Source: a virus. Taken from it: a DNA stretch of 64,000 bases. The notes under the pieces were generated by a model. It saw nothing but the letters and a program-made list of their open reading frames with translations, had not been told where the DNA came from and did no database searches. The translations under genes were made by a program, and so were the position numbers. The stretch covers positions 1-64,000 of the IMG/VR virus record IMGVR_UViG_3300048583_000198. One strand, written 5' to 3'. Below are positions 1 to 64,000 of the stretch, piece by piece (position 1 is the stretch's first letter; each line of letters begins with the position of its first letter).

Positions 1-2
1 AC

Positions 3-281
3 GGCAAAGATTGCGGCTTTTTCGTCGCAGCTTTGACTCGTCTCGGTTACAAGCAGAGCGACGAGACATTAAAAGATGAGTACATGACCCCTGGTTACAG
101 CGAGTGTCAGTACTGTGATAACGAAGTTCTCACCGGTCCATACCTCGATGGTAGATATCAAGGTGTGCTTGTCATGAACCGAAATGACGCCATCGTTGGT
201 CAAGGCTCTGATGAATTTCAAGCTCCTGGCGAATGTCAGTGCGATAACTGCAGAAATGGAGATGATGATGACGAGTACTAG
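3..281 (+). CDS. Hypothetical protein, 5' end outside window
   Basis: The reading frame is open from the left edge, so the true start probably lies upstream; the first start-like codon inside is a TTG at 33. The visible 92 residues are acidic, with a cysteine pattern CxxC near the middle and CxCxxC near the C-terminus followed by an Asp-rich tail (four D then E, Y). The cysteines could hold a zinc ion, but no known family was recognised. Its 3' end overlaps the start of the peptidase gene by 14 bases, so the two are probably translated together. Confidence 0.6.
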   Translation, partial: GKDCGFFVAALTRLGYKQSDETLKDEYMTPGYSECQYCDNEVLTGPYLDGRYQGVLVMNRNDAIVGQGSDEFQAPGECQCDNCRNGDDDDEY

Positions 282-1236
282 GCCCGACGTTCCAGCGTTG
301 TACACGCTACTCACCTACCGCCGTTCACACGGTTCGGAGGGTGAAAAGAGGTACATCCAGAACTTCATCATGCCTCTTAACCCTCGCATCATCGTGTCGG
401 AGACAGAAACGCCAATGGCGTTTTTTGTCTATGTCGGCAAGAGTGACATCATGTTTACCAGTCACACTGACACAGTGCACATGACCAGTGAGAAGGTCTT
501 CCAGGATGTTGTCCTGGAAAACGGTCTCTACTGCAAGAAAGACAATCAGCCTCTCGGGGCAGATGACGCAGCCGGTAACTGGCTGATGTTCAACATGATC
601 CACAGGAAAGTTCCTGGGATCTATGCTTTCTTCCGTGGTGAAGAACGCGGTGGCATCGGTTCAAGCTACTGTGCTGAAAAGCGCAAAGACCTGTTCGAGA
701 ACGTCAAATGCGCTATTGCACTTGATCGTCGCGGTACAACCAGTGTCATTACGCATCAAGGCGCTGGTCGCGGATGCAGCGACGAGTTCGGTAAGAGCCT
801 TGCCCAAATTCTCAATATGGGACATGTGCTCGATGACACTGGCATCTACACCGACACTGCTGAATTCTTCGGCATTGTTCCCAATTGCACCAATCTCTCG
901 GTAGGGTATGACCGAGAGCACAGCAAGAACGAGACGCTCAATAAAGCGTACATCGAAGCTTTGCGAGACAGCCTCATCGCAGCTGATTGGTCCAAGCTGG
1001 ATCACACTCCGCCAAAGGCTGATCCGATTGAACGTGGTTATGGATTCAACAGTCGCAGCTATCCCTTGTTCAGCTCTGACCAGATTCAAGCAGCACGAAA
1101 TATCGTGCCAGATCTAGATATTGGTCCGCTGCAGATTGGTGACTTCCTGTACGACTACTCGGATCGCTTGCCTCCTGATCTTCGTGACAAGGCACTAAAA
1201 CTGGCGCAACGGATCTACAAGAGGTTCGAAATGTGA
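268..1236 (+). CDS. M20-like zinc metallopeptidase
   Basis: About 322 residues. Ordered motifs match the metal site of M20/M28-type exopeptidases: HTD at 66-68, GADD at 97-100 (bridging Asp), GEE at 124-126 (general base and metal ligand), LDRRG with Asp at 153, and YDREH with His at 218. The family uses two metals to cleave small peptides or amide bonds; the substrate here is unknown. Start chosen at the ATG at 268 because GGAG lies six bases upstream; in-frame ATGs at 256, 262 and 265 are alternatives. It overlaps the next gene by one base (TGATG). A peptidase of this type is unusual in a replication operon. It could act on host peptides or on a conjugated metabolite. Confidence 0.72.
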   Translation: MTSTRPDVPALYTLLTYRRSHGSEGEKRYIQNFIMPLNPRIIVSETETPMAFFVYVGKSDIMFTSHTDTVHMTSEKVFQDVVLENGLYCKKDNQPLGADDAAGNWLMFNMIHRKVPGIYAFFRGEERGGIGSSYCAEKRKDLFENVKCAIALDRRGTTSVITHQGAGRGCSDEFGKSLAQILNMGHVLDDTGIYTDTAEFFGIVPNCTNLSVGYDREHSKNETLNKAYIEALRDSLIAADWSKLDHTPPKADPIERGYGFNSRSYPLFSSDQIQAARNIVPDLDIGPLQIGDFLYDYSDRLPPDLRDKALKLAQRIYKRFEM

Positions 1237-2003
1237 TGAAGCGGTTCAAGAAGAAGCACACCAAGATTCCTTCCAAACAGGCCGTGGTAAGGATGCTTCG
1301 ACGGATAGATCCAGATCTGGCGGAGATGTACAAGGACGACTTCGATAGCTGTCCCAGCATTTTCCCTGAAGCAATTCGGGCAGTTACTTTGCCAGAGTTT
1401 GATCCAGGCAAGCGCAGCAACATTTGCTACTACCCGGATCTGCACAACTACAGACTTCACGAATGTCCCAATCGTAGTCTGCCAATACCGAAATTCTTGG
1501 CTTTGTTCCGCCCTTACATCGACAGCGCAGTACTCGATAAACTTGAAGTCGATTTGACGAACTATCGTCTCGAGTTCTACACCGATCCCGATAAGTGGAC
1601 GGAAGTCTATGCACATGAAGAAGTTGATTCGTGCATGACAGGAACTAACATTGTGCGTTGCTACGCGCACCCACAGAACAAACTTGCGATTGCTGCGCTT
1701 TATGCTCCAGGCGGCAACAGACTCGTTGCACGCAGCATTGTCAATGTCGACGAGAAATGGTGGATTCGATTGTTTGGCGATTCCACACTTCTTGCTGAAA
1801 AGCTGATGGAAAAGGGATATGGCCGACTCTCCGGCGTTCCCAAAGCTTTTCGGATGTACGGTTGGGCTGGTTACCGGTATGTCCGGAACGAAGTCCAATA
1901 TCCGTATTTCGATTTCTCATTGCAGAACGTCGAAATTCTGCATGACACTCACAACCCCGACACGGGGCTCATCGAAGTCATCATCAACCCAGGTAACACG
2001 TAA
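1236..2003 (+). CDS. Conserved-looking hypothetical protein, 255 aa
   Basis: Basic N-terminus rich in Lys and Arg, then a mixed soluble region. The central segment around SCMTG...RCYAHP...LYAPGGNRLVARS, ending in KWWIRLFGD, has the feel of a folded beta-rich domain, but no function could be assigned. An ATG at 1236 overlaps the stop of the peptidase (TGATG); a GTG at 1233 is possible. It ends in TAATG, overlapping the next start, so it sits in one operon with both neighbours. No signal peptide or membrane segment is visible. Confidence 0.8.
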   Translation: MKRFKKKHTKIPSKQAVVRMLRRIDPDLAEMYKDDFDSCPSIFPEAIRAVTLPEFDPGKRSNICYYPDLHNYRLHECPNRSLPIPKFLALFRPYIDSAVLDKLEVDLTNYRLEFYTDPDKWTEVYAHEEVDSCMTGTNIVRCYAHPQNKLAIAALYAPGGNRLVARSIVNVDEKWWIRLFGDSTLLAEKLMEKGYGRLSGVPKAFRMYGWAGYRYVRNEVQYPYFDFSLQNVEILHDTHNPDTGLIEVIINPGNT

Positions 2004-2383
2004 TGAAGAACGTTTTCCGCAAGTGGCTCGGCATCAACGAAGATGTCGAAGCAATCGCCGCCGACATGAACATGCTTCACGAACGCGGTCAGAGCACTGC
2101 TCTGCAGGTGTTCGAGCTGTTCCATGCCATGCCCTTTGCCTCTGCCGCCATCGGCATGACGGCTAAGGACGCTGCCATGCTCACCGCCCCAGACGGCATC
2201 CAGGCTAACAGCCTGACGGCCATTCTCATGGGCATCCTGCTCAACGCCCGTCAGGGTAACAGCGTGATGCAGGTGGTCGGTGAACTCTCTGACACCGTTC
2301 GAGCCACTCTCGAAAAGCGTGGCTTCAAGGTGGAAGACACCGAAGGTACGGGTGGCAAAGTCACTCACATCCTCTGGACCTAA
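2003..2383 (+). CDS. Hypothetical protein, 126 aa
   Basis: Starts at the TAATG overlap with the gene before. The sequence is Ala/Met-rich and mostly helical in appearance, with hydrophobic stretches near residues 35-50 and 70-85 that look like buried helices more than membrane spans. No family recognised. It keeps the tight spacing of the surrounding operon. Confidence 0.75.
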   Translation: MKNVFRKWLGINEDVEAIAADMNMLHERGQSTALQVFELFHAMPFASAAIGMTAKDAAMLTAPDGIQANSLTAILMGILLNARQGNSVMQVVGELSDTVRATLEKRGFKVEDTEGTGGKVTHILWT

Positions 2384-2385
2384 CC

Positions 2386-2487
2386 ATGTGGTGGATTCTC
2401 GGTGCCCTTGTCTGCATTGGCGTGGCTCTCTTGACGGGAGCCATGATTCGCTTCGGCAATCCTTGGGGTGATCACGATGAAGATTGA
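2386..2487 (+). CDS. Small membrane protein, 33 aa
   Basis: Begins two bases after the previous stop and reads MWWILGALVCIGVALL, a single hydrophobic span, followed by a short charged tail ending DHDED. The end overlaps the ThyX start by 11 bases. Its place between two operon genes and the clean membrane span support it; no function can be assigned. Confidence 0.6.
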   Translation: MWWILGALVCIGVALLTGAMIRFGNPWGDHDED

Positions 2488-3196
2488 AGTCCTGGACCAC
2501 GGGTACGTGGAGTTCATCGAAGCTTGGGGTACAGGACGTGAAACCGATCCTGCTCAAGAAGTCGACTTCGAAGTAGGCATCATCGAAGCAGCGCGTCAGT
2601 CTACGCAAGGAAACTTCCGTGGCTGGGACAACGACCTCAAGCTTCTGACGTACCTGTACAACAACCAACACAGCACACCATTTGAGTTTGCTGGGATGGT
2701 AATTGAAGTCCAGGCTCCCATTTTCGTCTTTCGTGAATGGCATCGTCACCGTACTCAGTCGTACAACGAGATGAGTGCTCGTTATACGGCTCTGCCGGAC
2801 CTTTACTATCACTGTCATGTGGATGAGGTAATCGAGCGTGCCAAGGCTGTCACCACGAATAAACAAGCTGGTGGTGTCGGCAAGGTCCAGGAAAACCTGA
2901 TCACCAACTGGGTTGCCATGGATTTGGAACTCAACCAAACGCTCGAGACCCATTACCAGCAAGGTTTGGCCATTGGAGTACCTAAAGAACTGGCTCGCAA
3001 AAAAATGCCAGTCGACCACTACTCCAAGATGCGAGCTTCAGCCAACCTCAGAAACTGGCTGTCATTTATGACGTTGCGCTGCGCACCGAATGCTCAACGT
3101 GAAATTCGGGCTTACGCAGACGCTGTAGCCAACATTGTTGGCGAAGTCTTTCCACACACCTTCCATCTGTGGGCGAAGCAAACCTTCGGAGAGTAA
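2477..3196 (+). CDS. thyX: FAD-dependent thymidylate synthase ThyX
   Basis: 239 residues. It makes dTMP from dUMP using methylene-tetrahydrofolate and reduced FAD, feeding phage DNA synthesis. The diagnostic ThyX signature RHRxxSxNExSxRY is present: R90-H-R92 with the serine eight residues on (S100), then ARY and LPDLYY. The C-terminal part KMRASANLRNWLSFMTLR matches the conserved substrate-binding helix of the family. The ATG at 2477 is preceded by GGGGTG; a GTG at 2468 would add three residues. It sits in the nucleotide and replication operon, directly before a run of tiny genes. Confidence 0.95.
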   Translation: MKIEVLDHGYVEFIEAWGTGRETDPAQEVDFEVGIIEAARQSTQGNFRGWDNDLKLLTYLYNNQHSTPFEFAGMVIEVQAPIFVFREWHRHRTQSYNEMSARYTALPDLYYHCHVDEVIERAKAVTTNKQAGGVGKVQENLITNWVAMDLELNQTLETHYQQGLAIGVPKELARKKMPVDHYSKMRASANLRNWLSFMTLRCAPNAQREIRAYADAVANIVGEVFPHTFHLWAKQTFGE

Positions 3197-3197
3197 A

Positions 3198-3437
3198 ATG
3201 AGCCGCATGGGCGAATGGGCCGCTGAACATGAAGACGATGAAGATCTCATGCTTGCAGCTCTAGCCCATGAAGAAGAGCTTCATGAACAGTGGATCCGGG
3301 AGCAAGAACTATGTCAGCTGGGCTTGATAACACCACTCTCGTTCCAGTTGTCGAACTCTCCGCAGACGAACTCCTCGACGCCTGGGCAAGTCACCGTAAT
3401 GACCTCTACGGGGTCATGGCTGCCGAAGAAGGCATGA
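3198..3437 (+). CDS. Small acidic hypothetical protein
   Basis: Starts one base after the ThyX stop. The first 40 residues (MSRMGEWAAEHEDDEDLMLA...EEELHEQWIREQEL) look like a real acidic helix. The last 40, Ser/Thr/Pro-rich, look like the shadow of the next gene, which starts at 3311 inside this one. The true coding part may therefore be shorter in function than the open frame of 79 residues. Confidence 0.5.
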   Translation: MSRMGEWAAEHEDDEDLMLAALAHEEELHEQWIREQELCQLGLITPLSFQLSNSPQTNSSTPGQVTVMTSTGSWLPKKA

Positions 3438-3535
3438 GGCGCGTTTATGAACATCGTGCTCGTTCCCCCGAAACAGTTTTTGCTCTACTTGGTATGCGCA
3501 GGGTGCAACCGACGCCTAGTCCTAAGCAAGGCTGA
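3311..3535 (+). CDS. Hypothetical protein, 74 aa
   Basis: Reads MSAGLDNTTLVPVVELSADE with a soluble, protein-like composition. It overlaps the preceding frame by 127 bases and the following one by 89 bases, which is unusual even for a phage. Upstream GGGAG at 3298-3302 gives a plausible ribosome site for the ATG at 3311. No family recognised. Confidence 0.5.
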   Translation: MSAGLDNTTLVPVVELSADELLDAWASHRNDLYGVMAAEEGMRRVYEHRARSPETVFALLGMRRVQPTPSPKQG

Positions 3536-3632
3536 ACCCGACGTGTATGCAGACCTCGACGGTGATGCCTACAAAGCGTACTACTGTCCCCCGTGCATGA
3601 TGAAACTCACGCATCCTCAGGAATCAACATGA
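3447..3632 (+). CDS. Small zinc-ribbon-like protein, 61 aa
   Basis: Contains two Cys pairs, CAGC near residue 18 and CPPC near residue 49, a spacing typical of a small zinc ribbon. The N-terminus is hydrophobic (IVLVPPKQFLLYLV). It overlaps the gene before by 89 bases and the next start by four (ATGA). Likely a small metal-binding protein of unknown role. Confidence 0.6.
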   Translation: MNIVLVPPKQFLLYLVCAGCNRRLVLSKAEPDVYADLDGDAYKAYYCPPCMMKLTHPQEST

Positions 3633-3970
3633 CCACTGACTCTGAACTTCAGACGCTTCAAGAAAAAGTGAAGCGGCTCACGCATGACCGCGACGTTGCC
3701 ATGAAAATGGCTGCACGTAGCGATGAGCAGGTCAAAGCACTCAAGACGGAAGTGGAGAACTATCGTCGACTCTGGCAGCATGCCGAGTCTCGTAAAATCT
3801 ATGACCCATTGTCATTGGTCGATTACGATCCATATCAGTATGAGGTTCCCGTGATCGTCAATTCCCGCAAGAAGAAGCGAACCATCCACGATTGGATCTG
3901 GACTGGAGTATGGCTAATTGCTGCCGGTGCAGCAGTCTACGTACTCGGCTGGGTTCTTGTTTGGCCCTAA
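3629..3970 (+). CDS. Coiled-coil protein with C-terminal membrane anchor
   Basis: 113 residues. Residues about 5-50 form a heptad-like charged helix (LQTLQEKVKRLTHDRDVAMK and on), then a Tyr/Pro-rich linker, a basic patch RKKKR, and a final hydrophobic span WIWTGVWLIAAGAAVYVLGW near the C-terminus. This layout suggests a tail-anchored inner-membrane protein facing the cytoplasm. Start is set by the ATGA overlap with the preceding gene. Function unknown. Confidence 0.7.
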   Translation: MTTDSELQTLQEKVKRLTHDRDVAMKMAARSDEQVKALKTEVENYRRLWQHAESRKIYDPLSLVDYDPYQYEVPVIVNSRKKKRTIHDWIWTGVWLIAAGAAVYVLGWVLVWP

Positions 3971-3981
3971 GGAACATCACA

Positions 3982-4167
3982 ATGGCTACTGATTTCAAAG
4001 AAGAGCTGCGTAAGGCAGCTGACGAAGCCGCCGCAAGCGAGAAAAGCAGCGTTGAACATGCTCTGCGACAGGCGTTCTACAAAGGCGTTGAGTTTGAGAT
4101 GGCTCGTCGCCGTAAGGAGTTGGCCAATGCGCTCAGCAAAGCCAAGGCTGACAACACGCCCTCTTGA
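3982..4167 (+). CDS. Small helical protein, 61 aa
   Basis: Highly charged and Ala-rich, likely all helical, with no membrane span. AAGGA lies about eight bases before the ATG. The next gene starts inside its 3' end. No family recognised. Confidence 0.65.
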   Translation: MATDFKEELRKAADEAAASEKSSVEHALRQAFYKGVEFEMARRRKELANALSKAKADNTPS

Positions 4168-4339
4168 TTACTTCGAACACAACGAACAACGTGGTGGTTC
4201 GAAAGTAGTACAACTCGACATCGTAGAGTGGGATATGCCTGATCCCGAACCATCTATTGTTGTCGAAGAGTCTCGCAACAACTTCAAGGTGAACGCTGTC
4301 AAGCGTGCCTGGGAAAAACTCATAGGAAAACGTTCATGA
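4127..4339 (+). CDS. Hypothetical protein, 70 aa
   Basis: The start at 4127 is chosen because a full AAGGAG at 4114-4119 sits seven bases upstream, inside the preceding gene. The 41-base overlap is thus probably real. The protein has an acidic centre (DIVEWDMPDPEP) and a basic C-terminus ending KLIGKRS. Its stop overlaps the next ATG by four bases. No function assigned. Confidence 0.65.
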   Translation: MRSAKPRLTTRPLDYFEHNEQRGGSKVVQLDIVEWDMPDPEPSIVVEESRNNFKVNAVKRAWEKLIGKRS

Positions 4340-4689
4340 AAGCTCTTGCTCGCATCGCTGCTACTCTTGCCGCTCTCGGTATTCAGCCGGGAGATGTCAA
4401 CATGTTGTCCCATATGGGACTGAATCGACGAAGCGTTAGCAAGCATGCCTTCAACAAAACAACCCGTGCAGCTGGACGCCGTAGCAAAGCCAAGCGCCTG
4501 AGAATCTCTCGTGGTGCCGGTTCAATCAGCGCAAAAGCTGACATTCTCCAACTCTGTCATATGGGACGGTGGGAGGATGCTGCTACCATGGACCAGGAAC
4601 ACGAGCACCGTTGTGGTGAACGTCTGTTCGGTCCTGAGATTCGCGCACAGTGGCGTGCATACGCCGTCGAAGAGGCTCTGACATTATGA
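4336..4689 (+). CDS. Basic hypothetical protein, 117 aa
   Basis: N-terminal Ala-rich helix, then a strongly basic middle (RAAGRRSKAKRLRISRG), then a His/Cys-containing C-terminal part. The basic region could bind nucleic acid, but this is only inference. It overlaps both neighbours by four bases (ATGA). Confidence 0.7.
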   Translation: MKALARIAATLAALGIQPGDVNMLSHMGLNRRSVSKHAFNKTTRAAGRRSKAKRLRISRGAGSISAKADILQLCHMGRWEDAATMDQEHEHRCGERLFGPEIRAQWRAYAVEEALTL

Positions 4690-4808
4690 TGGAACATGCT
4701 CCTCAGCTCTTTGTCGCCTCTCTCCTGGGCATCGCGTTGGTGCTCTCCCTCATACTTTATGTGACCACTCGCCGTGCTAAACCAAGATCAAATGAGAGCA
4801 GCCGATGA
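4686..4808 (+). CDS. Small membrane protein, 40 aa
   Basis: Starts in an ATGATG overlapping the stop before it. It has one clear membrane span (LFVASLLGIALVLSLILYV) followed by a basic cytoplasmic-type tail TTRRAKPRS. The end overlaps the helicase start by 35 bases. Function unknown. Confidence 0.55.
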   Translation: MMEHAPQLFVASLLGIALVLSLILYVTTRRAKPRSNESSR

Positions 4809-5940
4809 GCTGCAAGCGTTTCTAGCGAGTGATCGGCGTGAGTTTTGTTTGACGGGGCAAGCGGGTACTGGAAAGACCTACATGCTCCACTCCATTCTTG
4901 GAGACAACGCCACTTATTGCGCTACAACAAACAAAGCTGCCAGTGTGCTGCGTAAGCTCACTGGCCATGCGCAGACCATTCACAATCTGCTGCATCTCAC
5001 CGTGCGCAATGACTTCGCTACTGGCAAGACTTCTCTTGTTCGAGATCCTAAAGCCAGCAATATCCGAGGTCATGTCATCGTCGTAGATGAAGCGTCGATG
5101 GTCGATAAGACCCTCTACGCCATCACGAAGGAGATGTGCGAAGAGAGCAAAATCATCTGGGTAGGGGATGATGCGCAGCTCCCGCCAGTATCGAGCGGCA
5201 CATTTTCCGTCTTCAAGCTGGACATCCCAACAGCCAGTCTGTTTCAAGTCATGCGAAGCATTGACACTCCAGCCATCACAGAGCTATCCACAGCTCTGCG
5301 TGCTGCCGTATTCAACGGCAACAACATCACCATCTCGAGTCGACCGCCGCACATTCAACGTGTAACCGGCCCTGAAGCCCATGTGCTTGTCACTGATCTA
5401 GTACAGAAGGAGCAGTGGCACAACTGCATCTTGTTGTCGTACACCAACGCTCGCACAGCCTCAGCCGTGAAAGTGATTCGAGGTGCGGCTAAGAAACCTG
5501 CGGCCCTCATCCCTGGAGATTCTGTCATCGTGAACTCTGCGTTCCGATACTCACCGTGCCCAGGAACATGGGAGTGGATCCCTACAGATTCTATGGTTGA
5601 AATCCTGGGCATCTCGCCTGTCCCTGGATCACCGCATCTCATTATTGCTCATACTGATATAGGTGACTTGCCTACGTATAAGGACAACTCACGCTTGCAG
5701 GCTGACATCGCTAAGGCTCAATCCGATAAAGACTGGAATACGTACTTTCGATTGAAGGAAACTTTCATCGACTTGCGGCATGCAGAAGCCTTAACGATTC
5801 ATAAGAGTCAGGGCAGCACATTCGATACAGTGTTCGTGGACACTCCAAGCTTGTACTCTTGCAAGAACCCCAATGAGCGTCGCAGACTACTCTATGTAGC
5901 TTGTTCGAGAGCCCGAAACTTCCTCTATCTAGTGAGCTGA
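4774..5940 (+). CDS. SF1 DNA helicase, Dda/RecD type
   Basis: 388 residues, the size of T4 Dda (439) less some inserts. ATP-driven unwinding of DNA at replication or recombination forks is the expected role. Motifs in order: Walker A GQAGTGKT at 28-35, Walker B VVDEASM, motif III GDDAQLPPV, motif V-like LTIHKSQGSTFDTVFVD, and motif VI LLYVACSRAR near the C-terminus. The start is a GTG at 4774 because LNQDQ just after it is typical of the family; an ATG at 4792 is the alternative. It precedes the DNA polymerase gene by one small gene. Confidence 0.9.
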   Translation: MLNQDQMRAADELQAFLASDRREFCLTGQAGTGKTYMLHSILGDNATYCATTNKAASVLRKLTGHAQTIHNLLHLTVRNDFATGKTSLVRDPKASNIRGHVIVVDEASMVDKTLYAITKEMCEESKIIWVGDDAQLPPVSSGTFSVFKLDIPTASLFQVMRSIDTPAITELSTALRAAVFNGNNITISSRPPHIQRVTGPEAHVLVTDLVQKEQWHNCILLSYTNARTASAVKVIRGAAKKPAALIPGDSVIVNSAFRYSPCPGTWEWIPTDSMVEILGISPVPGSPHLIIAHTDIGDLPTYKDNSRLQADIAKAQSDKDWNTYFRLKETFIDLRHAEALTIHKSQGSTFDTVFVDTPSLYSCKNPNERRRLLYVACSRARNFLYLVS

Positions 5941-5943
5941 ACC

Positions 5944-6150
5944 ATGACAGATCATCCTCTTGTCTCGGCCTTGTCTGAGTTTCTCGAGACTCACAAGATG
6001 GAAGCAGGCTTGTTGCTAATTCCTGGTGATGGTGAGTTGCGACTCATCGGCTCTGGCATCGGCATGGCCGAGTTGATCGGCATCTCTCGAAGCCTTGATG
6101 GCTACATCAGTGCAATGCTTGAGCCTCCTCCGGATAGCAAGCCGAACTAA
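5944..6150 (+). CDS. Hypothetical protein, 68 aa
   Basis: Starts three bases after the helicase stop and overlaps the polymerase start (TAATG). It appears to be a small alpha/beta protein, with LLLIPGDGELRLIGSGIG in the middle. No family recognised. Position between helicase and polymerase suggests a replication accessory role, as inference only. Confidence 0.7.
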   Translation: MTDHPLVSALSEFLETHKMEAGLLLIPGDGELRLIGSGIGMAELIGISRSLDGYISAMLEPPPDSKPN

Positions 6151-8531
6151 TGAGCATTGGATACATCTGCCCACGCAGCTGCCCAGCACTGGTCGGCCAG
6201 AAGATCTCATTGCCTATCGGCAAGATCTCTGACGACTGGTTCAATGAGCTGGTTATTGGCAACGGCGAAATCACACACCTGGCTATCCAGGACTCTGCAC
6301 TGTTCAAGAAGTTGACGGGACGTGCTCGAGTTGTGAATACAACTGGCTACGTCTTCAAGTCCAAGTATGGTAACTACCATGTGTGTTACGTCCCGCCATT
6401 TAAATCCATCACTCTCGATGAACGAGTCCGTAACGAAGCTCGACTATCCATTGAGGCTCTTGAAGCACACCTTGCTGGCCGCTATGTTGAGCCAGGAACC
6501 ACCCGAACTGTGGTTGTCCACTCCGGTCAAGAATGGGCCGACTGGGTGGAGAGATTGCTATCCCTACCCCGGATCTCCGTTGATCTCGAAACGACAGGGC
6601 TCAAGCATCATGAGAGCACCATCCGAACGATCGGCTTTGGTATATCGGAGAATGAGGCGGTCGTCTTCGAATGGCATCAGGTAGAGGCCAGTATTCGGTA
6701 TTTTTTTGAGCAGTACACTGGCAAGATCATTATGCACAAGGGTGCATTTGATCTTACGCAGCTCATCCACAAAGTTTGGATGAAGAAACTATCTGATACG
6801 AACGGCATCTACGAAGGCTTAAAGCATCTGCAGTCAAAAACCGAATGCAGCATGATTCTCAGCTACGTTGTCACAAACACGTGTGCTGGCAATGAGCTAG
6901 GTCTCAAGCCACAAACACAAAGTGAGTACGGTGACTACGGAATTGATGAGCCGTGGAAAGCCCCACTCAAAGATGTCATCGAGTACAACGGCAAAGACTG
7001 CGCAGCAACACTGTGGCTTTACGACAAGCACATGGCAAACCTGGGCGAACTTGCCCATGTCTTCAAACGTCTGAACAGCTACCTTCGAGAGATCGTATGG
7101 ATGCAGCTCTGTGGGCTACCCATTGACCAGAAAGTAGCGGAAAAGAATGCCAGACTACTTTCGGATCGAGCCGATGAGCTGATTGAACTCATCACCAATC
7201 ATGAGTTCGTAATCCGGTATATGGTGCTTCATCGTGAACGATGGGCTGTGAAGCGCAATCTCAAGCTCAAGAAAAAGCGTGTCACTCCTGAAGAGTGTAC
7301 TGAGATCTTCAATCCGAACAGCCCTATTCAGCTCCAGGCACTGCTGTATGAAGTACTGCAGCTTCCTATCCTGGGTACCACAAGAACAGGACAGCCATCT
7401 ACTGATGGCGACACACTCAAAGCTCTCTGTAATCACAGCACTGAAGCAAAGGAGTTCTTGGAATGGCTGGTCGAACTCGCACAGATCGAGAAGCTTCTCA
7501 GCAGCTTTGTTCCGCACTTCGTAAATGCTCCAGCAGTGGACGGATACCACTGTCTCTATGGGTTCTACAACATTGGCGGAACCCAGAGCGGTCGGCTCAG
7601 CAGCGACAGCCCCAACCAACAGAACTTGCCGTCACACGAGAAGCACGGCTTCGATTACGCCATCTACATCAAACAGATGGTGAAAGCCCCCAAGGGTTGG
7701 CTCTTCGTTGGCGCTGACTTCGCATCTCTTGAAGATAAGATCATCACACTGCTGACTCGAGATCCCAATCGACTCAAAGTGTATGAAGATGGGTACGACG
7801 GGCACAGCCTGCGTACCTTCTACTACTTCCGAGATCAGATGCCAGACATTGAGGACACGCTAGAGTCAATCAATTCAATTGGTTCCAAGTACAAGCATCT
7901 GCGTTACTTGAGCAAGCCTCCTACGTTTGCCTTGACCTACTTTGGGACGTGGAAGACACTGATGACAAACTGTGGCTTCTCTGAAGAAGACGCCAAGAAA
8001 ATCGAGGCAAACTTTCATGAACTCTACAAAGCAAGTGACGAGTGGAACGCAGCTAAACTTGCTCGAGCCGCTCGAGACGGATATACCACCCTTGCTTTTG
8101 GACTTCGGCTCTTTTGTCCAGTTCTTCACGCAAGTGTTCATGGACGACTTCGACCGTCAGAAGCCGCTGCTGAAGAGCGGAGTGCTGGAAACGCTTTTGG
8201 ACAAAGCTATGGACTCCTCAATTCCAGAGCAGCTCACGCTTTCATGGACCGAGTGATTGAAGCCAAACTTTGGAACGACATTCGTCCAGCTGCACAAATC
8301 CACGATGCCCAGTACTACTGGGTTCGACGAGACGTGAAGCTCGTCAAGTGGGTAAATGACAATCTCATCCCAGAAATGGAATGGCAGGATTTGCCCGAGC
8401 TTGGACATCCCACCTTGAAGCTAGGTGGTGAACTCATTGTCTATGACCCCGACTGGTCTTCGGAACTTCATATTCCGAATGGCGCAAGCTATGGCCAGAT
8501 CGGTGACCTTCTCAACCGAATCAAGAAGTAG
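6150..8531 (+). CDS. DNA polymerase, family A with 3'-5' exonuclease
   Basis: 793 residues; replicative polymerase of the PolI/T7 type. Exonuclease motifs: ExoI DLETTG (D145, E147), ExoII HKGAFDL, ExoIII YNGKDCAATL. Polymerase motifs: the GTQSGRLSSDSPNQQNLPS loop, motif A GADFASLEDK with D523, motif B R585...K589...Y597-F-G, and motif C QIHDAQ with D719. Motif C has Ala where most family A enzymes have Glu (HDE). No 5'-3' exonuclease domain. It lies between helicase and RecB-like nuclease genes, so the block encodes most of a replisome. Confidence 0.95.
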   Translation: MSIGYICPRSCPALVGQKISLPIGKISDDWFNELVIGNGEITHLAIQDSALFKKLTGRARVVNTTGYVFKSKYGNYHVCYVPPFKSITLDERVRNEARLSIEALEAHLAGRYVEPGTTRTVVVHSGQEWADWVERLLSLPRISVDLETTGLKHHESTIRTIGFGISENEAVVFEWHQVEASIRYFFEQYTGKIIMHKGAFDLTQLIHKVWMKKLSDTNGIYEGLKHLQSKTECSMILSYVVTNTCAGNELGLKPQTQSEYGDYGIDEPWKAPLKDVIEYNGKDCAATLWLYDKHMANLGELAHVFKRLNSYLREIVWMQLCGLPIDQKVAEKNARLLSDRADELIELITNHEFVIRYMVLHRERWAVKRNLKLKKKRVTPEECTEIFNPNSPIQLQALLYEVLQLPILGTTRTGQPSTDGDTLKALCNHSTEAKEFLEWLVELAQIEKLLSSFVPHFVNAPAVDGYHCLYGFYNIGGTQSGRLSSDSPNQQNLPSHEKHGFDYAIYIKQMVKAPKGWLFVGADFASLEDKIITLLTRDPNRLKVYEDGYDGHSLRTFYYFRDQMPDIEDTLESINSIGSKYKHLRYLSKPPTFALTYFGTWKTLMTNCGFSEEDAKKIEANFHELYKASDEWNAAKLARAARDGYTTLAFGLRLFCPVLHASVHGRLRPSEAAAEERSAGNAFGQSYGLLNSRAAHAFMDRVIEAKLWNDIRPAAQIHDAQYYWVRRDVKLVKWVNDNLIPEMEWQDLPELGHPTLKLGGELIVYDPDWSSELHIPNGASYGQIGDLLNRIKK

Positions 8532-8536
8532 TCCAT

Positions 8537-9472
8537 ATGGCCTATACAAACGAACGTCGCATCCCGCTATCCATTGCGGTATGGCTCGCCAGGGATATGT
8601 ATTCACGCGATCCTGCGTACATCAGTGGTAGCGAACTTGAACGCAGCAATCGTCAGATCGTACTCAGTCGACGTACGACACAGGACATTGACCTTGCTCA
8701 GCTAATGGCTGCACGCCTGGGTAATGCGATCAACGATGCTATCGACGCTGCCTGGAAGAGCGACAGGCTCATGGAGTATGTGCGTCTCGCTGGCTACAAC
8801 CCGCTGTTCGAGTATGACGTGAATCCCGTCATTCCCGATCCGAAGAAAACTCCGATCTATATCCAGAAGCGGTATGAAGAACCGTTCATGGGTAAAGTGC
8901 TTTCGGGCGCACCTGACATGATCCTGGGTGGCCGACTGTTCGATTACAAGAGCACTGCTGTGTTCCTGTACCAGAAAAAGAAGCCCGAAGACTACTTGTG
9001 GCAGCTCACCACATACCGGTACCTGGCTCGTGATTACATCACTGATGATGTGGCTACTATTCAGTTCATCTTGAAGGACTGGAGCAAAGCTCGAGCCAAG
9101 GATCCAAATTACCCACAAACTCCGTGTCCAACGATGTTGGTTCCTGTGGGTTCGGCTGAACAATGTAAAGCTCGGCTTGAGAGTCGCATCAATGAGCTGA
9201 ACGCTCTAATGTCAGCAGATGACAGCGATTTGCCGCTGTGCACCGATGAAGAATTGTGGCTTGATCCACCGCGATTCGCGTACTATAAGGATCCCCACGC
9301 CGCTCCCAATGCTCGAGCTACACGTGTTTTCGACACGATGACTGAAGCCGTTGCATTCCAAGGATCGAAAGGTGGTGGGGGCCGCATCGACACACGCAAA
9401 GGCGAGCCAAGAGCTTGCGACTACTGCACCGCTTCAACTATCTGCCAACAGAGGGCTTCATGGAGTACGTGA
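8537..9472 (+). CDS. RecB/Cas4-like PD-(D/E)XK exonuclease
   Basis: 311 residues. The nuclease core is seen as SGAPDMI followed by LFDYKST, the D...(D/E)xK pattern of the superfamily, and a QLTTYRYL helix that follows it as in RecB nucleases. The C-terminus carries CDYCTASTIC, a Cys cluster like that holding an iron-sulfur centre in Cas4/AddB proteins. N4-like phages carry such a nuclease beside the polymerase. Likely acts in replication, recombination or host DNA breakdown. Overlaps the next gene by 13 bases. Confidence 0.8.
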   Translation: MAYTNERRIPLSIAVWLARDMYSRDPAYISGSELERSNRQIVLSRRTTQDIDLAQLMAARLGNAINDAIDAAWKSDRLMEYVRLAGYNPLFEYDVNPVIPDPKKTPIYIQKRYEEPFMGKVLSGAPDMILGGRLFDYKSTAVFLYQKKKPEDYLWQLTTYRYLARDYITDDVATIQFILKDWSKARAKDPNYPQTPCPTMLVPVGSAEQCKARLESRINELNALMSADDSDLPLCTDEELWLDPPRFAYYKDPHAAPNARATRVFDTMTEAVAFQGSKGGGGRIDTRKGEPRACDYCTASTICQQRASWST

Positions 9473-11616
9473 ACCAGCACCATCCGGCGCTAGAGGAGAT
9501 TTCCAATTTCCTCGTGACCAAGACTCAGAACACGGACACTCCCTTCTTTCGAATCATGACGGTGTACTTCCTTACGAAGTGCGTCAGCAGCTTGCGAATC
9601 AGCGTTCGCACGAGAGATCGTGGTGTCATTCCCATCAATACGTACGTCATCGCCCTGGCTCCCTCAGGCGCTGGTAAGGGCTACTCGGTCAACACGCTCG
9701 AGTACAACTTGCTGGGCAACTTCGCAGAGAAGTTTTGTGGCGAAATCATGCCAATCGTCGCTGAAGAAACCATTCACGAACTGGCTCTGAAAAAGGCTTT
9801 GTCTTCGCAAGATGATCTAGGCGTGATCAAGGATCAACTGCGAGACGAGCATGCTCGCTCAGGTGACTACCTGTTTAGCTTTGACAGCGGCACGGTGCCA
9901 GCCACAAAGCAACTGCGACAGAAAATCCTGATGATGGGTTGTGGAGCCATCAATCTTCAGGTCGATGAAATCGGATCCAACTTGATTCAGTCGACCGAGT
10001 TGCTGAATCTTTTCCTGGAGCTGTACGATCTTGGCTACGCGAAAGACAAGCTCATCAAGAACACGAGTGAGCAGAATCGTGGAACCATGCTCACAGGATC
10101 TAGTCCGGCAAACCTCTTGCTATTTGGCACACCTTCGAAGTTGCTGGACGGCTCGGGAACTGAGGACAATTTTTTCCAGTTCCTGGAGGCTGGCTACGCT
10201 CGCCGCTGTCTCTTCGCATGGGGTCACCCAGCAAAGCCTGATGATACGATGTCGCCGGAGGAACTCTTTGACTTGATGGTAACTGCCGCAAACGACAACA
10301 CGCTCAATCCTTGGAAGGAGCGGCTGGACGAACTGTGTGCAGCGGAGTATGCCAACAGCGTCATTGACGTGCCTCGTGAGACCAGCGTCGAACTGCTTCG
10401 CTACCGTCTCTGGTGTGAAAAGCGAGCTTCGGAGATGGGTGACCACGAAGAGCTGGCGAAGACCGAACTCAATCACCGTTACTTCAAATGTCTGAAGTTG
10501 GCTGGCGTTTATGCCGCTTTAGACCTTAGTAACCGTGTCGATCGACATCATATTCATCAGGCTATGACCCTCGTCGAAGAAAGCGGTGCAGCCTTTGGTC
10601 GACTGTTCCAGCGAGAGAGGCCCTACATGCGCCTCAGCAAGTTCCTGGCGCAGTGTCCGAACGAGATGACCCATGCGGACCTCATGGACGAACTGCCGTT
10701 CTATAAGGGCGGTAATACGTCCAGGAACGAAATGATCCAGATGGCTTCGGCCTGGGGCTATCGGAACAACATCATCATCAAAAAGACCGTGGTCGATGGG
10801 ATTGAGTTCTTCCGTGGCGAAACTCTGAAGCAGACCAATCTGAAGAAGCTTCCGATTGCCTGGTCCACACATGTGGCCTACAACTACCGGAACGAGTTTG
10901 CTCCCTGGGAGCAGCTCGGTAAGCTCACCAGCACCAATGGCCTGCACTGGATCAACCATCACCTGATTGCAGGTGACAACGGTGAAGGCCACCGTACTGA
11001 AGACAACTGCAAAACTGGCTTCAGTCTCATTGTGCTGGATGTCGACAAAGGCATGCAGTTGCCTGAAGCCATTGAGCTTCTGGCTCCGTACGCCTATCGC
11101 ATCTACACAACCAAGCGTCACGACGATGAGACCAATCATCGCTTTCGCGTCATCCTTCCCATGAGTCATGAACTCAAGTTGGATGCGAAAGACTACACCC
11201 AATTCATGTCAAATCTGGCGAAGTGGGTGCCGTTCGACATGGATGAAGCAACGTGGCAGCGATCTCGGAAGTGGGAAAGCTTCGACGGTCAGCAGTATGT
11301 CAATGATGGCGAACTGCTTGATGTTCTGCCCTTCATCCCACGTACGGGACGCAATCTCACGTACATGCAGAGCATCGAGAACCTCACTAATCTGCCTGCA
11401 GTTGAACGCTGGTTCGCAAACCAGATTGCTGAGGGCCTGGGACGTAACAATCTCTTGTTCCGTTACGGCACGATGCTAATGTCGAAAGGCAAGCCATACG
11501 TCGAAGCCGAGGCTATCGTCCGCGACTTCAACGCAAAGCTTCCAAACCCACTGAGCATCGACGAACTTCGTCGAACTGTCTTCACCACAATGGCTCGCAA
11601 GGCCAGAGAATCCTAA
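9460..11616 (+). CDS. Fused ATPase/primase (helicase-primase-like)
   Basis: 718 residues. N-terminal ATPase with Walker A APSGAGKG at 67-74 and a likely Walker B around LQVDEIGSNL. The C-terminal third resembles an archaeo-eukaryotic type primase-polymerase: LIVLDVDKG with D527 and D529, then NHRFRVIL with H560, about 30 residues later, and FDMDEATWQRSRKWES further on. In N4-like phages this position holds a protein with the same general make-up. Start at 9460 is supported by GAGGG at 9451-9455. It probably lays primers and unwinds DNA for the family A polymerase. Confidence 0.75.
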   Translation: MEYVNQHHPALEEISNFLVTKTQNTDTPFFRIMTVYFLTKCVSSLRISVRTRDRGVIPINTYVIALAPSGAGKGYSVNTLEYNLLGNFAEKFCGEIMPIVAEETIHELALKKALSSQDDLGVIKDQLRDEHARSGDYLFSFDSGTVPATKQLRQKILMMGCGAINLQVDEIGSNLIQSTELLNLFLELYDLGYAKDKLIKNTSEQNRGTMLTGSSPANLLLFGTPSKLLDGSGTEDNFFQFLEAGYARRCLFAWGHPAKPDDTMSPEELFDLMVTAANDNTLNPWKERLDELCAAEYANSVIDVPRETSVELLRYRLWCEKRASEMGDHEELAKTELNHRYFKCLKLAGVYAALDLSNRVDRHHIHQAMTLVEESGAAFGRLFQRERPYMRLSKFLAQCPNEMTHADLMDELPFYKGGNTSRNEMIQMASAWGYRNNIIIKKTVVDGIEFFRGETLKQTNLKKLPIAWSTHVAYNYRNEFAPWEQLGKLTSTNGLHWINHHLIAGDNGEGHRTEDNCKTGFSLIVLDVDKGMQLPEAIELLAPYAYRIYTTKRHDDETNHRFRVILPMSHELKLDAKDYTQFMSNLAKWVPFDMDEATWQRSRKWESFDGQQYVNDGELLDVLPFIPRTGRNLTYMQSIENLTNLPAVERWFANQIAEGLGRNNLLFRYGTMLMSKGKPYVEAEAIVRDFNAKLPNPLSIDELRRTVFTTMARKARES

Positions 11617-12332
11617 TGTCAGAACAACTCATTCTCATCGAAGGCTTGTCGGCCTCCGGTAAGTCGCTGTCGCTGTCACATCTGCGAGAGCCGGAAGGCG
11701 TTATCCATCTGAATTGTGAGAACAAGCGTCTCCCATTCAAGCCTGGTAAGCTGCAGACGTACAACATTACCATGCCCGATCAGGTGATCGAAGGCATCCA
11801 GTACGCCGACAAGACGGCTTCCGTTCACACGGTCGTGATTGACACTCTCGACTTCCTGATGAACATGTACGAGACCAACATCGTTAAGAAGGCGGTCAAT
11901 GGCCAGAAAGCGTGGGGCGACTACTTCACGTACTTCCAAGAGCTGATGCAGGTACACATCGCCAACAGCACAAAGCAGTTCATCATCCTGGCTCACTCGC
12001 ACACCATTCTCGATGAAGAAGCGATGATGAAGACGACTGCTGTTCCTGTGAAGGGAGCCCTCAAGAACATTGGAGTGGAGAGCTTCTTCACTACCATCGT
12101 GATGTCGAAGCAGGTACCTCTGCGTCTGCTCGAACCCTACAAGAATCCTATGCTCAATGTCAGTGACGATGACAAGGAGCGAGGGATCAAATACGTCTTC
12201 CAGACCCGCATGACAAAAGAAAGTGCGGGCGAGAAGATTCGCTCCCCCCAGGACATGTGGACCAAGGATGAAACCTTCATCGACAACAACATTCAGTTTG
12301 TTCTGGATCGTTTGGCTGACTACTACAAGTAA
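11616..12332 (+). CDS. RecA-fold ATPase, possibly Sak4-like
   Basis: 238 residues. Walker A GLSASGKS at 9-16, a Walker B-like VVIDTLDFL and a sensor-like FIILAHSH. Size, motif layout and position just before the single-stranded DNA-binding gene suggest a Sak4/AAA_24 recombination ATPase that works on ssDNA. This is inference from context; a general replication ATPase is also possible. The start overlaps the primase stop (TAATG). Confidence 0.7.
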   Translation: MSEQLILIEGLSASGKSLSLSHLREPEGVIHLNCENKRLPFKPGKLQTYNITMPDQVIEGIQYADKTASVHTVVIDTLDFLMNMYETNIVKKAVNGQKAWGDYFTYFQELMQVHIANSTKQFIILAHSHTILDEEAMMKTTAVPVKGALKNIGVESFFTTIVMSKQVPLRLLEPYKNPMLNVSDDDKERGIKYVFQTRMTKESAGEKIRSPQDMWTKDETFIDNNIQFVLDRLADYYK

Positions 12333-12343
12333 CGAGGCAACTC

Positions 12344-13063
12344 ATGGCAAATCTCTTCAGCAATGCGACCAGCGAACTCGCTGGCTCTGAGAAGGAAAAG
12401 GATGTCCTTGGTGGACGTTCGCTCCTTCCCACTGGCGTGTACGAGGGCACGCTCGACGTGGTTTACATCACCAAGTCTCCGGGTGGTGCCACGGCTTTCA
12501 ACCTCGTGGTCGACATCGGCGGCAAGAAGGTGCGTGACCAGATCTACGTCACGAACCGCGCTGGTGGCGTCACGTACACCAAGGACGGGAAAAAGTTCCC
12601 GCTGCCTGGGTACTCTCTCATGAACGCTCTGGCCAAGCTCACGGCTGGCAAGGAGATCCCCCAGCTCGAGTTCGAGAAGAAGCTGGTGAAGATCTACAAC
12701 TTCGATCAGCGGAAGGAAGTTCCGACCGAAGTCGAAGTGGCCGTGGAGCTGGTCGGTCAGCCGGTGAAGCTCGGTATCGAACAGCATCGTGAGAACAAGA
12801 ACGCAAAGGATCAGGCTGGCAACTACGTGCCTACCGCTGAGATCCGCGAGTTCAACACGATAACTCGTGTGTTCCATGCGCAGACTGGCCAGACGGCTTC
12901 TGAGTACAACGCTCAGGCTCCGGCTGAGTTCCTGGCTCTCTGGGCCAAGGAATTCGAGGGCAAGGTGATCGACAAGACGGCGAAGGGGTCTGTTGCCCCG
13001 GCTGCCTCTGGCGGCACTACTGCACCGGCTGGCGGGAAGCCTTCGCTGTTCGGCGGAGGCTAA
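12344..13063 (+). CDS. ssb: Single-stranded DNA-binding protein, N4 gp45 type
   Basis: 239 residues, near the length of N4 SSB. It lies directly after the recombination ATPase, as in N4. A beta-rich core (YEGTLDVVYITKSPGG..., VRDQIYVTNRAGG) is followed by a Gly/Ala/Pro-rich linker and the tail KPSLFGGG. In N4 this protein coats ssDNA and also activates host RNA polymerase at late promoters; the latter is inferred here. GAGG stands before the start. Oddly the next gene ends in almost the same tail. Confidence 0.75.
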   Translation: MANLFSNATSELAGSEKEKDVLGGRSLLPTGVYEGTLDVVYITKSPGGATAFNLVVDIGGKKVRDQIYVTNRAGGVTYTKDGKKFPLPGYSLMNALAKLTAGKEIPQLEFEKKLVKIYNFDQRKEVPTEVEVAVELVGQPVKLGIEQHRENKNAKDQAGNYVPTAEIREFNTITRVFHAQTGQTASEYNAQAPAEFLALWAKEFEGKVIDKTAKGSVAPAASGGTTAPAGGKPSLFGGG

Positions 13064-13066
13064 CCA

Positions 13067-13417
13067 ATGAAGATCACCCTGGACGAAGCAACTCTGTCCA
13101 AGGCTGTGATCTCCTATCTTCAGGGTGTCGGAGTTCAATCCGACATCTTGAAGGTGGACTTCCGTTACACCCGTGTCCCGTACACAGTGTTTGCGGAAGT
13201 GGAGCTGGCTGAGGCATTGGCGACCAAGCCGGCAAAGACTCGTGTTGTGGTGGATAAAGCTGCAGAAAACGCGGATGAAACCGTAGTTGCTGCAATTCCA
13301 CCGCTGCCACCCGAGTCGCTTGTCGATCCCGACGACCTTCCTCCCGAGACTCCAGAAGATCCTGAAGAGCCTCGGCCCGAGACGCCTGCTGCTCCGCTCT
13401 TTGGCGGTGGTGGCTGA
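13067..13417 (+). CDS. Small acidic protein with SSB-like LFGGGG tail
   Basis: 116 residues. The first 50 form a small alpha/beta region. The second half is a Pro/Glu/Asp-rich disordered stretch ending APLFGGGG. The tail nearly repeats the C-terminus of the SSB encoded just before. It may bind the same partner as SSB or compete with it. No family recognised. Confidence 0.75.
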   Translation: MKITLDEATLSKAVISYLQGVGVQSDILKVDFRYTRVPYTVFAEVELAEALATKPAKTRVVVDKAAENADETVVAAIPPLPPESLVDPDDLPPETPEDPEEPRPETPAAPLFGGGG

Positions 13418-13509
13418 TGTGGGCGTACCTCGGGAGATCCGTGTTAATTGCGGTGGCAACGACAGTTGTTCGCGTCGTGTTGACGCACAACTGGCGGAAG
13501 AAACGCTGA
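13417..13509 (+). CDS. Possible small membrane protein, 30 aa
   Basis: ATG at 13417 overlaps the preceding stop (TGATG). The product has a hydrophobic N-terminal half (YLGRSVLIAVATTVVRVVL) and a basic end HNWRKKR. A GTG at 13419 in another frame gives a 31-residue soluble peptide with two Cys, so which frame is used is not certain. Confidence 0.4.
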   Translation: MWAYLGRSVLIAVATTVVRVVLTHNWRKKR

Positions 13510-13510
13510 A

Positions 13511-13671
13511 CTGAGGCTCATATCCTCAGCAGGAAAGCCGCAATGCGGCGCTTGTCCTACTACGTTGTGGACCCTGACACAAGACGCAACACGTAGACCG
13601 GTGACGGAGCCTTAACTCCTACTCTGTGCAACCGGAAGCTGGACATTGTTTGTGACAATGGCTGGGGAATT
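13511..13671 (+). other. Highly folded non-coding segment (candidate RNA)
   Basis: No gene fits here. The stretch is packed with inverted repeats: 13511-13516 with 13524-13529 (CTGAGG/CCTCAG), AGGA at 13531 with TCCT at 13555 around GCCGC/GCGGC (13537-13541 with 13545-13549), CTACG at 13560 with CGTAG at 13592, CCGGT at 13598 with ACCGG at 13631, and CATTGT at 13644 with ACAATG at 13655. It may be a stable non-coding RNA or a 5' leader for the GNAT-like gene. Function unknown. Confidence 0.4.
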
Positions 13672-13687
13672 GGGGCCGAAAGGCCCC
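13672..13687 (+). terminator. Hairpin GGGGCC-GAAA-GGCCCC
   Basis: A perfect 6 bp GC stem with a GAAA tetraloop, 39 bases before the GNAT-like start. The following bases (TGTTCC) give no U-tract, so it may be a weak terminator, a pause site or the 3' end of the folded segment before it. Confidence 0.4.
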
Positions 13688-13726
13688 TGTTCCTTAATTC
13701 CCAAGATTCCAGGAGTTTGCGAGAGT

Positions 13727-14176
13727 ATGTCTTCCCCAGCGGAGGACATTAAGGTGAAATTCGAACTCATCGAAGACTACGAGGATGTTCTCGAGCATTG
13801 GCCGGACTTTCAAGCTCCGCATGACAATGCCGACAAAATCCCTGGTGAAGACCATACGTATTGGTTACTGCAGCATGAAGGTCAGAACATTGGTTTGACC
13901 TCTGCAGTGTATCGGCCTGAAAAAGGCTATGTTTTCCTGAGTTATGCGATTATCATCCCGACCTGCAAGATCAAAGGACTGCAGCGGAAGATGATTCAAC
14001 ACCGTCTTCGCTGGGCAAAGAGACAAGGGGCGTACTACGCCGTGACCTACACTCTTCTGAAGAACTACCCGAGCATGATCAACCTTCTGCGTTGTGGCTT
14101 TCGATTTGCGAAAGAGCCTCGTGGATGGGGCAGCCTCGGAGAAGATGTTCACTATTTCGAGAAGCAACTCACTTGA
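13727..14176 (+). CDS. GNAT-like acetyltransferase
   Basis: 149 residues. A central beta strand (GYVFLSYAIIIP), a following KIKGLQRKMIQHRLRWAKRQ helix in the place of the acetyl-CoA loop, and the late NYPSMINLLRCGFRF segment match the usual GNAT order (strand 4, helix 3, then N..s..l...GF). The substrate is unknown. The pyrophosphate loop lacks a clean Q/RxxGxG/A, so it may be a divergent or non-catalytic member. Start at 13727 is based on AGGAG at 13711-13715. Confidence 0.6.
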   Translation: MSSPAEDIKVKFELIEDYEDVLEHWPDFQAPHDNADKIPGEDHTYWLLQHEGQNIGLTSAVYRPEKGYVFLSYAIIIPTCKIKGLQRKMIQHRLRWAKRQGAYYAVTYTLLKNYPSMINLLRCGFRFAKEPRGWGSLGEDVHYFEKQLT

Positions 14177-14182
14177 GGCTCT

Positions 14183-14479
14183 ATGACCGCGAAAGCTAAA
14201 AAGACTTCTGCATTGTCTTTGGAAGACCTGGACAAGCAGTACAACCCCAACGTGATCATCCCTGCTCGTATTCGTGCTGGCCTTGCCAAGCTGGGTGATC
14301 ATGCGATGACAGCCATGAACTTCCAGCACGAAGCCAACGTCACCACTGTGCAGCTCGCGCAGTTCTCCGAGATGTTCGAGAAACATCAGGTTGTCGTCCG
14401 TGATGGCGGCAAACCGAAGACGTTGTGGTGTGGCACTGAAGCCTTTGCACGTAAAGTGCGGGAGCGTTTAGGCGTATGA
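14183..14479 (+). CDS. Hypothetical protein, 98 aa
   Basis: The N-terminal part SLEDLDKQYNP is nearly repeated at the start of the next gene product (TLDELDRQFNP), after which the two differ. The rest is likely helical. It overlaps the next start by four bases (ATGA). The shared N-terminal peptide suggests that both bind the same partner. No family recognised. Confidence 0.7.
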   Translation: MTAKAKKTSALSLEDLDKQYNPNVIIPARIRAGLAKLGDHAMTAMNFQHEANVTTVQLAQFSEMFEKHQVVVRDGGKPKTLWCGTEAFARKVRERLGV

Positions 14480-15975
14480 GCAAATTCACCCTCGACGAAC
14501 TGGATCGACAGTTCAACCCTGCGTATGTTCTTCAAACTCCGCAAACGGTCCTGGCACGAGATCTTCGTCCTGGGTGTAATCGCTTCATCATCACGTCGGC
14601 TCAGAACGGTACACCGGTACACGAGAATTTCTGGGCCTGTCTTCAGAGTGCTGCGAGACACTTGAATGCCGAGATCCTCGTCATTCCAATGCGCTACAAG
14701 AACCCGACTTCGGTGTTCTCTGGATCACAGCGCAACCTCGAGTGGTGGTCACCTGTTGTCACGCCGTTCCTTTGGAACCAGCGTCTTCAGCTAAACCGCA
14801 ATCTCGTTGTCATGGCTGACTATCAGCTGCAGCCAACTGCTGTTGATCCGTTGTCAGGCATGGATGGTGTCAGCGGCGACTTCTCTGGCATCTTTGGTCA
14901 TACCAAGATGCGTCTTCGATCTGTAGCCACGCCACAGAGCAAGATGGCTAAGACAATCACAACCACTGGTGCTTGCACCGTGGAAAACTACACAGCCAGT
15001 CGTGCCGGTAAGACCGCAGAGTTCCACCATGTATTGGGGGCACTGCTCGTGGAGCTAAGCGATAACGGTCGGCACTTCTGGCTGCGTCAGCTCTACTACA
15101 AGGAAGAGACCAATCGAGTTCTCGACCTTGATGATGCTTACTACGTGAACGGTCACCAGAAGGCTCCGCCATGCCTTGCTGGCATTGGTGGTGACACTCA
15201 CGTTCGCTTCATGGATCCCATGGTTCGTGATGCTCGTTTCCGTGAAGGCGGCTTCCTGGATACGATCCGTTGTCTCAACTGGATCGAGCACGACCTGCTC
15301 GACTCCTACAGCTGCAGTCCGCATCACGACAAGAATCCAATGATCTGGTTGGCCAATCGTTTGGCTCAACAAGATTCTATTGCGGATGAGATCGACGAAG
15401 TGGCGATGTATCTGGAAGGTCTTCGGGACAGATACCCGACGATGCAGATTCATGTCATCACATCGAACCACAATGACATGGCGACGCGAGCAGCCCTGGC
15501 ATTCATGAAGGGCGGCTTGAAAGCCATTCCTCAGGTTTCGCCTATCAACCTCCAGTGGCTCGGCCAAACGATAGCCGAGATGGCGGCTGAGTGTAAGCTC
15601 GAGGAATGGGGCACAAACTACCCGGATGCCCTCAGTCTCTACCTGCGTAAGGTGAAACTGGGCAAGCGAATCCACATGCTCTCAGACCGCGACAGCTTGA
15701 TGCTGGGCGGCATTGAGCATGCCATGCATGGGCACTACGGCCCCAATGGCTCTCGCGGCTCTGTGCGCAACCTGGCGCGTATTGGCGTGAAATCCTGGAC
15801 CGGTCATGGCCACTCGAAGGAAATCTTCGAAGGGGCCAAGCGAGTTGGTACAGCCACACGGCTCTTTGCTGACTACACCCATGGTCCCAGTTCTTGGACC
15901 AATGCCGATGGTCTGACCAATGCCGATGGCAAGGGACAGCTGATCGACTACATTGACGGTAAGTTCAGGCTATAA
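14476..15975 (+). CDS. Metallophosphoesterase-like protein (T5 A1-like?)
   Basis: 499 residues. Candidate metal ligands appear in the order of calcineurin-type phosphoesterases: GGDTH at 238-242, EHD at 271-273, SNHND at 330-334, HGH at 418-420 and GHGH at 443-446. This fold includes Mre11/SbcD nucleases and the T5 A1 early protein, needed for host DNA breakdown. The N-terminal 11 residues resemble those of the preceding small protein. If active, it could cleave host DNA or a nucleotide. The assignment is by motif only and the first 200 residues are unassigned. Confidence 0.55.
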   Translation: MSKFTLDELDRQFNPAYVLQTPQTVLARDLRPGCNRFIITSAQNGTPVHENFWACLQSAARHLNAEILVIPMRYKNPTSVFSGSQRNLEWWSPVVTPFLWNQRLQLNRNLVVMADYQLQPTAVDPLSGMDGVSGDFSGIFGHTKMRLRSVATPQSKMAKTITTTGACTVENYTASRAGKTAEFHHVLGALLVELSDNGRHFWLRQLYYKEETNRVLDLDDAYYVNGHQKAPPCLAGIGGDTHVRFMDPMVRDARFREGGFLDTIRCLNWIEHDLLDSYSCSPHHDKNPMIWLANRLAQQDSIADEIDEVAMYLEGLRDRYPTMQIHVITSNHNDMATRAALAFMKGGLKAIPQVSPINLQWLGQTIAEMAAECKLEEWGTNYPDALSLYLRKVKLGKRIHMLSDRDSLMLGGIEHAMHGHYGPNGSRGSVRNLARIGVKSWTGHGHSKEIFEGAKRVGTATRLFADYTHGPSSWTNADGLTNADGKGQLIDYIDGKFRL

Positions 15976-15985
15976 GGACTCATTC

Positions 15986-16525
15986 ATGTTGAAGCTGTAT
16001 AAATCGGGCAAGCACGTTGACCCGCTGAATCTTCGTCCTATGGACCTGGACATCCTCGACATTGCTCACAACCTGTCTTTGCTCTGTCGTTACACGGGAG
16101 CCTACCCATTTCACTACAGCGTCGGTCAGCACAGTCTCCTGGTTGCTGACCTGATGGCCAAAGACGGACATCCGCCTAACACCGTACTTGCAGGTCTGCT
16201 GCATGATGCAGCCGAGTACGTGTACGGCGATGTGAATTACCATCTCAAGAAACTTCCTGAGCTGGCTGAGTACAATCGACGCGAGCATGAGTGCAGCAGA
16301 ATGATCGTGGCTCACTTTGGCTCCACTTGTCACGAGCTTGATAAGGTCAAGCCTTACGACCGTCAGGCTGCCTATCTTGAAATGGATGTACGTGATGGAA
16401 AGTCGTTTGAGATCGTGTCTCACGCTCCCAAGACGATCTATCACCGCTTCCTTCTGAAGTTTGGAGAGTTGACAGGGAATGATCCCTACGACCACTCCTC
16501 TTTTCATCTCCCCTCTAATCTCTAG
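15986..16525 (+). CDS. HD-domain phosphohydrolase (YfbR-like)
   Basis: 179 residues. HD-site residues: H49 in YSVGQHS, H73-D74 in GLLHDAAEYV and D82 in GDV, typical of phage-borne nucleotide hydrolases. The N-terminal block DPLNLRPMDLDILDIAHNLSLLCRYTG matches the common phage HD hydrolase type. It probably trims deoxynucleotides to shape the dNTP pool. AAGGA lies upstream of the ATG at 15986. Its neighbour is another nucleotide hydrolase-like gene. Confidence 0.85.
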   Translation: MLKLYKSGKHVDPLNLRPMDLDILDIAHNLSLLCRYTGAYPFHYSVGQHSLLVADLMAKDGHPPNTVLAGLLHDAAEYVYGDVNYHLKKLPELAEYNRREHECSRMIVAHFGSTCHELDKVKPYDRQAAYLEMDVRDGKSFEIVSHAPKTIYHRFLLKFGELTGNDPYDHSSFHLPSNL

Positions 16526-16532
16526 GGCTTCC

Positions 16533-16961
16533 ATGAAAACTCTCCCTGACGAATCGAAGGTGAGGTATCACTACCCCATCTCGAGTGGCTGTTTGGCCTA
16601 CTTTCCTGCAGCCTTAGCTGGTGTATCCAAACATTCGTATATCGGTGGAGCCAAGTACAACGACGGCGGTTTGGTGCACTTGCGCTACATTTCGACGCAG
16701 CACATGGACTGCGTACAGCGGCACCTGATGGACATGCAGGATCTGCTGGCAGCTCGGGAGCGTGGCCAGACAACTGTGCCTACGTACGTCTACAACTTCG
16801 AGAAGAAAGTCGAAGAACTTGTGGACCTGCCCATCGAAGAAGCCATCCTGATCGAGTGCAACGCTCTCAGCTGGCGCAGTTTGGCCATCTCTCAGGAACT
16901 GCACGAGAAGCTTGGTAACAAGCCGTTAGCCCCTGCTGCTCGATTGGAGCCTGCAAAATGA
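16533..16961 (+). CDS. dATP/dGTP diphosphohydrolase-like (DUF5664-type)
   Basis: 142 residues. The segment YFPAALAGVSKHSYIGGAKYNDG, then LVHLRYISTQHMDCVQRHLMD, matches the MazG-like phage family in which YFP.Al, the G.K/Q.n turn and the H.dc..RHl helix carry metal ligands. Members hydrolyse dNTPs to dNMP and pyrophosphate. It follows the HD hydrolase, so the pair probably tunes nucleotide pools. Overlaps the next start by four bases. Confidence 0.7.
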   Translation: MKTLPDESKVRYHYPISSGCLAYFPAALAGVSKHSYIGGAKYNDGGLVHLRYISTQHMDCVQRHLMDMQDLLAARERGQTTVPTYVYNFEKKVEELVDLPIEEAILIECNALSWRSLAISQELHEKLGNKPLAPAARLEPAK

Positions 16962-17227
16962 ACACACTCAATATTGAAGTGAATCTCGATGTCGAAGTCG
17001 AGTACACCTGTATCTCCAAAGGACGACCAGCAACTGGTCCCACGTACAGCTGTGCTGGTGAGCCAGCCGAAGGCGCTGAATTTCAGATTGATAGGGTGAT
17101 GTGCAATGGCGTTGACATTCTCCTCGCTCTTTCAGAGGACACGCTTGATCTACTGCGTGATCATGTCGCGGATGATTACGAAGATCAGGAGCCTGACTAC
17201 GAAAACCGCGACGACGACGATTACTAA
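16958..17227 (+). CDS. Acidic hypothetical protein, 89 aa
   Basis: Beta-rich appearance with a final tail very rich in Asp, Glu and Tyr (YEDQEPDYENRDDDDY). Such tails occur in DNA-mimic proteins, but there is no further support for that. Overlaps the preceding gene by four bases. Confidence 0.65.
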   Translation: MNTLNIEVNLDVEVEYTCISKGRPATGPTYSCAGEPAEGAEFQIDRVMCNGVDILLALSEDTLDLLRDHVADDYEDQEPDYENRDDDDY

Positions 17228-17240
17228 CCCCGAGGGCAAC

Positions 17241-17798
17241 ATGAACAGTCTACTGAACGAAGTCCTGCAGTATCTGCAGATCAACGGCTATCGCCGTGCA
17301 AGCTTTGACCGCTTGTGTGGAATCCTGCCGAGTGCGGCAACCTACCATCAGCTGTCGACGCTGATCGAGGAGTACCCGGAGATCTTCCGTTCCTCGAACA
17401 TCAAGGGCGGTCTCCAGGGCCTGGCTCTGCAGAACGATGTGTCGATCCAGGAAGCCATTGAGATGGCGACTCCTCCGCCGCCTCCGCCTGTGCCTGAGGA
17501 AGACGAGCATCCGCTCGTCACCAGCATGGCCATCGACGCTGAGATCGTGGATGACTACTACCGCAACCTTGGTAGTGCCATCAAGGCTCCGGAAGGTTCT
17601 CCGGCCTACAACACCACGCTCTGCGTGCTCGTGCTCCGCAACGGTTTCGTGATCGTTGGCAAGAGCGCCTGTGTCTACAGCGAGAACTTCAACGAAGAGA
17701 CCGGCAAGCGGTTGGCTCGTGAAGACGCTCTCCGTCAGATCGGCCCGTTCATGGGCTGGCGCGAGGCTGACAAGCGCGCCATTCTGTCGAGCTTCTGA
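17241..17798 (+). CDS. Phage Gp49-family protein
   Basis: 185 residues. The C-terminal domain reads CVLVLRNGFVIVGKSACVYS, then FNEETGKRLAREDALRQIGPF, the typical pattern of the Gp49/Gp66 phage family (PF13876), whose role is not known. The N-terminal half is an unrelated helical domain joined by a Pro-rich linker (six Pro in a row). Start at 17241, the first ATG after the previous stop, with GAGGG upstream. Confidence 0.8.
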   Translation: MNSLLNEVLQYLQINGYRRASFDRLCGILPSAATYHQLSTLIEEYPEIFRSSNIKGGLQGLALQNDVSIQEAIEMATPPPPPPVPEEDEHPLVTSMAIDAEIVDDYYRNLGSAIKAPEGSPAYNTTLCVLVLRNGFVIVGKSACVYSENFNEETGKRLAREDALRQIGPFMGWREADKRAILSSF

Positions 17799-17799
17799 C

Positions 17800-18003
17800 A
17801 TGGCAATCATGAATCGGGGAGGAGAAATCCTCCCCGGTTTTGATGCCGAGACCGGTAAAGCCATTGGCTTTACAGGAGCTGAGTGGCATTACCGTACCAA
17901 AGGCATGCGCCGTGAGTACAGTGTCGTCACCAACTCCATTCGTGTCTACGAAAACCAGAAACTACGATATGAGATCTACGCAACGGAGAGTGAACTTCGA
18001 TGA
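17800..18003 (+). CDS. Hypothetical protein, 67 aa
   Basis: Starts just after the Gp49-family gene. Small and basic, with aromatic residues (EWHYRTKGMRREYSVV). Overlaps the next start by four bases (ATGA). No family recognised. Confidence 0.65.
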   Translation: MAIMNRGGEILPGFDAETGKAIGFTGAEWHYRTKGMRREYSVVTNSIRVYENQKLRYEIYATESELR

Positions 18004-18224
18004 TCGAACTCAAGCCTGATCTCACCGTTTCAGAAGCCATGAAGATCGACCAGCTTTGTGGCCGAATCCTGGGAGACATCGGAAGCATTCATGCTCGCAT
18101 CACGCCTCAACAGGCTGATGGAAAAGCTGGACCCATGTCACCTGAGCTAGTAGCTTTGCGTCGACATGTCAGGGAGATTTCCGATGCAGTCCGAGACACC
18201 TACCCAGAACCCTTCTTCAAATAA
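18000..18224 (+). CDS. Hypothetical protein, 74 aa
   Basis: Helical-looking soluble protein; overlaps the previous gene by four bases and the next by 41. No family recognised. Confidence 0.65.
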   Translation: MIELKPDLTVSEAMKIDQLCGRILGDIGSIHARITPQQADGKAGPMSPELVALRRHVREISDAVRDTYPEPFFK

Positions 18225-18435
18225 GGTAAGGCCCACGGTGTTCTACCGTGCGGACAGACCCCACTCATTTCAGATTGGGCAAAGCGCCTACTGCTACCCG
18301 ATCAACCATCCAGAAATTTCTCGTGTGACAGGAGACGGCGAAACTCCTGCCAAGACTTCTCCTGTCGTCGCACTCAACCATGTTACCGGTGAGTTCTGGA
18401 CAACCAACACTCACTACGCTCCACTCATGCCATAG
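18184..18435 (+). CDS. Hypothetical protein, 83 aa
   Basis: The ATG at 18184 has GGGAG about eight bases upstream, inside the gene before. The product looks like a small beta-barrel-type domain (VFYRADRPHSFQIGQSAYCY, then SPVVALNHVTGEFWTTN). It ends eight bases before rtcB. Function unknown. Confidence 0.6.
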   Translation: MQSETPTQNPSSNKVRPTVFYRADRPHSFQIGQSAYCYPINHPEISRVTGDGETPAKTSPVVALNHVTGEFWTTNTHYAPLMP

Positions 18436-18443
18436 GATTTCTC

Positions 18444-19688
18444 ATGACCACTGAAAATTACAAGTACCTTGAAACTCAAGGTGCTCCGGTGAAGGCATGG
18501 GTGCACGGTGTGCAGCTCGAGGAAGCTGCCTGGAAGCAGCTGCGCAATGTCGCTGAGCTTCCCTTCATCTACAAGCACGTGGCTGCCATGCCTGATGTGC
18601 ACTGGGGTATGGGCGCAACCGTTGGCAGCGTCATTGCCACCAAGGGTGCAATCATTCCGGCTGCTGTCGGTGTCGACATTGGCTGCGGCATGATGGCTGT
18701 TCAGACTTCTCTAGTTGCCAGCGATCTACCTGACAACCTCGGTTCTCTTCGGTCTCGTATCGAAGCTGCCATCCCGCATGGCCGTACCGACAACGGTGGA
18801 GCCAATGACCGTGGAGCTTGGAGCAACGTACCTGCCATGGTGGAGTCGGAGTTCTTTGGCGGCGGTAGCTCTACTTCGCTGCACAGCTCTCTGCAACGTA
18901 TCGTAGCCAAGCACCCTTCCATTGCGAAGGCGGCTGAGCGTGCGCCTCGTCATGCCGGAACTCTCGGCACTGGCAACCATTTCATCGAGGTGTGTCTCGA
19001 TGAGAATGACAACGTATGGGTGATGTTGCATTCCGGTAGCCGTGGGATCGGCAACCGTATTGGTAGCCACTTCATTGAGTTGGCCAAAGAAGAGATGCGC
19101 CAGTGGCACATCAACTTGCCAGACATCGACCTGGCCTACTTGCCGCAGGGTTCCAAGTATTTCCTGGACTACTGCGAGGCGGTGGGTTGGGCTCAAGAGT
19201 TTGCCCGTACCAACCGTGAGATCATGATGCGCGAAGCACTCAATGCTCTCCAAACTGAGGTCAAGCCGTTTGACCTCACTGCAAAGGCAATCAACTGCCA
19301 TCACAACTATGTTGCGTGGGAGCGACACTTCGGTGAGAACGTCATCGTCACTCGCAAGGGTGCGGTACGTGCGCAGAAGGACGATCTGGGAATCATCCCA
19401 GGCTCCATGGGAGCCCGTAGCTTCATCGTTCGTGGCAAGGGCAACCGTGAGTCCTTCTGCTCTTGCTCGCACGGCGCAGGCCGTCGTATGAGCCGTGGAG
19501 AGGCCAAACGCACCTTCACCCTGGCCGACCATGCACAAGCCACGGCTGGCATTGAGTGCCGCAAAGACATCGACGTGCTGGATGAAACCCCCGGTGCGTA
19601 CAAAGACATTGATGCGGTAATGGCGGCTCAAGCCGACCTAGTGGACATTGACCACATTCTGCATCAGGTGCTTTGCGTAAAGGGTTGA
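18444..19688 (+). CDS. rtcB: RNA-splicing ligase RtcB
   Basis: 414 residues, full family length. RtcB joins RNA 2',3'-cyclic phosphate (or 3'-phosphate) ends to 5'-OH ends with GTP and manganese. Seen here: VDIGCG with metal ligand C81, GTGNHFIEV, LHSGSRGIG, INCHHNYV, PGSMG, and the guanylylated His in SHGAGR (H343, equal to H337 of the E. coli enzyme), then YKDID. Three tRNA genes follow within 20 to 200 bases, so it may repair tRNAs cut by host defence nucleases; that link is inference. Confidence 0.95.
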   Translation: MTTENYKYLETQGAPVKAWVHGVQLEEAAWKQLRNVAELPFIYKHVAAMPDVHWGMGATVGSVIATKGAIIPAAVGVDIGCGMMAVQTSLVASDLPDNLGSLRSRIEAAIPHGRTDNGGANDRGAWSNVPAMVESEFFGGGSSTSLHSSLQRIVAKHPSIAKAAERAPRHAGTLGTGNHFIEVCLDENDNVWVMLHSGSRGIGNRIGSHFIELAKEEMRQWHINLPDIDLAYLPQGSKYFLDYCEAVGWAQEFARTNREIMMREALNALQTEVKPFDLTAKAINCHHNYVAWERHFGENVIVTRKGAVRAQKDDLGIIPGSMGARSFIVRGKGNRESFCSCSHGAGRRMSRGEAKRTFTLADHAQATAGIECRKDIDVLDETPGAYKDIDAVMAAQADLVDIDHILHQVLCVKG

Positions 19689-19704
19689 TGCTACACTTCC
19701 AATT

Positions 19705-19779
19705 CAGGGCGTAGTTCAGCGGTAGAATGTCTGCTTTGGGAGCAGATGGTCGAAGGTTCGAATCCTTCCGCCTTGACCA
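19705..19779 (+). tRNA. tRNA-Pro (UGG)
   Basis: Full cloverleaf: acceptor CAGGGCG pairs with CGCCTTG (one G-U pair), D arm GTTC...GAAT, anticodon arm TCTGC-TTTGGGA-GCAGA giving anticodon TGG, T arm GAAGG-TTCGAAT-CCTTC. The 3' CCA is encoded. Confidence 0.93.
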
Positions 19780-19786
19780 GTTTCGT

Positions 19787-19873
19787 GGGTGAGCGGTGAA
19801 GTTGGAGAGTCACGGCAGACTGTAACCCTGCTGTCTTTTGGCTGAGTAGGTTCGAATCCTACCTTACCCACCA
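19787..19873 (+). tRNA. tRNA-Tyr (GUA)
   Basis: Class II tRNA with a long variable arm. Acceptor GGGTGAG pairs with CTTACCC, followed by A and encoded CCA. Anticodon loop CTGTAAC gives GTA; the T arm is GTAGG-TTCGAAT-CCTAC. The long variable arm fits bacterial tRNA-Tyr. The anticodon stem has an A-C mismatch next to the loop. Confidence 0.88.
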
Positions 19874-19877
19874 CTTT

Positions 19878-19953
19878 AGGAAGATAGCTCAGCTGGTAGA
19901 GCATTCGACCGATAATCGAAAGGCCGCTGGTTCGAACCCAGCTCTTCCTACCA
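19878..19953 (+). tRNA. tRNA-Ile (GAU)
   Basis: Acceptor AGGAAGA pairs with TCTTCCT, D arm GCTC...GAGC, anticodon arm TTCGA-CCGATAA-TCGAA giving GAT, T arm GCTGG-TTCGAAC-CCAGC, encoded CCA. Only four bases separate it from the tRNA-Tyr gene, so the three are probably cut from one transcript. Confidence 0.95.
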
Positions 19954-19960
19954 TCCCTTC

Positions 19961-20146
19961 ATGAAACACATCAAATACAAATGTGGTTGCGTTGCTGAGC
20001 TTCACCGTGAAGCTTGGCATTCCCTCTGTCCGTTGCATGAGGCAGAATTCCAAGCCATCCATCAACGATGGGCTGAGGAGCACAAAGCACGTGTCCAGGA
20101 CAATTCGCAAGAAGTTGAAGGGAAAAGGCAAAGCTCGAGACGGTGA
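19961..20146 (+). CDS. Small Cys/His protein, 61 aa
   Basis: Contains CGC near residue 9 and CPLH near residue 23, a pattern that could hold one zinc ion. The rest is a charged helix. It starts eight bases after the tRNA array. Function unknown. Confidence 0.6.
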   Translation: MKHIKYKCGCVAELHREAWHSLCPLHEAEFQAIHQRWAEEHKARVQDNSQEVEGKRQSSRR

Positions 20147-20243
20147 GGATCTTCGTCCGTCTCGAGGCTGTCGCCATCACGGTCCCTGCGCGTGGTGTGC
20201 ACAGGGCCGTACTCATTCGACTCGTCGTCGAGCCCCTGCTTAG
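20091..20243 (+). CDS. Small Cys/His phage protein (HHGxCxxC motif)
   Basis: 50 residues from a GTG start, with GAGGAG about nine bases upstream. Very basic. The motif CRHHGPCAWC followed by GRTHS resembles a small protein motif found in many phages. A zinc site is likely. It overlaps the preceding gene by 56 bases and ends facing the vRNAP gene with a four-base overlap. Confidence 0.5.
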   Translation: MSRTIRKKLKGKGKARDGEDLRPSRGCRHHGPCAWCAQGRTHSTRRRAPA

Positions 20244-23200
20244 AACACCTTGGAGTGAATCGTCGCCGTAGGCGAACCCCACATCTGATCCAATCCCGTT
20301 GAGTTGTCGATGCCACGCTCGTAGATAGCACCGTCCAACGGTCCCGGAGTCCCCACAACATTGCCCAGCCCCTGGGACACAAAGAACGAAAAGGGATTTT
20401 TCCGGAAGCGGTTCAACAGCACGTTCTGTGCACGCAACGTGAACTGACTCCACCAAATCATTCCGTACGTTTCGAGCGATGCACGCATCCGGCCAGGGTT
20501 GGTCTGATACGAAATCAACTCATCACGCACTTCATCACGTGCCTTTTCAACGGTTGCACCGTTCTCAATCATGTGCTGGAAGATCGCATAGCGTGCCAGG
20601 AAGTCACCCGCCTGAATCGCCTTTGATAGCGCATCATGTAGAGTACTGTCCTTTGCAAACAGTGCATTGGCCAGAATGGTTGGTGCCTTCGGGTGAACCT
20701 TCTCACGCAGATGGTTGTTCATCCAGCCAGCCAGATCACCCAGGTAGCTGTGTGACGGACTCTCTTCGAGACCTTCCGGCAGATCACTCAGCTCACCGGC
20801 TTCGATCAATGGGTAGATCGACAGGCGCTCAATCGAACGACGCTTTGCCGTCTGTATGGTGCGGAGACGTTCTTTCTCCACATCATCGGTTGTGCCAGCA
20901 ATCTGGATGCGCAGCTGAATGACTTCCCGCTGCAGTCGGTTGTATGCCTGCACTTCCCGCATACCCTGTCGGTACCACTTCGCCATACGGGAAGGCGGTA
21001 CGCCGTTGGCAATGACGAGATGCATTGCGCTCTGGAAGTTCTGGTAGGCAACCACCAAGCTTCGAACGATGATCAAGTCCTTTGCGGTGGCAACACCTTC
21101 CTTAAGTGCCTGTTCAGCTGCAAGGAAAATCTGTGTGCCCTTCGGTCCAGCAAACACCGTCTGGATGAGACCCAACAGAATCTTGCGCGTATCAGGATTC
21201 AACGACGCATCGCCCGTGTAGATCTCGAGCGCACCTGCGTTGTGATAGCCAATCGTGTTGGCCAACAGATCCTTGCGGACCATCACTGGGCCACCAAACG
21301 CATCAGCCAGATCGCGCTTGATGTCAGCCGGGATGTTCTCCCACGCACGCGCCACCTGCTTGTCGGTGCTCGAATTCACCATTTCATATTCGGCTTCACG
21401 TCCAGCGTCTTTACCTTCCTTCCACTGGTTCACCATCAGCTTGATGGCTTCCTGGTTCAATCGACGAGCCATGTTCTCTTCGGTGATACGACCGAGCTTC
21501 TTGCCGATTGAAACGTGGAGAAGCGTGTTGTTGCCCTTCAAGCTCTCGCGGACGATGGTCGGGTCGAGCATGCGCTCGTAGCCCATCACTTCACCCTGGA
21601 AGTTGAACACTGCTACAAGGTTGCTGTCACGGCCCTTGGTGCGCTGGATATAGCTGACAACCTGCTGGTTACTCAGCATCGTCCCAACCTCCGGCGTCAC
21701 AGAAGCGGCGGTGGTGTAATTGATACCCATCGCGGTCTGCTGCACGGTTGCAATGATGCCCTGCGAGAACACTGGCGGCGGCGTGTAACGACGGCTGTAG
21801 TAGTACAGATCGCTTTCCGGATCGCCAGAAGTCTGCGGATACTTCTTGCCCTTGATGTAGCCGAGCTGCTCGAGCTGTGCTCCCTTAATGCCATTGGCGA
21901 TGACCACGGATGAACGTGGGTCAGTCGACATGGGGAGACTGTCCTTCCAGTAGACATACCGGTACTCAGTACGCTGGTGCTGCTGTTCAGCTTCCTTAAC
22001 GTGCTTGAGCATGCCCACGAGCTTGTCCATGGACTCGGGGTGAGCCCTGAAGTATTGGCCCACCTTGGCTCGCTCAGAGGCCGCCAGGTACTCGATGGCG
22101 TACAGGGTGACCAACTGATCGGCATCGGCCACAAGGCTGTCTGGAGCCGTTCTGCGACGGCCATTGAGGTCATCTGCGATGGCTCGAGCATTGCGCAGCA
22201 GTTCCTGGGCAATCCCCGGCTTCGGCTTGCGGTGCACGAGGTAGTAACCCAGGTTCTGAGCGTCGATGTAATTATCAACTTTAGATTCAAGAACGGTGAT
22301 CATCCGCCGACGCTCAGCATCGTTAAGGTACATCTCAGCCGCCGAGCTACCCAGCACACTGACATCCAACCGGCCAAAGGCTTCGAACAGCGTGTTCCAG
22401 CCGTCGAAGTCCTCCGGGAAAAGTTTGCTCAGTTCCCTGGGGAGCGTGTTGTCGAACATGGAACGGGTCTGGTTGATCGCCGTCATCATGGCGTTGTGCG
22501 CCCGATAGATGAGTCGGCCATCGCCCTTAGTGCCAGCCAAAGCAGCAACCAGATCCTGGAGCCAACGCTGATCGGTGTGCGTGTTCACAGCTGCAATCAG
22601 ACCGCTTCCAAAGGCCGCAGCGCCCTTCTCAGTGGTCAAGGCAGCGATGCCCTTGAGCAACGTGTCGACGTACTGTGGGGCACGTGGAGCGGCGTCAGCG
22701 GCTTTCTGGCCAAGCTTCTCCATCATCCGGTTACCAAGGCGGTCCAGACGGCTGGTCACCGTGGCGTAGTAGCTCTGCTCCAAGTCCTTCTCAACCAGCA
22801 TTGCTGAAATGGCTTCATTCAGCATGTTGCCGCCTGAATCCTGTTGAGCATTGTTGAGTGCCTTGTCTATTAAGGCATCAGCAAGAGTCTGCTCATCCCG
22901 ACCAGCCCACAGCCGGTTCAGCTGTGCACCGAAGGTCGGCTCAACAGCAGCCAGTGCCATGACGGCTGCTACGACATCAGGCGACTTGTTGAACAGGTTC
23001 TTCTGAGGATGCTTCGAGAACGTGGCATCCACAAACTGCTCGAGTTCGGGAGACCGCTGACCCACACGCAACAGCGTGTAGACACGGGTGAACAAACGCT
23101 GCTGTTCTGGCGACAAGTTGTATGCCGTCACTGCCATGGCTTGAGTAGCGAGGTTCTCGCGCTGCACGCCAGCCAGCTGAATGTTCTGTCCCTGGGCCAT

Positions 23201-26200
23201 ACGCTGGAACAGATCGACGTACGCATCTTCAGTCAGCTGCTCAAGCGTAGCCAAACCGTCTTCTGGGACATGCTGACTCAACCGAGTCGACACACCGTCA
23301 ACGAGTCGGGCATCAGCCGGTACGCTGTCAGTCAAACTGCGGAACACATCCATGGCTTCGTTGTAGAAGTCATTGGCCGGTTCAATCTTGATGATGAAGC
23401 GCAGGATTTGCTTGACGCGGTTGATCACGCGCTGAACAAAACCAGGCGACAATTCTTCGATCACCGCGTCTTCGGTGAACACGTACGCCAACATTTCGCC
23501 CAGCTCATCTTGTGGCTGACCGTGCCAGTCATACGAAGTCATGACTCGCTGCACAAACCCAACGCGGCCAACGGCTGGCAACTTCTTGAACCGTTCCATG
23601 AGCTGCACGAGATCGTTAATTGGACCACGCAGCTCTACTGGCACCTGATTGATGTTCGAGAAGAAGTTGTCGATGTGTCGCGTGAAGATTGTGTGAATCA
23701 ACTCATGCAGCATCACCGAGGGTGAAGCCACCTTGAGCATGATGAAGCTGCCGGACGCAACGCCGGTCGTCACGCTGAAGCGGTGCTTGTGCATGCCACG
23801 CTGTTCAATCGTGTTGTTCCAGGCTTCTTCCGTGTCAGCAAGTTCCACCGACAGGTCAGCTGGCAGCAGGTTACGGATACGCTTCCAGACCGTACGATGG
23901 ATGGCATTCTTCCATTTCATCGCATCCAGGGCAGCGATTACTGCCGCACGATCGAGCTTCTTGTTGTTCACTTCGAAGGAAGTCTTCAGACCCTGATCTG
24001 TTTTCACCGTGCTCACAGATGCCTTGCCCGTCAGGCGGACATTTCGGAATACGGGCTCACCATCGTCCGTCTGCAGATTGTCCGTGCGCAGAACTTGGTT
24101 CTCGCGGATCTTCTCTTCAAGTTCGGCATCGCTGTACCGAGACTCAAACGTGATGATGCCTGCTCGCTTAGCACGCAGGTACATACGGATTGCGCTCGGG
24201 TGAACACTCTTGTCCGAGTCGTAAGCCACCCCAGCATCAGCCGCCATCTGCAACACCTTCACCAGACGCCGCAGCCCCGCACTCATGCCGTTCACAAGGC
24301 TTGGCTTAGCCGTGAAGGTATTGCGACCACGCCAACGCGGTCCCTTCATAATCACGTCAATGAAGCCTTCCTCGTCTTCAATACGGGTGGCTTCCGGATG
24401 CTTGTACTGATCTGGGTAACGGCCAGCTTCACGTGGACCCACTTCAGAGATGTCAGCAACCTGAGTACGAGGAGCGTCTTCCTCGAGCGATAGCTCGAAG
24501 TCGAAATCAAGCGACGCACTGCTGCGCACTTCACCACCAGGCGTGTTGAATTTGCCACCACCACCCATTTGATAAACGGTGTGCTTACCAGCAAGCAGCT
24601 CTTCTTGGCCGGTACGCTGTTCTCGATGTAGCTGGTTAAACTCGTCAACCGCTTCATTGAACCGAGAAGCCCATGAAGCAAAATCCTCGATGAACATCTT
24701 CTCATTGGGCTGCATGCTGTTGAAGGTATCAACGAGTGCATTGCGCTCAGTCTCAGTCGCTGCATCTAACAAGATCCGCATATCAGCAACCATTCCCTGG
24801 AAGCTGTTCAGAATGTCAAAGCCAGCTGTGGCCCACACGGCTTCATTCAAGGCCGTTCCAGCGGCCTCAATGTCGGTGACCTTCAGATCAATACCGTCGA
24901 ACACGTTCGTGGCATTCCACGCTTTCTGGAAGAAGCGAACACCCATCGAAGCATCGCCACCCGAGATGGTGAGCAAGGCCAGGATGCTGACACCGACAGG
25001 ACGAGGCGCAGGCGAGTCGAGATTGGCATCCATCGAAGTACCAAGACCCGTGATGGACGTTGCGTTTGGATTGAAGTCAGTGTTGTTCAAGCTGACGGTC
25101 TTGGGACCGTTGAGCGTGTTGAACGACAGGTCAATCGTTTCAGACATCAGGCGGTCATACTCGTCACGGCTGAGATCGTACAAACCAGTCTTCTTGTACT
25201 TCTCAAGCAGCGCCGCATTCTCAGGCTTAGCTTTGATCCATTCCTGAAGCTTTTGGTCCCACTGAACCTTCTTCATCATGTAGGCAAAGTTGGTCAGCTT
25301 AACCAGAGTATTGGTGACCTGCACAACACGACCTTTCTCACCGCCGTAAGCTTTGCTCATTGCAGAAGCCAAACCATCTAATGAGCGATGCCAGCGCACA
25401 GCATCCCAATTTTTGGCCTTGCTTAGCTGCTTTACATCCATGCCAAAACTTTCGTGGCCACGGAGCAACGTCTCAAGATGGCCCATCTGAGCCACCAGCT
25501 GCTGACGACGAGTTTCATCCGTCGTTCGATCCAATTCGTTCTTGGCTTTGATCCAGTTGAGATTGATGTTACGTACAACATCACTCCATAGTTGACGTTT
25601 AATCCCTGTTGGTCCACCGCCATATTGAACAGGAATCACGGCCAGCTTACCGGCATCTCGACGGAAGAGAACTTGAGGAAGACCCTTCACCTCAACACGC
25701 TCGCCGTTGAATACAACGGACATGTTCGGCGTTTCCTTCGTTTGAGGCAACACCTCAATGAGTCCAGCTGCTTCAAGCAGGAACAACTGACCCTTCAGCG
25801 GATTGATCAGGTTCGGATACTGCTTGAGAAGATCAGCCAGTCCCTTCACGAAGTGATAGCGAGCACGCATGTTGATGCGGCCATAGAAGTCGTCGCTCTC
25901 GTATGCTTCACGCATACGATCACGCTCAGTCTCGTAGGTTGCATCCTGCTTATCCAGGAATAAGCCGCCCTGCTCAAGGTTGGCTCCATTACGCACACCC
26001 AAGCCGAAGAACAGTTCGGTGTTGAATGCACCGTTGGTCTTGCCGTCAATTTCGAACATCAAGTAGTTCGTGAACGTGCCCTTACCATCCTGAGCAAGGA
26101 TGCGACCGTAAGTCAACAGAGCCGCCAGCTCACGAGGGCTGTAAGGCTTGTCACGGTTTTCCTTCAGTGCTGCAAGCAGTGCAGCCTGATCAGTGCGAGC

Positions 26201-29200
26201 TGCCCATACCTTCTTGGCAAGAGCAGCGTGCTTACTGCGAATCTTCTCCCATTCACGAAGTACTGAAGCCGGATCATTGATGTCAGTCTTGACGCCAAAT
26301 GCCTGAGCCAAAGTCATCTGCATGTACTTGGCATGATTCGGATCGTCAAGATTCAACTCCTCTTCTGCGGAGGAGAACATGTCACGCACAAACTTGTTGT
26401 TCTGCGGACCCATCACGGTCTTGACGCGGTTGTTGATACCGATGTGGTACTTGTAGAACAAGCCCTTGGCACCACCCTCCGTTAGCTCGTGGTATTTGCG
26501 TACTGCAGCAAACTCCATCGTGAGTCGCTCGTTCTGGCTCTTGAGCCATTCACGCACGCTCGAGGGAACGGTGCCGTCATCTTTCTCGGGCACAGCGCCA
26601 TACCAACCGGTGAGAACCTGCTTCATCAGGTCATCGCCCAGCGTAGTGAACATGCCATACATGTCGCCAAACAGACCATGGCGAACCTTTTGCAGGTTCT
26701 CCAGGGCAGTCTGCATCGGTGCAGAAAGCTTCGTCCTGGTGTACTGAATCGTGTTGTCGACTTCAGTATGCGGCTCAGACTGCGCTTCCCATACACGCTC
26801 ACCATCCAGCTGTTCCTGCACAGCGTCGATGGTATTCATATTGTTCTTAGCAGCGTTCCGGGCAGACTCGGTTGGGACCAGAATCTGCATGGTATCCATG
26901 TACGAGGCATCGCTGAGCGTACCGTCCGAGGTCGCCTCCAGCGTGCGCAGATTCGTGTTGTTCCATGCATCCGTTTCTGGATTGAAGTCTGCCTTCATGT
27001 CGAAGTTTTGGGACTCAATCAGAGCAGCGAGCGTTGAGAGCCCATAAGACAGGAACGTGCCCTGCGAAATGTCGAGGCTGGCGCTACGCTTTGCCGTGAC
27101 ACCGAGCAAGGTCATCGCAACGTCAGCGATATCCTGTGCCCACACTTCCTTGAAGATGTCACGCGACAGTCGACCTTGCTCATCGACAAGCTCACCTGTG
27201 AACTTGGCGGAGTTGCGGAACATGACGATAGCGCCAGCCCAGGCAAATGCCTTGATCACTTCGTCAGGCACCGACATCTTGCCGCTCTCTTCTTTCTGCC
27301 AGAGTGCGGATGCAACGCCGTACGGCTTATCCAGGTAGTCTTCCTTACCGGACTGCGCGATATCGAGGATGCCCTGCTGGAGAATGCCACGACGAGTGCC
27401 ATCCTTGAACTTCGGACCCTTGCCAGCCAGCAGTTGATAAAGAGCACCGGCCTCACTGCGATAGAGATCGAACGCAGTTGAGGTCTCTTCACCACGGGTA
27501 ACGGTCATTGACTTGAACTTCTCAAGCCAACCATCAACCGTATTCGCTGGGTCGATGTTGAACCACGTGGCCAGACTGTCCCGCGCCCAGCTTGTTACTG
27601 CGAGGAGGGGGTTTTGCGTTTGAGGCTGCGGAGCAGATTCCTGAGCAGTGTTGCTATCAACCCCAGCGTCAGGAACACCAGCAGGCTCTGCTGGAGGATT
27701 CTCTCGAGCCAACCTGGCTTCAACATCTCGCTCGTAGGCTCGGACGGCTTCTCGTTCGGCTGCATCTTCCTTCTCCTGTTCTAGGCGAACTTTCTCTTCT
27801 GCAGCCAACTTCTCAGCCGCATCCTTTCGAGCAGCTGCTTCAGCTGCTTTCGTTTTCTTTTCGTCACGAGCAATCCTCTCTTCTTCAACCTTTTCAGTTG
27901 CCTGAATAGCTGCACGCTCAGCACGAGCCTCTCGCTCAGCTTCCGTTTCAGCCTTTTTCTGGGCAGCCTCCTCCTCAGCTTTCTTCTTGGCTTCAGCCAG
28001 GATAGCGGCATTCGGAGATTCTTCCTGAGGCTGAGCAGCAGCTTGTCGAGCAGCAATGATGGCATCGAGCTTAGCCTTCTCAGCGGCAGCTCGTTCCATG
28101 GATGCAGCAGCGAGCTGTGGGGCAGTCTTCGCAACTGTGTCCCACATGCGCTCAGCTTCAGCAACGTCAGCCAACACTTCATTGACCATGTTGCGGGAAG
28201 CTTCAGAACCACGGCCACTGATGTAGATGCGGAATGGATTACCCACTCGCTTGCCATCTTCATCTAGCGTGGCAGTGCCTTCGACTTCCACGTAGTTGGT
28301 CTTAAGGTATTCGGCGTACTCAGGCTTACGAACGTTCTCAGGCTTCCTAAGCAAGTCAACAAGTTCGCCAGCCTTCCTGAACGCTTCACCGCGTGCACGA
28401 AGATGTTGAAGGAATCCAGCCGCCTTGGTGGCTGCGCCAATCGGAGCCTTGGTGTCAGATACACCTTCGACACGCAGGGCTGAGGCAATACCGTTGATGT
28501 AGTCCAACATGCCACGCTTGCGAGTGGCTGCTTTACCCGTCGACCGATTCTCCCAACCCTTGTTGAGGATCTGTTCACGGGTTTCTTCAGTCTTGGAAGT
28601 CGGACCAGGACGAGCCACTGCAGCAGGAATCTTTTTGAGTTCCTGCACGAGCGGCTTCAGAGGCTCAGGGACAGCTTCAATCGGCAGACGGGCAATGTTC
28701 ACCGCTGCCACTGCCTGCACCGTCTGCTGGGCTTCTACGTCGCCCTGGTTGGCTGCTTCAACAGCTGCAGCGATCTCTTCGTCGCTCTTCTGAGCAATCT
28801 GTGCCTTGGCTTCGTCGATCTTACCGGCAGTTGCCAGTTCCTCAGATTGAATGATGGCCTTGGCCTGAGCCTCGTCTACTTCACCATCTTCAGTTCGAGT
28901 GATGTCAGCACGAGTCTCGAGTGCATTGGCCGTGAGGACAGCCTCTACATCAGAGTCGGCACTCTTTGCCGGAGCCACTTCACCAACAGGCAGTTTATAT
29001 GAAGTCGGTTGAGTTGCGTTCTCTTCCGTTGAAGGCTCAGAAACGACTGGAGCCGTTTCTACAGCGGGCTCACCAGATGAGCCTGTGCTGTCGGGAACCG
29101 TTTCTTCGACTGCCGCCGTAGATTGGATCACCTCCTCGGAATTCGGAGTAGCTTCGATTGCCTCAGAAGCAGCCGCAACAGCCGCACCTTCAGGCGTTTG

Positions 29201-30217
29201 AGCACGCGATTTGAGACCAGAAGCGGCTGCGGCCAGCCCTTGACGCACACCTGCGCCAATAGCCTGAGCTGAGTTCCTGACGAGTCCAGGAGCCCGCATA
29301 CCACCTGTGAACAGAGAACTGATAACGGCTGCTTCGCCAGTAGCCGCACCGACACCTTCCATTGGATCTCGACCGGCAAGCACGTTGTCGGCCACCGTTT
29401 GACCAATTGCCATGCCGCCTTCTTCGAACACTTCGGCACCGATGGCCGAGGCGGTAGGACGGATTGCATCGCCCAGGAACTGGGAAACAACGTTGGTGCG
29501 TCGACCCAGCGGATCGAGTTCGAATCCCGGAGTAAGCTTGCCAAGTACGGTACCCAAACCAGCACTGAATGCACCAGCCAGAAGTGCTTGACGTTCGGCT
29601 TCAGCTGGATCACCCGTCTCCTGCAAAGCTCGTTCATACGTTTGGCCATATGCACCAGCACCTTCCAAAACACCACTGAGTGCAGCCACGCGATTTATAG
29701 TAGCGAGTTCACCTGTACCGGTAGCTACACGGCTGAGCACTGTTGGAACAGCTGCTTTCGAAGCAACACCCATGGCTCGAGCAGCAGGACCGATCATCAG
29801 ATACGGAGTCTGCGAAGCCACATCAGCAATAACATTACCGCCGCTGAAGGTGTTGCCTACAGCTTCAACGAAGCCGGCTACTTCGCCTTCTTCAGCTGTA
29901 ACACGAGCATTACGGGCAGCATCATCTCTACGTTCAGCCAGATACGCAGGTGAACGGAGTTGATCAAGAGTCTGTGAGTTTCGAACGGCATCAGCCAGTT
30001 CATACGTTGGGAGAGTGGCCAGCGGAATGCTGCCAAGACTCTGCAACGTATCCAAGATACCAACGGCGGAATCGCCTACCGTGTTGCGATGACGATAGGC
30101 ATCGTTCTCTCGCAAGGCACCAACAAGGTCATTCGACTCGAGAACGGATGTGTCACGAAGTTCTGCCGACGACAGCAACTTGAGTTCTGGAAGCGAAGAC
30201 TTGATGTCGTCAGCCAT
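20240..30217 (-). CDS. Giant virion RNA polymerase (N4 gp50 type)
   Basis: 3325 residues. In N4 the homologous virion protein is injected and transcribes early genes from hairpin promoters. Polymerase motifs, divergent but in order and with N4-like spacing: INNRVKTVMGPQNNK with R1264 (TxxGR-type motif), motif A FEIDGKTNGAFN with D1391, motif B R1520...K1524...Y1532-G, and motif C TISGGDASMG with D1755. Residues about 1-350 are Ala/Gly-rich with possible membrane-active helices, and about 720-840 form a long Lys/Glu/Ala coiled coil. The roughly 1500-residue C-terminal part contains MLHELIHTIF with HELIH at 2171-2175, the zinc-protease signature. It is the last gene of the virion operon. Confidence 0.88.
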   Translation of the reverse strand: MADDIKSSLPELKLLSSAELRDTSVLESNDLVGALRENDAYRHRNTVGDSAVGILDTLQSLGSIPLATLPTYELADAVRNSQTLDQLRSPAYLAERRDDAARNARVTAEEGEVAGFVEAVGNTFSGGNVIADVASQTPYLMIGPAARAMGVASKAAVPTVLSRVATGTGELATINRVAALSGVLEGAGAYGQTYERALQETGDPAEAERQALLAGAFSAGLGTVLGKLTPGFELDPLGRRTNVVSQFLGDAIRPTASAIGAEVFEEGGMAIGQTVADNVLAGRDPMEGVGAATGEAAVISSLFTGGMRAPGLVRNSAQAIGAGVRQGLAAAASGLKSRAQTPEGAAVAAASEAIEATPNSEEVIQSTAAVEETVPDSTGSSGEPAVETAPVVSEPSTEENATQPTSYKLPVGEVAPAKSADSDVEAVLTANALETRADITRTEDGEVDEAQAKAIIQSEELATAGKIDEAKAQIAQKSDEEIAAAVEAANQGDVEAQQTVQAVAAVNIARLPIEAVPEPLKPLVQELKKIPAAVARPGPTSKTEETREQILNKGWENRSTGKAATRKRGMLDYINGIASALRVEGVSDTKAPIGAATKAAGFLQHLRARGEAFRKAGELVDLLRKPENVRKPEYAEYLKTNYVEVEGTATLDEDGKRVGNPFRIYISGRGSEASRNMVNEVLADVAEAERMWDTVAKTAPQLAAASMERAAAEKAKLDAIIAARQAAAQPQEESPNAAILAEAKKKAEEEAAQKKAETEAEREARAERAAIQATEKVEEERIARDEKKTKAAEAAARKDAAEKLAAEEKVRLEQEKEDAAEREAVRAYERDVEARLARENPPAEPAGVPDAGVDSNTAQESAPQPQTQNPLLAVTSWARDSLATWFNIDPANTVDGWLEKFKSMTVTRGEETSTAFDLYRSEAGALYQLLAGKGPKFKDGTRRGILQQGILDIAQSGKEDYLDKPYGVASALWQKEESGKMSVPDEVIKAFAWAGAIVMFRNSAKFTGELVDEQGRLSRDIFKEVWAQDIADVAMTLLGVTAKRSASLDISQGTFLSYGLSTLAALIESQNFDMKADFNPETDAWNNTNLRTLEATSDGTLSDASYMDTMQILVPTESARNAAKNNMNTIDAVQEQLDGERVWEAQSEPHTEVDNTIQYTRTKLSAPMQTALENLQKVRHGLFGDMYGMFTTLGDDLMKQVLTGWYGAVPEKDDGTVPSSVREWLKSQNERLTMEFAAVRKYHELTEGGAKGLFYKYHIGINNRVKTVMGPQNNKFVRDMFSSAEEELNLDDPNHAKYMQMTLAQAFGVKTDINDPASVLREWEKIRSKHAALAKKVWAARTDQAALLAALKENRDKPYSPRELAALLTYGRILAQDGKGTFTNYLMFEIDGKTNGAFNTELFFGLGVRNGANLEQGGLFLDKQDATYETERDRMREAYESDDFYGRINMRARYHFVKGLADLLKQYPNLINPLKGQLFLLEAAGLIEVLPQTKETPNMSVVFNGERVEVKGLPQVLFRRDAGKLAVIPVQYGGGPTGIKRQLWSDVVRNINLNWIKAKNELDRTTDETRRQQLVAQMGHLETLLRGHESFGMDVKQLSKAKNWDAVRWHRSLDGLASAMSKAYGGEKGRVVQVTNTLVKLTNFAYMMKKVQWDQKLQEWIKAKPENAALLEKYKKTGLYDLSRDEYDRLMSETIDLSFNTLNGPKTVSLNNTDFNPNATSITGLGTSMDANLDSPAPRPVGVSILALLTISGGDASMGVRFFQKAWNATNVFDGIDLKVTDIEAAGTALNEAVWATAGFDILNSFQGMVADMRILLDAATETERNALVDTFNSMQPNEKMFIEDFASWASRFNEAVDEFNQLHREQRTGQEELLAGKHTVYQMGGGGKFNTPGGEVRSSASLDFDFELSLEEDAPRTQVADISEVGPREAGRYPDQYKHPEATRIEDEEGFIDVIMKGPRWRGRNTFTAKPSLVNGMSAGLRRLVKVLQMAADAGVAYDSDKSVHPSAIRMYLRAKRAGIITFESRYSDAELEEKIRENQVLRTDNLQTDDGEPVFRNVRLTGKASVSTVKTDQGLKTSFEVNNKKLDRAAVIAALDAMKWKNAIHRTVWKRIRNLLPADLSVELADTEEAWNNTIEQRGMHKHRFSVTTGVASGSFIMLKVASPSVMLHELIHTIFTRHIDNFFSNINQVPVELRGPINDLVQLMERFKKLPAVGRVGFVQRVMTSYDWHGQPQDELGEMLAYVFTEDAVIEELSPGFVQRVINRVKQILRFIIKIEPANDFYNEAMDVFRSLTDSVPADARLVDGVSTRLSQHVPEDGLATLEQLTEDAYVDLFQRMAQGQNIQLAGVQRENLATQAMAVTAYNLSPEQQRLFTRVYTLLRVGQRSPELEQFVDATFSKHPQKNLFNKSPDVVAAVMALAAVEPTFGAQLNRLWAGRDEQTLADALIDKALNNAQQDSGGNMLNEAISAMLVEKDLEQSYYATVTSRLDRLGNRMMEKLGQKAADAAPRAPQYVDTLLKGIAALTTEKGAAAFGSGLIAAVNTHTDQRWLQDLVAALAGTKGDGRLIYRAHNAMMTAINQTRSMFDNTLPRELSKLFPEDFDGWNTLFEAFGRLDVSVLGSSAAEMYLNDAERRRMITVLESKVDNYIDAQNLGYYLVHRKPKPGIAQELLRNARAIADDLNGRRRTAPDSLVADADQLVTLYAIEYLAASERAKVGQYFRAHPESMDKLVGMLKHVKEAEQQHQRTEYRYVYWKDSLPMSTDPRSSVVIANGIKGAQLEQLGYIKGKKYPQTSGDPESDLYYYSRRYTPPPVFSQGIIATVQQTAMGINYTTAASVTPEVGTMLSNQQVVSYIQRTKGRDSNLVAVFNFQGEVMGYERMLDPTIVRESLKGNNTLLHVSIGKKLGRITEENMARRLNQEAIKLMVNQWKEGKDAGREAEYEMVNSSTDKQVARAWENIPADIKRDLADAFGGPVMVRKDLLANTIGYHNAGALEIYTGDASLNPDTRKILLGLIQTVFAGPKGTQIFLAAEQALKEGVATAKDLIIVRSLVVAYQNFQSAMHLVIANGVPPSRMAKWYRQGMREVQAYNRLQREVIQLRIQIAGTTDDVEKERLRTIQTAKRRSIERLSIYPLIEAGELSDLPEGLEESPSHSYLGDLAGWMNNHLREKVHPKAPTILANALFAKDSTLHDALSKAIQAGDFLARYAIFQHMIENGATVEKARDEVRDELISYQTNPGRMRASLETYGMIWWSQFTLRAQNVLLNRFRKNPFSFFVSQGLGNVVGTPGPLDGAIYERGIDNSTGLDQMWGSPTATIHSKVF

Positions 30218-30274
30218 GGTAAGTCCTGATTTTTCTCAACGGCGGGTTTAAGGCCCGACGAGGAGTATATCGAC

Positions 30275-31828
30275 TTACTGGAGACGAGCAAGCTCTGCTT
30301 TCAGCTTCGCCAGCTGTCGCTGTGCGTCTACCAGCACCTGACCGTTGATCTTTCGTTCTTGAACCAGGCGGGTGTACTCGTTCACAGACTGTTGAGCAAT
30401 ACCAATCTGAGCCTGCAACGAATCACGCTTAACGCCGGGATTGTTTTCGTAACGTTGACGAACTTCCTTTGGAATCTCGAGCGTGTTGTTGCTACTGGCA
30501 GCCGCCGCCGTAAGACGCAGATCTCGACCCAGCTTGGCCTTGTCCTTGGATGCGTTGGCATCAATCGCAGCCAGATCGGCTTCGACTTTCTCACGACCGC
30601 CCTTCGCATTGAGGTCAGCCACATCCGCGATGAGGGCCTTCGTGTTATCACCAATGACGCCAATGCTATCGAACGGAGTCATGCGATTGAGGGTGCTTTC
30701 CACAATGAAGTAGGCTTCCTCGCGCTTGATCTCCTGACCAAAGTTTTCCTTCGCGTAGTCCTGGATCAACTGGACACGCTGCTTGAAGTCTCCCGTGTCC
30801 CAGTCACGAGCAAGCCAGCCATCACCCGCACCCGTCTTCTTGATGAAGGCTTGTGCCGCATCTTCGTCGCCCATGCCCTTGTACGGATTCGGCGCAAGGA
30901 GTTGCGACGTACGCACAGCGGTGTCGTACTTCGACTTCTCGATACGAGTGTTCTCGTCGACTGCCGCCGCTTCCTTCGTGATGAAGTCGGTGTAAGCACG
31001 GGCACTGGTACCCGTCTTGGGGTCAATGCGATCCAGCTCCAGCTGGCTTGGCATGTTGCCAGCCAGACCAATGCCAGCCGCTTTTCGTGCGGTGTCGATC
31101 AAAGTCAACGGAGCACGATTGCGCTCAAGAATCTTGAGTACGGTTTCGTCACGATTGGCTTCGTCTTCCGCCAGACCTTCAGGCGTGGCGTAGTACTTGA
31201 TGATCTCGCTCAGAGCATTCTGACCGTTCTGTTCCTTGACACGATCCGCTCGAGCAGCTGCTGCCGCCTCACGACGGAGAGCAATCTCTTCGAGCTTGAT
31301 CTTGTTGTCGAGATGGTCTTTCGACCAACCGTCAATCGTGTCCAGGGCTTTCTGCCCAGCAACCGTTTGCCAACGAGGATCGCTCTTGTCGATTTCGAAC
31401 GGCTTGCCGTTGAGTGCAAGATCCCGATACGGCAAGGCCATGTCGGCGGCTTGTCGAATGTCTTCACGATCCTTCAACTGCGCATCGAGCATTTCAATGT
31501 TCTTGTTCGTGCTCTTGAGAGTTGCATCAACAACCTCAGCATCTTTCAGTTCTTTGGTACGCCCACTGGCGGCTTTGGCAATAGCCAAAGGATCAATGGT
31601 CCAGTCCTGAGGAGCAGCAGCAGCGGCAGCAGCCGGATCCTGGCTCAATGCAATGTCTGCAATGGCAGCGTCAGTAGCCGTCTTGATTTGCTGATTTCGA
31701 TTGTCGACAGCAACCTGGCCAATGTCTTTGATGCCCTGAGCGAGACGATCACCGCCTCGGCCAAACATTTCAATGGCAGCAGCATTGCCTCGGTAGGCGA
31801 CATCAGTCCACGTGATCGGACGAGCCAT
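30275..31828 (-). CDS. Internal virion / ejection protein, helical
   Basis: 517 residues, nearly all predicted helical, Ala-rich, no Cys, with several coiled-coil stretches (for example LKDREDIRQAADMALPYRDL). It lies just before the vRNAP gene, where N4 has structural gene 51. Such proteins are usually packed with the DNA and ejected. The call rests on position and make-up, not on a recognised domain. Confidence 0.65.
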   Translation of the reverse strand: MARPITWTDVAYRGNAAAIEMFGRGGDRLAQGIKDIGQVAVDNRNQQIKTATDAAIADIALSQDPAAAAAAAPQDWTIDPLAIAKAASGRTKELKDAEVVDATLKSTNKNIEMLDAQLKDREDIRQAADMALPYRDLALNGKPFEIDKSDPRWQTVAGQKALDTIDGWSKDHLDNKIKLEEIALRREAAAAARADRVKEQNGQNALSEIIKYYATPEGLAEDEANRDETVLKILERNRAPLTLIDTARKAAGIGLAGNMPSQLELDRIDPKTGTSARAYTDFITKEAAAVDENTRIEKSKYDTAVRTSQLLAPNPYKGMGDEDAAQAFIKKTGAGDGWLARDWDTGDFKQRVQLIQDYAKENFGQEIKREEAYFIVESTLNRMTPFDSIGVIGDNTKALIADVADLNAKGGREKVEADLAAIDANASKDKAKLGRDLRLTAAAASSNNTLEIPKEVRQRYENNPGVKRDSLQAQIGIAQQSVNEYTRLVQERKINGQVLVDAQRQLAKLKAELARLQ

Positions 31829-31830
31829 GG

Positions 31831-32328
31831 TTAACCCCTCATGCCGGAAGGTAGTTCAGCTTCCTTCAAGGCCGCCTGACGCTCTTCCTCGGTCGCATAC
31901 CAGCGACCCGTGGTGCGATCCTTCATCTGCGTGTTGTAGCTGTCCACCTGATTGGCCAGATTCGTCTTGAATGCCTTCTTCTCGAACTTGAGAGCATCCT
32001 TCGCAAGGCCCAGCTGCTGCAGACCGATGTAAGCATTGATGCCGCTACCGATGACGTTCGCCCAGTTGCCAATCGTCTGGCCATTCTTGCCGAACCAACC
32101 ACCGATCTTACCCAGACTGCCAAGGATACCGCCGCCACCAGGAGCAGTCGCAGCAGGTACAGCTGCCGTAAGAGCATCCCAGGAACCTTGGCCAAAAGCA
32201 GGAATCGTGCTCGGAGGAGCCATCACGCCCGTATTCGGGTTGAAACCCCCCGAAGAGGTCGGAAGACTGAGCTGGTTGAGATTGCCCCAGGTGTCGGGAA
32301 CGTAGTTACCGTTTGCATCAAAAGCCAT
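31831..32328 (-). CDS. Internal virion protein, 165 aa
   Basis: N-terminal Pro/Gly/Ser-rich region, then a Gly-rich hydrophobic stretch (GGGGILGSLGKIGGWFGKNG... NVIGSGINAYIGL) and a C-terminal charged helix. This is like small internal core proteins of podoviruses (T7 gp14 type) that insert into the membrane on ejection. Two bases separate it from the gene downstream. Confidence 0.6.
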   Translation of the reverse strand: MAFDANGNYVPDTWGNLNQLSLPTSSGGFNPNTGVMAPPSTIPAFGQGSWDALTAAVPAATAPGGGGILGSLGKIGGWFGKNGQTIGNWANVIGSGINAYIGLQQLGLAKDALKFEKKAFKTNLANQVDSYNTQMKDRTTGRWYATEEERQAALKEAELPSGMRG

Positions 32329-32361
32329 GAGCGAATCCTCCGCAGATGTGCGTAGAGTGCT

Positions 32362-34662
32362 TTACTGGAGTCGAGGAGTCAATGTTATCTCGCTCATGAA
32401 CTCCACAGGAGCAATTAAGCGGTTTACTAAGGTATCAGTTGTCGATTGTGTTCGCGCTAACCAGTCTTCAAGTTTTTCAACCGGAGCTAGCCACATTTGA
32501 GCAGGTAAAGACAATTCAGGAAAATTCTCTTCCCAAAGTTCTTCAAGCTGCTTCATTTGAGTTTCACGTTCATCAGCATCTTCGCTCCACTTATCCCACT
32601 CTTCCTGGATGAGTTCCATTTCATATTGAGTGTATGCAGCGAGTCCCCCAAAAATAAATGATGCGGCGCTCATTAATTGTTGTGTAAGAGTGATTGGGGT
32701 AATGGGGATGTTTAAATAAATTTGACCCAATTGACCAATGCCCCAGGTCAATGCGACTGTGACAACAACTTGAACGATAGCCCCCCACACTGAGCCCCAT
32801 TGTTCTGCTGCCCATTCACCTGCTTCAACGGCCACATATTGAACTCCAATAACTACTGCAGTAACTACTACAGCAGTCAAAACCGTTGCAATTGCTGTTG
32901 CAGCGGCAATACTTAAAGTAGCTGGTAGCGCAGAGTAAATAGCTCCGTACAAAGCACCAACGGTCGGTCCCAGTGATCCAAGACTAATCACCGTAATTAC
33001 GAATGAAAAAGCTAACGTTACAAATTGAAAAAAACCGGTTTGATACCACTTTTCTTTTACGACTTTGTAGCAGTTAAAAACAATATGCAGCGCCTCTTGG
33101 GCAAGTTGTAGTTGTTCTCTTCCAGAAAGAGTGAGATAAGTTTCCATCTCAAGTGGAATAAGAAAACCAGTTCCAAAATCTCCATCGGGGTCGTTGAAAG
33201 CGTCCCATACGCCACTCGAAACGTATTTACCTTTGTAGACATAGTTTTCATGCCAAAGGCCGAAAATCATCAGCTCGGCATACGTTGATTCGGTAAGTCG
33301 CTTACGGATGTAAAACTTCGTGAAGTCGTAAGTTACTCGTTGAGTACCTTTACCTTTCCCGTAAGTAACTTCTTTTACAGAGTCTGTATCCCTACTGACT
33401 TCTGTTTCATAGGGTTGCGCTAAAGCTCCCGACTTTTCTTCATAAGTCATGTAACGCCAAGCAATTTCCATATTTACACATGATCCTGCGGTTTCCGGAT
33501 CAGTGATAGAAATGCTTTGAGAAGGGCAGATGTTGACTGATCGAACCGAAATAAAGTTGTACTTCGGATCTTTGTACGTGGGAATTTTTTCGTACCACGC
33601 ATCAAAAAGCGGTTTGTTGTCGGGCAAACTCAATCGTAAACGATTAAAGTAATTCCAGTGATATTCGTGAGCACACTGATTTGGTGATGCGATTTTTGTG
33701 CCTGGTTGAATAAACACATAGTCAATTTGCCCCTCATCTGGGCTTTCTTTGATTTGTGAAATCAAAGTAGGAATTTCTACACCAAGCTTACGTGCATACA
33801 CTTTGCTCGTTTTGTACGAACTAGTGTTTTTCCAAACACTTTCTGGAGGCGGTGAACCGGCATTCGAATGGAACTGCCACTCGTCAAACCAACGGTTGTT
33901 CTTCTTCAAAACAAGTCCTGGGAAGGTACCCGAACCATTTGTAGAAATGTTTTGAAGGAACAAATTTAATTGCGCATCTGACCCACCTTCAGTATAGGAA
34001 ATCGTTTGTGTAGGTCCGCCTGCTACAGAAATTTCAATAAATAGACGAGATTTGATGAGATCATCTTCGGTACTGAAGAGAGTTTTCAAATACCACTCAT
34101 CAAACGTGACAATCGTTGTATCAGGCTTTGTGAAAGTGAGACGCCAACCATATTCATCAGGATGATTAATAGGATCATCTTGAATAGCAAAAAGCGCCAA
34201 CGTCGAATCAACAGGAATACCAAATACTGTGGTGTGCACTCTTTGTAATGCAAAATCGTAGTTGTATTTAGTTTCAACTTGTTGATGCACAATTGTTTGA
34301 TGATTTGTAGTGCGAACAAGCGCAACAGATTTCAAATCAATAGAGCTTGGTGCATAGAGTGCTGTTAAATATTCAAGAGTCAGTACAGCAATCACATCTG
34401 GATCAGCAGAGTTGCTAATGTGAGCCAAACCGATGGGCAATCCTGAATAGTAGGATTTAGCTGCGTAAGCGTAAGCTTGCCGCAGCTTTATCCCTAGCCC
34501 ATCAATGATGGCTTTCTTGATTGCAACTGGTGTGTTTTGATTCTGAAGTTTAGAACCAATGACAGCAGTTTCAATCATGTCCGGAATTTTGTCCAACTCC
34601 GGACCCAACGGATAAATTACAGACGAGACGTAAATTGTTTCGTCACGGCTGAACAGTCCCAT
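32362..34662 (-). CDS. Large virion protein with hydrophobic segment, AT-rich gene
   Basis: 766 residues. The first 500 or so are beta-rich and soluble. Around residues 545-680 several hydrophobic stretches follow (FFQFVTLAFSFVITVISLGS, then Ala/Val-rich segments with VLTAVVVTAVVIGVQYV). The C-terminal part is acidic and helical. No family recognised. The gene is plainly richer in A and T than its neighbours, which suggests separate origin. Its place between capsid and ejection genes suggests a virion role, perhaps membrane penetration. It overlaps the upstream gene by one base (TAATG). Confidence 0.65.
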   Translation of the reverse strand: MGLFSRDETIYVSSVIYPLGPELDKIPDMIETAVIGSKLQNQNTPVAIKKAIIDGLGIKLRQAYAYAAKSYYSGLPIGLAHISNSADPDVIAVLTLEYLTALYAPSSIDLKSVALVRTTNHQTIVHQQVETKYNYDFALQRVHTTVFGIPVDSTLALFAIQDDPINHPDEYGWRLTFTKPDTTIVTFDEWYLKTLFSTEDDLIKSRLFIEISVAGGPTQTISYTEGGSDAQLNLFLQNISTNGSGTFPGLVLKKNNRWFDEWQFHSNAGSPPPESVWKNTSSYKTSKVYARKLGVEIPTLISQIKESPDEGQIDYVFIQPGTKIASPNQCAHEYHWNYFNRLRLSLPDNKPLFDAWYEKIPTYKDPKYNFISVRSVNICPSQSISITDPETAGSCVNMEIAWRYMTYEEKSGALAQPYETEVSRDTDSVKEVTYGKGKGTQRVTYDFTKFYIRKRLTESTYAELMIFGLWHENYVYKGKYVSSGVWDAFNDPDGDFGTGFLIPLEMETYLTLSGREQLQLAQEALHIVFNCYKVVKEKWYQTGFFQFVTLAFSFVITVISLGSLGPTVGALYGAIYSALPATLSIAAATAIATVLTAVVVTAVVIGVQYVAVEAGEWAAEQWGSVWGAIVQVVVTVALTWGIGQLGQIYLNIPITPITLTQQLMSAASFIFGGLAAYTQYEMELIQEEWDKWSEDADERETQMKQLEELWEENFPELSLPAQMWLAPVEKLEDWLARTQSTTDTLVNRLIAPVEFMSEITLTPRLQ

Positions 34663-35747
34663 TACTGATCACCAGGCACATATGGATCAGCGTCAGCAGA
34701 CGGCGCACCAGTTGCAGGCGTATCTGGGTTGTTATACGCATGCGGCAGACCCAAGTTGTTGAGGTACTTGTTCATCGAAAGGATGAGGTTACCTGCCAAC
34801 GGTCCAGGGCTCTGCGTTGCATCATCGAGCGCCTTGGCAGAGGTCCACAAGTCAGCCACCATCTTGACTGCTTTGTTTTGACCATCATCCTTGTAGCTTT
34901 GGATCTGCTGCGTATAGAGCGACTTTTGTACACCCATAATGCCAGCCACTGGAGTGAGATCCGTGTTGGTATCGTAGGTTTGCGCACGCTGTACGTTTGC
35001 TTGACCAGTAAGCAGAAGCTGCTGCTTCTCAGCCGTAACCAAAGCCGCATCCTTAAGGGCAAAGTCCTTCTGCGCATGGCCACCGGGAGCACCACCACTA
35101 GGCATGGTGCTGTGAGTCTTGAGCCACGCATCATTGAATGACTCTTCGACAACTGCCTGCTGGGCTTCAGACAGGTTGATGTCCTGGAGGGTTTTCGTCA
35201 GCTGCATTTTGCCATTTGCATAGCTGAGCTGAGCCGTCACTGCATTCACCTGAGCAGTGTATGCATCCGCCTGCGCACGGAACATGGCGAGCTTTGCCGT
35301 TTCGATTTCAGCAACCAAACGGGCACGCTCGAGGAAAGCATTCTGTGTTTGAATCTGTACAAGCTTCGAAGACCAGTAGGACTGCTCACGACTGAGCAGG
35401 AACTGAAGAGCCTGCGGGAGTACTGTCTGGATAGCGGCAACGTAGACGTTGGCGATCTCACTCTTACCGATGATGCCATTGTCGTGCTGCGCAAGAATGT
35501 GCGCATTCACCGTGGTCATGATCTTGTCGAATACACCAGCACCGGAGACTGCACCCTGGGTGAGTTCCTCAACGGTGGGTTTGGCAACCTCGTCCTGAAG
35601 GTCGGCTGGCAATTCGCCAACACCAGGGATCGTCAGGACAGGCAGAGTTGGGAACTCTGGAAGCAGAGGCAACCCAGTGCTCAGACCTTCATGCAACGTT
35701 TCAGCCTCGGCCAAAGCTTCGGCTACCGTGGTGTAATCAAGCGCCAT
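34662..35747 (-). CDS. Virion structural protein, coiled-coil
   Basis: 361 residues. Pro/Leu-rich N-terminus (LPLLPEFPTLPVLTIPGVGE), then a long helical region with Gln/Ala repeats over about residues 110-290, and a Pro/Asp-rich tail. Its position, two genes after the capsid gene, corresponds to N4 structural gene 54 or 55. The function is not known; DNA ejection or core roles are possible. Confidence 0.65.
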   Translation of the reverse strand: MALDYTTVAEALAEAETLHEGLSTGLPLLPEFPTLPVLTIPGVGELPADLQDEVAKPTVEELTQGAVSGAGVFDKIMTTVNAHILAQHDNGIIGKSEIANVYVAAIQTVLPQALQFLLSREQSYWSSKLVQIQTQNAFLERARLVAEIETAKLAMFRAQADAYTAQVNAVTAQLSYANGKMQLTKTLQDINLSEAQQAVVEESFNDAWLKTHSTMPSGGAPGGHAQKDFALKDAALVTAEKQQLLLTGQANVQRAQTYDTNTDLTPVAGIMGVQKSLYTQQIQSYKDDGQNKAVKMVADLWTSAKALDDATQSPGPLAGNLILSMNKYLNNLGLPHAYNNPDTPATGAPSADADPYVPGDQ

Positions 35748-35819
35748 GAGTTGTGTTCCTCAGAAATGAGATCGGGCCAGGGATATTGAATCCCCGGCCC
35801 GAAGTGTAGCAGAACCGGC

Positions 35820-36356
35820 TTATTTGGCCAGCTCGTTGCCCAGAGCCTGGGCTTTGGCCAGCTCAGCCAGGTCTTCTGGCGTCGGCATCGGGTGATACAT
35901 GATGGCGTACTTCTTGAGCCACTGAGTGTTGAGGCGCTCAGGGGTTCCCGGCACACCGGTCGGCACCATGCTTGAGCGACAGAACATCTGCGCTTCCATG
36001 TGCTGGACCAGAATCTTGGGCATGTACCACTTGTAGCCAAATGGGATGGCCTTCGTGATCTGCCCCAACTTCCGGTTACCGACACTGACCAGAACACCCG
36101 TGGTTTCAGCATCAGCTGGATCCATGGAAGTAACAGTGACTGGGATCAAAGCCGTGGCTTCCTTGAGGAGACGCTCTTCTACCTGGGCCGGAGTCTCCTC
36201 TTTTGGCTTCGGGGCGGCAGCTGCAATGACATCCTGTCCGGACAGGAACTCGTCGATGTTCTGCTGGATCGTTTCTGCCTTCTGGGCCGGATGGTACTTA
36301 ATGCCCAATTCTTTGGCCTTGGCTCGGATTTCTTCGAGATCGAATTCAACGGTCAT
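35820..36356 (-). CDS. Virion-associated protein, 178 aa
   Basis: Starts MTVEFDLEEIRAKAKELGIK with AGAGGA nine bases before; a longer frame start at 36386 lacks this signal. The N-terminal 40 residues look like a small helical domain with KYHPAQKAETI, of the type that binds other proteins or peptides. A Pro/Glu linker and an alpha/beta C-terminal domain follow. A conserved-type gene next to the capsid gene; role unknown. Confidence 0.65.
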   Translation of the reverse strand: MTVEFDLEEIRAKAKELGIKYHPAQKAETIQQNIDEFLSGQDVIAAAAPKPKEETPAQVEERLLKEATALIPVTVTSMDPADAETTGVLVSVGNRKLGQITKAIPFGYKWYMPKILVQHMEAQMFCRSSMVPTGVPGTPERLNTQWLKKYAIMYHPMPTPEDLAELAKAQALGNELAK

Positions 36357-36416
36357 GAGTGGCGTCCTCTGTGAATGAGATTTCATTATGCATATAAATC
36401 ATTAAGATTTCAACGC

Positions 36417-36441
36417 AAAAGAAAAGGGGCCTTGCGGCCCC
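36417..36441 (-). terminator. Terminator after major capsid gene
   Basis: On the minus strand: GGGGCC, loop GCAA, GGCCCC, then TTTTCTTTT. A 6 bp GC stem plus U-rich tail is a standard Rho-independent terminator. It lies between the capsid gene and the next gene, so it should raise capsid mRNA over downstream genes. Confidence 0.85.
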
Positions 36442-36467
36442 TTTCCTCACTCACTTGGAGTCCCAGG

Positions 36468-37688
36468 TTACACCGGGGCAACACCACGGAGCAGACCGAT
36501 CCAGTCGTTACGCTCGATGAGCGTGCCGTAGTAGAACTGGATGGAGGCCAGACCCTTGTTGCCGTACGGGTTGTCGAGGGTAACCATGTCCTTACCAGGC
36601 GGCTTGATGACCAGATTGAACTTCGGCGCTTCCGGCGAGTTCGTCTGGAAACCAATCGAGGTGAACGACTCCGCGCAGACCGCGAGGCAGTTGAACACAT
36701 CGTACCGGCTGGAGGTCGCGTAGTACCCAGGATTCGACGTGACCGAAGCACCGATCGGGCCAGTGGCCGAACCGTTGTGCTTGATCATTTCCTGGTGGAC
36801 GATCACACGGAAACCAGCAACCGCACCGATTTCACCTTCGAGGACGGTCGTCTGAGAAGCGTACTTCTCAACCGGCACGAACATCTCGGTGTCGTTGCTG
36901 TTCTTCATTTCCATGAAGGTCGTGATCAGCTCAGGCGGAATGAACAGCGCACGGCTGCCATTGACGGTCGCCGTGTCCGTCAGGGTCGAACCCTTCAGGA
37001 TGGTGAACCGCTTCGGGGCACGGTTGCTGTCCAGCGCAATGCTGAGGCGGATGACATCGTTGTAGTCGATGATCGCCGCACCAGCACCCTCAGCCGTGAC
37101 CGTGGCCAGCGACGTGGCGGTACCCGCATAGCGGACAACACCAGCACCGTTGATCAAGTCGAGCTGCAGGAGAGCTTCCTTCAGCTGCTCGGCACCCTTC
37201 ACCAGCTCGTCGGTGAAGTGGGTACGCATCGCCATGTCACTGTCGAACTGCGTGCTCTCGTCCGTCCAGTCAGCGAAGAAGCCGACTCGGGTGAGGTTGG
37301 CAGAGACCGACGTACGGGTGATACCGACGCGGTTCACGCGATCAGCACCTTCCGTCACGAGCGGGATCTTCGCCGTGATCACACCGAAGTCACGGCTGGA
37401 ACCATACAGGTTGCCGTAACCAGGATTGCCGCCACCAGCACCCGTCAGAGCCGCACCCGAGGCGTCGATGCCCTGGAGGTTCTGGTTCAGGTCGCTGAGC
37501 AGCGGGTAGTAGCGATACTTCGTGAACGTCTTGCCGTAGTGGGCCGGCTGGTTCTGGACCGAAGAGAGCTTCGAGAAGTGAGAGTACTTCACCGCCTCGA
37601 TGATCGCCTTGCGATTCAGATACTTGACGACTTCCTGCGTGCCGATGTCACTCGGAGTGCCCGGAGGGGCATTGTATTCCATAGCCAT
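36468..37688 (-). CDS. Major capsid protein (N4 gp56 type)
   Basis: 406 residues, close to N4 gp56 (about 400). It starts MAMEYNAPPG, has the TQEVVKYLNRKAIIEAVKYSHFSK N-arm type region and later GSRALFIPPELITTFMEM and AVAGFRVIVHQEMIKHNG, as in N4-like capsid proteins. It forms the icosahedral shell. It is flanked by the scaffold gene upstream and a strong terminator downstream. Codon use is GC-rich and regular, as expected of a highly expressed gene. Confidence 0.88.
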   Translation of the reverse strand: MAMEYNAPPGTPSDIGTQEVVKYLNRKAIIEAVKYSHFSKLSSVQNQPAHYGKTFTKYRYYPLLSDLNQNLQGIDASGAALTGAGGGNPGYGNLYGSSRDFGVITAKIPLVTEGADRVNRVGITRTSVSANLTRVGFFADWTDESTQFDSDMAMRTHFTDELVKGAEQLKEALLQLDLINGAGVVRYAGTATSLATVTAEGAGAAIIDYNDVIRLSIALDSNRAPKRFTILKGSTLTDTATVNGSRALFIPPELITTFMEMKNSNDTEMFVPVEKYASQTTVLEGEIGAVAGFRVIVHQEMIKHNGSATGPIGASVTSNPGYYATSSRYDVFNCLAVCAESFTSIGFQTNSPEAPKFNLVIKPPGKDMVTLDNPYGNKGLASIQFYYGTLIERNDWIGLLRGVAPV

Positions 37689-37705
37689 GTTGCGTTACCT
37701 CAAGA

Positions 37706-38794
37706 TCAGATTTTCAGAGTTTTCCGAATGTGAGCCATCGCAGCATCGTCGTTCAATTCGTCGAGGTTGACCTGAGGCTTGGCACCGGGAGCAGAAGCTC
37801 TTGTCGGTGCGGCTGCGGCTGCCTGTTTCGAATTGGCGGGAGGCGTTGGCTGCACTGTCTTTTGGGCAACAGGAGTTGGTGTGGGAGTCGGAGTCGTACC
37901 GCCGAACGCCCCAGCCTGCATCATCTGCTGACCTACGCGGGTGTACGACTGAAGGAAGGTTTCGCCAGCGGGCAACTGTCCGAGGACTCGTGCACGATTC
38001 AGCTCAGCCACAATCAGGTCGTAACGACCCATTTCCTTCTGCTCGGTCAGGAGCTGCAAAACTGCCGGAGTTCGGTAGATCTCCGCTTTTGTGCCCTGGT
38101 CCCAAGCTTGGGCGTCAGAGAGCACTTTCCTTCCTGCGTCGGAGGCCGCTAGATCGGCCACAGTGGACTGGAAGACAACCTGCTCGTCTGTTACCCGATG
38201 ATCCGAAGGGGCGTAGGTGCTTGCCTCGGCTGAATCCAACGATAGCGGATCCACCTTGATTGAGTCAAGCAGCTTCTTGATAGCACCCGTTTTACCGGCT
38301 TGAACGTCGATGAGTAGCGATAGCTTCTCTTCATCGAGCAGGCCATTGTTCCGGAGCATTTCGACGTACTTCAGCTCCTTGTGCACCCGATTCATCTTCG
38401 AGTGGAAGCCGACACCCTTCTGGATGAGGCTGATGGCTTCATCCGGCGTGTTGAGGGTGATGTCCTGGCCAGCAGCACGAATGGGCTTGCCGAACAGCTG
38501 ATCGTAAATGGCCTTGTAGTCAGGCTCTTCTTTCGGCGGCGTAGCGGCGGCGTCACCGCTATTGTCCGAAGGAGCTGGCGTATTGTCTGTCGGCGCAGGC
38601 GTCGCAGCAGCATCCGCAGGTGGAGTTTCCACCGGGGGAGTTGCAGGCGGAGTCTCGACAACTGGCGGTGTTTCCACCGGAGGCGTCGGAGTCGGCGTCA
38701 CAGCAGGGGTCTCGCTGGCCTTGAGGTTGGCTTCGAGCTGCTTCTCGATTGCCGGGGCTTGAGCAAGAAATTCTTCGTCAGAAAGAATCGTCAT
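37706..38794 (-). CDS. Scaffold-like protein (N4 gp57 position)
   Basis: 362 residues. N-terminal acidic region, then tandem Pro/Thr/Glu repeats (variations on PPVETPP) over about residues 32-75, a helical middle and an Ala/Pro-rich tail. It lies directly upstream of the capsid gene, where scaffold proteins are coded. Lack of Cys and high helix content also fit. Its equivalent in N4-like phages is sometimes labelled tape measure. Confidence 0.7.
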   Translation of the reverse strand: MTILSDEEFLAQAPAIEKQLEANLKASETPAVTPTPTPPVETPPVVETPPATPPVETPPADAAATPAPTDNTPAPSDNSGDAAATPPKEEPDYKAIYDQLFGKPIRAAGQDITLNTPDEAISLIQKGVGFHSKMNRVHKELKYVEMLRNNGLLDEEKLSLLIDVQAGKTGAIKKLLDSIKVDPLSLDSAEASTYAPSDHRVTDEQVVFQSTVADLAASDAGRKVLSDAQAWDQGTKAEIYRTPAVLQLLTEQKEMGRYDLIVAELNRARVLGQLPAGETFLQSYTRVGQQMMQAGAFGGTTPTPTPTPVAQKTVQPTPPANSKQAAAAAPTRASAPGAKPQVNLDELNDDAAMAHIRKTLKI

Positions 38795-39081
38795 TGATTT
38801 CCGTCCTGTATCAGCTGCTGAAAGTTTTTGAGGTCGATATGGGCCTGTTCGGCTTCCGCCAGGATCTTGGTCAGATACTTCCGGAATACCTGCACACCCT
38901 TCAGGAACGTAACAGTACCACTTTCATCGCTGTTAATGTTAATGGACTGCAGGAGTACTTCGTCCCGAAGGAAGCCGTGAGCCACCACCGCCTGGAAGTC
39001 GGGGTTGCTGTTTAGGAGGGTATTAAGGGAAGCGCCCAGCCGAATACGGCGGTAGCACTCCGCGATTTCTTGGTCATACAT
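38791..39081 (-). CDS. Small structural protein (N4 gp58 position)
   Basis: 96 residues, helical with a basic-acidic mix, lying between portal and scaffold genes as gene 58 does in N4. The end overlaps the scaffold start by four bases (ATGA). Function unknown. Confidence 0.7.
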   Translation of the reverse strand: MYDQEIAECYRRIRLGASLNTLLNSNPDFQAVVAHGFLRDEVLLQSININSDESGTVTFLKGVQVFRKYLTKILAEAEQAHIDLKNFQQLIQDGNQ

Positions 39082-39084
39082 GCG

Positions 39085-41220
39085 TTATGCGCCCTTGGTG
39101 AGTTGCGTGTACCCGATGGCCTCATCCACTCGACCCAGATCGAGCAGGCCCTTGGTGATAGTGAGATCCTGGTTGGATTCACCTTGCGCTTCCATCTTGG
39201 CCATCTCACGGACATGCGATGTGCCAGTGCCCTGTTCGACGGTATCAAGACTCTGCTGATCGGTCTTCGCATTGAGCAGACGAGTCTGAGCTTCGTAGTA
39301 GGCTTTCTTGGCCACCTCGGTCTCGATCTCAGCCTGCAACTTTGCAACCTTGGCATTCGCTTCAGCGACTGCAAGAGGATCCGGCTGCGGCTCGTAATTG
39401 GCGATGTCATGAGCCAACTCAGGCATTTTTCGGAGCCGAGCCACCTCAGCCATCATCTTCTTCGTGATGTTGAAGTCGACCTTCGGACCCACGGTCTGGA
39501 GCATGAATGCCAGTTCCTGGGCCTTGAGGTTGTCCTCTTCCGCAGACGACACGTTCACAGTGATGTCGAACTTGCCATCAATACCATCACGAGTGATCGC
39601 AACGAACTGGTCGTTGGTGACGCGAACGATCTCTTCATCAGAGAGGAAGTCCTTCGACATCGAAAGGAACTTCATGCCGATCTTTGCCACGCCACTGGCG
39701 TAACGACGAAGCACAGACATTTCACGCTTGGCAGAAGCAGCTAAAGCGCCCTTCACGCCAGCTGCGACATCGCCCAACGAGCCAGCCGTCATGCCATTGC
39801 CCCAGCTCTGCTGACCGGTATAGCTCTCGGCATCGGAGTACTGCTGCATCATCAAAGCCATCGCACTCTGAGGAATCTCAGGGTACTTGTGCATGATGAT
39901 GAGCTGTTCCGGGTTGCCCATTGTTGGGTTGTATTCATAGTCCTCGCCGTTGTCGAACTTCGTACGGTTCGGTACGTCCAGGAACATCTTCGGCATACCC
40001 TGCTGACCGTTGGCACTGCGGCCCAACAGATCAATCATGCCTCGAGTGAGGGCACCAACAGTTTTCTGCTGTTCGATGAGCAGTTCACCATCCGGTTCGC
40101 CGTACCACTTCTTCGGGATGGGGTTCACCGGAATGATGACGAACGGAAACTCTTCGTCGCTGAATGGGCTGTTATCCAGCTGAATCAGGATGCCGTTGGC
40201 CCAAGTCGCCACAATTGGCTTGAGTTGGCCATTGCCCTGGATGTCCCACAGCGCATACATCTTGTACGCCACGAAACGCTTGCGCTCTTCATCGCTGAAC
40301 TGGAAAGAGTTCGGCGTGTTGGAATTGTGCTGAGCTTCGCCAGACGCAGCTGAAGCATTCGTGCTGACAGTGATGTGGTCGATGTTCTTGTAGCGACCAT
40401 CCGCACGCAGCTCACCCTTACTTGTTTCGAACGAGTAGGCAATGAAGCGAGCATCACTCAACTTGCCGTTGCAGCTGGGATCCACGAACAGATTCATCAA
40501 ATCAATGATCTGAACCGTTGGATGATTCTTGATAATCTTTTCGGAAAGAACCATCTGCACATCAGTGACGATGCCGATCACTGGAACGCCATTTGCCTGG
40601 GAATAAGCCACAGCCTCTTTGCGCTCAACTGGAAGCTTGTTGAACAGCAGCGGGTTGGCTATCAGCTGTGCATCAGCTTCAAGCTGTTGCAACAGGTCAG
40701 GACGATCTGGAGTGATAGGAAAGAACTGGATGGTTGGGACTTCGGTCGGAACCATCTCGGTAATGCGCTTCCAACCCACCTCGGCAACGACGGTGCCCTG
40801 GTTGTCACCAACACGCACCATCTCGTCGATGAATGCCACCTTGTCGACGTAACGCTCGAACTGGTGGTTGAGCAACAGCTCACTCTGCACTGCACCTTGC
40901 TTGTCTTCCCACGTACGAGGGGCCACATCAAACAGCTTGCTCGTGCTCAGGAATGGTTCCGACATGGACGGATGCCGCCATTCGGCGTGCTTCTTGATTA
41001 GCTTTGGCTGAACCTGCGAACGACCCTTCCTCTTGGGAGCAGCACCTTCGCCGGTTGCTTGGAGGTAATCCATCCACTTGCGCAGAAGGATGACGTACTC
41101 CTGCTGGGAAGGACGAGAGGCGTCCAGATCACCCTGGAGATTGCCAACACCTGGAGGGTTTGCCCAACCCGTTTCTTTGGCCAAATCGACGTAGATTGGC
41201 AAGCTGTCAGGGGTATCCAT
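39085..41220 (-). CDS. Portal protein (N4 gp59 type)
   Basis: 711 residues; N4 gp59 is 763. The portal forms the twelve-fold ring for DNA entry and exit. Support comes from length, from its place between the terminase and scaffold genes, and from segments such as FPFVIIPVNPIPKKWYGEPDGELLIEQQKT and GMIDLLGRSANGQQGMPKMF that match N4-like portals. A helical region rich in Ala, Lys and Gln (VAEANAKVAKLQAEIETEVA) fits a C-terminal barrel. Confidence 0.85.
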   Translation of the reverse strand: MDTPDSLPIYVDLAKETGWANPPGVGNLQGDLDASRPSQQEYVILLRKWMDYLQATGEGAAPKRKGRSQVQPKLIKKHAEWRHPSMSEPFLSTSKLFDVAPRTWEDKQGAVQSELLLNHQFERYVDKVAFIDEMVRVGDNQGTVVAEVGWKRITEMVPTEVPTIQFFPITPDRPDLLQQLEADAQLIANPLLFNKLPVERKEAVAYSQANGVPVIGIVTDVQMVLSEKIIKNHPTVQIIDLMNLFVDPSCNGKLSDARFIAYSFETSKGELRADGRYKNIDHITVSTNASAASGEAQHNSNTPNSFQFSDEERKRFVAYKMYALWDIQGNGQLKPIVATWANGILIQLDNSPFSDEEFPFVIIPVNPIPKKWYGEPDGELLIEQQKTVGALTRGMIDLLGRSANGQQGMPKMFLDVPNRTKFDNGEDYEYNPTMGNPEQLIIMHKYPEIPQSAMALMMQQYSDAESYTGQQSWGNGMTAGSLGDVAAGVKGALAASAKREMSVLRRYASGVAKIGMKFLSMSKDFLSDEEIVRVTNDQFVAITRDGIDGKFDITVNVSSAEEDNLKAQELAFMLQTVGPKVDFNITKKMMAEVARLRKMPELAHDIANYEPQPDPLAVAEANAKVAKLQAEIETEVAKKAYYEAQTRLLNAKTDQQSLDTVEQGTGTSHVREMAKMEAQGESNQDLTITKGLLDLGRVDEAIGYTQLTKGA

Positions 41221-41228
41221 GAACTACC

Positions 41229-42770
41229 TCAAACGATGTAACTGGACAGCCCTGAGGGCTGCGTCGGCTGCAAAGTGTCCCACATTGTCGGGATGTGTGG
41301 CGGACTTTCCTCAACCGCCATGATACCCGGCTTTTGGGGGACAATGTGAATCAACCGACTTGTGGCGTCAATACAGTCGTCATGTTTAGACTTCAAACCT
41401 TGCGGCGACGCCAAATGGAACTCATGCATCAGCTCCTTCAGTTCCTTAATTTCCTTGAACTCGAGCGGGAAAATGATCTCCCCGCCCTTGAGCTGGGGCA
41501 GAACGTTCATGAAGTAGGCCAGCTTGTTGGCGGTCGGACGGGTCTCGATGATGTTGAACCAATACTGGTGTTCAACCATCTTCTCTCGGATCCAGGAAAC
41601 AAAGCCATACTGCTGACCAGCCACCTCGATGGTCACGCCCAGAGGGCGGTACTTCAGGGCCAACCGGAACAGTTCTTTGATGTTCAAGTCCATGGTCTGG
41701 CGAACCACCATACCTTCGACCCAACGCCACTTTCCGTCGTTACCATAGGCCCAAACAAAAATCACTGAGAAGTCATTCTTCAGTGACGCCTTTGTAGCGA
41801 AGTCGGTCGTGATGTAGTACGTGTACTTCTGCGGAAGCGGATGCGGTTCAGCATTGCCCCAAGTGATGTCGACAGGACGCACCAACTGGTTTTCTTCGTT
41901 GGTGATCCGCAGCATCATTTCCTGGTTAAAGCCATTGGGACTGGTCTTCGATTGATCCATGCAGTAGTCGTAGGTAAAGCGGTCGGGCCACGCACCACGA
42001 AATTCTTCTCGAGAGCAAGGCCACTCTTCGCACACTGGCCATACGTTCACGTCCCAGTGACCGGATTCAACCGCTTCAATCAACGGATCATTCTTGTTGA
42101 ATGGCGTTCCGTTCCAGATGATTTTGTGTCGGCTCGGATGCAGAGCGTACGGAATTTCTTTCGTGATCAAGTTGCGAATGTCGCTCATGATCGTCGGAGA
42201 TGCTGCGTCTTTGTCGTCCTTGATAAGGTCGTCCAGGATCGCAATCACCGGTCGGCTTGTACCGTCACGACTACCGCGAACCGAAGACTGAGCACCGTAC
42301 ATCTGGATGTGGAAACGATGCCCTTCTCGGTTGATCAGCGTGATGTGGTCATCACGAAACTCAGCATCAGGGATCCAATACTGCAGAAACTTGCTGTTGT
42401 TGTACTTCAATTCTACGTTTTTGCGTAGCTGAGCCACGCCTTTGTCCATAGAGTTACCAACAAAGATGGCTGCAGGAACATCTCCAAAATCAGGGATTCG
42501 ACCGAAAACACCCAGGTAAAGTACCAGATATTCCGAGAAAAGCGTCGTTTTTGCGCTACCGCGGAAGCACAGATTCACCGTACGTCGACTTGGTGTAGGC
42601 ACCTTGTCGAGCATCATCAGGTGAATCACTGGAGTTTCGTTCTCTTCTGGAAACTCTGCTGAGACCAGCTTGATGAAGTTCACAAACTCAAGAGAAAAAG
42701 CACTCGGAGCGTACTGGTACAGGACGCTGTAGTTCACTTCATTGAGAAGATCTTCGATGCTCTTCAACAT
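41229..42770 (-). CDS. terL: Terminase large subunit
   Basis: 513 residues. ATPase: CFRGSAKTTL at about 68-77 (Walker A type) and VIAILDDL at 175-182 (Walker B). Nuclease: TTDFAT with D323, EVAG with E382 and HDDCID at 463-468, the acidic RNase H-like site. It packages DNA at the portal encoded next to it. The start at 42770 overlaps the stop before it (TAATG); an ATG at 42788 would add six residues. In N4 itself the terminase gene is several genes away from the portal gene, so the order differs here. Confidence 0.92.
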   Translation of the reverse strand: MLKSIEDLLNEVNYSVLYQYAPSAFSLEFVNFIKLVSAEFPEENETPVIHLMMLDKVPTPSRRTVNLCFRGSAKTTLFSEYLVLYLGVFGRIPDFGDVPAAIFVGNSMDKGVAQLRKNVELKYNNSKFLQYWIPDAEFRDDHITLINREGHRFHIQMYGAQSSVRGSRDGTSRPVIAILDDLIKDDKDAASPTIMSDIRNLITKEIPYALHPSRHKIIWNGTPFNKNDPLIEAVESGHWDVNVWPVCEEWPCSREEFRGAWPDRFTYDYCMDQSKTSPNGFNQEMMLRITNEENQLVRPVDITWGNAEPHPLPQKYTYYITTDFATKASLKNDFSVIFVWAYGNDGKWRWVEGMVVRQTMDLNIKELFRLALKYRPLGVTIEVAGQQYGFVSWIREKMVEHQYWFNIIETRPTANKLAYFMNVLPQLKGGEIIFPLEFKEIKELKELMHEFHLASPQGLKSKHDDCIDATSRLIHIVPQKPGIMAVEESPPHIPTMWDTLQPTQPSGLSSYIV

Positions 42771-43261
42771 TAGCCGATCACTCGCCAACGGCTCGAAGTC
42801 GTGTCATACCAAATGTCGACTGCTTGATTTGGCGTAAGTGTGAAGTCTGCGGAGCCTGGGCAAAGAAAACGATTGGCTGCCGTACTTGTAACGTCGTGTT
42901 TTAGTACGCAGTTAAATCCACCCACGTTGAGTAGCGTGAGTCGTGTGCGAGAAGGTTGAGCAGTGATGCCCGTAAGATCTCGAGCTGCATCCGTGCTAAG
43001 ACGAATCTCAGCAGCTGTTGCCAGATTGGTGGGATTCCAATCATTTTGATTGGCAATGAGCTGGGATGGAGAAATTACCGCTACACGATTGCCATTTTGT
43101 GCAACACCGAGCGGACCTAGTTCAGCTCCAGTGTCGTCAATGACAAACAAACCTGCTGCAGTAAAATAGATTTTCCAATCGCCTGTAGTCGGCGTACTGG
43201 GAGGAACACCAACTTCATCAAATTTGATTACCGGGATGTTTGCATTTTCAAGGGAAGCCAT
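42770..43261 (-). CDS. Virion/tail protein, beta-rich, 163 aa
   Basis: The sequence reads like a fibre or decoration protein: TGDWKIYFTAAGLFVIDDTG near the start, a C-terminal part LTPNQAVDIWYDTTSSRWRVIG typical of phage fibre tails. No family name can be given. It lies in the tail gene series before the terminase gene. Confidence 0.6.
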   Translation of the reverse strand: MASLENANIPVIKFDEVGVPPSTPTTGDWKIYFTAAGLFVIDDTGAELGPLGVAQNGNRVAVISPSQLIANQNDWNPTNLATAAEIRLSTDAARDLTGITAQPSRTRLTLLNVGGFNCVLKHDVTSTAANRFLCPGSADFTLTPNQAVDIWYDTTSSRWRVIG

Positions 43262-43264
43262 GAT

Positions 43265-44023
43265 CTATGCCTCTACGAGTACGTTGCCATTTTCATCTAC
43301 CAGCGGATCTCCACCGGAGGTCAGGATATCGTCGAAGCTGATGCTGACGGCTCCAGCCGCTTCAAGAATATCAAGTCTAGCATCAAGGGCATTGTCGGCG
43401 GCAATACGGGTTGCCGTTTCAGACGCCACTGCCCCCTCAACCGCAGTAAAGTCGGCAGACCATGTAGCAAACTCGCCGCTCAAAGCGGTGAAGCTCGCTT
43501 CCAGGGTTGTGAAGTCTAGGGCCAAAGCCGCCTGAGCTGCATCGACTGCTGCGATCTGTGCAGTGTATGCCGTAACAGTGGCCTCGAGATCTGCGAAATC
43601 AGCGTTAATTGGGGCTATTGCCGCAGCGATAGCAGCGATTCGGTTAGCCGTTTCAACCGCAATCGCAGCGTCTCGAGCAATCGGTTCAGCAGCAATGAGT
43701 GCACTCAATTCGACATCAAGTGCAGCCAGATCGTTGCTGATCTGGAGATCGGCAGCCACTCGAAGAGGGGGTTCAGCTGAAATCGACGCACCCTGGGCCG
43801 TAACAATGGCCTCAAGCACAGCCAACTGAACCGTCAGCGGCCCAGTCGTACCACCAATTTCTGCTACCGTTTCATCAATGATGTCCTGAAGCCCAGCGAC
43901 CTGAACGATCAACTCCTGGAGTCGAGCTTCATTGACGCCGAAATACTTGAACTCAACGACGTTGCGATCTTCGTCGGGAGTTACGGTGATGTTGGTCTGT
44001 TCGATTTCAACTTGGTCGGCCAT
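43265..44023 (-). CDS. Coiled-coil fibre-like protein, 252 aa
   Basis: Residues about 30-220 are one long Ala/Leu/Glu/Asp heptad region with IAA and ETANRIAA-type repeats, as in trimeric fibre shafts or long tape-like helices. The C-terminus SGGDPLVDENGNVLVEA is beta-like. Likely a fibre or tail component. It ends three bases before the next gene. Confidence 0.65.
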   Translation of the reverse strand: MADQVEIEQTNITVTPDEDRNVVEFKYFGVNEARLQELIVQVAGLQDIIDETVAEIGGTTGPLTVQLAVLEAIVTAQGASISAEPPLRVAADLQISNDLAALDVELSALIAAEPIARDAAIAVETANRIAAIAAAIAPINADFADLEATVTAYTAQIAAVDAAQAALALDFTTLEASFTALSGEFATWSADFTAVEGAVASETATRIAADNALDARLDILEAAGAVSISFDDILTSGGDPLVDENGNVLVEA

Positions 44024-44025
44024 GA

Positions 44026-44463
44026 TTACACGAGGCTCGTCGAGATGAGTCCGCTACCCTGAGCAAACCTCTCAACCACCACGCCCTCCGCATCGAGGAA
44101 CTCAACGACGAAGGCAAACGGCACATCCATTTCCATGTGATTCGGGCTCTTCGGAAGAACGATGCCTTCCCAGTCAGAGGCGTGAACCACAAAGGTGAGC
44201 TTGTCGCTGTTGGAAGCGTCGTCGGTAACAGTAAAGTTACCATTCTCTTTGGTGAGCACCATCAGATCGAGCGTGTCCGAAGGACGCAGCTTGATACGCC
44301 AGCGCATGCCGACTACCGTCGAGAAATTGCGATAGCTGTCATCCTCGAACTTGATTCGAAGACCAAACGAGTAGGGTGCCCCCTCAAACAGCTTGGGCAT
44401 CCGGACGATGTTGCTGCCGAAGACGTTCGGCGTACCATCAAATCGCATGTTCAGCGGGACCAT
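44026..44463 (-). CDS. Virion protein, beta-rich, 145 aa
   Basis: Reads like an immunoglobulin or baseplate-type beta domain: SFGLRIKFEDDSYRNFSTVV, WRIKLRPSDTLDLMVL, FAFVVEFLDAEGVVVER. No family recognised. Start overlaps the upstream stop (TAATG). Confidence 0.6.
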   Translation of the reverse strand: MVPLNMRFDGTPNVFGSNIVRMPKLFEGAPYSFGLRIKFEDDSYRNFSTVVGMRWRIKLRPSDTLDLMVLTKENGNFTVTDDASNSDKLTFVVHASDWEGIVLPKSPNHMEMDVPFAFVVEFLDAEGVVVERFAQGSGLISTSLV

Positions 44464-45065
44464 TATGCAAACCCTCGATCAGTGAGCTTTCCATTCACCG
44501 GAGCGGTGAACTCGTTTGTCGTGTTGGTGTTCATGAACATCTGCTCGCAGTAGTTCGCCTGGCCCAGGAAATCGGCTGCCTTTACCAGCGCACTTTCAGA
44601 CTTCTGCGAAGCGAAGTAGCGATGGCAGACATATGCCTTGAGCCAAGGAACCAGCATCTCAGGCAGATCCAGCGGCGTGAGTGCATCGTCCTGGTCGAGC
44701 GTGTATTTGACATGCTTGACCTTATAGACCACTTCCAACGTCTGCATCTGCGGATATGGGAAGTAGATCGACTGACCCAGCACCTGATACTCGCTCTGCG
44801 GCAGCTCCTTACCATAGACGTTGATCAGCTCGATGACGGCCAGCAGATCAGTCGCTTCCAGGAGGTACTCGTGCGTGCCTTCAACAACATCCAGCATCTC
44901 GCTCGAGTACTTGCACTTCCACTTGGCGTACGCATACGTCATCGCAGAATTGATCAACGGGAACAGCTTGGATCGACTTTCGATCACAGCGTTCGGTCGA
45001 TTGGCCGGGAACATGTCCGACAGTTCGTCGTGATACAGCTCCTGGAGAAATTCTTCGATGGTCAT
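44463..45065 (-). CDS. Head-tail connector-like protein, 200 aa
   Basis: Starts MTIEEFLQELYHDELSDM; a longer frame to 45104 has no good start. The largely helical N-terminus with KLFPLINSAMTYAYAKWKCKY, the middle beta part EYLLEATDLLAVIELINVYG and the C-terminal helix LKAYVCHRYF are like adaptor proteins (gp4/gp6-type) that bind the portal. The assignment is by pattern only. Confidence 0.55.
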   Translation of the reverse strand: MTIEEFLQELYHDELSDMFPANRPNAVIESRSKLFPLINSAMTYAYAKWKCKYSSEMLDVVEGTHEYLLEATDLLAVIELINVYGKELPQSEYQVLGQSIYFPYPQMQTLEVVYKVKHVKYTLDQDDALTPLDLPEMLVPWLKAYVCHRYFASQKSESALVKAADFLGQANYCEQMFMNTNTTNEFTAPVNGKLTDRGFA

Positions 45066-45100
45066 TAGCGTGGCCTCAGCTCGGTGAAAGCATCCTACCG

Positions 45101-45661
45101 TCAATCGGGGTTCAAGACTACTGTTGTGCGTACACTGCCGGTCATTGTTCCAGTGATGCGGTCAGTCAGGCCATCAAGGCTCTTGAACTTAACGACACTT
45201 CCCACAATTTCCGTTCGACCCATAGCCTCAGCCACCAGAAGCCGAAGAGCGTCCTGATAGGTCAAATCACCTTCCATGATGTCACTCCAAGCTCCACTAC
45301 CACCTGTTGTAGAGATGCCCTGAGCCTGTACTGGAACCGTATAGTTCACATTCACCTGGAATGTGCCCAGAGTAGCCACGACTGGAATACCACCACCGTC
45401 TACGAACAGGTTGCCTGTGATAGTCAGGTTGTGGCTGCTCTCCATTGGACGAACTCGCCACCCATTAGACAGGAAGTAGTAGGGAGGAATGAGCAGACCA
45501 CTGCCAAGGTCGTCACCACCGGTTGATCGAAACGCAGGCAAATACTTCGCATTGTCTGAAAGCACAATCCAATCACACCACCGGCTGTAAAGCTCGGTGG
45601 CGGTGACTGAAGTGCTATCCAGGATGATGCGTTTGGCTGCTGGATCAAAGGTGATAGCCAT
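45101..45661 (-). CDS. Tail protein, 186 aa
   Basis: Beta-rich throughout, with AITFDPAAKRIILDSTSVTA and IEGDLTYQDALRLLVAEAMG (the latter variant is MEGDLTYQ...). The TYQDALRLLVAEAMGRT...GS..KF.S.DG..DR segment is common in phage fibre or spike head-binding proteins. It sits next to two larger tail genes and ends in VLNPD. Confidence 0.55.
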   Translation of the reverse strand: MAITFDPAAKRIILDSTSVTATELYSRWCDWIVLSDNAKYLPAFRSTGGDDLGSGLLIPPYYFLSNGWRVRPMESSHNLTITGNLFVDGGGIPVVATLGTFQVNVNYTVPVQAQGISTTGGSGAWSDIMEGDLTYQDALRLLVAEAMGRTEIVGSVVKFKSLDGLTDRITGTMTGSVRTTVVLNPD

Positions 45662-45670
45662 GACGCTGCC

Positions 45671-47053
45671 TTATGCGTAAACGCGGTCTTGTTCTGCCAC
45701 CAGAGACAAGGAGATGCCCTTCGAACGATTCAGCGTTCCTGTGGCTACCGCGAACTTGCCAAAGCCAGGTCGGATGCCAATCAACGTCACAGGACGATCC
45801 GTACCCCCTGCGTACCCACCCTGAGTGTTTCCATCGTAATCGTAGTCGAAAGCGATGGAGCCACTCGAGATGGTGCCGGTAATGGGCGTACCAGACGCAT
45901 CGTTCACCGTGATTGCACCCGCCTCACCGTAATCATTACCAGCGCCCGGAGGCGAGGTGAAGAACAAACGGTAGCTCGAGCCAGCACCCACAAGCACTGA
46001 GTTGAAGCTCATGGTACCCGCTGCCGTGTACAAGTTAGTCCGCAGCGTGTTGGTGTCATCGTAGAACTCAACACGGTTGGAGTCGGCTGAAAGCACGTCA
46101 TCAATGTAGACCGATTGTGAGGTAACAAGGGTGTCGCCCACAAAACGCAGGAGTTCGTCCTGAATCTTGCCGGTCTTCGTGCCAGCCGTACCGCCCGTAT
46201 TGATGTCGCTATTCTGCCGCAGAAGATACTGGATCTTCGCGTAGATCTGCTCGAGCGTACCGCCGTTGCCTTCAATGATGATCTTGAAGTCACGAGCCAC
46301 ACCGGCAACCGTACGAGATTGAGCCACTGTGTAGTAGGCCACAGTGATGTCGTTGTACGGTGCATTGGCCATCTCAGCATCTGCTGTTGCCTGCACTGCA
46401 CCAAGGAGTGTCGTGATCTTCAAGTCGTCTTCGTTTGAAACAAGAAAGTTGACCTTGTTTGCGCCGGTACCCGTTGCACCAGTATCCGCCAGCACCGAGG
46501 ACTTGAACTTCTTGCCGTACTCACGCACGAAAGCTCGAGCGTAAGTGCGCTTGTCGAAGTTGCCGTTCGCTGCGTTACCAAACACCTGGACGCCAACGTT
46601 GAACTGGTCAGTGAACGGGAAGTTGGTTGGAGCGTCTGTTGCAGCGATGTGGTAGTACGGCTGCACGGTCGTTGCGGGGGTAATCGAGCCCAGGCCCACG
46701 AAGCCAGCATACTGCCTCAGCAGGACACCTGAAGCGTCGTATTCAGACCAGCCACCGTCACGCAGAGCGTTACGAGTGTTCGTGTCAGCCCACGTCCAGC
46801 CCGAGAATGTTGCACCATCCGTGCCGATCTGGAACTGACCCGAGAGCGCGTCAATCGCGTACATCGGAAACGGACTGTCCTGATATGTCGAGGTAGCCCA
46901 CAAATCCACCAGCTTCGAGTAGAGCGCCTGCAGCGTCACACCGTCTTTGAAGACGAGGTTGCCAGCCTCAACAAGCTGGATGGTACGAGCTGGTTCGTTG
47001 ATCACGAGTTCCGTGCCCACGTTCAGCTGTGCTTTGCTGGTAATCTTTGCCAT
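45671..47053 (-). CDS. Tail/virion protein, 460 aa
   Basis: Beta-rich and Gly/Thr-rich. It includes DGVTLQALYSKLVDLWATST, a run around TPATTVQPYYHIAATDAP and a C-terminal domain ending KGISLSLVAEQDRVYA. The next upstream gene ends similarly (IPVTLTPDRNYA), so the two share a C-terminal module. No family known; a tail tube or spike-base role is possible. Confidence 0.6.
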   Translation of the reverse strand: MAKITSKAQLNVGTELVINEPARTIQLVEAGNLVFKDGVTLQALYSKLVDLWATSTYQDSPFPMYAIDALSGQFQIGTDGATFSGWTWADTNTRNALRDGGWSEYDASGVLLRQYAGFVGLGSITPATTVQPYYHIAATDAPTNFPFTDQFNVGVQVFGNAANGNFDKRTYARAFVREYGKKFKSSVLADTGATGTGANKVNFLVSNEDDLKITTLLGAVQATADAEMANAPYNDITVAYYTVAQSRTVAGVARDFKIIIEGNGGTLEQIYAKIQYLLRQNSDINTGGTAGTKTGKIQDELLRFVGDTLVTSQSVYIDDVLSADSNRVEFYDDTNTLRTNLYTAAGTMSFNSVLVGAGSSYRLFFTSPPGAGNDYGEAGAITVNDASGTPITGTISSGSIAFDYDYDGNTQGGYAGGTDRPVTLIGIRPGFGKFAVATGTLNRSKGISLSLVAEQDRVYA

Positions 47054-47067
47054 GATCGTGAGCCTCT

Positions 47068-49647
47068 TTAAGCGTAATTGCGGTCAGGTGTCAGTGTAAC
47101 TGGGATGGACGAGTCCACCGCCGTCAAAGCCAAGTTCCGAATATAGTACGGCACGTACCCAGGCTTAAGGAACCCAATGTCGATGTTCTGCGCACCTGAG
47201 AACACAAAGCCATAGGAAGATGCTGCCAAAGCATCCCGCTGGTCAAGAATAGTCGACGTACCGGCTGTCAGAACCACAACGTCACAACCAGTCGGGAGAC
47301 CGGTGAACGTCACTGTGTTCGTATCAAGCGGATACAGATTGGCAGCCTGGGCCGCACCGGTACTGTCAGTCTGCACGCGGATGTAGGTGATGGCGTTGGT
47401 GGTACTCGCCGTGTCGCAGACGATGCGGTACTTGAGCTTGACGCCCACTGCCGGATCAATTGCGCCTACGCCGCTCAGGTTCGCCGCCGTCAGGTCGAGC
47501 CACGAGCCGTTCCAGCCAGCGCCGATGTCGTACTGGAAAAAAATGTCGTGGTTGCCCCAGTCTGGACCAGACACATAGGTGACGTTCGTACCCGTCACGA
47601 TGGGAGCAGTATTCGTGAAACCTGTAACGCCGAGCGTGAAGTAGTGCTGCTCGAAGATGATCTCATCGTTTAGCGCAGCCATCACGATCTGACCGGCGCT
47701 CGTAAATTTCGGCGTACCTGCGACAACTGTAATGTAGGCTGCTGTTTCAGCAGTCGGTTCATTCATCGGCAGTGTGATTCGGCCTACGGTGTCCGAGACA
47801 AACGCATCCCAAAAGTGCGTGCCGTAGACGGATGACTGACCCGTAACTGAAGTCGTACCGGCGCAATTCTTGGCCGTTTCATTCAGACCTGCAAGCACGA
47901 TGGCGTCAGCGCCGTCACCGTACACATGCTCGTAGAGGTTGCCCTTGTCCGAGTTCACGGTGCTGATCGCGCCCGTACGGGTCGGCGTTAGGTAGCACCG
48001 CTGCACCTTCACGTTCTGGTTGTTGCCGCCAGACACGAAGATGTATGCGGGCGCATTCGTCCCGCCTGCAAGGTTCGACGCTTTCGTGCCTGCGTTACGG
48101 AACTTGATGTTTTTTGACAGCGTGCAGTTGAACAAGCCTGAGTACGGATGACAGTTGGCAATCGCTCCATTCAACCCGAATGTCACACCATCAACAACAA
48201 TGTTTTCAGATGAAGCCGAAACTTGCACCGCGTATACACCGCTGGTCGTGTTGGTTGTACCAACATAGCGATCCACATGATCAAGATCATTGACCGTGCA
48301 ATCGAAGCAGGTTGTGAATGTCATGGGACCATTGAACTTACGACAATTATTGAACGTCAGTCCTGACGACTGTGCAACAGCAAACGGCACACCGGTGCTT
48401 CGAGCAAAGGTTACGATGCCGCTTTGCACGTTGGTGAATGTTTGCCCGATGCAATACAACACTTCAAAAGCGTGGTCAGTCGTACCTGCCGAGGAGCGAG
48501 GGCAGTTCCAATTCTGGAACGTGCCACCAGCAAAGTTGGAGGTGAGCGTCACCGTACGAGCGTCGAGCGATTGGCTGCAGCCGTTGCCACCGTCGTTGAT
48601 GTCGAGCGCCGTCGCACACTCCGAGATGTTGATGTAGTCGAATGTAGCGACATGATTGAGCTTCACGTAGTACGGCTGTGCGAACAGCAAGTACCAATTG
48701 GTCATGAAGTTTTCGATGTCGATGTAACCTGCGCTCGTCGTTACAAAGTCCACACGAGTTGCTGCGGTTGCGTTGGGAATAACGCTTGTTGCACGCGAAG
48801 CCGCAAGGGCTTCCCGACCAATCACGTTAGGGATGCGAACACGTAACCCACTGGCTGGCACCTTACCGACTGCCGTCGTGCCGTTGTGCCCGAAACGAAC
48901 GCTGCCATTGGTCTCCATGCAGACAACTTTGCTGCGGTCGTCGGTACCAAAATTCGTCGTGATCATCAAGGCCGCGTACACCGCAGGCCAGAATTCGTAC
49001 ACGCCAGACGCCACGCCGGTTTCTACCCAAACACCTGGAACGTAGTTGGTGGTGCTCCCGTTTGTAGGGGTCTGCATCAACTGGTTGGCACTGCCGCTTG
49101 TCGTGCCAATTTCAAACCAGTCGCCACGCACCGTGAAGTCGCCAAGGCGTGGTACTGTGATTGTCACGTTCTGGTCGTGAACCACTTCGATCCAGCCAAC
49201 AACATCGACGCCATTTGCCGTTGCGCCAATACCAGATAACACATCGTTGTCGACATAGGCTGCATCTGCTTCACGCAGCTTGATGAAACCTGTGGTCGGC
49301 ATGGCTGCACCCACAGCCGTGGGAGCACTGGTCAGCGAAGCCCATACACCAAGCAGGTATCCATTTGCACCACTCGTACCACCCGTAATGGTTGTACCAA
49401 TGGCAGGCACGTTGCCGGATCCAGCATCGTAGGCAAGCCAGCGAACATTGCGGCCATCGAGAATGTAGCTGCCACCCAGGGTGGCTGAAATCGTTACGGC
49501 AGCAAGCGTCCCGGTCATCGAAGCTGGGGCATTGGCATGCCAACGAGTATCAGAGCGAATCGTGAGCGATCCACCGTTGATAGTCATGGCTTCGCCAGCC
49601 GTCCTAGCAGCATCTTCCAAGTAGACCGGGGTGGTGATAGTTGCCAT
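47068..49647 (-). CDS. Tail spike-like protein with beta-helix region
   Basis: 859 residues. The middle (about 330-600) has the turn-rich pattern of a right-handed beta-helix: short strands with Asn, Cys and Thr turns such as LTFNNCRKFNGPMTFTTCFDCTV, VVDGVTFGLNGAIANCHP, CTLSKNIKFRNAG. This fold is common in phage spikes that bind or cut sugar chains. The N-terminal part is Thr/Gly-rich and the C-terminal one ends like its downstream neighbour. No catalytic residues identified. Confidence 0.65.
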   Translation of the reverse strand: MATITTPVYLEDAARTAGEAMTINGGSLTIRSDTRWHANAPASMTGTLAAVTISATLGGSYILDGRNVRWLAYDAGSGNVPAIGTTITGGTSGANGYLLGVWASLTSAPTAVGAAMPTTGFIKLREADAAYVDNDVLSGIGATANGVDVVGWIEVVHDQNVTITVPRLGDFTVRGDWFEIGTTSGSANQLMQTPTNGSTTNYVPGVWVETGVASGVYEFWPAVYAALMITTNFGTDDRSKVVCMETNGSVRFGHNGTTAVGKVPASGLRVRIPNVIGREALAASRATSVIPNATAATRVDFVTTSAGYIDIENFMTNWYLLFAQPYYVKLNHVATFDYINISECATALDINDGGNGCSQSLDARTVTLTSNFAGGTFQNWNCPRSSAGTTDHAFEVLYCIGQTFTNVQSGIVTFARSTGVPFAVAQSSGLTFNNCRKFNGPMTFTTCFDCTVNDLDHVDRYVGTTNTTSGVYAVQVSASSENIVVDGVTFGLNGAIANCHPYSGLFNCTLSKNIKFRNAGTKASNLAGGTNAPAYIFVSGGNNQNVKVQRCYLTPTRTGAISTVNSDKGNLYEHVYGDGADAIVLAGLNETAKNCAGTTSVTGQSSVYGTHFWDAFVSDTVGRITLPMNEPTAETAAYITVVAGTPKFTSAGQIVMAALNDEIIFEQHYFTLGVTGFTNTAPIVTGTNVTYVSGPDWGNHDIFFQYDIGAGWNGSWLDLTAANLSGVGAIDPAVGVKLKYRIVCDTASTTNAITYIRVQTDSTGAAQAANLYPLDTNTVTFTGLPTGCDVVVLTAGTSTILDQRDALAASSYGFVFSGAQNIDIGFLKPGYVPYYIRNLALTAVDSSIPVTLTPDRNYA

Positions 49648-49659
49648 GTCTTGCTCTCG

Positions 49660-50394
49660 TTACCAACCGCTAGGATACCAGCTGTTACCGCCGCCACCCC
49701 CACCTGCAGCCGGAACAATCGTCGTCCCGTTGAAGTAGAGATAGCCGGTAACACTCATCTCCGCGATGGCCGTGAGTCGCGGCGATGCTTCTTGCGACGC
49801 TTCTTGGGCGGCTTGGGCTGCTCCAAGGGGGTCGTATCTAGCATCGGCGTCCGCTCGAGTCGGGATGGATCCAGCTGCTCCAACTCCAAGGGCTCGCTTG
49901 GTGAAGGTGTCAGCTCCGGTTTGTTCAAGGACTCCTGCCGACGAGTCCAAAGCCGCCAACGCGCCCAGCGTTGCGTCAATGCCCTGGTACCGCGCATCAC
50001 CTTCAAGGAGGACGAGGTACTGAGGGTGTGGATCTGCGAGCCCTTCATGCGCAGCCACCGCCGCAGCCGGAGCCGCCGCTGATGCGTAGAGACTCGAACC
50101 TTCAGCAGCAGTGAGGTAGTTGGGATGTGGATCCGCTGCCAAAAGATGCGCGGCCATCGACGCGGATGTTGCTCCCAGAGCTTCAAAGAGCGCCGCAGCC
50201 TCGGAGTTGGTGAGGTATTGTGCATGTGGATCACCTAGTGCTTCATGGGCTGCAACCGCAGCTGGGCCGCTGCCATCGTCGGCAGCAGCATACAGTTCTT
50301 CGAAGTTCGCATTGATCTTCTCGTACGCCTGGTCTTTCCAGTCTGTACGTTTGAAGTCGAACTTGTCGTTGATGCGAAGATAGCGTTGCGCCAT
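49660..50394 (-). CDS. Tail fibre protein with three DPHxxYL repeats
   Basis: 244 residues. Three repeats of AHxxLxDPHxQYL, with their first His at 50, 83 and 116, follow an exact 33-residue period. Such repeats occur in phage collar and fibre proteins. The N-terminus has AYEKINANFEELY, nearly the same as in the next upstream gene (AYQKINEMFAELY), so both probably attach to the same virion site. C-terminal Gly run then SWYPSGW. Confidence 0.72.
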   Translation of the reverse strand: MAQRYLRINDKFDFKRTDWKDQAYEKINANFEELYAAADDGSGPAAVAAHEALGDPHAQYLTNSEAAALFEALGATSASMAAHLLAADPHPNYLTAAEGSSLYASAAAPAAAVAAHEGLADPHPQYLVLLEGDARYQGIDATLGALAALDSSAGVLEQTGADTFTKRALGVGAAGSIPTRADADARYDPLGAAQAAQEASQEASPRLTAIAEMSVTGYLYFNGTTIVPAAGGGGGGNSWYPSGW

Positions 50395-50400
50395 GGCTGC

Positions 50401-51018
50401 TTACTTCGCAACCCAACCGGCACCGTCGTCGTCAACACCACCATTCATGTTGTCGTACGTCCAGTTGCCTTGAGTCGTGGTCTCGGTCGTTTCGATGAGG
50501 CTACCTGCCGCACCTGGGGTGTTCGCCGTGACAACCATCGTGTCGCCAGCGCCAGCCGCTGCAGTGACAGTCGCATGCGCAACCGTACCGGTGCCATAGG
50601 TCGTACCCGCACCCGCCGTACCGTTGATGGCAGAGATGAGATTGTCGAGAGTGGCTGAAGGATCGACACCGATGAGAACATCACCGGCTGCATTGAGCAA
50701 AGTCTGGAACAAGTACACGCGACCGTCGATGGTCACCTGCTCACCCGCAATCGGGTTGGCACTCAGCGTGTAGGTGTTGGTCGCGGCTACCGGGGCACCC
50801 GCAGCTTCGCGGATGTACAGGGTCGTACCGGCCCCGCCGTCCTGGCGCAGATACATCGTGCCTTTGGGACCAGCCGCTGCGCCGGGGGCACCGTTGCCCC
50901 AGCTCACCTTCCCGTACAGCTCAGCGAACATCTCGTTGATCTTCTGGTAGGCCGAACGCCGGAAGTCCAAGAGATTGAAGGCAACAGGGGTAGACGCACT
51001 GAGCACTTGACGGGCCAT
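50401..51018 (-). CDS. Tail fibre-type protein, 205 aa
   Basis: Start at 51018 (MARQVLSAST), preferred over 51033 by the fibre-like beginning. The N-terminal AYQKINEMFAELY motif is shared with the downstream gene. Then comes a GPKGTMYLRQDG collagen/fibre-type segment and a beta-rich Thr/Ala part (SANPIAGEQVTIDGRVYLFQ). Likely a short fibre or head decoration. Confidence 0.65.
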   Translation of the reverse strand: MARQVLSASTPVAFNLLDFRRSAYQKINEMFAELYGKVSWGNGAPGAAAGPKGTMYLRQDGGAGTTLYIREAAGAPVAATNTYTLSANPIAGEQVTIDGRVYLFQTLLNAAGDVLIGVDPSATLDNLISAINGTAGAGTTYGTGTVAHATVTAAAGAGDTMVVTANTPGAAGSLIETTETTTQGNWTYDNMNGGVDDDGAGWVAK

Positions 51019-51054
51019 GACACACCTCAACACCGTGGCAGGAAAGCTAGGACG

Positions 51055-51738
51055 CTACTCTACCTTGTTGCCTTCAATTAGCAACGGAGTTCGATTAAGG
51101 GAGACATTAGCGACGCTTTTCACGTTTCCGCCACTTTGAATGGCGGCCAACTGACGTTGAGCCAACTCAGTCATCATGACCTGCAGTTCCTGCATGCCAC
51201 CCTGGTTCTGCGTCACTTCCAGCTCGATCTTCGCGGCTTCTGGTCGCTTGATGTGGGCCAGCAGCTTATCTGCCGCCTCGGCTCGAGTGCGGGGGCTGGT
51301 ATCTTCGTTCGTCATCACGTCGACCAGGGTCTTGATGGCCTTGTGCGCCTCATCCTGGTAAAGCATGTAAAGCGGGATGGTCGACTGGGCCAGCAACTTC
51401 TGGACCAGCACGCCCTTGTGGTACGCGGCGACATGGCTCGAGATGCGCTGCTCGTCATACCCTTTGGCCACCAGTTCCTGATAGCGGTCGGCCAACGCAA
51501 TGCTATACGCCTGCTGATTGTTATGGCCCATCTGCTTGAGAGACACATACTTGATGGCAGTGGTGTACTGCTCCATAGAGTAGGTGCCCTCGCGCAAGAT
51601 GTTTGCATGCGTGAGCCAATTCTCACGCACGAGATCGGCCCCGTCAGATTCGAGGCCGTTCAACATCGAGACTAGCTCCTGGGAAGCCCAATTGCGCTTG
51701 CTTCCCAGGGCTAGTTGTACCTGCTCGGTCGTAACCAT
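51055..51738 (-). CDS. Putative terminase small subunit (N4 gp69 type)
   Basis: 227 residues, all helical. The middle MEQYTTAIKYVSLKQMGHNNQQAYSIAL could be a DNA-binding helical domain, followed by RTRAEAADKLLAHIKRP and a C-terminal tail. In N4-like phages a gene of this size and type accompanies the large terminase gene. Here it is about 8 kb away from it. The call is weak; another helical virion protein is possible. Confidence 0.42.
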   Translation of the reverse strand: MVTTEQVQLALGSKRNWASQELVSMLNGLESDGADLVRENWLTHANILREGTYSMEQYTTAIKYVSLKQMGHNNQQAYSIALADRYQELVAKGYDEQRISSHVAAYHKGVLVQKLLAQSTIPLYMLYQDEAHKAIKTLVDVMTNEDTSPRTRAEAADKLLAHIKRPEAAKIELEVTQNQGGMQELQVMMTELAQRQLAAIQSGGNVKSVANVSLNRTPLLIEGNKVE

Positions 51739-52046
51739 TACGCAGGAGTTGCCGTCAGGCTGACGAGGGCACTCGGAGCGGTCGTGTCTTCGACCACAAA
51801 CACAGTCTCGAGCGGAGCCGAAGAACGGCCCTTCGTGTCGACCACGGTGCCACGGAACGTCCAGATACCGAAGTCGAGATCGGTGACAGGGATGCTGTTC
51901 ACTTCCGCGCCAAACGTACCGATCGGTGCCCAGTCAGCACCGCCATTCGCGCTCACCTCGATGGCGACGTGCGCAATGTCAGCAACCGCCAGGGGCTTGC
52001 CAGACTCACGAGTGGTGGGCAGTGCCCAGGAGAGAGTGATGTTCAT
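51738..52046 (-). CDS. Fibronectin type III-like protein, 102 aa
   Basis: One immunoglobulin-like beta domain: NITLSWALPTT at the start, HVAIEVSANGGADWAPIG, WTFRGTVVDTKGRSSAP and a VFVVEDTTAPSA end, as in FN3 modules of phage virions. It probably binds sugars or other virion proteins. The end overlaps the next start (TAATG). No signal peptide. Confidence 0.75.
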   Translation of the reverse strand: MNITLSWALPTTRESGKPLAVADIAHVAIEVSANGGADWAPIGTFGAEVNSIPVTDLDFGIWTFRGTVVDTKGRSSAPLETVFVVEDTTAPSALVSLTATPA

Positions 52047-52048
52047 GT

Positions 52049-52201
52049 TCAGTTACCTTCGTGTGTTGCAGAGAGATTCTTGAGGGGACTCGGGTTCGAC
52101 TTGTTCTTTCCGCGTTCAAGCCAGTTGAACAGTCGTTCCAGCGCCAGCAGCAATGTTACCCACAATCCGCCAGTGCCGCTGTCAATTTTGTACCAGACCA
52201 T
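52049..52201 (-). CDS. Small protein, 50 aa, one hydrophobic stretch
   Basis: Reads MVWYKIDSGTGGLWVTLLLALERLFNW then a basic tail. The short hydrophobic segment is too brief for a sure membrane span. It overlaps the upstream gene by 46 bases and ends two bases before the next start. Lysis or membrane role possible but not shown. Confidence 0.45.
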   Translation of the reverse strand: MVWYKIDSGTGGLWVTLLLALERLFNWLERGKNKSNPSPLKNLSATHEGN

Positions 52202-52680
52202 GTGACAGCCTCCAAGGCTACCTTGTATTTTCCATTGACCGTCTGAGTTGCATCACACACGGTACCGATCGGCACGGTGTGAGACGTAGCAACGACGGTG
52301 ATGTTGCCACCCGATCTGAAGAACGTGTACACCTTGTTTGTCTTGGTAGTGAATTCAGTTGGTGCGATGGTTTTCTCCACCGTGATGAATTCACTGCGGT
52401 CGCCATCAGCGTTCACCGCTGCAAGGCTGAACCACCAGACGCCTGGAGCCAGTCCCGTAACAGTGTGAGTGAGTGGGGTAAGCGGCAAGTCGACCCGCTT
52501 CTGGCCGTACGTCATGTTGTACTTGGCCAGATTGGTGAGCAACGTGCCATCACAGTTACGAGTAGGAGCCGTCCAAGAAAGATCGGCTGTACCGGCACGG
52601 GCAGTAAGGGCCATTGCCAACAGGACCATCCCAAGCATGCCGAACATCACACCGTGGAATACTCGTCGTACAGAAAACAT
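52156..52680 (-). CDS. Secreted FN3-like protein with signal peptide
   Basis: 174 residues. Start at 52680 chosen because GGAGG lies six bases upstream; the open frame to 52794 is longer but unsupported. N-terminus FSVRRVFHGVMFGMLGMVLLAMALTARA is a clear signal peptide with an Ala-x-Ala-like site. An FN3-type domain follows (TADLSWTAPTRNCDG, THTVTGLAPGVWWFSLAAVN), then a second beta domain with two Cys. It may act in the periplasm or at the cell surface. Confidence 0.72.
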   Translation of the reverse strand: MFSVRRVFHGVMFGMLGMVLLAMALTARAGTADLSWTAPTRNCDGTLLTNLAKYNMTYGQKRVDLPLTPLTHTVTGLAPGVWWFSLAAVNADGDRSEFITVEKTIAPTEFTTKTNKVYTFFRSGGNITVVATSHTVPIGTVCDATQTVNGKYKVALEAVTWSGTKLTAALADCG

Positions 52681-52750
52681 GTGAACCTCCGAATTCAGTA
52701 ACAAGACAGGCCCTCTGCAGAGATCGTAGCAAGGGACGCAAAGCCTCACG

Positions 52751-52894
52751 TTAGGATGCCCTTCTGACACATTTCCTTCCGTAAAACTCTCCACTCAGTT
52801 CCCTCCAGAGCAACGCAGGGGTCAAGCCCTTTGTCATGACGCGCTGGAGCAATCTGTACATGGGGGAGTCCATGCTGCAGAGGGCCTGATTCAT
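52751..52894 (-). CDS. Small hypothetical protein, 47 aa
   Basis: Starts in an ATGA overlap with the secreted protein gene before it. Basic and helical (MYRLLQRVMTKGLTPALLWREL). The first codons contain CTGCAGAGGGCC, which recurs inverted near 52709. No family recognised. Confidence 0.5.
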   Translation of the reverse strand: MNQALCSMDSPMYRLLQRVMTKGLTPALLWRELSGEFYGRKCVRRAS

Positions 52895-53316
52895 CTCAAC
52901 GCCTTCAAGTTGATCACCGACCCTGGTTTTGTGTTCGCCGGTAGAGTGAATTCAAAGACGTTTGATCGTCCAATAGGGGCATCATCCATTCCGATAACTG
53001 TCGCAACATAGCACCAGCGTTGACCAATAGGAACGTAATTGATTCGCCCCAGGCTCTGTCCAGCTGCGATGTTCGTGCCACCTTGCATGTCTTTTAGCAA
53101 AGCAGCATCCCTTGAACATGTTCCATACATTACCTGGGTATGCTTGAAATCCTTACGCGGCACGAGCGCAACGCCATCTGCCCAGCGAAACACAGCAGGT
53201 ATCGTGACATTAACCGAAGCTGTCTTTGTCTGGGCACTACACTTGTCCATGACGAATAGCGTCGTCAACATGATGGCTGCTGTGACGACAAATCCAAGAA
53301 AGGTAGGACTCTTCAT
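52891..53316 (-). CDS. Secreted/membrane-anchored beta protein, 141 aa
   Basis: Start at 53316 with AGGA upstream. N-terminal span FLGFVVTAAIMLTTLFVM followed by CSAQ, possibly a lipobox-like or signal-anchor end. The remainder is beta-rich (VNVTIPAVFRWADGVALV) with Cys pairs that fit an oxidised periplasmic domain. It is next to other small envelope-type genes. Confidence 0.65.
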   Translation of the reverse strand: MKSPTFLGFVVTAAIMLTTLFVMDKCSAQTKTASVNVTIPAVFRWADGVALVPRKDFKHTQVMYGTCSRDAALLKDMQGGTNIAAGQSLGRINYVPIGQRWCYVATVIGMDDAPIGRSNVFEFTLPANTKPGSVINLKALR

Positions 53317-53528
53317 TACAGTTTTCCTGTGAGACGGATTTTCCACACTGGTTCCCATTCTGGATTGACTAGCGTGCAGAAGCCTATCGCCAGCTCCTGG
53401 ATCCAGATGTTGAGCCGCATTACCGGCATGAGCCAACCAGCCCTAGGGCAAAGCTGTGGACTACCGCTGTACGGGTTGTTGATGAGCACCGGACAGAAAC
53501 CAAACCAACCTTTGTGGGTGTACTTCAT
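53316..53528 (-). CDS. Conserved small phage protein (HKGWFGFCPV type)
   Basis: 70 residues. The N-terminus MKYTHKGWFGFCPVLI, the middle PRAGWLMPVMRLNIWI and the C-terminus IRLTGKL match a small family common in phages and prophages; its role is unknown. It is translated through a TAATGA overlap with the secreted gene that follows. Confidence 0.65.
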   Translation of the reverse strand: MKYTHKGWFGFCPVLINNPYSGSPQLCPRAGWLMPVMRLNIWIQELAIGFCTLVNPEWEPVWKIRLTGKL

Positions 53529-53716
53529 TCAGGTGCGTCCTGTTCAAACTTCCGTTGGGCCACGTTTGCCGCTGCGTAGATCGTCAGGGCTAAGGTCGAC
53601 AAGGCTACGTATGTGCCGCCGTCGATTTTCCCGATGAACAGGGCTATCGCTCCCGTCACCTGAACGAAGACGCTCTGTTGGAACTTTGTGCTTTTCCAGT
53701 TGGTTGTGTCGTCCAT
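53525..53716 (-). CDS. Holin-like membrane protein, 63 aa
   Basis: Starts MDDTTNWKST with GGGAGG a few bases upstream; an ATG at 53722 is too near that site. Hydrophobic segments VFVQVTGAIALFIGKI and VALSTLALTIYAAANV, then a charged end, fit a small class II-type holin. It lies in a cluster of envelope-type genes. No endolysin was recognised nearby, so the lysis call is tentative. Confidence 0.55.
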   Translation of the reverse strand: MDDTTNWKSTKFQQSVFVQVTGAIALFIGKIDGGTYVALSTLALTIYAAANVAQRKFEQDAPE

Positions 53717-53897
53717 CTTCATCCTCCCAGACATCCCACCCTGTTCGCATGTACTTGCGCCATGCCGGATTGCTCACCCGCACTCCAGCGGTGTTGGTCT
53801 TTGCTTCCGGGAGCAACGGCGGAGCTTCAGTTTCACCCTGGTTCGGGCTTTGCGACCCGAGTTCCCCACGCCTGCGGAGCAACCCTTTGTTGGCCAT
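53544..53897 (-). CDS. Hypothetical basic protein overlapping holin-like gene
   Basis: 117 residues from MANKGLLRRRGEL, starting two bases after the upstream stop. The first 65 residues look real (with SNPAWRKYMRTGWDVWEDEDG). The rest is Arg/Asp/Ser-rich and overlaps the holin-like gene for 173 bases, so it may be mostly shadow. The product is probably expressed, but its true end is unsure. Confidence 0.45.
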   Translation of the reverse strand: MANKGLLRRRGELGSQSPNQGETEAPPLLPEAKTNTAGVRVSNPAWRKYMRTGWDVWEDEDGRHNQLEKHKVPTERLRSGDGSDSPVHRENRRRHIRSLVDLSPDDLRSGKRGPTEV

Positions 53898-53898
53898 G

Positions 53899-54129
53899 TC
53901 AGAGCGCATTCCACTCATCCTCGGAGCCACCACTGAATCGTGGGGCGAGGTAGAGCTTACCGTCTTTCCGCTTCACGTAGCCATGCTTTTCGAGCGTCTT
54001 GGTCCGGAGGAATGCAGCCACTGCTGTCACCTGCAGTTCCTTGCCAAGCACCGCATACGATGCGTCAACCCAACAACCCTTGCACCACTTGGCCAAGAGG
54101 TTGACGAATGCCAGTTGCTTTACATTCAC
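53899..54129 (-). CDS. Winged-helix-like small protein, 76 aa
   Basis: GTG start with GGAGG upstream (distance about nine). The pattern ALGKEL-like VLGKELQVTAVAAFLRTKTLEKHGYVKRKDGKLYLA is that of a winged helix with a hairpin wing. As the first gene of the minus-strand block, it may regulate the virion or envelope operon. No match to a named regulator. Confidence 0.55.
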   Translation of the reverse strand: MNVKQLAFVNLLAKWCKGCWVDASYAVLGKELQVTAVAAFLRTKTLEKHGYVKRKDGKLYLAPRFSGGSEDEWNAL

Positions 54130-54238
54130 GTGCTTTGTCCTCCGTTAAGGTGAAGTGATTCTGCATGAGCCCGTGATATTTAGCAAGAGACTTAACGTCC
54201 ATTTTTTGAGGTTGAATTTTGGTCAGGTGGGAGTTTGA

Positions 54239-54259
54239 GAGTTTGAGACCTTCAAACTC
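54239..54259. repeat. Hairpin GAGTTTGA/TCAAACTC
   Basis: Inverted 8-base repeat with a five-base loop, preceded by a further direct copy of GAGTTTGA at 54231. It lies between the divergent minus-strand block and the first early promoter. It may be an operator, or the start of a cruciform; no other sign of its role. Confidence 0.5.
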
Positions 54260-54272
54260 GAAACCTCCCCCC

Positions 54273-54304
54273 CGGATTACACGTGCACTACGTGCACATC
54301 GGAC
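54273..54304 (+). promoter_or_regulatory. Early hairpin promoter E1 (vRNAP type)
   Basis: Box CGGATTACAC at 54273 followed by the hairpin GTGCAC-TAC-GTGCAC (54283-54297) and ATCGGA. Six-bp stem and three-base loop are the known N4 vRNAP promoter form. Two more copies lie downstream with the same spacing. The first early gene starts 29 bases after it. Confidence 0.72.
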
Positions 54305-54332
54305 CAACCTCGGTCCTTCCATGGAGTTCATC

Positions 54333-54542
54333 ATGTCCCTCATCAAGACCGCCTTCTCTGGCATGGTCCAGAAGATGCAGCTCGAGAACGCACTGCAGCT
54401 GCAGAAGCACCAGCACCTGCGTCCTCCGCAGATCCGACTGCAGATCGCACAGGGCCTCACCGCCATCGACGAGCAGCTCGCAGCTGACACCAAGCTGAAG
54501 AAGCGCTTCGACACCATCACGCTCACGTTGCCCACAACCTGA
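54333..54542 (+). CDS. First early gene, small helical protein
   Basis: 69 residues, MSLIKTAFSG..., Gln/Leu-rich helices (MQLENALQLQKHQHLRPPQI). GGAG at 54323-54326 marks the start; an in-frame ATG at 54321 is less likely. It is the only gene between promoter E1 and a stem-loop. Such first early genes often act on the host; no family recognised. Confidence 0.72.
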   Translation: MSLIKTAFSGMVQKMQLENALQLQKHQHLRPPQIRLQIAQGLTAIDEQLAADTKLKKRFDTITLTLPTT

Positions 54543-54551
54543 GCTAACGGC

Positions 54552-54571
54552 CTTCCCTCGCAAGAGGGAAG
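54552..54571 (+). terminator. Stem-loop after first early gene
   Basis: CTTCCCTC, loop GCAA, GAGGGAAG: a perfect 8 bp stem nine bases after the stop and directly before promoter E2. There is no U-tract, but vRNAP terminators can be simple stem-loops. Confidence 0.55.
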
Positions 54572-54574
54572 AGC

Positions 54575-54600
54575 CGGAATACACGTGGCCTTCGGCCACT
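54575..54600 (+). promoter_or_regulatory. Early hairpin promoter E2 (vRNAP type)
   Basis: Box CGGAATACAC then hairpin GTGGCC-TTC-GGCCAC (54585-54599). Same box, same distance and same 6 bp stem with three-base loop as E1, although the stem sequence itself differs, which shows conserved structure. A folded RNA starts immediately after. Confidence 0.72.
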
Positions 54601-54602
54601 CA

Positions 54603-54727
54603 GCGAAGCAGGACGATAGATCCTGTCTCTGGTGCATTACGCTGAGGGAAGTGAGCAGTCCGTACCAACCGCCTGTTGTACCCTTCACAGCACGTCCCAG
54701 AGTCCCTCTATCGTTCCTGTCCTTCGC
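54603..54727 (+). ncRNA. Candidate structured early RNA, ~125 nt
   Basis: The two ends pair in a long helix: GCGAAG (54603) with CTTCGC (54722), CAGGA (54609) with TCCTG (54715), CGATAGA (54614) with TCTATCG (54707), CTCTGG (54627) with CCAGAG (54697), about 24 pairs in all. An inner hairpin GTACCAAC/GTTGTAC lies at 54662-54681. It begins three bases after promoter E2 and ends before E3, and no good gene fits inside. It may be a free RNA of the early phase. Function unknown. Confidence 0.55.
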
Positions 54728-54766
54728 ATGAACACCTTTAACGGCTGTGCCCTCTTGGGCATTGTC

Positions 54767-54798
54767 CGGACTACACATGCGCATTCGCGCACGTCGGA
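54767..54798 (+). promoter_or_regulatory. Early hairpin promoter E3 (vRNAP type)
   Basis: Box CGGACTACAC followed by hairpin TGCGC-ATTC-GCGCA (54778-54791) and CGTCGGA, close to E1 in sequence on both sides. The loop is four bases here rather than three. The next early gene starts 37 bases on. Confidence 0.68.
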
Positions 54799-54834
54799 GT
54801 GCAATCCCGCACTTCGTTTCTCTGGAGAAAGTTC

Positions 54835-55092
54835 ATGAGCATTGGAAACATCGTCGAGAGCGCCAAGCCTGCTGGCAAGCGCGTCACCTACGGCATCCTC
54901 ATCAAGGCTGGCACGTTCAGCCTGAACGAGTGGGGCCTCACCGAGAGCGATGCGAAGCAGGTGCACGAGATCCTCGTGGCCCGTAAGGACGAGCCGTTCG
55001 AGCTGAACGGTCTCACCTTCGCTCGCCGTCCGCCGTCCGACCTGTCGGCGCAGCTGGCCGCGTTCAAGGCCAAGGCTCCGGCAGCCGTCTGA
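54835..55092 (+). CDS. Early gene, 85 aa basic protein
   Basis: MSIGNIVESAKPAGKRVTYG..., an alpha/beta small protein with Ala-rich C-terminal helix. CTGGAG precedes the start. It lies between promoter E3 and a strong terminator, so it is a single-gene early unit. No family recognised; host takeover role is inference from position. Confidence 0.75.
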   Translation: MSIGNIVESAKPAGKRVTYGILIKAGTFSLNEWGLTESDAKQVHEILVARKDEPFELNGLTFARRPPSDLSAQLAAFKAKAPAAV

Positions 55093-55098
55093 CCGGAA

Positions 55099-55142
55099 AC
55101 AGCAGCGTCCATCCCATCACGGGGTGGGCGCTGTTGTATTTT
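55099..55142. terminator. Bidirectional terminator between convergent genes
   Basis: A 17 bp stem (55099-55115 with 55121-55137, wobble pairs included) around loop ATCAC, followed on the plus strand by ATTTT. It lies between the early gene ending at 55092 and the reverse-strand gene ending at 55117, and its arm includes the last codons of the latter. Confidence 0.8.
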
Positions 55143-55563
55143 CGGAGTGTTCTGCAACACACGATAGACCAGCCCAGGCAGTGCGAGCAGCATTGCCATT
55201 GGGCGGCATCACGGCCAAAGGATTGATCATGTAGATACCACGCTGAATGCGCCGTATCAGATCACATTCCATTAAGGCTGGCAGATGATTCTGCACAAAG
55301 CGACTGTCCACTTCAGGGGACAGCAGCCTGGTGCGTACCACCTCATTCGTATCCACATTGCGTGCCTTCACCATGGCACGGAAGAGCTTAATGCTCGAGG
55401 GTGGGAGGGACGCGAGAGTATCAAGTAGGTCCATGCTTGCACCGTTTCGGTTGGAATCGCCTGTTCCCACAATGAGGAACGGCGGCTTGGCATCACGCAA
55501 TCGTCTGCGTCGGTGCGTCACCAACTCCTCATCGTAGGAGAGATTTAGGATGCTATTAGGCAT
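55117..55563 (-). CDS. Winged-helix regulator-like protein, reverse strand
   Basis: 148 residues and the only minus-strand gene in the early block. The C-terminal half reads SSIKLFRAMVKARNVDTNEV, then SRFVQNHLPALMECDLIRRIQRGIYMINPLAVMP, a winged-helix pattern with recognition helix and wing as in plasmid or phage replication and repressor proteins. A 44-base palindrome lies 41 bases upstream of its start, so self-regulation is likely. It may control the early genes on either side. Confidence 0.65.
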   Translation of the reverse strand: MPNSILNLSYDEELVTHRRRRLRDAKPPFLIVGTGDSNRNGASMDLLDTLASLPPSSIKLFRAMVKARNVDTNEVVRTRLLSPEVDSRFVQNHLPALMECDLIRRIQRGIYMINPLAVMPPNGNAARTAWAGLSCVAEHSENTTAPTP

Positions 55564-55603
55564 GGCATTAGTCTATGCCTTCAACGACTAACAAACAAGT
55601 AGT

Positions 55604-55647
55604 TAATACTAGGCAGCCCATCATTTCGTCTGGGCTACCAAGTATTA
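55604..55647. promoter_or_regulatory. 44-base palindrome, likely operator or stem-loop
   Basis: TAATACT...AGTATTA on the outside and AGCCCA...TGGGCT inside, with GG/CC between and a ten-base centre (55621-55630). It lies between the reverse-strand regulator-like gene and the next plus-strand operon. It may be an operator for that regulator; as RNA it could be a terminator or a promoter hairpin. Confidence 0.6.
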
Positions 55648-55712
55648 CCTCGCTTGTAAGTGATTGATTTCCCTCACAACCCATCTGCTGATTCATTCTT
55701 AGGAGAACCAAC

Positions 55713-55877
55713 ATGTTGCTAGCTTTGCTCACGTTGACCGGTGTACTCAGCATCGTGCTGATGATCCGGTCTGTCTTCGTCGTGCATGACAATTTCCTGG
55801 GTGCTGTCCTCATGGGCATCTTCGGCTTTGTCAGCTTCGTTATCACCGCTGTGCTCACCAATGTGGTGTCGTCATGA
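55713..55877 (+). CDS. Small membrane protein, 54 aa
   Basis: Two membrane spans (LLALLTLTGVLSIVLMI and AVLMGIFGFVSFVITAVL). AGGAGAACCAAC precedes the ATG. Overlaps the next start by four bases (ATGA). Early small membrane proteins often alter the host envelope; nothing more can be said. Confidence 0.75.
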   Translation: MLLALLTLTGVLSIVLMIRSVFVVHDNFLGAVLMGIFGFVSFVITAVLTNVVSS

Positions 55878-56050
55878 ACCTCAAGGAGATGATGCCTCTC
55901 GAGTTGCATGAGCGTCGGCTCAAGCTGCTCAAAGAGGTGAAAGAGATTGACGAAGAATTTCGTCGTCGCATTCATCCCATCGTCACCACCATTGACGAGC
56001 ACCGTGCCAGGGCTGCGCATTACGCCAGCATTGGCAAGCGTCCGTACTAA
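55874..56050 (+). CDS. Small helical protein, 58 aa
   Basis: Charged and likely one long helix (LHERRLKLLKEVKEIDEEFR), then a short soluble tail. Translation is coupled by the ATGA overlap with the membrane protein gene. No family recognised. Confidence 0.7.
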   Translation: MNLKEMMPLELHERRLKLLKEVKEIDEEFRRRIHPIVTTIDEHRARAAHYASIGKRPY

Positions 56051-56063
56051 CAGGAGAACTCAG

Positions 56064-56372
56064 ATGCTCAATGGCATCGCAGTGTTTGTCATGCTCACCA
56101 TGCTGTTCATGTGGTGCGGCAAGAAATGGCGGCAACGCCTTGTCGGGATGGGATTCCTGACAGACATCTCGGTGCACATCCTGTGTCAGCTACTGCTCGG
56201 CGGTGCCAATGAGGGCCGCCTTGCAGTGCTGTTCGGGTGTGTGCTGTTCAATTTGCACTTGATGACCTACCGCAAGCTCTGGGGCTATTCAGCCTTCGAA
56301 GAGGGAGCATGGGTTTTCCATCGTGGTCTGTTCAACTTCCGGAGGAACCATGGAACATCTCAGGCTGGATAA
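56064..56372 (+). CDS. Membrane protein, 102 aa
   Basis: At least two hydrophobic stretches (LNGIAVFVMLTMLFMWC and the region LAVLFGCVLFNLHLM) with a basic loop KKWRQR. AGGAGA stands seven bases before the start. The 3' end overlaps the RNA polymerase start by 23 bases. Function unknown. Confidence 0.75.
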   Translation: MLNGIAVFVMLTMLFMWCGKKWRQRLVGMGFLTDISVHILCQLLLGGANEGRLAVLFGCVLFNLHLMTYRKLWGYSAFEEGAWVFHRGLFNFRRNHGTSQAG

Positions 56373-57993
56373 CCAGCGTTCACATGCTGTGAGTCTCGAT
56401 CCAGACACACAGCACATCTTCCACTACGTGTGGATACGGGGCCGATGCAGCTTGGTAGAGCTGTTTCCCGTGTTCGCACGTAAGGTGGAAGGATTCCTGG
56501 AGAAGCTCGAGAGCTTGCTGGTGCAGGGCCATCTGCATACAGATCTCAAGAGCATCTGGGCCAGGGACCGACAGATCGTGTTCACCGAAACTCCGCTGTC
56601 TCGACCGGAAGAGAGTGACAGCTGGGTGCTCAAAGCTCTGAACGAGCAGGTGCACGTCGTCGGTGATGATTTTACGTGGAATGGTGCCATCCACATCAAT
56701 CGTGACTTTCAGTTGCAGTGGCACAAGATGACGCTCAAGCCCGGAGATCGCTTCTATTTGGGCCATTTCGAGGATTTTCGTGGCCGCATCTACTGCAAGG
56801 GCCACATCCTCACGTATCAGGGCACCGACTTTCAGAAGTCCCTGATTCGTACTGAGCCCTATCAAGTGACAGACCTCGAGTGGCTGCACATGGACGTAGC
56901 TCGTAGCTATGGACTAGACAAAGCCACATGGGCAGAGCGTCTGGCATGGAGCTTGGACCATCCTGAGCTGCAACAAGGTGCCAAGGAGCCCTTCCTGTAC
57001 AAGAGCGCCTGGGAAGCTCTGCAGAAGGCTCTCAGGGGTGAAATGATTGATCACCCTGTCAGTCTGGATGCCACGGCCTCTGGCATTCAGTGCCTGTCGC
57101 TTATGGCGCAGGATCCAGTGAGTGCCTTGGCCGTCAACCTGGGTAGCCAGGTGGTCAACAATCCGTATCGGAAAGTCCAGGAGGAGATGGGACCGTACGA
57201 CTACGAGCGTGTGAAGCAGGCCACGATGACGCACTTCTACGAGAGTGTGCTCACACCCTTGCAGCTGTTTGGCGATGACTATCCTAAGTTCCTGGAAGCC
57301 ATGGAGAAATCCATGCCAGGGCCTACGGCTATTCGTGATGCCATCGCCAGCTGCATGACGTACCAGGATCGGTACAGGTGGGTGATGATGGATGGGTATG
57401 AGGTCGACATGAAGGTGACCACGCCCATTGAATGCACCATGGATATCGGTGCTGGCCATCAGATGACGTGGATAGAGCATCGACAAGCAGCCGTGGCCAC
57501 CAAGGGGCTCACTGCCAATGTGACGCATAGCCTGGATGCCCTCGTTCTGAGGGAAGTGCTGCGTCGTACCCACTGTCCCTACCAGTGGTACCAGCATGAA
57601 ACGCCTTTCGAAGAGCTGCGTGAGAAGGACATCCTGCTCATGCAGAGCATCATTCGGTGGCGACAGACTCAATTCCTGTCATTCGAGTTCATGGACCATT
57701 GTGATGGCATGAACCAGCATCTCGTTCCTCGAGAGCTGAGAGAGGCCGTGGACGCACGTACAAGCGCCGATTGCATGTACATCCAGCCCATCCACGACTG
57801 CTATCGAGTGAAAGCCAATGACGCCAGCCGCCTCTTCCAGATTGTTCGGGAAGTGATGGCTGACTTGGCGTATGCCAAGACGGCGGAATGGCTGCTGCCT
57901 CAGCTCGGATACAAAGGCAGCATCAAGGACGATGAATGCAGGAGAACGGCATTGAAGGAGCAAGTCCTTAATAGCCTCTACCTGATATGTTAG
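56350..57993 (+). CDS. RNA polymerase, T7/N4 RNAP2 type
   Basis: 547 residues. Motifs of single-subunit RNA polymerases: DFRGR at 142-146, motif A SLDATASG with D240, motif B K289...M293...Y297, and motif C PIHDC with H482-D483. Only about 140 residues precede DFRGR, against about 420 in T7, so the N-terminal domain is largely missing. In N4 this domain is a separate subunit, RNAP1 (gp15), with RNAP2 (gp16) bearing the catalytic motifs. No RNAP1-like gene was seen next to it. The start at 56350 lies inside the preceding gene, with GGAGG upstream. It probably transcribes the replication genes. Confidence 0.88.
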   Translation: MEHLRLDNQRSHAVSLDPDTQHIFHYVWIRGRCSLVELFPVFARKVEGFLEKLESLLVQGHLHTDLKSIWARDRQIVFTETPLSRPEESDSWVLKALNEQVHVVGDDFTWNGAIHINRDFQLQWHKMTLKPGDRFYLGHFEDFRGRIYCKGHILTYQGTDFQKSLIRTEPYQVTDLEWLHMDVARSYGLDKATWAERLAWSLDHPELQQGAKEPFLYKSAWEALQKALRGEMIDHPVSLDATASGIQCLSLMAQDPVSALAVNLGSQVVNNPYRKVQEEMGPYDYERVKQATMTHFYESVLTPLQLFGDDYPKFLEAMEKSMPGPTAIRDAIASCMTYQDRYRWVMMDGYEVDMKVTTPIECTMDIGAGHQMTWIEHRQAAVATKGLTANVTHSLDALVLREVLRRTHCPYQWYQHETPFEELREKDILLMQSIIRWRQTQFLSFEFMDHCDGMNQHLVPRELREAVDARTSADCMYIQPIHDCYRVKANDASRLFQIVREVMADLAYAKTAEWLLPQLGYKGSIKDDECRRTALKEQVLNSLYLIC

Positions 57994-57998
57994 TTAAT

Positions 57999-58029
57999 GG
58001 TGGCCTTAGCAAGGATGCTGAAGGCCACC
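57999..58029 (+). terminator. Stem-loop after RNA polymerase gene
   Basis: GGTGGCCTT with AAGGCCACC (9 bp), then AGCA/TGCT with loop AGGA and one bulged G: a 13 bp hairpin six bases after the stop. No U-tract follows. It may end or protect the polymerase mRNA. Confidence 0.5.
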
Positions 58030-58064
58030 TGTCCCCTCACTTAACAACAGACTTAGGAGTTGAA

Positions 58065-58451
58065 ATGAACAGAAACGTCGAGTTTTCGGTCCTCGTGGGT
58101 AAGACCATCGAGGCCATCTGGGGCGGTGCTGGCGACGACAGCATCAAGTTCACGTGCACCGATGGTACCCAGTACCAGATGTATCACTACCAGGATTGCT
58201 GCGAGTCCGTCTATGTCGAAGACATCGCTGGTGACCTGCAGGATATCGTCGGCAGCCCAATCCTCGTTGCTGAGGAATTGAGCAGCAGTGAGGATCCGCC
58301 TGGGGTGAAGCTGAGTGACTACCGGGAATCCTTCACGTGGACGTTCTACAAGCTCGATACGGCCAAGGGGGGTGTCACCATCCGTTGGTACGGCTCAAGC
58401 AACGGCTACTACTCAGAGCGGGTCGACTTCCATGAGGTGACTCATGGCTGA
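58065..58451 (+). CDS. DUF7448-like phage protein, 128 aa
   Basis: Start MNRNVEF with AGGAG upstream. The middle QDCCESVYVEDIAGDLQDIVGSPILVAEE is the mark of a small family common in phages. A beta part SFTWTFYKLDTAKGGVTIRWYG follows. No function is known. It overlaps the next gene by eight bases. Confidence 0.75.
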   Translation: MNRNVEFSVLVGKTIEAIWGGAGDDSIKFTCTDGTQYQMYHYQDCCESVYVEDIAGDLQDIVGSPILVAEELSSSEDPPGVKLSDYRESFTWTFYKLDTAKGGVTIRWYGSSNGYYSERVDFHEVTHG

Positions 58452-58698
58452 GAAACCCAAGCCGTTCATCACCACCACTCAGGGAATGTCTGGGTGGTTC
58501 GCTGTCCAGTATTGGTGGAACGACAAGGACTTCCCAGGAGATGGCTTCTGGGAGCCTTGGGAAACGGGCTTTGGTCGCTATGCGAACGAAGAAAAGGCCA
58601 TCGAAGAAGCCCAGACATGGGCTGAAGCCGAAGGTCTCGAGTACCGTCCTCGTGTCACTACTGCTGACCATATGGTGAGCAATCCACCTCCAGCGTGA
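58444..58698 (+). CDS. Hypothetical protein, 84 aa
   Basis: Trp-rich (six in 84) with FAVQYWWNDKDFPGD-type beta segment and a C-terminal helix (EEKAIEEAQTWAEAE). Last coding gene before a folded stretch. No family recognised. Confidence 0.7.
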   Translation: MAEKPKPFITTTQGMSGWFAVQYWWNDKDFPGDGFWEPWETGFGRYANEEKAIEEAQTWAEAEGLEYRPRVTTADHMVSNPPPA

Positions 58699-58726
58699 TA
58701 ACGACGCTGTGTGGAAATCGTGCAGG

Positions 58727-58886
58727 CATCTGACGAGATGTCTCTCGTCCTCTTGGACCCAGAGCTAACCAGCTGGGTAGAGGGAACCCCAAACTCGGGC
58801 TGTGGTGGCCCAACTCAACTAGCTTGACGAAGCATCATGACAATTCAATCCGGCGTGGCCACAGCACCAGTAGTGCGGCAGTGGCC
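58727..58886 (+). other. Folded non-coding segment, several hairpins
   Basis: No gene fits in 58699-58913. Hairpins seen: CATCT-GACG-AGATG (58727-58740), GTCC-TCTT-GGAC near 58746, CCCAG...CTGGG near 58758, GGGC...GCCC near 58797, and GGCCAC...GTGGCC (58857-58886) with an inner GCAC/GTGC. The last lies 27 bases before the next start. Candidate leader or non-coding RNA; role unknown. Confidence 0.4.
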
Positions 58887-58913
58887 TTCCTTCAACTTCA
58901 CGGGAGAATGTCG

Positions 58914-59036
58914 ATGTTCAGCATGTCCACTCTGATCGACCTGGGCTGCATTGCTCTGGTCGTATTCATTGGCACAACGCTGTTGAGTGCTGGCGTCATG
59001 GCAGCCGCAGCGTACAAGACGTGGAAGGAGTTCTGA
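58914..59036 (+). CDS. Small membrane protein, 40 aa
   Basis: MFSMSTLIDLGCIALVVFIG and on: one span and a short basic tail. GGGAG lies seven bases upstream. Overlaps the next start by one base (TGATG). Confidence 0.65.
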   Translation: MFSMSTLIDLGCIALVVFIGTTLLSAGVMAAAAYKTWKEF

Positions 59037-59182
59037 TGGAACTCCTCATCATCCTGGTCCTCATTGGCATGGTCGTGTACCTGCTGCCCTACATCATTGC
59101 CGGTGTGTTCATCGCAATCGGCATTGTTGGTGGACTGCTGGCACTCATTGCCATAGGCATCGGGAAACTGCTCAGCCGTTGA
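59036..59182 (+). CDS. Small membrane protein, 48 aa
   Basis: Almost entirely hydrophobic: ELLIILVLIGMVVYLL, then IIAGVFIAIGIVGGLLALIA, ending GKLLSR. Two spans are likely. It forms a pair with the gene before and is followed by a strong terminator. Function unknown. Confidence 0.7.
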   Translation: MELLIILVLIGMVVYLLPYIIAGVFIAIGIVGGLLALIAIGIGKLLSR

Positions 59183-59197
59183 TTGCTTCAAGTTTTG

Positions 59198-59233
59198 GTG
59201 TCGGCCCCTTCGGGGGTCGGCACTTTTTTTTTT
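59198..59233 (+). terminator. Strong Rho-independent terminator
   Basis: An 11 bp stem GTGTCGGCCCC/GGGGTCGGCAC with TTCG loop and ten T in a row (59224-59233). It ends the plus-strand early block just where the minus-strand fibre gene ends. Confidence 0.95.
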
Positions 59234-61238
59234 ACAACCAATCGAAAGCAATACTGCCAACAGGTTGGTGCACAAAAGGTCCACGAAGATTGATAGAAGC
59301 TGCTGAAACCTGTACAGGCCAAGGACTCACGCGATTATTTACAAGAACATAAAGCGGAATATCCCAAGGAGTTTTCCCTGAATTTGTAGCATTAGGTACA
59401 CCATATGTATCAAGCATACTAATGCTGCCTACTAAAGCATTGTTTCGATAAAAAACAATCTGCTTGTTTACATAGTCAATCAAACAACCCCACACATCTC
59501 CGATTAAAGGAGACACAACAGTACCTATTGTAATTTCATTGTTGTCAGCGTTAGGAATAGAACATTTTCCGTTTCTTGTATCGTATAGATACGAACCGCC
59601 TCCACCCATTGCTGCAAAATTAACACCCAGCTGGATATGTTTTGCGTTTAGCAAAGTTAGTTCGTAGTAATACTTTTGGAGTACTCCATTAATTCGCGGC
59701 ATTACAGGACGCGAAGAACTAATAATTGCTGCAGCATCGTCAGAAGTGACATAGGTTGCATACACTGTGTTGTATTCAACTAAACCGCATGTGTCACCCC
59801 AATTCCAGTAAGTCTCCATTACAGCAGGAGCAAGCTCTACATTTTTATTGAGCGCAAAAAGCAAATGATTACTCACACCGCCTGGGCAAGATTCATTTGG
59901 AGCACTGAATGAAAAATCGTCCCAACAAGACGCAAGTGCTCCATTTTTTTCTTCACCTGCCATTACAGGACCATTTGGCGTAGGAAGAAAATAAGCAGGA
60001 TCTTTTCCACGTCGAAAACATACTGCTCGAATATCACGATATTCGTTTGATGCTGGAGTGAATTCCCAAGCATAAGTATAACCAGAACCGTTCCAATAGC
60101 CTCGAGCAATACTAATTCGAAGCTTATATGTTCCAGTTGTTTGAGCAGTGAATGTTAAAATCAAAGTACAACCTGTTGTACTTGGATCACCATCTTCTCG
60201 CTCAGCAAGAGTTCTGTGTTCCCAAACAGAACCATAATCAGTTAGTGGATCAAGCACACTTCCCCATCTAGTTGTGCTATGAACAATTCCTCCTCTTTCA
60301 TTTCCAAGCGAATCTACATAAGAAACTCCAAGAGCCCCTTCATACCCGCTTTTCAAAGAACCGCGACGACTCAAGTGATACGTGTATTCTTCTCCTGCTA
60401 CAAGAGACACCTCATATTCAATGTAATGCCGCCCATATCCAAAACCACCTGGGCGCAAACGAGCATGATTATTCGCCATGGTTTTTAATCCCATAGCAAA
60501 AGAAGACCAACCCGCATCTTGTACAGAAGAAGTTGCTGTTTCCCCTGGAATCCAGTTTTCACCTTCTGTATTTGAAGCAACACGCCGCCCTACATAAAAA
60601 GCGTTGTATCCAGAGTCAACGATATAAGGCAAAGAAAAAAGCTGCTCATCAGCAAGCACAGGTCCGAGCGGTTGTTCTGATTGCAAACCCCAAGCAGATG
60701 AACTTGCGTCTGTACCTTTTGAACCTGTAACAAGGACTACAGGTGATCCCTCATGCCCAAGATGCATAAACAAAGGCTCAGTCTGACGCCAATCAGACGA
60801 TCCACTAGCTCGTGAAGTATTACGGTTTGCAAAAGGCATGTTTCGATGAATGTTTGTGTAAGCATAAGTCACAGAACAAACACGATAAATTCCATTTGTG
60901 TTTGGGCTAACAAACGTCGATACATAAAACGTAGCGGGATCAAGATCTTCTGCTGTCGCCCAACGATAAAAAATCACACTACCTGAATTGTTTGCATTTC
61001 GAAGACCAGGATCTGCTGCATAAATTTCCCATCCTTCTGGAATAGTTAGTGCAGCGCCTTCTCCCCAAGTTCGACCAGTGTTTGTTACACAAATCCAAAG
61101 CATAAAATAACCAACACGCAAATCAGCAATGTTAGTCGGAACAAAAGTAGTTGATGTACCGCACCCGTTATTGATGTAACCAGGAGGCGGTGGCTCAACA
61201 TAAAGAACTTGCGGTGGAATGTAATAGGTAGGCCACAT
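59232..61238 (-). CDS. Tail protein with C-terminal SPRY-like domain
   Basis: 668 residues from the ATG at 61238 (TAATG overlap with the fibre gene); the longer frame to 61685 is a shadow. Beta-rich throughout. Near the C-terminus, GDVWGCLIDYVNKQIVFYRNNALVG is the classic centre of a SPRY/B30.2 domain, a protein-binding fold. The gene is notably rich in A and T. It is probably a receptor-binding or fibre-tip protein working with the fibre encoded before it. Confidence 0.68.
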   Translation of the reverse strand: MWPTYYIPPQVLYVEPPPPGYINNGCGTSTTFVPTNIADLRVGYFMLWICVTNTGRTWGEGAALTIPEGWEIYAADPGLRNANNSGSVIFYRWATAEDLDPATFYVSTFVSPNTNGIYRVCSVTYAYTNIHRNMPFANRNTSRASGSSDWRQTEPLFMHLGHEGSPVVLVTGSKGTDASSSAWGLQSEQPLGPVLADEQLFSLPYIVDSGYNAFYVGRRVASNTEGENWIPGETATSSVQDAGWSSFAMGLKTMANNHARLRPGGFGYGRHYIEYEVSLVAGEEYTYHLSRRGSLKSGYEGALGVSYVDSLGNERGGIVHSTTRWGSVLDPLTDYGSVWEHRTLAEREDGDPSTTGCTLILTFTAQTTGTYKLRISIARGYWNGSGYTYAWEFTPASNEYRDIRAVCFRRGKDPAYFLPTPNGPVMAGEEKNGALASCWDDFSFSAPNESCPGGVSNHLLFALNKNVELAPAVMETYWNWGDTCGLVEYNTVYATYVTSDDAAAIISSSRPVMPRINGVLQKYYYELTLLNAKHIQLGVNFAAMGGGGSYLYDTRNGKCSIPNADNNEITIGTVVSPLIGDVWGCLIDYVNKQIVFYRNNALVGSISMLDTYGVPNATNSGKTPWDIPLYVLVNNRVSPWPVQVSAASINLRGPFVHQPVGSIAFDWL

Positions 61239-64000
61239 TACTTGTACACCCCGAGTGCACGAGCGTGCGCTTGGATCCGTGCTTCGCTCAGTACCGTTGT
61301 GTAGTAAGCCGCGCCTCCATACACGCCTGTCGCCGCGGGCGTGGCATCGCCGGGATTCCCCAGCAGCGAGAACACGCCGCTGGCGCCTCCGGTGTGCTCC
61401 TGTCCGGCCGTGTAGACCTGACTGCCGACTAGCTGCCCATCGATATATTGCTTTACTTGTCGCGTTGCGGCGTCTTTGGTTTGCACAAAATGATGAAGAG
61501 TTCCGTCGAGCCCGCCTCCGATAAACGATGGGGTTGCGGGCGCGTTCGTACCCGACCCGTACTCCCAAAACGTACCTAAGCCGCCGCCACTGCCCACCGC
61601 TAGCTGCATTGCAAAGTTTGCGGTTGATGTCTCTCCGTCTGCGCCGAGGCCGGCGATAAATCCGGCAGACGTGAAGGCCCCCCAAACCTCAACCGTGAAG
61701 GTTGTAACCGGCGCGGTCAGCCCCAGCTTCGTCGCGCTTACGGCATAGTTAAATTCACCGCCGTTGTTGACCGCCACCGTCTTTCGAGTCGGGAAGCGAG
61801 GATCGAGCGCCCTGAACTGGTATTGAGCGATCGGCGCGCCAGTGATCGTAAGCGTGTATCCATTCCCGCTGCTGTCGGCGAAGTTGCCGCTGGCCTCATC
61901 CAGCTTCCACCAGCCGCGCGGCGAGTCGGCGGCGATTTCGTCGTCGATGTTAGTGTCGTCGGCAATTTCCAGCACTCGAAGGATTGATCCGGCCATTAGT
62001 CTTGCGGGCGCGGCGCTGCTGGAAGTGTTTTGCGCAAACTGATAGGACAATTCCCCGTCGCTAGTAGTCTCGATCGTCCCGTAATAACGCGTTGAATATC
62101 TTGAGGTCACGCTATCTACCGCATCAACGGCTAACGCTGTAGAGAACGTGTGGAAGCTGAGTGACGTGCTTGCGATACAACCGAGGCGGGAATATGAGGC
62201 TCGGCTAACTGTGCCGGTGAAATTGAGCCGGTGCTTCATGTCCGGCGTCGCGTTAACGTGTGTATCCAACCAGAATTCAAACCAGTAGATTCGCCCTGCT
62301 TTCAACGGACATTTTAGATTCGTCGAGTCTACATAAGCGGTGCTACTCAACACATCTTGGTTCGCAACCTGTAGCCGCACCGACTCGCCCGCAACAACCC
62401 CCGCTGGCCCCTGCGCTCCCTGAGGCCCCGTAGGTCCGCTCATGCGGAAAATGGACAGCCGCCCATAGCACGTAGATGTTCCAGAGCGGTTCTGAACCAT
62501 CGCTTCGATGTAGTCACCGGCCGCGTAGTAGTCAATGTCTACGACTTCGGACTCGACAACGATTGCCGTTGAGCTTGAGCCGCCACGGTGCTTGTGCTGA
62601 GTGTTCGATAGCGCCGCGCCGTTTTTGCTGATGTATACGCGCTGAAGATCGTCGGCATCGCCTGACTGCGAAGCGGTGGCAACCACCTGATACCAGCCGT
62701 TCGCCGGAATCGTGATACGTGTCGGGTTGACCGCTGACCAGTAGTTTTCGTCGTCGCGAATCTCCGTGTCCCAACTGATCGCCTGCGCGGTCGTATTGAA
62801 GCTCTGCAGTGCCGCACGAGCGACGATACACCCCGACTGGCCGCCACCGCCGCCACCGCCTCCACCGCCGCCAGCAGGTGGATTAATCCATTCAAGACCT
62901 GTAGCTGCAGTAGAATTAGCTGCAAGAATTTGGCCATCAGCACCAACTGCTAGTCGTGCAGCAGCATCTGTTCCTGTACCTACAGCAAGATCGCCTTTCG
63001 CGTTCCAAAGAACATCGGTTGCAACATCTCCTGCAACACCTGGAATAAATTTGCTTGTAGCGGTGTCCCAAACAAGAGCATCACCATCTGCAAGACCGGC
63101 GAGATTTACATCATCAAGTGAACTTATAGCTAAATGAACAGGAATCCATCGACTAGTCGTGGTATCCCAAATAACAGTATCGTGGTCAATTACACCAGTG
63201 AGATTGACATCTCCGAGTAAACCAAATTCAAGACCCGTAAGTGATTCCCACGATACATCGTAGTCATCATCACTCAATTTAGTGAGAACTTGGCCTGTTA
63301 AACCACCTTCAGGCGTACCTGCAGGACCGGTTGGACCTGCTGGACCAACAGCACCAGGTGCTCCAGGAGGACCGGCTGGACCGGCTGGAAGAATTCCCCA
63401 ACCAGTACCTGTACCTGTGAAGTCAGGAAGAAATGAGCCTTCCCATACATTGTCAACTTCATCGTAAGCGGCATAAACAATATCAACAGCATTAGGAGCT
63501 GTTGAAAGAATAGGCGTAATGTCCATAATCCAACGAAAATTCGCTGGCCATGTGATGGTACGACCGCCTGTTGCATCTTGTTTAATTCTTAACTTGATAA
63601 CCTGTCCTTGAATCGGGTTATCAATTGGAAGAATCGTTCGATTACCTCCAAGCGTTAGGCGAAAAACATTTGATCCATGTCCATTCAATGAAATTGAAGG
63701 AGCATCGGTTAGTTGAACAGTTTTTGTGCCTTTACCTGCTTGATGTTGCCCTGGATGTCGTAAACGATCATATGCATAAGCTCCCGTTTCAGGATCAACA
63801 GCTTTGTATCGTGGAGCACCTGCATCTACTTCTTCATGAGTAGCCCATTCAATTTCATCACCACCAAGATCTGCTAATACTTTTACGTGCTCGTCACGAC
63901 TAGCATCCCAAAGCATAATGTAATCAGCAGATGGATCTACTGGTTCACTATGCGCAGGCAAAGTTGGGATGTCTGGACGGATATATACTTGTCCCTGGAA
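61238..64000 (-). CDS. Large tail fibre with collagen-like and LamG-like parts, partial
   Basis: About 910 residues are visible; the frame runs to the window edge, so the start lies outside or is a TTG at 63961. Layout: N-terminal virion-binding part (DYIMLWDASRDEHVKV), collagen-like GPAGPPGAPGAVGPAGPTGP, a repeated DDVNLAGLADGDALVWDTAT-type fibre repeat, a run of ten Gly, a beta domain, a second GPTGPQGAQGPAG, and a C-terminal LamG/concanavalin-like domain (GWWKLDEASGNFADSSGNGY ... YIDGQLVG). It binds the host surface. AT-rich in its N-terminal half and GC-rich after the Gly run. Confidence 0.75.
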   Translation of the reverse strand, partial: FQGQVYIRPDIPTLPAHSEPVDPSADYIMLWDASRDEHVKVLADLGGDEIEWATHEEVDAGAPRYKAVDPETGAYAYDRLRHPGQHQAGKGTKTVQLTDAPSISLNGHGSNVFRLTLGGNRTILPIDNPIQGQVIKLRIKQDATGGRTITWPANFRWIMDITPILSTAPNAVDIVYAAYDEVDNVWEGSFLPDFTGTGTGWGILPAGPAGPPGAPGAVGPAGPTGPAGTPEGGLTGQVLTKLSDDDYDVSWESLTGLEFGLLGDVNLTGVIDHDTVIWDTTTSRWIPVHLAISSLDDVNLAGLADGDALVWDTATSKFIPGVAGDVATDVLWNAKGDLAVGTGTDAAARLAVGADGQILAANSTAATGLEWINPPAGGGGGGGGGGGQSGCIVARAALQSFNTTAQAISWDTEIRDDENYWSAVNPTRITIPANGWYQVVATASQSGDADDLQRVYISKNGAALSNTQHKHRGGSSSTAIVVESEVVDIDYYAAGDYIEAMVQNRSGTSTCYGRLSIFRMSGPTGPQGAQGPAGVVAGESVRLQVANQDVLSSTAYVDSTNLKCPLKAGRIYWFEFWLDTHVNATPDMKHRLNFTGTVSRASYSRLGCIASTSLSFHTFSTALAVDAVDSVTSRYSTRYYGTIETTSDGELSYQFAQNTSSSAAPARLMAGSILRVLEIADDTNIDDEIAADSPRGWWKLDEASGNFADSSGNGYTLTITGAPIAQYQFRALDPRFPTRKTVAVNNGGEFNYAVSATKLGLTAPVTTFTVEVWGAFTSAGFIAGLGADGETSTANFAMQLAVGSGGGLGTFWEYGSGTNAPATPSFIGGGLDGTLHHFVQTKDAATRQVKQYIDGQLVGSQVYTAGQEHTGGASGVFSLLGNPGDATPAATGVYGGAAYYTTVLSEARIQAHARALGVYK

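Follow-up and report, generated by a model that had tools for sequence, protein, structure and literature searches.

The DNA analysed here, which we call the window, is a stretch of 64,000 nucleotides (positions 1 to 64,000) of the IMG/VR virus record IMGVR_UViG_3300048583_000198, a record of 72,442 bases. On the minus strand of the window, reading from 30217 to 20240, lies an open reading frame of 3325 aa with an ATG start and no internal stop, which matches the virion RNA polymerase family phrog_2206 (E=7.5e-252) and the virion RNA polymerase (vRNAP) of phage N4 in the PDB (E=5e-73 to 1e-66). Phages of the N4 type inject a giant RNA polymerase into bacteria, and the N4 vRNAP, gp50, is carried in the virion and ejected. 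Since N4-type genes for the portal, terminase, major head protein, DNA polymerase, primase and a second RNA polymerase are present in the same genome, we take the window to come from an N4-like phage, and judged by its sequence the 3325-aa reading frame (20240..30217) is a Schitoviridae vRNAP, the counterpart of gp50.

The polymerase gene and its surroundings

Two further minus-strand genes lie beside the vRNAP gene. A 517-aa protein (30275..31828), for which no PHROG or Pfam match was found, stands in the place of N4 gp51, the periplasmic tunnel ejection protein, an assignment by position only. A 165-aa protein (31831..32328) stands in the place of N4 gp52, the outer-membrane ejection protein, and matches phrog_2646 (E=1.2e-20), a family whose function is annotated as unknown. 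Elsewhere in the window, a 499-aa protein (14476-15975, plus strand, opposite to the structural genes) matches phrog_1745, “DNA transfer protein”, at 2.3e-115, and an RtcB RNA ligase gene (Pfam 9.5e-131) followed by genes for tRNA-Pro, tRNA-Tyr and tRNA-Ile occupies 18444-19953 (plus strand). At 184-1236 (plus strand) a Pfam Peptidase_M28 match barely over the cut-off (9.2e-5) suggests that the phage may have another peptidase, with no relation to the vRNAP. Two minus-strand reading frames, of 859 aa (47068-49647) and 817 aa (59232-61685), have no PHROG or Pfam match.

The vRNAP itself can be divided into four parts, all on the minus strand. The N-terminal domain (residues 1-880, an approximate boundary; 27578..30217) precedes the polymerase module, is 43% identical to that of the metagenomic contig L027 and gave no match when a family was sought for it. 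The single-subunit RNAP module (residues ~881-1890; 24548..27577) is delimited by alignment to the N4 RNAP, with a sub-threshold match to Pfam vRNAP_dom (24 bits). It is followed by a metallopeptidase-like core (residues 2098-2262; 23432..23926), corresponding to subdomain C1 of N4, and by the C2 region (residues 2481-3325; 20243..22777), the best conserved part of the protein. A search of IMG/VR with the single vRNAP protein gave no match, and the IMG/VR relatives were retrieved with an alignment of the C2 region. In C2 the lineage of the window is ~28% identical to known schitoviruses and ~25% identical to N4 gp50; the closest relatives, the contigs L026 and L027 of uncharacterised metagenomic phages, are 65-68% identical in C2 and ~50% in the peptidase core.

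The catalytic columns of the polymerase were read from an alignment of the window protein with 24 reference vRNAPs (25 sequences). R1264 (26426..26428), the first catalytic aspartate D1391 (26045..26047) and the group R1520, K1524 and Y1532 (25622..25660), all on the minus strand, align with R1421, D1556, R1663, K1667 and Y1675 of full-length N4 gp50, in columns that are identical in 23-25 of the 25 sequences. The preliminary description had recognised an N4-type enzyme and placed these residues at N4 spacing, and to this extent it is borne out by the family match, the PDB match and the conserved columns. Its choice of D1755 as the second catalytic aspartate is rejected: the column of N4 D1948 holds D1774, in the motif VFDGID (24896..24898, minus strand), and contains an aspartate in 25/25 sequences. 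These six N4 residues are the catalytic ones, D1948 being D951 in the mini-vRNAP numbering, and they are conserved between gp50 and the window.

The HELIH motif and the predicted metallopeptidase core

The motif HELIH occupies residues 2171-2175 (23693..23707, minus strand), where the preliminary description had located it, and was placed by motif search and alignments; it would supply two His ligands and a general-base Glu. It is the sole HExxH in the 3325-aa protein. A chance occurrence in an unrelated helix has in its favour that 3.5% of shuffles of the vRNAP contain an HExxH somewhere (0.24% if a hydrophobic context is required), but the motif is conserved across relatives, and this refutes the idea so thoroughly that we assign it practically no weight. 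HExxH is found in the corresponding region of 24/24 reference vRNAPs, and among the 80 loci of the IMG/VR set it is kept in all 68 with enough upstream sequence to cover the domain.

Conservation also identifies a probable third ligand. When 26 copies of the domain were aligned locally, the only fully invariant columns were H2171, E2172, H2175 and E2241, and among 62 copies (the window and IMG/VR) only L2206 joined them, at a median pairwise identity of the core of 0.30. The spacing between the second His and the Glu2241 column ranges from ~64 to 83 residues across the 62 copies, and so the Glu column is not a product of fixed spacing. E2241 (23495..23497, minus strand), invariant in 62/62 and situated on a downstream helix in the model described below, is thus the predicted third metal ligand. 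The search for a third zinc ligand proposed earlier has in this way yielded a candidate, and the relatives retain both His and both Glu residues.

In N4 gp50 (PDB 9pnr, with the map EMD-71769, and 9pnt) the domain order is the same as in the window; C1 spans about residues 2124-2375, and the columns aligned to HELIH and E2241 contain HELVH (2228) and Glu (2310). Unlike N4, the window lacks two conserved residues near these positions: four positions ahead of the first His a near-invariant Glu is replaced by S2167, and eight positions past the third ligand a near-invariant Asn is replaced by E2249. L026 and L027 are likewise without this Glu and Asn, with 2167 occupied by S or T and 2249 by S.

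Additional copies of the motif were observed in several relatives. The vRNAP of Vibrio phage phi 1 (L025:2381-12103) has two tandem copies of the HExxH domain, at 1942 and 2177, and an extra N-terminal HExxH is present in the vRNAPs of L008, L029, L030, L032, L044-L047, L049, L062, L079, L094 and L095, the N-terminal part of the L008 protein also containing an ART-PolyVal domain.

AlphaFold2 models residues 2076-2356 (281 aa, with 61 relatives) at pLDDT 83 and the core 2098-2262 (165 aa, with 60 relatives) at pLDDT 90.3 and pTM 0.85. The predicted core runs helix, strand, helix, two strands, HExxH helix (core 69-90), two helices and Glu helix (138-151), so that HExxH and Glu sit on separate helices downstream of a three-stranded sheet; the helical context suggested for HELIH is thereby reproduced, and the motif does not stand on a helix without a candidate partner. 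This order agrees, as far as the secondary structure order of a model goes, with the published zincin core of an N-terminal helix, a three-stranded sheet and two C-terminal helices (PMC5512222).

Fold and family searches lead mainly back to vRNAPs. The domain profile matches the PDB N4 vRNAP at 1e-94, and Foldseek returns the N4 vRNAP from the PDB at probability 0.97-0.99 and vRNAPs among viral models at TM 0.71-0.75. Both the 281-aa and the 165-aa model retrieved the N4 vRNAP from the PDB, but neither matched a solved zincin there at a significant E-value; the best peptidase apart from the N4 vRNAP was Spartan (6mdx_A, E=3.8). The Pfam families matched by at least three domain members, SprT-like, Peptidase_M91 and WLM, all fall below the cut-off and are all of peptidase type. 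Assignment to WLM was rejected, the sub-cut-off match covering little beyond the HExxH helix, and a search of the phage's own genome for the SprT family was empty. A DNA-level phage search with the motif region gave no match, and when the 230-aa domain was searched by itself at the protein level, the matches were Pantoea G19 and mostly weak Mycobacterium phage sequences (E near 1), the latter set aside as weak. One annotation among the weak Foldseek matches was of a crAss-like phage RNAP fused to a zincin, for which a literature search found no paper.

Taking these data together, we consider that residues ~2098-2262 almost certainly form a zincin-like metallopeptidase domain. The authors of the N4 structure raised the alternative that the HExxH binds iron, in a hydroxylase-like enzyme of the alphaKG-HExxH kind (PMC12633501). 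We think this very improbable, since both the position of the later Glu, on a second helix, and the order of sheet and helices follow the zincin pattern, and since the sub-cut-off Pfam families all point to peptidases.

Earlier descriptions and the domain in other ejected proteins

The preliminary description regarded a polymerase joined to a metalloprotease as a new kind of injected protein. The joining of an N4-type vRNAP to a metalloprotease-like domain stands, with its invariant putative third ligand, but the novelty does not, as the combination is the normal architecture of N4-like vRNAPs and has been known since 2017. In that year Iyer et al. described a zincin-like MPTase of polyvalent proteins, defined by HExxH and a Glu on a later helix and related by profile match to the lethal-factor structure, and named the N4 vRNAP as an example (PMC5512222). 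A 2021 review repeated the metallopeptidase domain for N4 and Pectobacterium phage CB1 (PMC8472413), and the 2025 cryo-EM preprint of Bellis et al. on N4 presents the domain as subdomain C1 and remarks on its HExxH (PMC12633501). The window protein does not differ in kind from these, being another vRNAP from a divergent lineage. In the literature on the domain we found no report of zinc binding, proteolysis or a substrate.

The domain also occurs outside vRNAPs. Searched against the PDB, its profile hits an internal virion protein, chain 9sfn_G (4.5e-11). Over the region of this match, the counterparts in phiKMV-like phages have 95-100% identity; in phiKMV itself the counterpart is annotated as gp37, internal core protein, and is listed in a review as the counterpart of T7 gp16 (PMC8954989). 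Like the window protein, phiKMV gp37 is a large ejection protein with the same domain, in which HEAVH (motif at H423) and the Glu of KELVAW are found; unlike it, gp37 has 1337 aa, is not a vRNAP and comes from the Autographiviridae. HExxH and Glu are kept in phiKMV gp37, in relatives from LIMElight and Xanthomonas phage F5, and in the Parlo DarB-like protein. We conclude that the domain goes with ejected proteins and not with polymerases as such. Neither phiKMV nor internal virion proteins are named in the main text of Iyer et al. (PMC5512222), according to a text search, and we regard the phiKMV gp37 link, with the point on EDTA made below, as two modest additions.

A possible peptidase acting after ejection

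We propose that H2171, H2175 and E2241 would bind the metal and E2172 would act as general base, in an HExxH+E arrangement, and that the domain is probably a catalytically active peptidase, whatever its substrate. Alternatively, the metal site might be structural or inactive, and the domain retained because it serves encapsidation or holds the RNAP in check as an autoinhibitory clasp. In keeping with this, C1 of N4 contacts the RNAP and the full-length N4 protein transcribes less than the isolated RNAP (PMC12633501), and the region is required for encapsidation (PMC5512222). Such a role would not need E2172 to be invariant beside three ligands; because the general-base Glu and all three are invariant at a median identity of 30%, we favour an active metallopeptidase and consider the structural role unlikely.

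Several observations count against activity, namely the absence of reported zinc, proteolysis or gp50 degradation, the lack of a significant Foldseek match to a zincin, and the loss of Glu2167 and Asn2249 in the clade of the window. According to the N4 preprint recombinant gp50 shows no degradation, but the purification of full-length gp50 for cryo-EM included 0.5-1 mM EDTA (PMC12633501), and for this reason its stability is no test of a zinc protease.

By analogy with N4, the domain would enter the virion and leave it within the full-length vRNAP. We infer that a working zinc peptidase would not become active until it has been ejected, either in the cell envelope or in the cytoplasm, a timing that we favour with some reserve. 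Among the options considered by Iyer et al. (PMC5512222) is processing in the head; self-processing there, ahead of ejection, would resemble what has been proposed for DdrB of phage P1 prior to packaging, and a giant multidomain protein does have a narrow tail to pass. The N4 vRNAP is packaged unprocessed (PMC5512222), which disfavours processing before ejection, and we hold it to be improbable.

As to the target after ejection, the likeliest may be the ejected assembly itself, for example through freeing or remodelling of the polymerase and C-terminal parts, although we put this forward tentatively and a host substrate is nearly as likely. A domain directed at the host would, once injected, cleave a bacterial protein of the envelope, of defence or of regulation, as Iyer et al. 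proposed for polyvalent-protein MPTases (PMC5512222). The presence of the same domain in ejected DarB-like antirestriction proteins and in phiKMV gp37 is consistent with such an effector, as is the finding that the N-terminal part of some relatives also has ART-PolyVal and a further HExxH. It is a credible possibility, but the domain is found in every vRNAP whatever the host, for which a substrate intrinsic to the phage is the better fit.

That the domain is present in phiKMV gp37, a different ejection protein, argues for linking its presumed activity to ejection or early contact with the host, and not to transcription. We speculate, with considerable doubt, that the domain may be a general ejection-protein protease of unrelated phages (in the Schitoviridae vRNAP, phiKMV-type gp37 and the Parlo DarB-like protein), which after delivery would carry out a common step of genome entry. 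The clade of the window would then carry a variant of it in which residues close to the active site have changed and, perhaps, the specificity too.

Follow-up and report, generated by a model that had tools for sequence, protein, structure and literature searches.

The 125 bases at positions 54603-54727 of the DNA analyzed here form a real, structured, untranslated element that is probably transcribed, and the promoter E2 upstream of it and the fold of the element point independently to one base, 54603. The reading preferred here, to which a probability of about one half is assigned, takes the element as the untranslated 5' portion of a transcript that the virion RNA polymerase makes early from E2, with a role that is most likely in cis. 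The element is a variant of the early transcript organization of the N4 type and not a demonstrated new class of RNA. The window, meaning the whole stretch of DNA that was analyzed (64,000 nt), covers most of a virus record of 72,442 bases; the features discussed below are collected in Table 1.

The source genome belongs to a highly divergent N4-like phage that is only distantly related to N4. A homolog of the N4 virion RNA polymerase is encoded on the minus strand and is the enzyme expected to read E1-E3 (its Pfam vRNAP_dom score is 24 bits, below the cut-off of 27), an N4-like middle RNA polymerase is also encoded, and the terminase is at most 47% identical to those of the Schitoviridae in GenBank. 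The middle RNA polymerase (56323-57993) is a single frame of 556 residues here versus two proteins in N4; in the relative G005:C1, the middle RNA polymerase match (23151-24811) is split across two overlapping frames, one of which has two in-frame TGA codons. Additionally, an RtcB RNA ligase gene (18444-19950 region, Pfam E 9.5e-131) lies directly upstream of three tRNA genes, an arrangement that suggests tRNA repair against a host tRNA-cutting defense.

Table 1. Positions of the polymerase gene, promoters, early genes, and RNA structures in the window.
Feature	Positions	Strand	Details
Virion RNA polymerase homolog, 3325 aa	20240..30217	-	E 4.7e-73 to N4 virion RNA polymerase (PDB)
E1 hairpin promoter, GGATTACAC + GTGCAC-TAC-GTGCAC	54274..54297	+	predicted +1 = 54301
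Stem-loop at predicted E1 start, GGACC-AACCUC-GGUCC	54301..54316	+	
Early gene 1, 69 aa	54333..54542	+	39% identical to relative's counterpart; no known family
Hairpin just upstream of E2, CGGC-CTTCCCTC-GCAA-GAGGGAAG-GCCG	54547..54576	+	no T tract
E2 hairpin promoter, N4 virion-polymerase type, GGAATACAC + GTGGCC-TTC-GGCCAC	54576..54599	+	predicted +1 = 54603
Long 5'-terminal RNA hairpin, candidate leader or non-coding RNA	54603..54727	+	fold, predicted +1
Closing helix 1, 6 pairs	54603-54608/54722-54727		
Closing helix 2, 5 pairs	54609-54613/54715-54719		
Closing helix 3, 7 pairs	54614-54620/54707-54713		
Closing helix 4, 6 pairs	54627-54632/54697-54702		
Counterpart hairpin just upstream of E3, CGG..TGCCC-TCTT-GGGCA..CCG	54737..54767	+	no T tract
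E3 promoter-like element, GGACTACACA + TGCGC-ATTC-GCGCA	54768..54791	+	4-base loop
Stem-loop at predicted E3 start, GGAGUGC-AAUCCC-GCACUUC	54796..54815	+	
Early gene 2, 85 aa	54835..55092	+	58% identical to relative's counterpart; no known family

The elements E1-E3 have the motif GGANTACACRTG in common, which occurs in three exact copies in the window versus 0.04 expected (at 54274, 54576, and 54768, all within 500 bases); the remainder of the 72,442-base record was not among the loci with a match when the motif was searched. At E1 and E2 the motif is followed by a hairpin of six perfect pairs and a loop of 3 bases, like those of the N4 promoters; E3 has a 4-base loop and fits the N4 geometry less well. 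The E2 hairpin (54585-54599) lies within the range of the N4 type, that is, 5-7 pairs, a 3-base loop, and a location in the early region, and the giant virion RNA polymerase that belongs with such promoters in the Schitoviridae is encoded in the genome. In N4, the virion polymerase reads its promoters in the form of extruded hairpins, and the first transcribed base (+1) lies 11 bases past the center of the loop (PMC4496689); promoters read from the N4 genome agree with this rule. N4 spacing would place the start of E1 at 54301 and that of E2 at 54603. The purine in the center of the loop on the template strand (-11) is present at E2 (template GAA, central A) and missing at E1 (template GTA), and the N4 template contact -8G is kept at neither promoter (at E2, top-strand base 54595 is G and the template C). 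Departures from -8G are also found in other phages on the list of hairpin promoters used below, and the contact may be specific to N4. Since -8G is not kept at E2, this promoter is called of the N4 type and not recognized as in N4, and the start sites are given as predictions because -8G is lost at both promoters and the template purine at E1. The preliminary description of this DNA had put the element three bases after E2 and its end 40 bases before E3; both distances hold, with the E2 hairpin ending at 54599, the element beginning at 54603, and the E3 motif beginning at 54768. A minus-strand open frame of 239 codons (54065-54784) crosses gene 1, E1, and E2 in antisense orientation and was judged to be mechanical.

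The evidence that ties the fold to the promoter comes from a score in which every base was tried as the beginning of an 18-base strand closed by downstream sequence. Base 54603 is a local optimum for the closing helix and ranks 119 among 85,067 starts (about 0.14%), and this rank matters because promoter spacing independently predicts the same base as the start. On a list of 24 hairpin promoters, E2 is the only one with such a strong long closing helix at +1, where it falls within the top 0.5% of its surroundings; no long closing helix at +1 was found for the other promoters on the list.

Refolding of the element returned 24 pairs (6+5+7+6), matching the roughly 24 pairs in four near-stacked helices that had been reported to join the ends of the 125-nt stretch. 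The minimum free energy (MFE) is -47.3 kcal/mol (z -4.58), none of 200 shuffles being as good, and the fold is unchanged when 107 downstream bases are included. Pair probabilities are near 1 for most closing pairs and between 0.4 and 0.8 in the middle part of the element. By composition-corrected MFE the element ranks 88 among the 5,114 segments of 125 nt in the same window; its fold energy is high, but not extreme, and the fold is above chance without being spectacular. Folding of successively longer prefixes gives, from about 25 bases onward, a local hairpin within the first 24 bases, which at about 115 bases refolds into the long closing helix; the computed switch rests on a repeated TCCTGTC, with one copy near each end of the element.

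The element is part of a gap between genes 1 and 2 (54543-54834, 292 bases) that is almost wholly structured (RNA z -6.7 versus -1.5 +/- 1.4 for random stretches of the same genome). Since early intergenic gaps are often structured in other N4-like phages too, the score of the gap alone is not distinctive. The hairpin before E2 is a possible end of the gene 1 transcript and the one before E3 a possible 3' boundary of the E2 transcript; because both lack a T tract, they do not qualify as standard terminators. E2 and E3 each follow a similar hairpin module that starts with AACGGC (AACGGC, hairpin, CCGGANTACAC), as if the promoter unit had undergone duplication, with the 125-base element between the copies. 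Immediately downstream of the stem-loop at the E3 start, the GGAG ribosome site of gene 2 is enclosed in a small hairpin, UUUCU-CUGG-AGAAA (54817-54834), that could limit translation of gene 2.

The statement that the stretch contains no convincing gene was upheld: the open reading frames through the element are short and without an early-transcript start having a convincing ribosome site. A coding origin was rejected because the frames through the element match the corresponding region of the only relative no better than chance. The covariance models of Rfam 15 gave no match to the element at the gathering threshold or up to E 5, and at loose thresholds only sub-threshold chance matches were returned, all of them off the element. 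Among GenBank phages and plasmids, no relative of the element was found by DNA similarity; one weak 33-base match to phage DNA lies in the early region, outside the element. The hairpin with T tract of an intrinsically terminated small RNA gene was not found at the 3' end of the element, and the only terminator-like match is at 54795-54816, at the E3 start.

Relatives by large terminase subunit (TerL) at 84-89% identity are fragments only, one of them stopping shortly past its own E1. This was the one further E1 that scans with the promoter pattern turned up; otherwise they gave two matches, both due to chance, in contigs of unrelated origin. Searches of viral contigs with single proteins and alignments (RNA polymerase, gene 1, gene 2) identified an early region in 3300048914_000176 only, and the genome contigs searched contained no relative of the early region. 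The contig 3300048914_000176 is near-complete (TerL 72%, RNA polymerase 68% identical) and has both early genes, and between the same two genes it carries another long hairpin (MFE -26.5, z -4.1; z -4.2 for its whole gene 1-gene 2 gap). The two hairpins have no sequence identity beyond chance and cannot be aligned, and no clear promoter was recognized before the hairpin of the relative. The presence and position of a long hairpin are therefore conserved in the one available relative.

Under the preferred reading, the virion RNA polymerase would transcribe from E2 and, going by N4 spacing, the RNA would begin at or within one base of 54603. From about 25 to 110 bases, the first bases of this RNA would be held in the small local hairpin, and at about 115 bases the predicted refolding to an 18-pair closing helix would seal the 5' end in a long rod. 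The N4 virion polymerase does not have the part of the T7 polymerase that separates the RNA; it forms RNA:DNA hybrids on single strands, and release of the transcript depends on the host single-stranded DNA-binding protein SSB (PMC4496689). A cis role is favored because such a polymerase cannot separate its own transcript, and folding of the RNA as it emerges would help; most likely, folding would draw the E2 RNA away from the template. The sealed 5' end would be shielded, which could keep the gene 2 message stable and separate from gene 1, and it is also possible that the E2 RNA is set free as a short, stable species. Overall, we infer that the E2 RNA is made and that the sealing of its 5' end matters.

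The main rival, itself unlikely, is that host RNase III cuts the long rod and in this way separates and stabilizes the messages of genes 1 and 2. Such processing would fit the relative well, where a long hairpin lies between the same genes without sequence identity or a recognized promoter, and it is consistent with there being no T-rich terminator between gene 1 and the element; however, it leaves unexplained why the closing helix should set in on the very base at which a separate promoter is predicted to start transcription. Quite improbable is a stand-alone small RNA acting in trans on host or other phage messages. Its own promoter, the closed fold, and the lack of a gene would suit such an RNA, and the hairpin before E3 could mark its 3' end, but there is no T-tract terminator, Rfam gave no match to the element even when the threshold was relaxed, and there is no conserved sequence as a possible target-binding site, the relative sharing none. 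If anything more doubtful is the version in which E2 is a dedicated stable-RNA gene read by the injected virion polymerase, with the TCCTGTC repeat, whose copies compete for one 5' strand, as a folding switch and action in trans in the first minutes of infection; a free RNA from E2 would be produced before any phage protein.

The preliminary description had interpreted the stretch as an early-transcribed, closed RNA that acts in itself, for example on host polymerase, ribosomes, or defense. The sequence supports this in part: a promoter of the N4 type points into the element, the helix closes from the predicted first base, and no gene or known RNA family was found. A free RNA directed at host polymerase, ribosomes, or defense is unsupported. 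Separate termination is unproven, the 3' hairpin being without a T tract, and the hairpin of the relative, before which no promoter was recognized, fits a cis-acting leader or spacer equally well or better.

It is very unlikely that a GC-rich gap next to genuine promoter hairpins merely folds by chance and that the stretch has no function. The rank of the fold alone within its own genome would allow it, but the closing helix and the predicted start fall on one base (a coincidence of about 0.0014 for a single named site) and a long hairpin is found at the same place in the relative. Least probable of all is a DNA-level element with hairpins extruding near the genome end for polymerase loading, packaging, or end processing, since structure that sets in precisely where the RNA is predicted to start favors RNA, even though the gap as single-stranded DNA forms a row of hairpins (z -5.5) and, in LIT1, LUZ7, and CB1, the end of the terminal repeat falls in the gap that follows the first gene or genes.

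Short stem-loops also begin at the predicted first base of early RNAs at E1 and E3 and in N4 P1 (GGACA-UGU-UGUCC), N4 P2 (GGAUG-..-CAUCC), Moo19, DSS3phi2, and others. A looser score with 40-base spans was uninformative about them. In a hand-picked promoter list, which was chosen after the start sequences had been seen, such a stem-loop is present in 11 of 24 cases versus 10% (p 7e-6). Automatic choice of candidates gave 6 of 37 versus 6.9% (p 0.04), or 5 of 21 when restricted to a G at +1 (p 0.013), related phages not being independent in either count. The general rule that every N4-like early RNA starts with a stem-loop was set aside, automatic selection having weakened it to p 0.01-0.04, and with the selection bias removed the wider occurrence of short 5' stem-loops at starts in other N4-like phages is reported as suggestive only. 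No paper describing these short stem-loops was found in a search that most older N4 papers lay outside.

Among known systems, the T7 early region has long irregular hairpins between early genes that are processed by RNase III. The element is likewise a long and irregular hairpin located between early genes in a podovirus; it differs in beginning at the predicted start of its own promoter, and an RNase III site in it is a candidate only. Bacterial mRNAs such as ompA carry 5' stabilizing stem-loops, in which, as in the element, the 5' end is paired and leaves few bases free or none, whereas the element would be made by a phage polymerase and is far longer. The closest likeness in promoter organization is to N4 P1-P3: clustered early hairpins with 3-base loops lie upstream of the first genes of a genome that encodes a virion polymerase, and the start is predicted 11 bases beyond the loop center. 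Unlike P1-P3, the promoters here have GGANTACACRTG as their shared motif, have lost -8G, and are crowded inside 500 bases, E1 is without the central template purine, and E3 has a loop of 4 bases. In the stem-loops of N4 P1, P2, Moo19, and DSS3phi2, as in the E2 structure, the first transcribed base is also the first base of the 5' strand; those stem-loops have 4-5 pairs and span 12-18 bases, in contrast to the 125 bases of the E2 structure. N4-like virion polymerases start on single-stranded hairpins, and in N4 the RNA stays on the template unless host SSB takes it off. If their early RNAs are built to fold from the first base, the RNA itself would offer a second solution to this problem, and the E2 element would be its most elaborate case.
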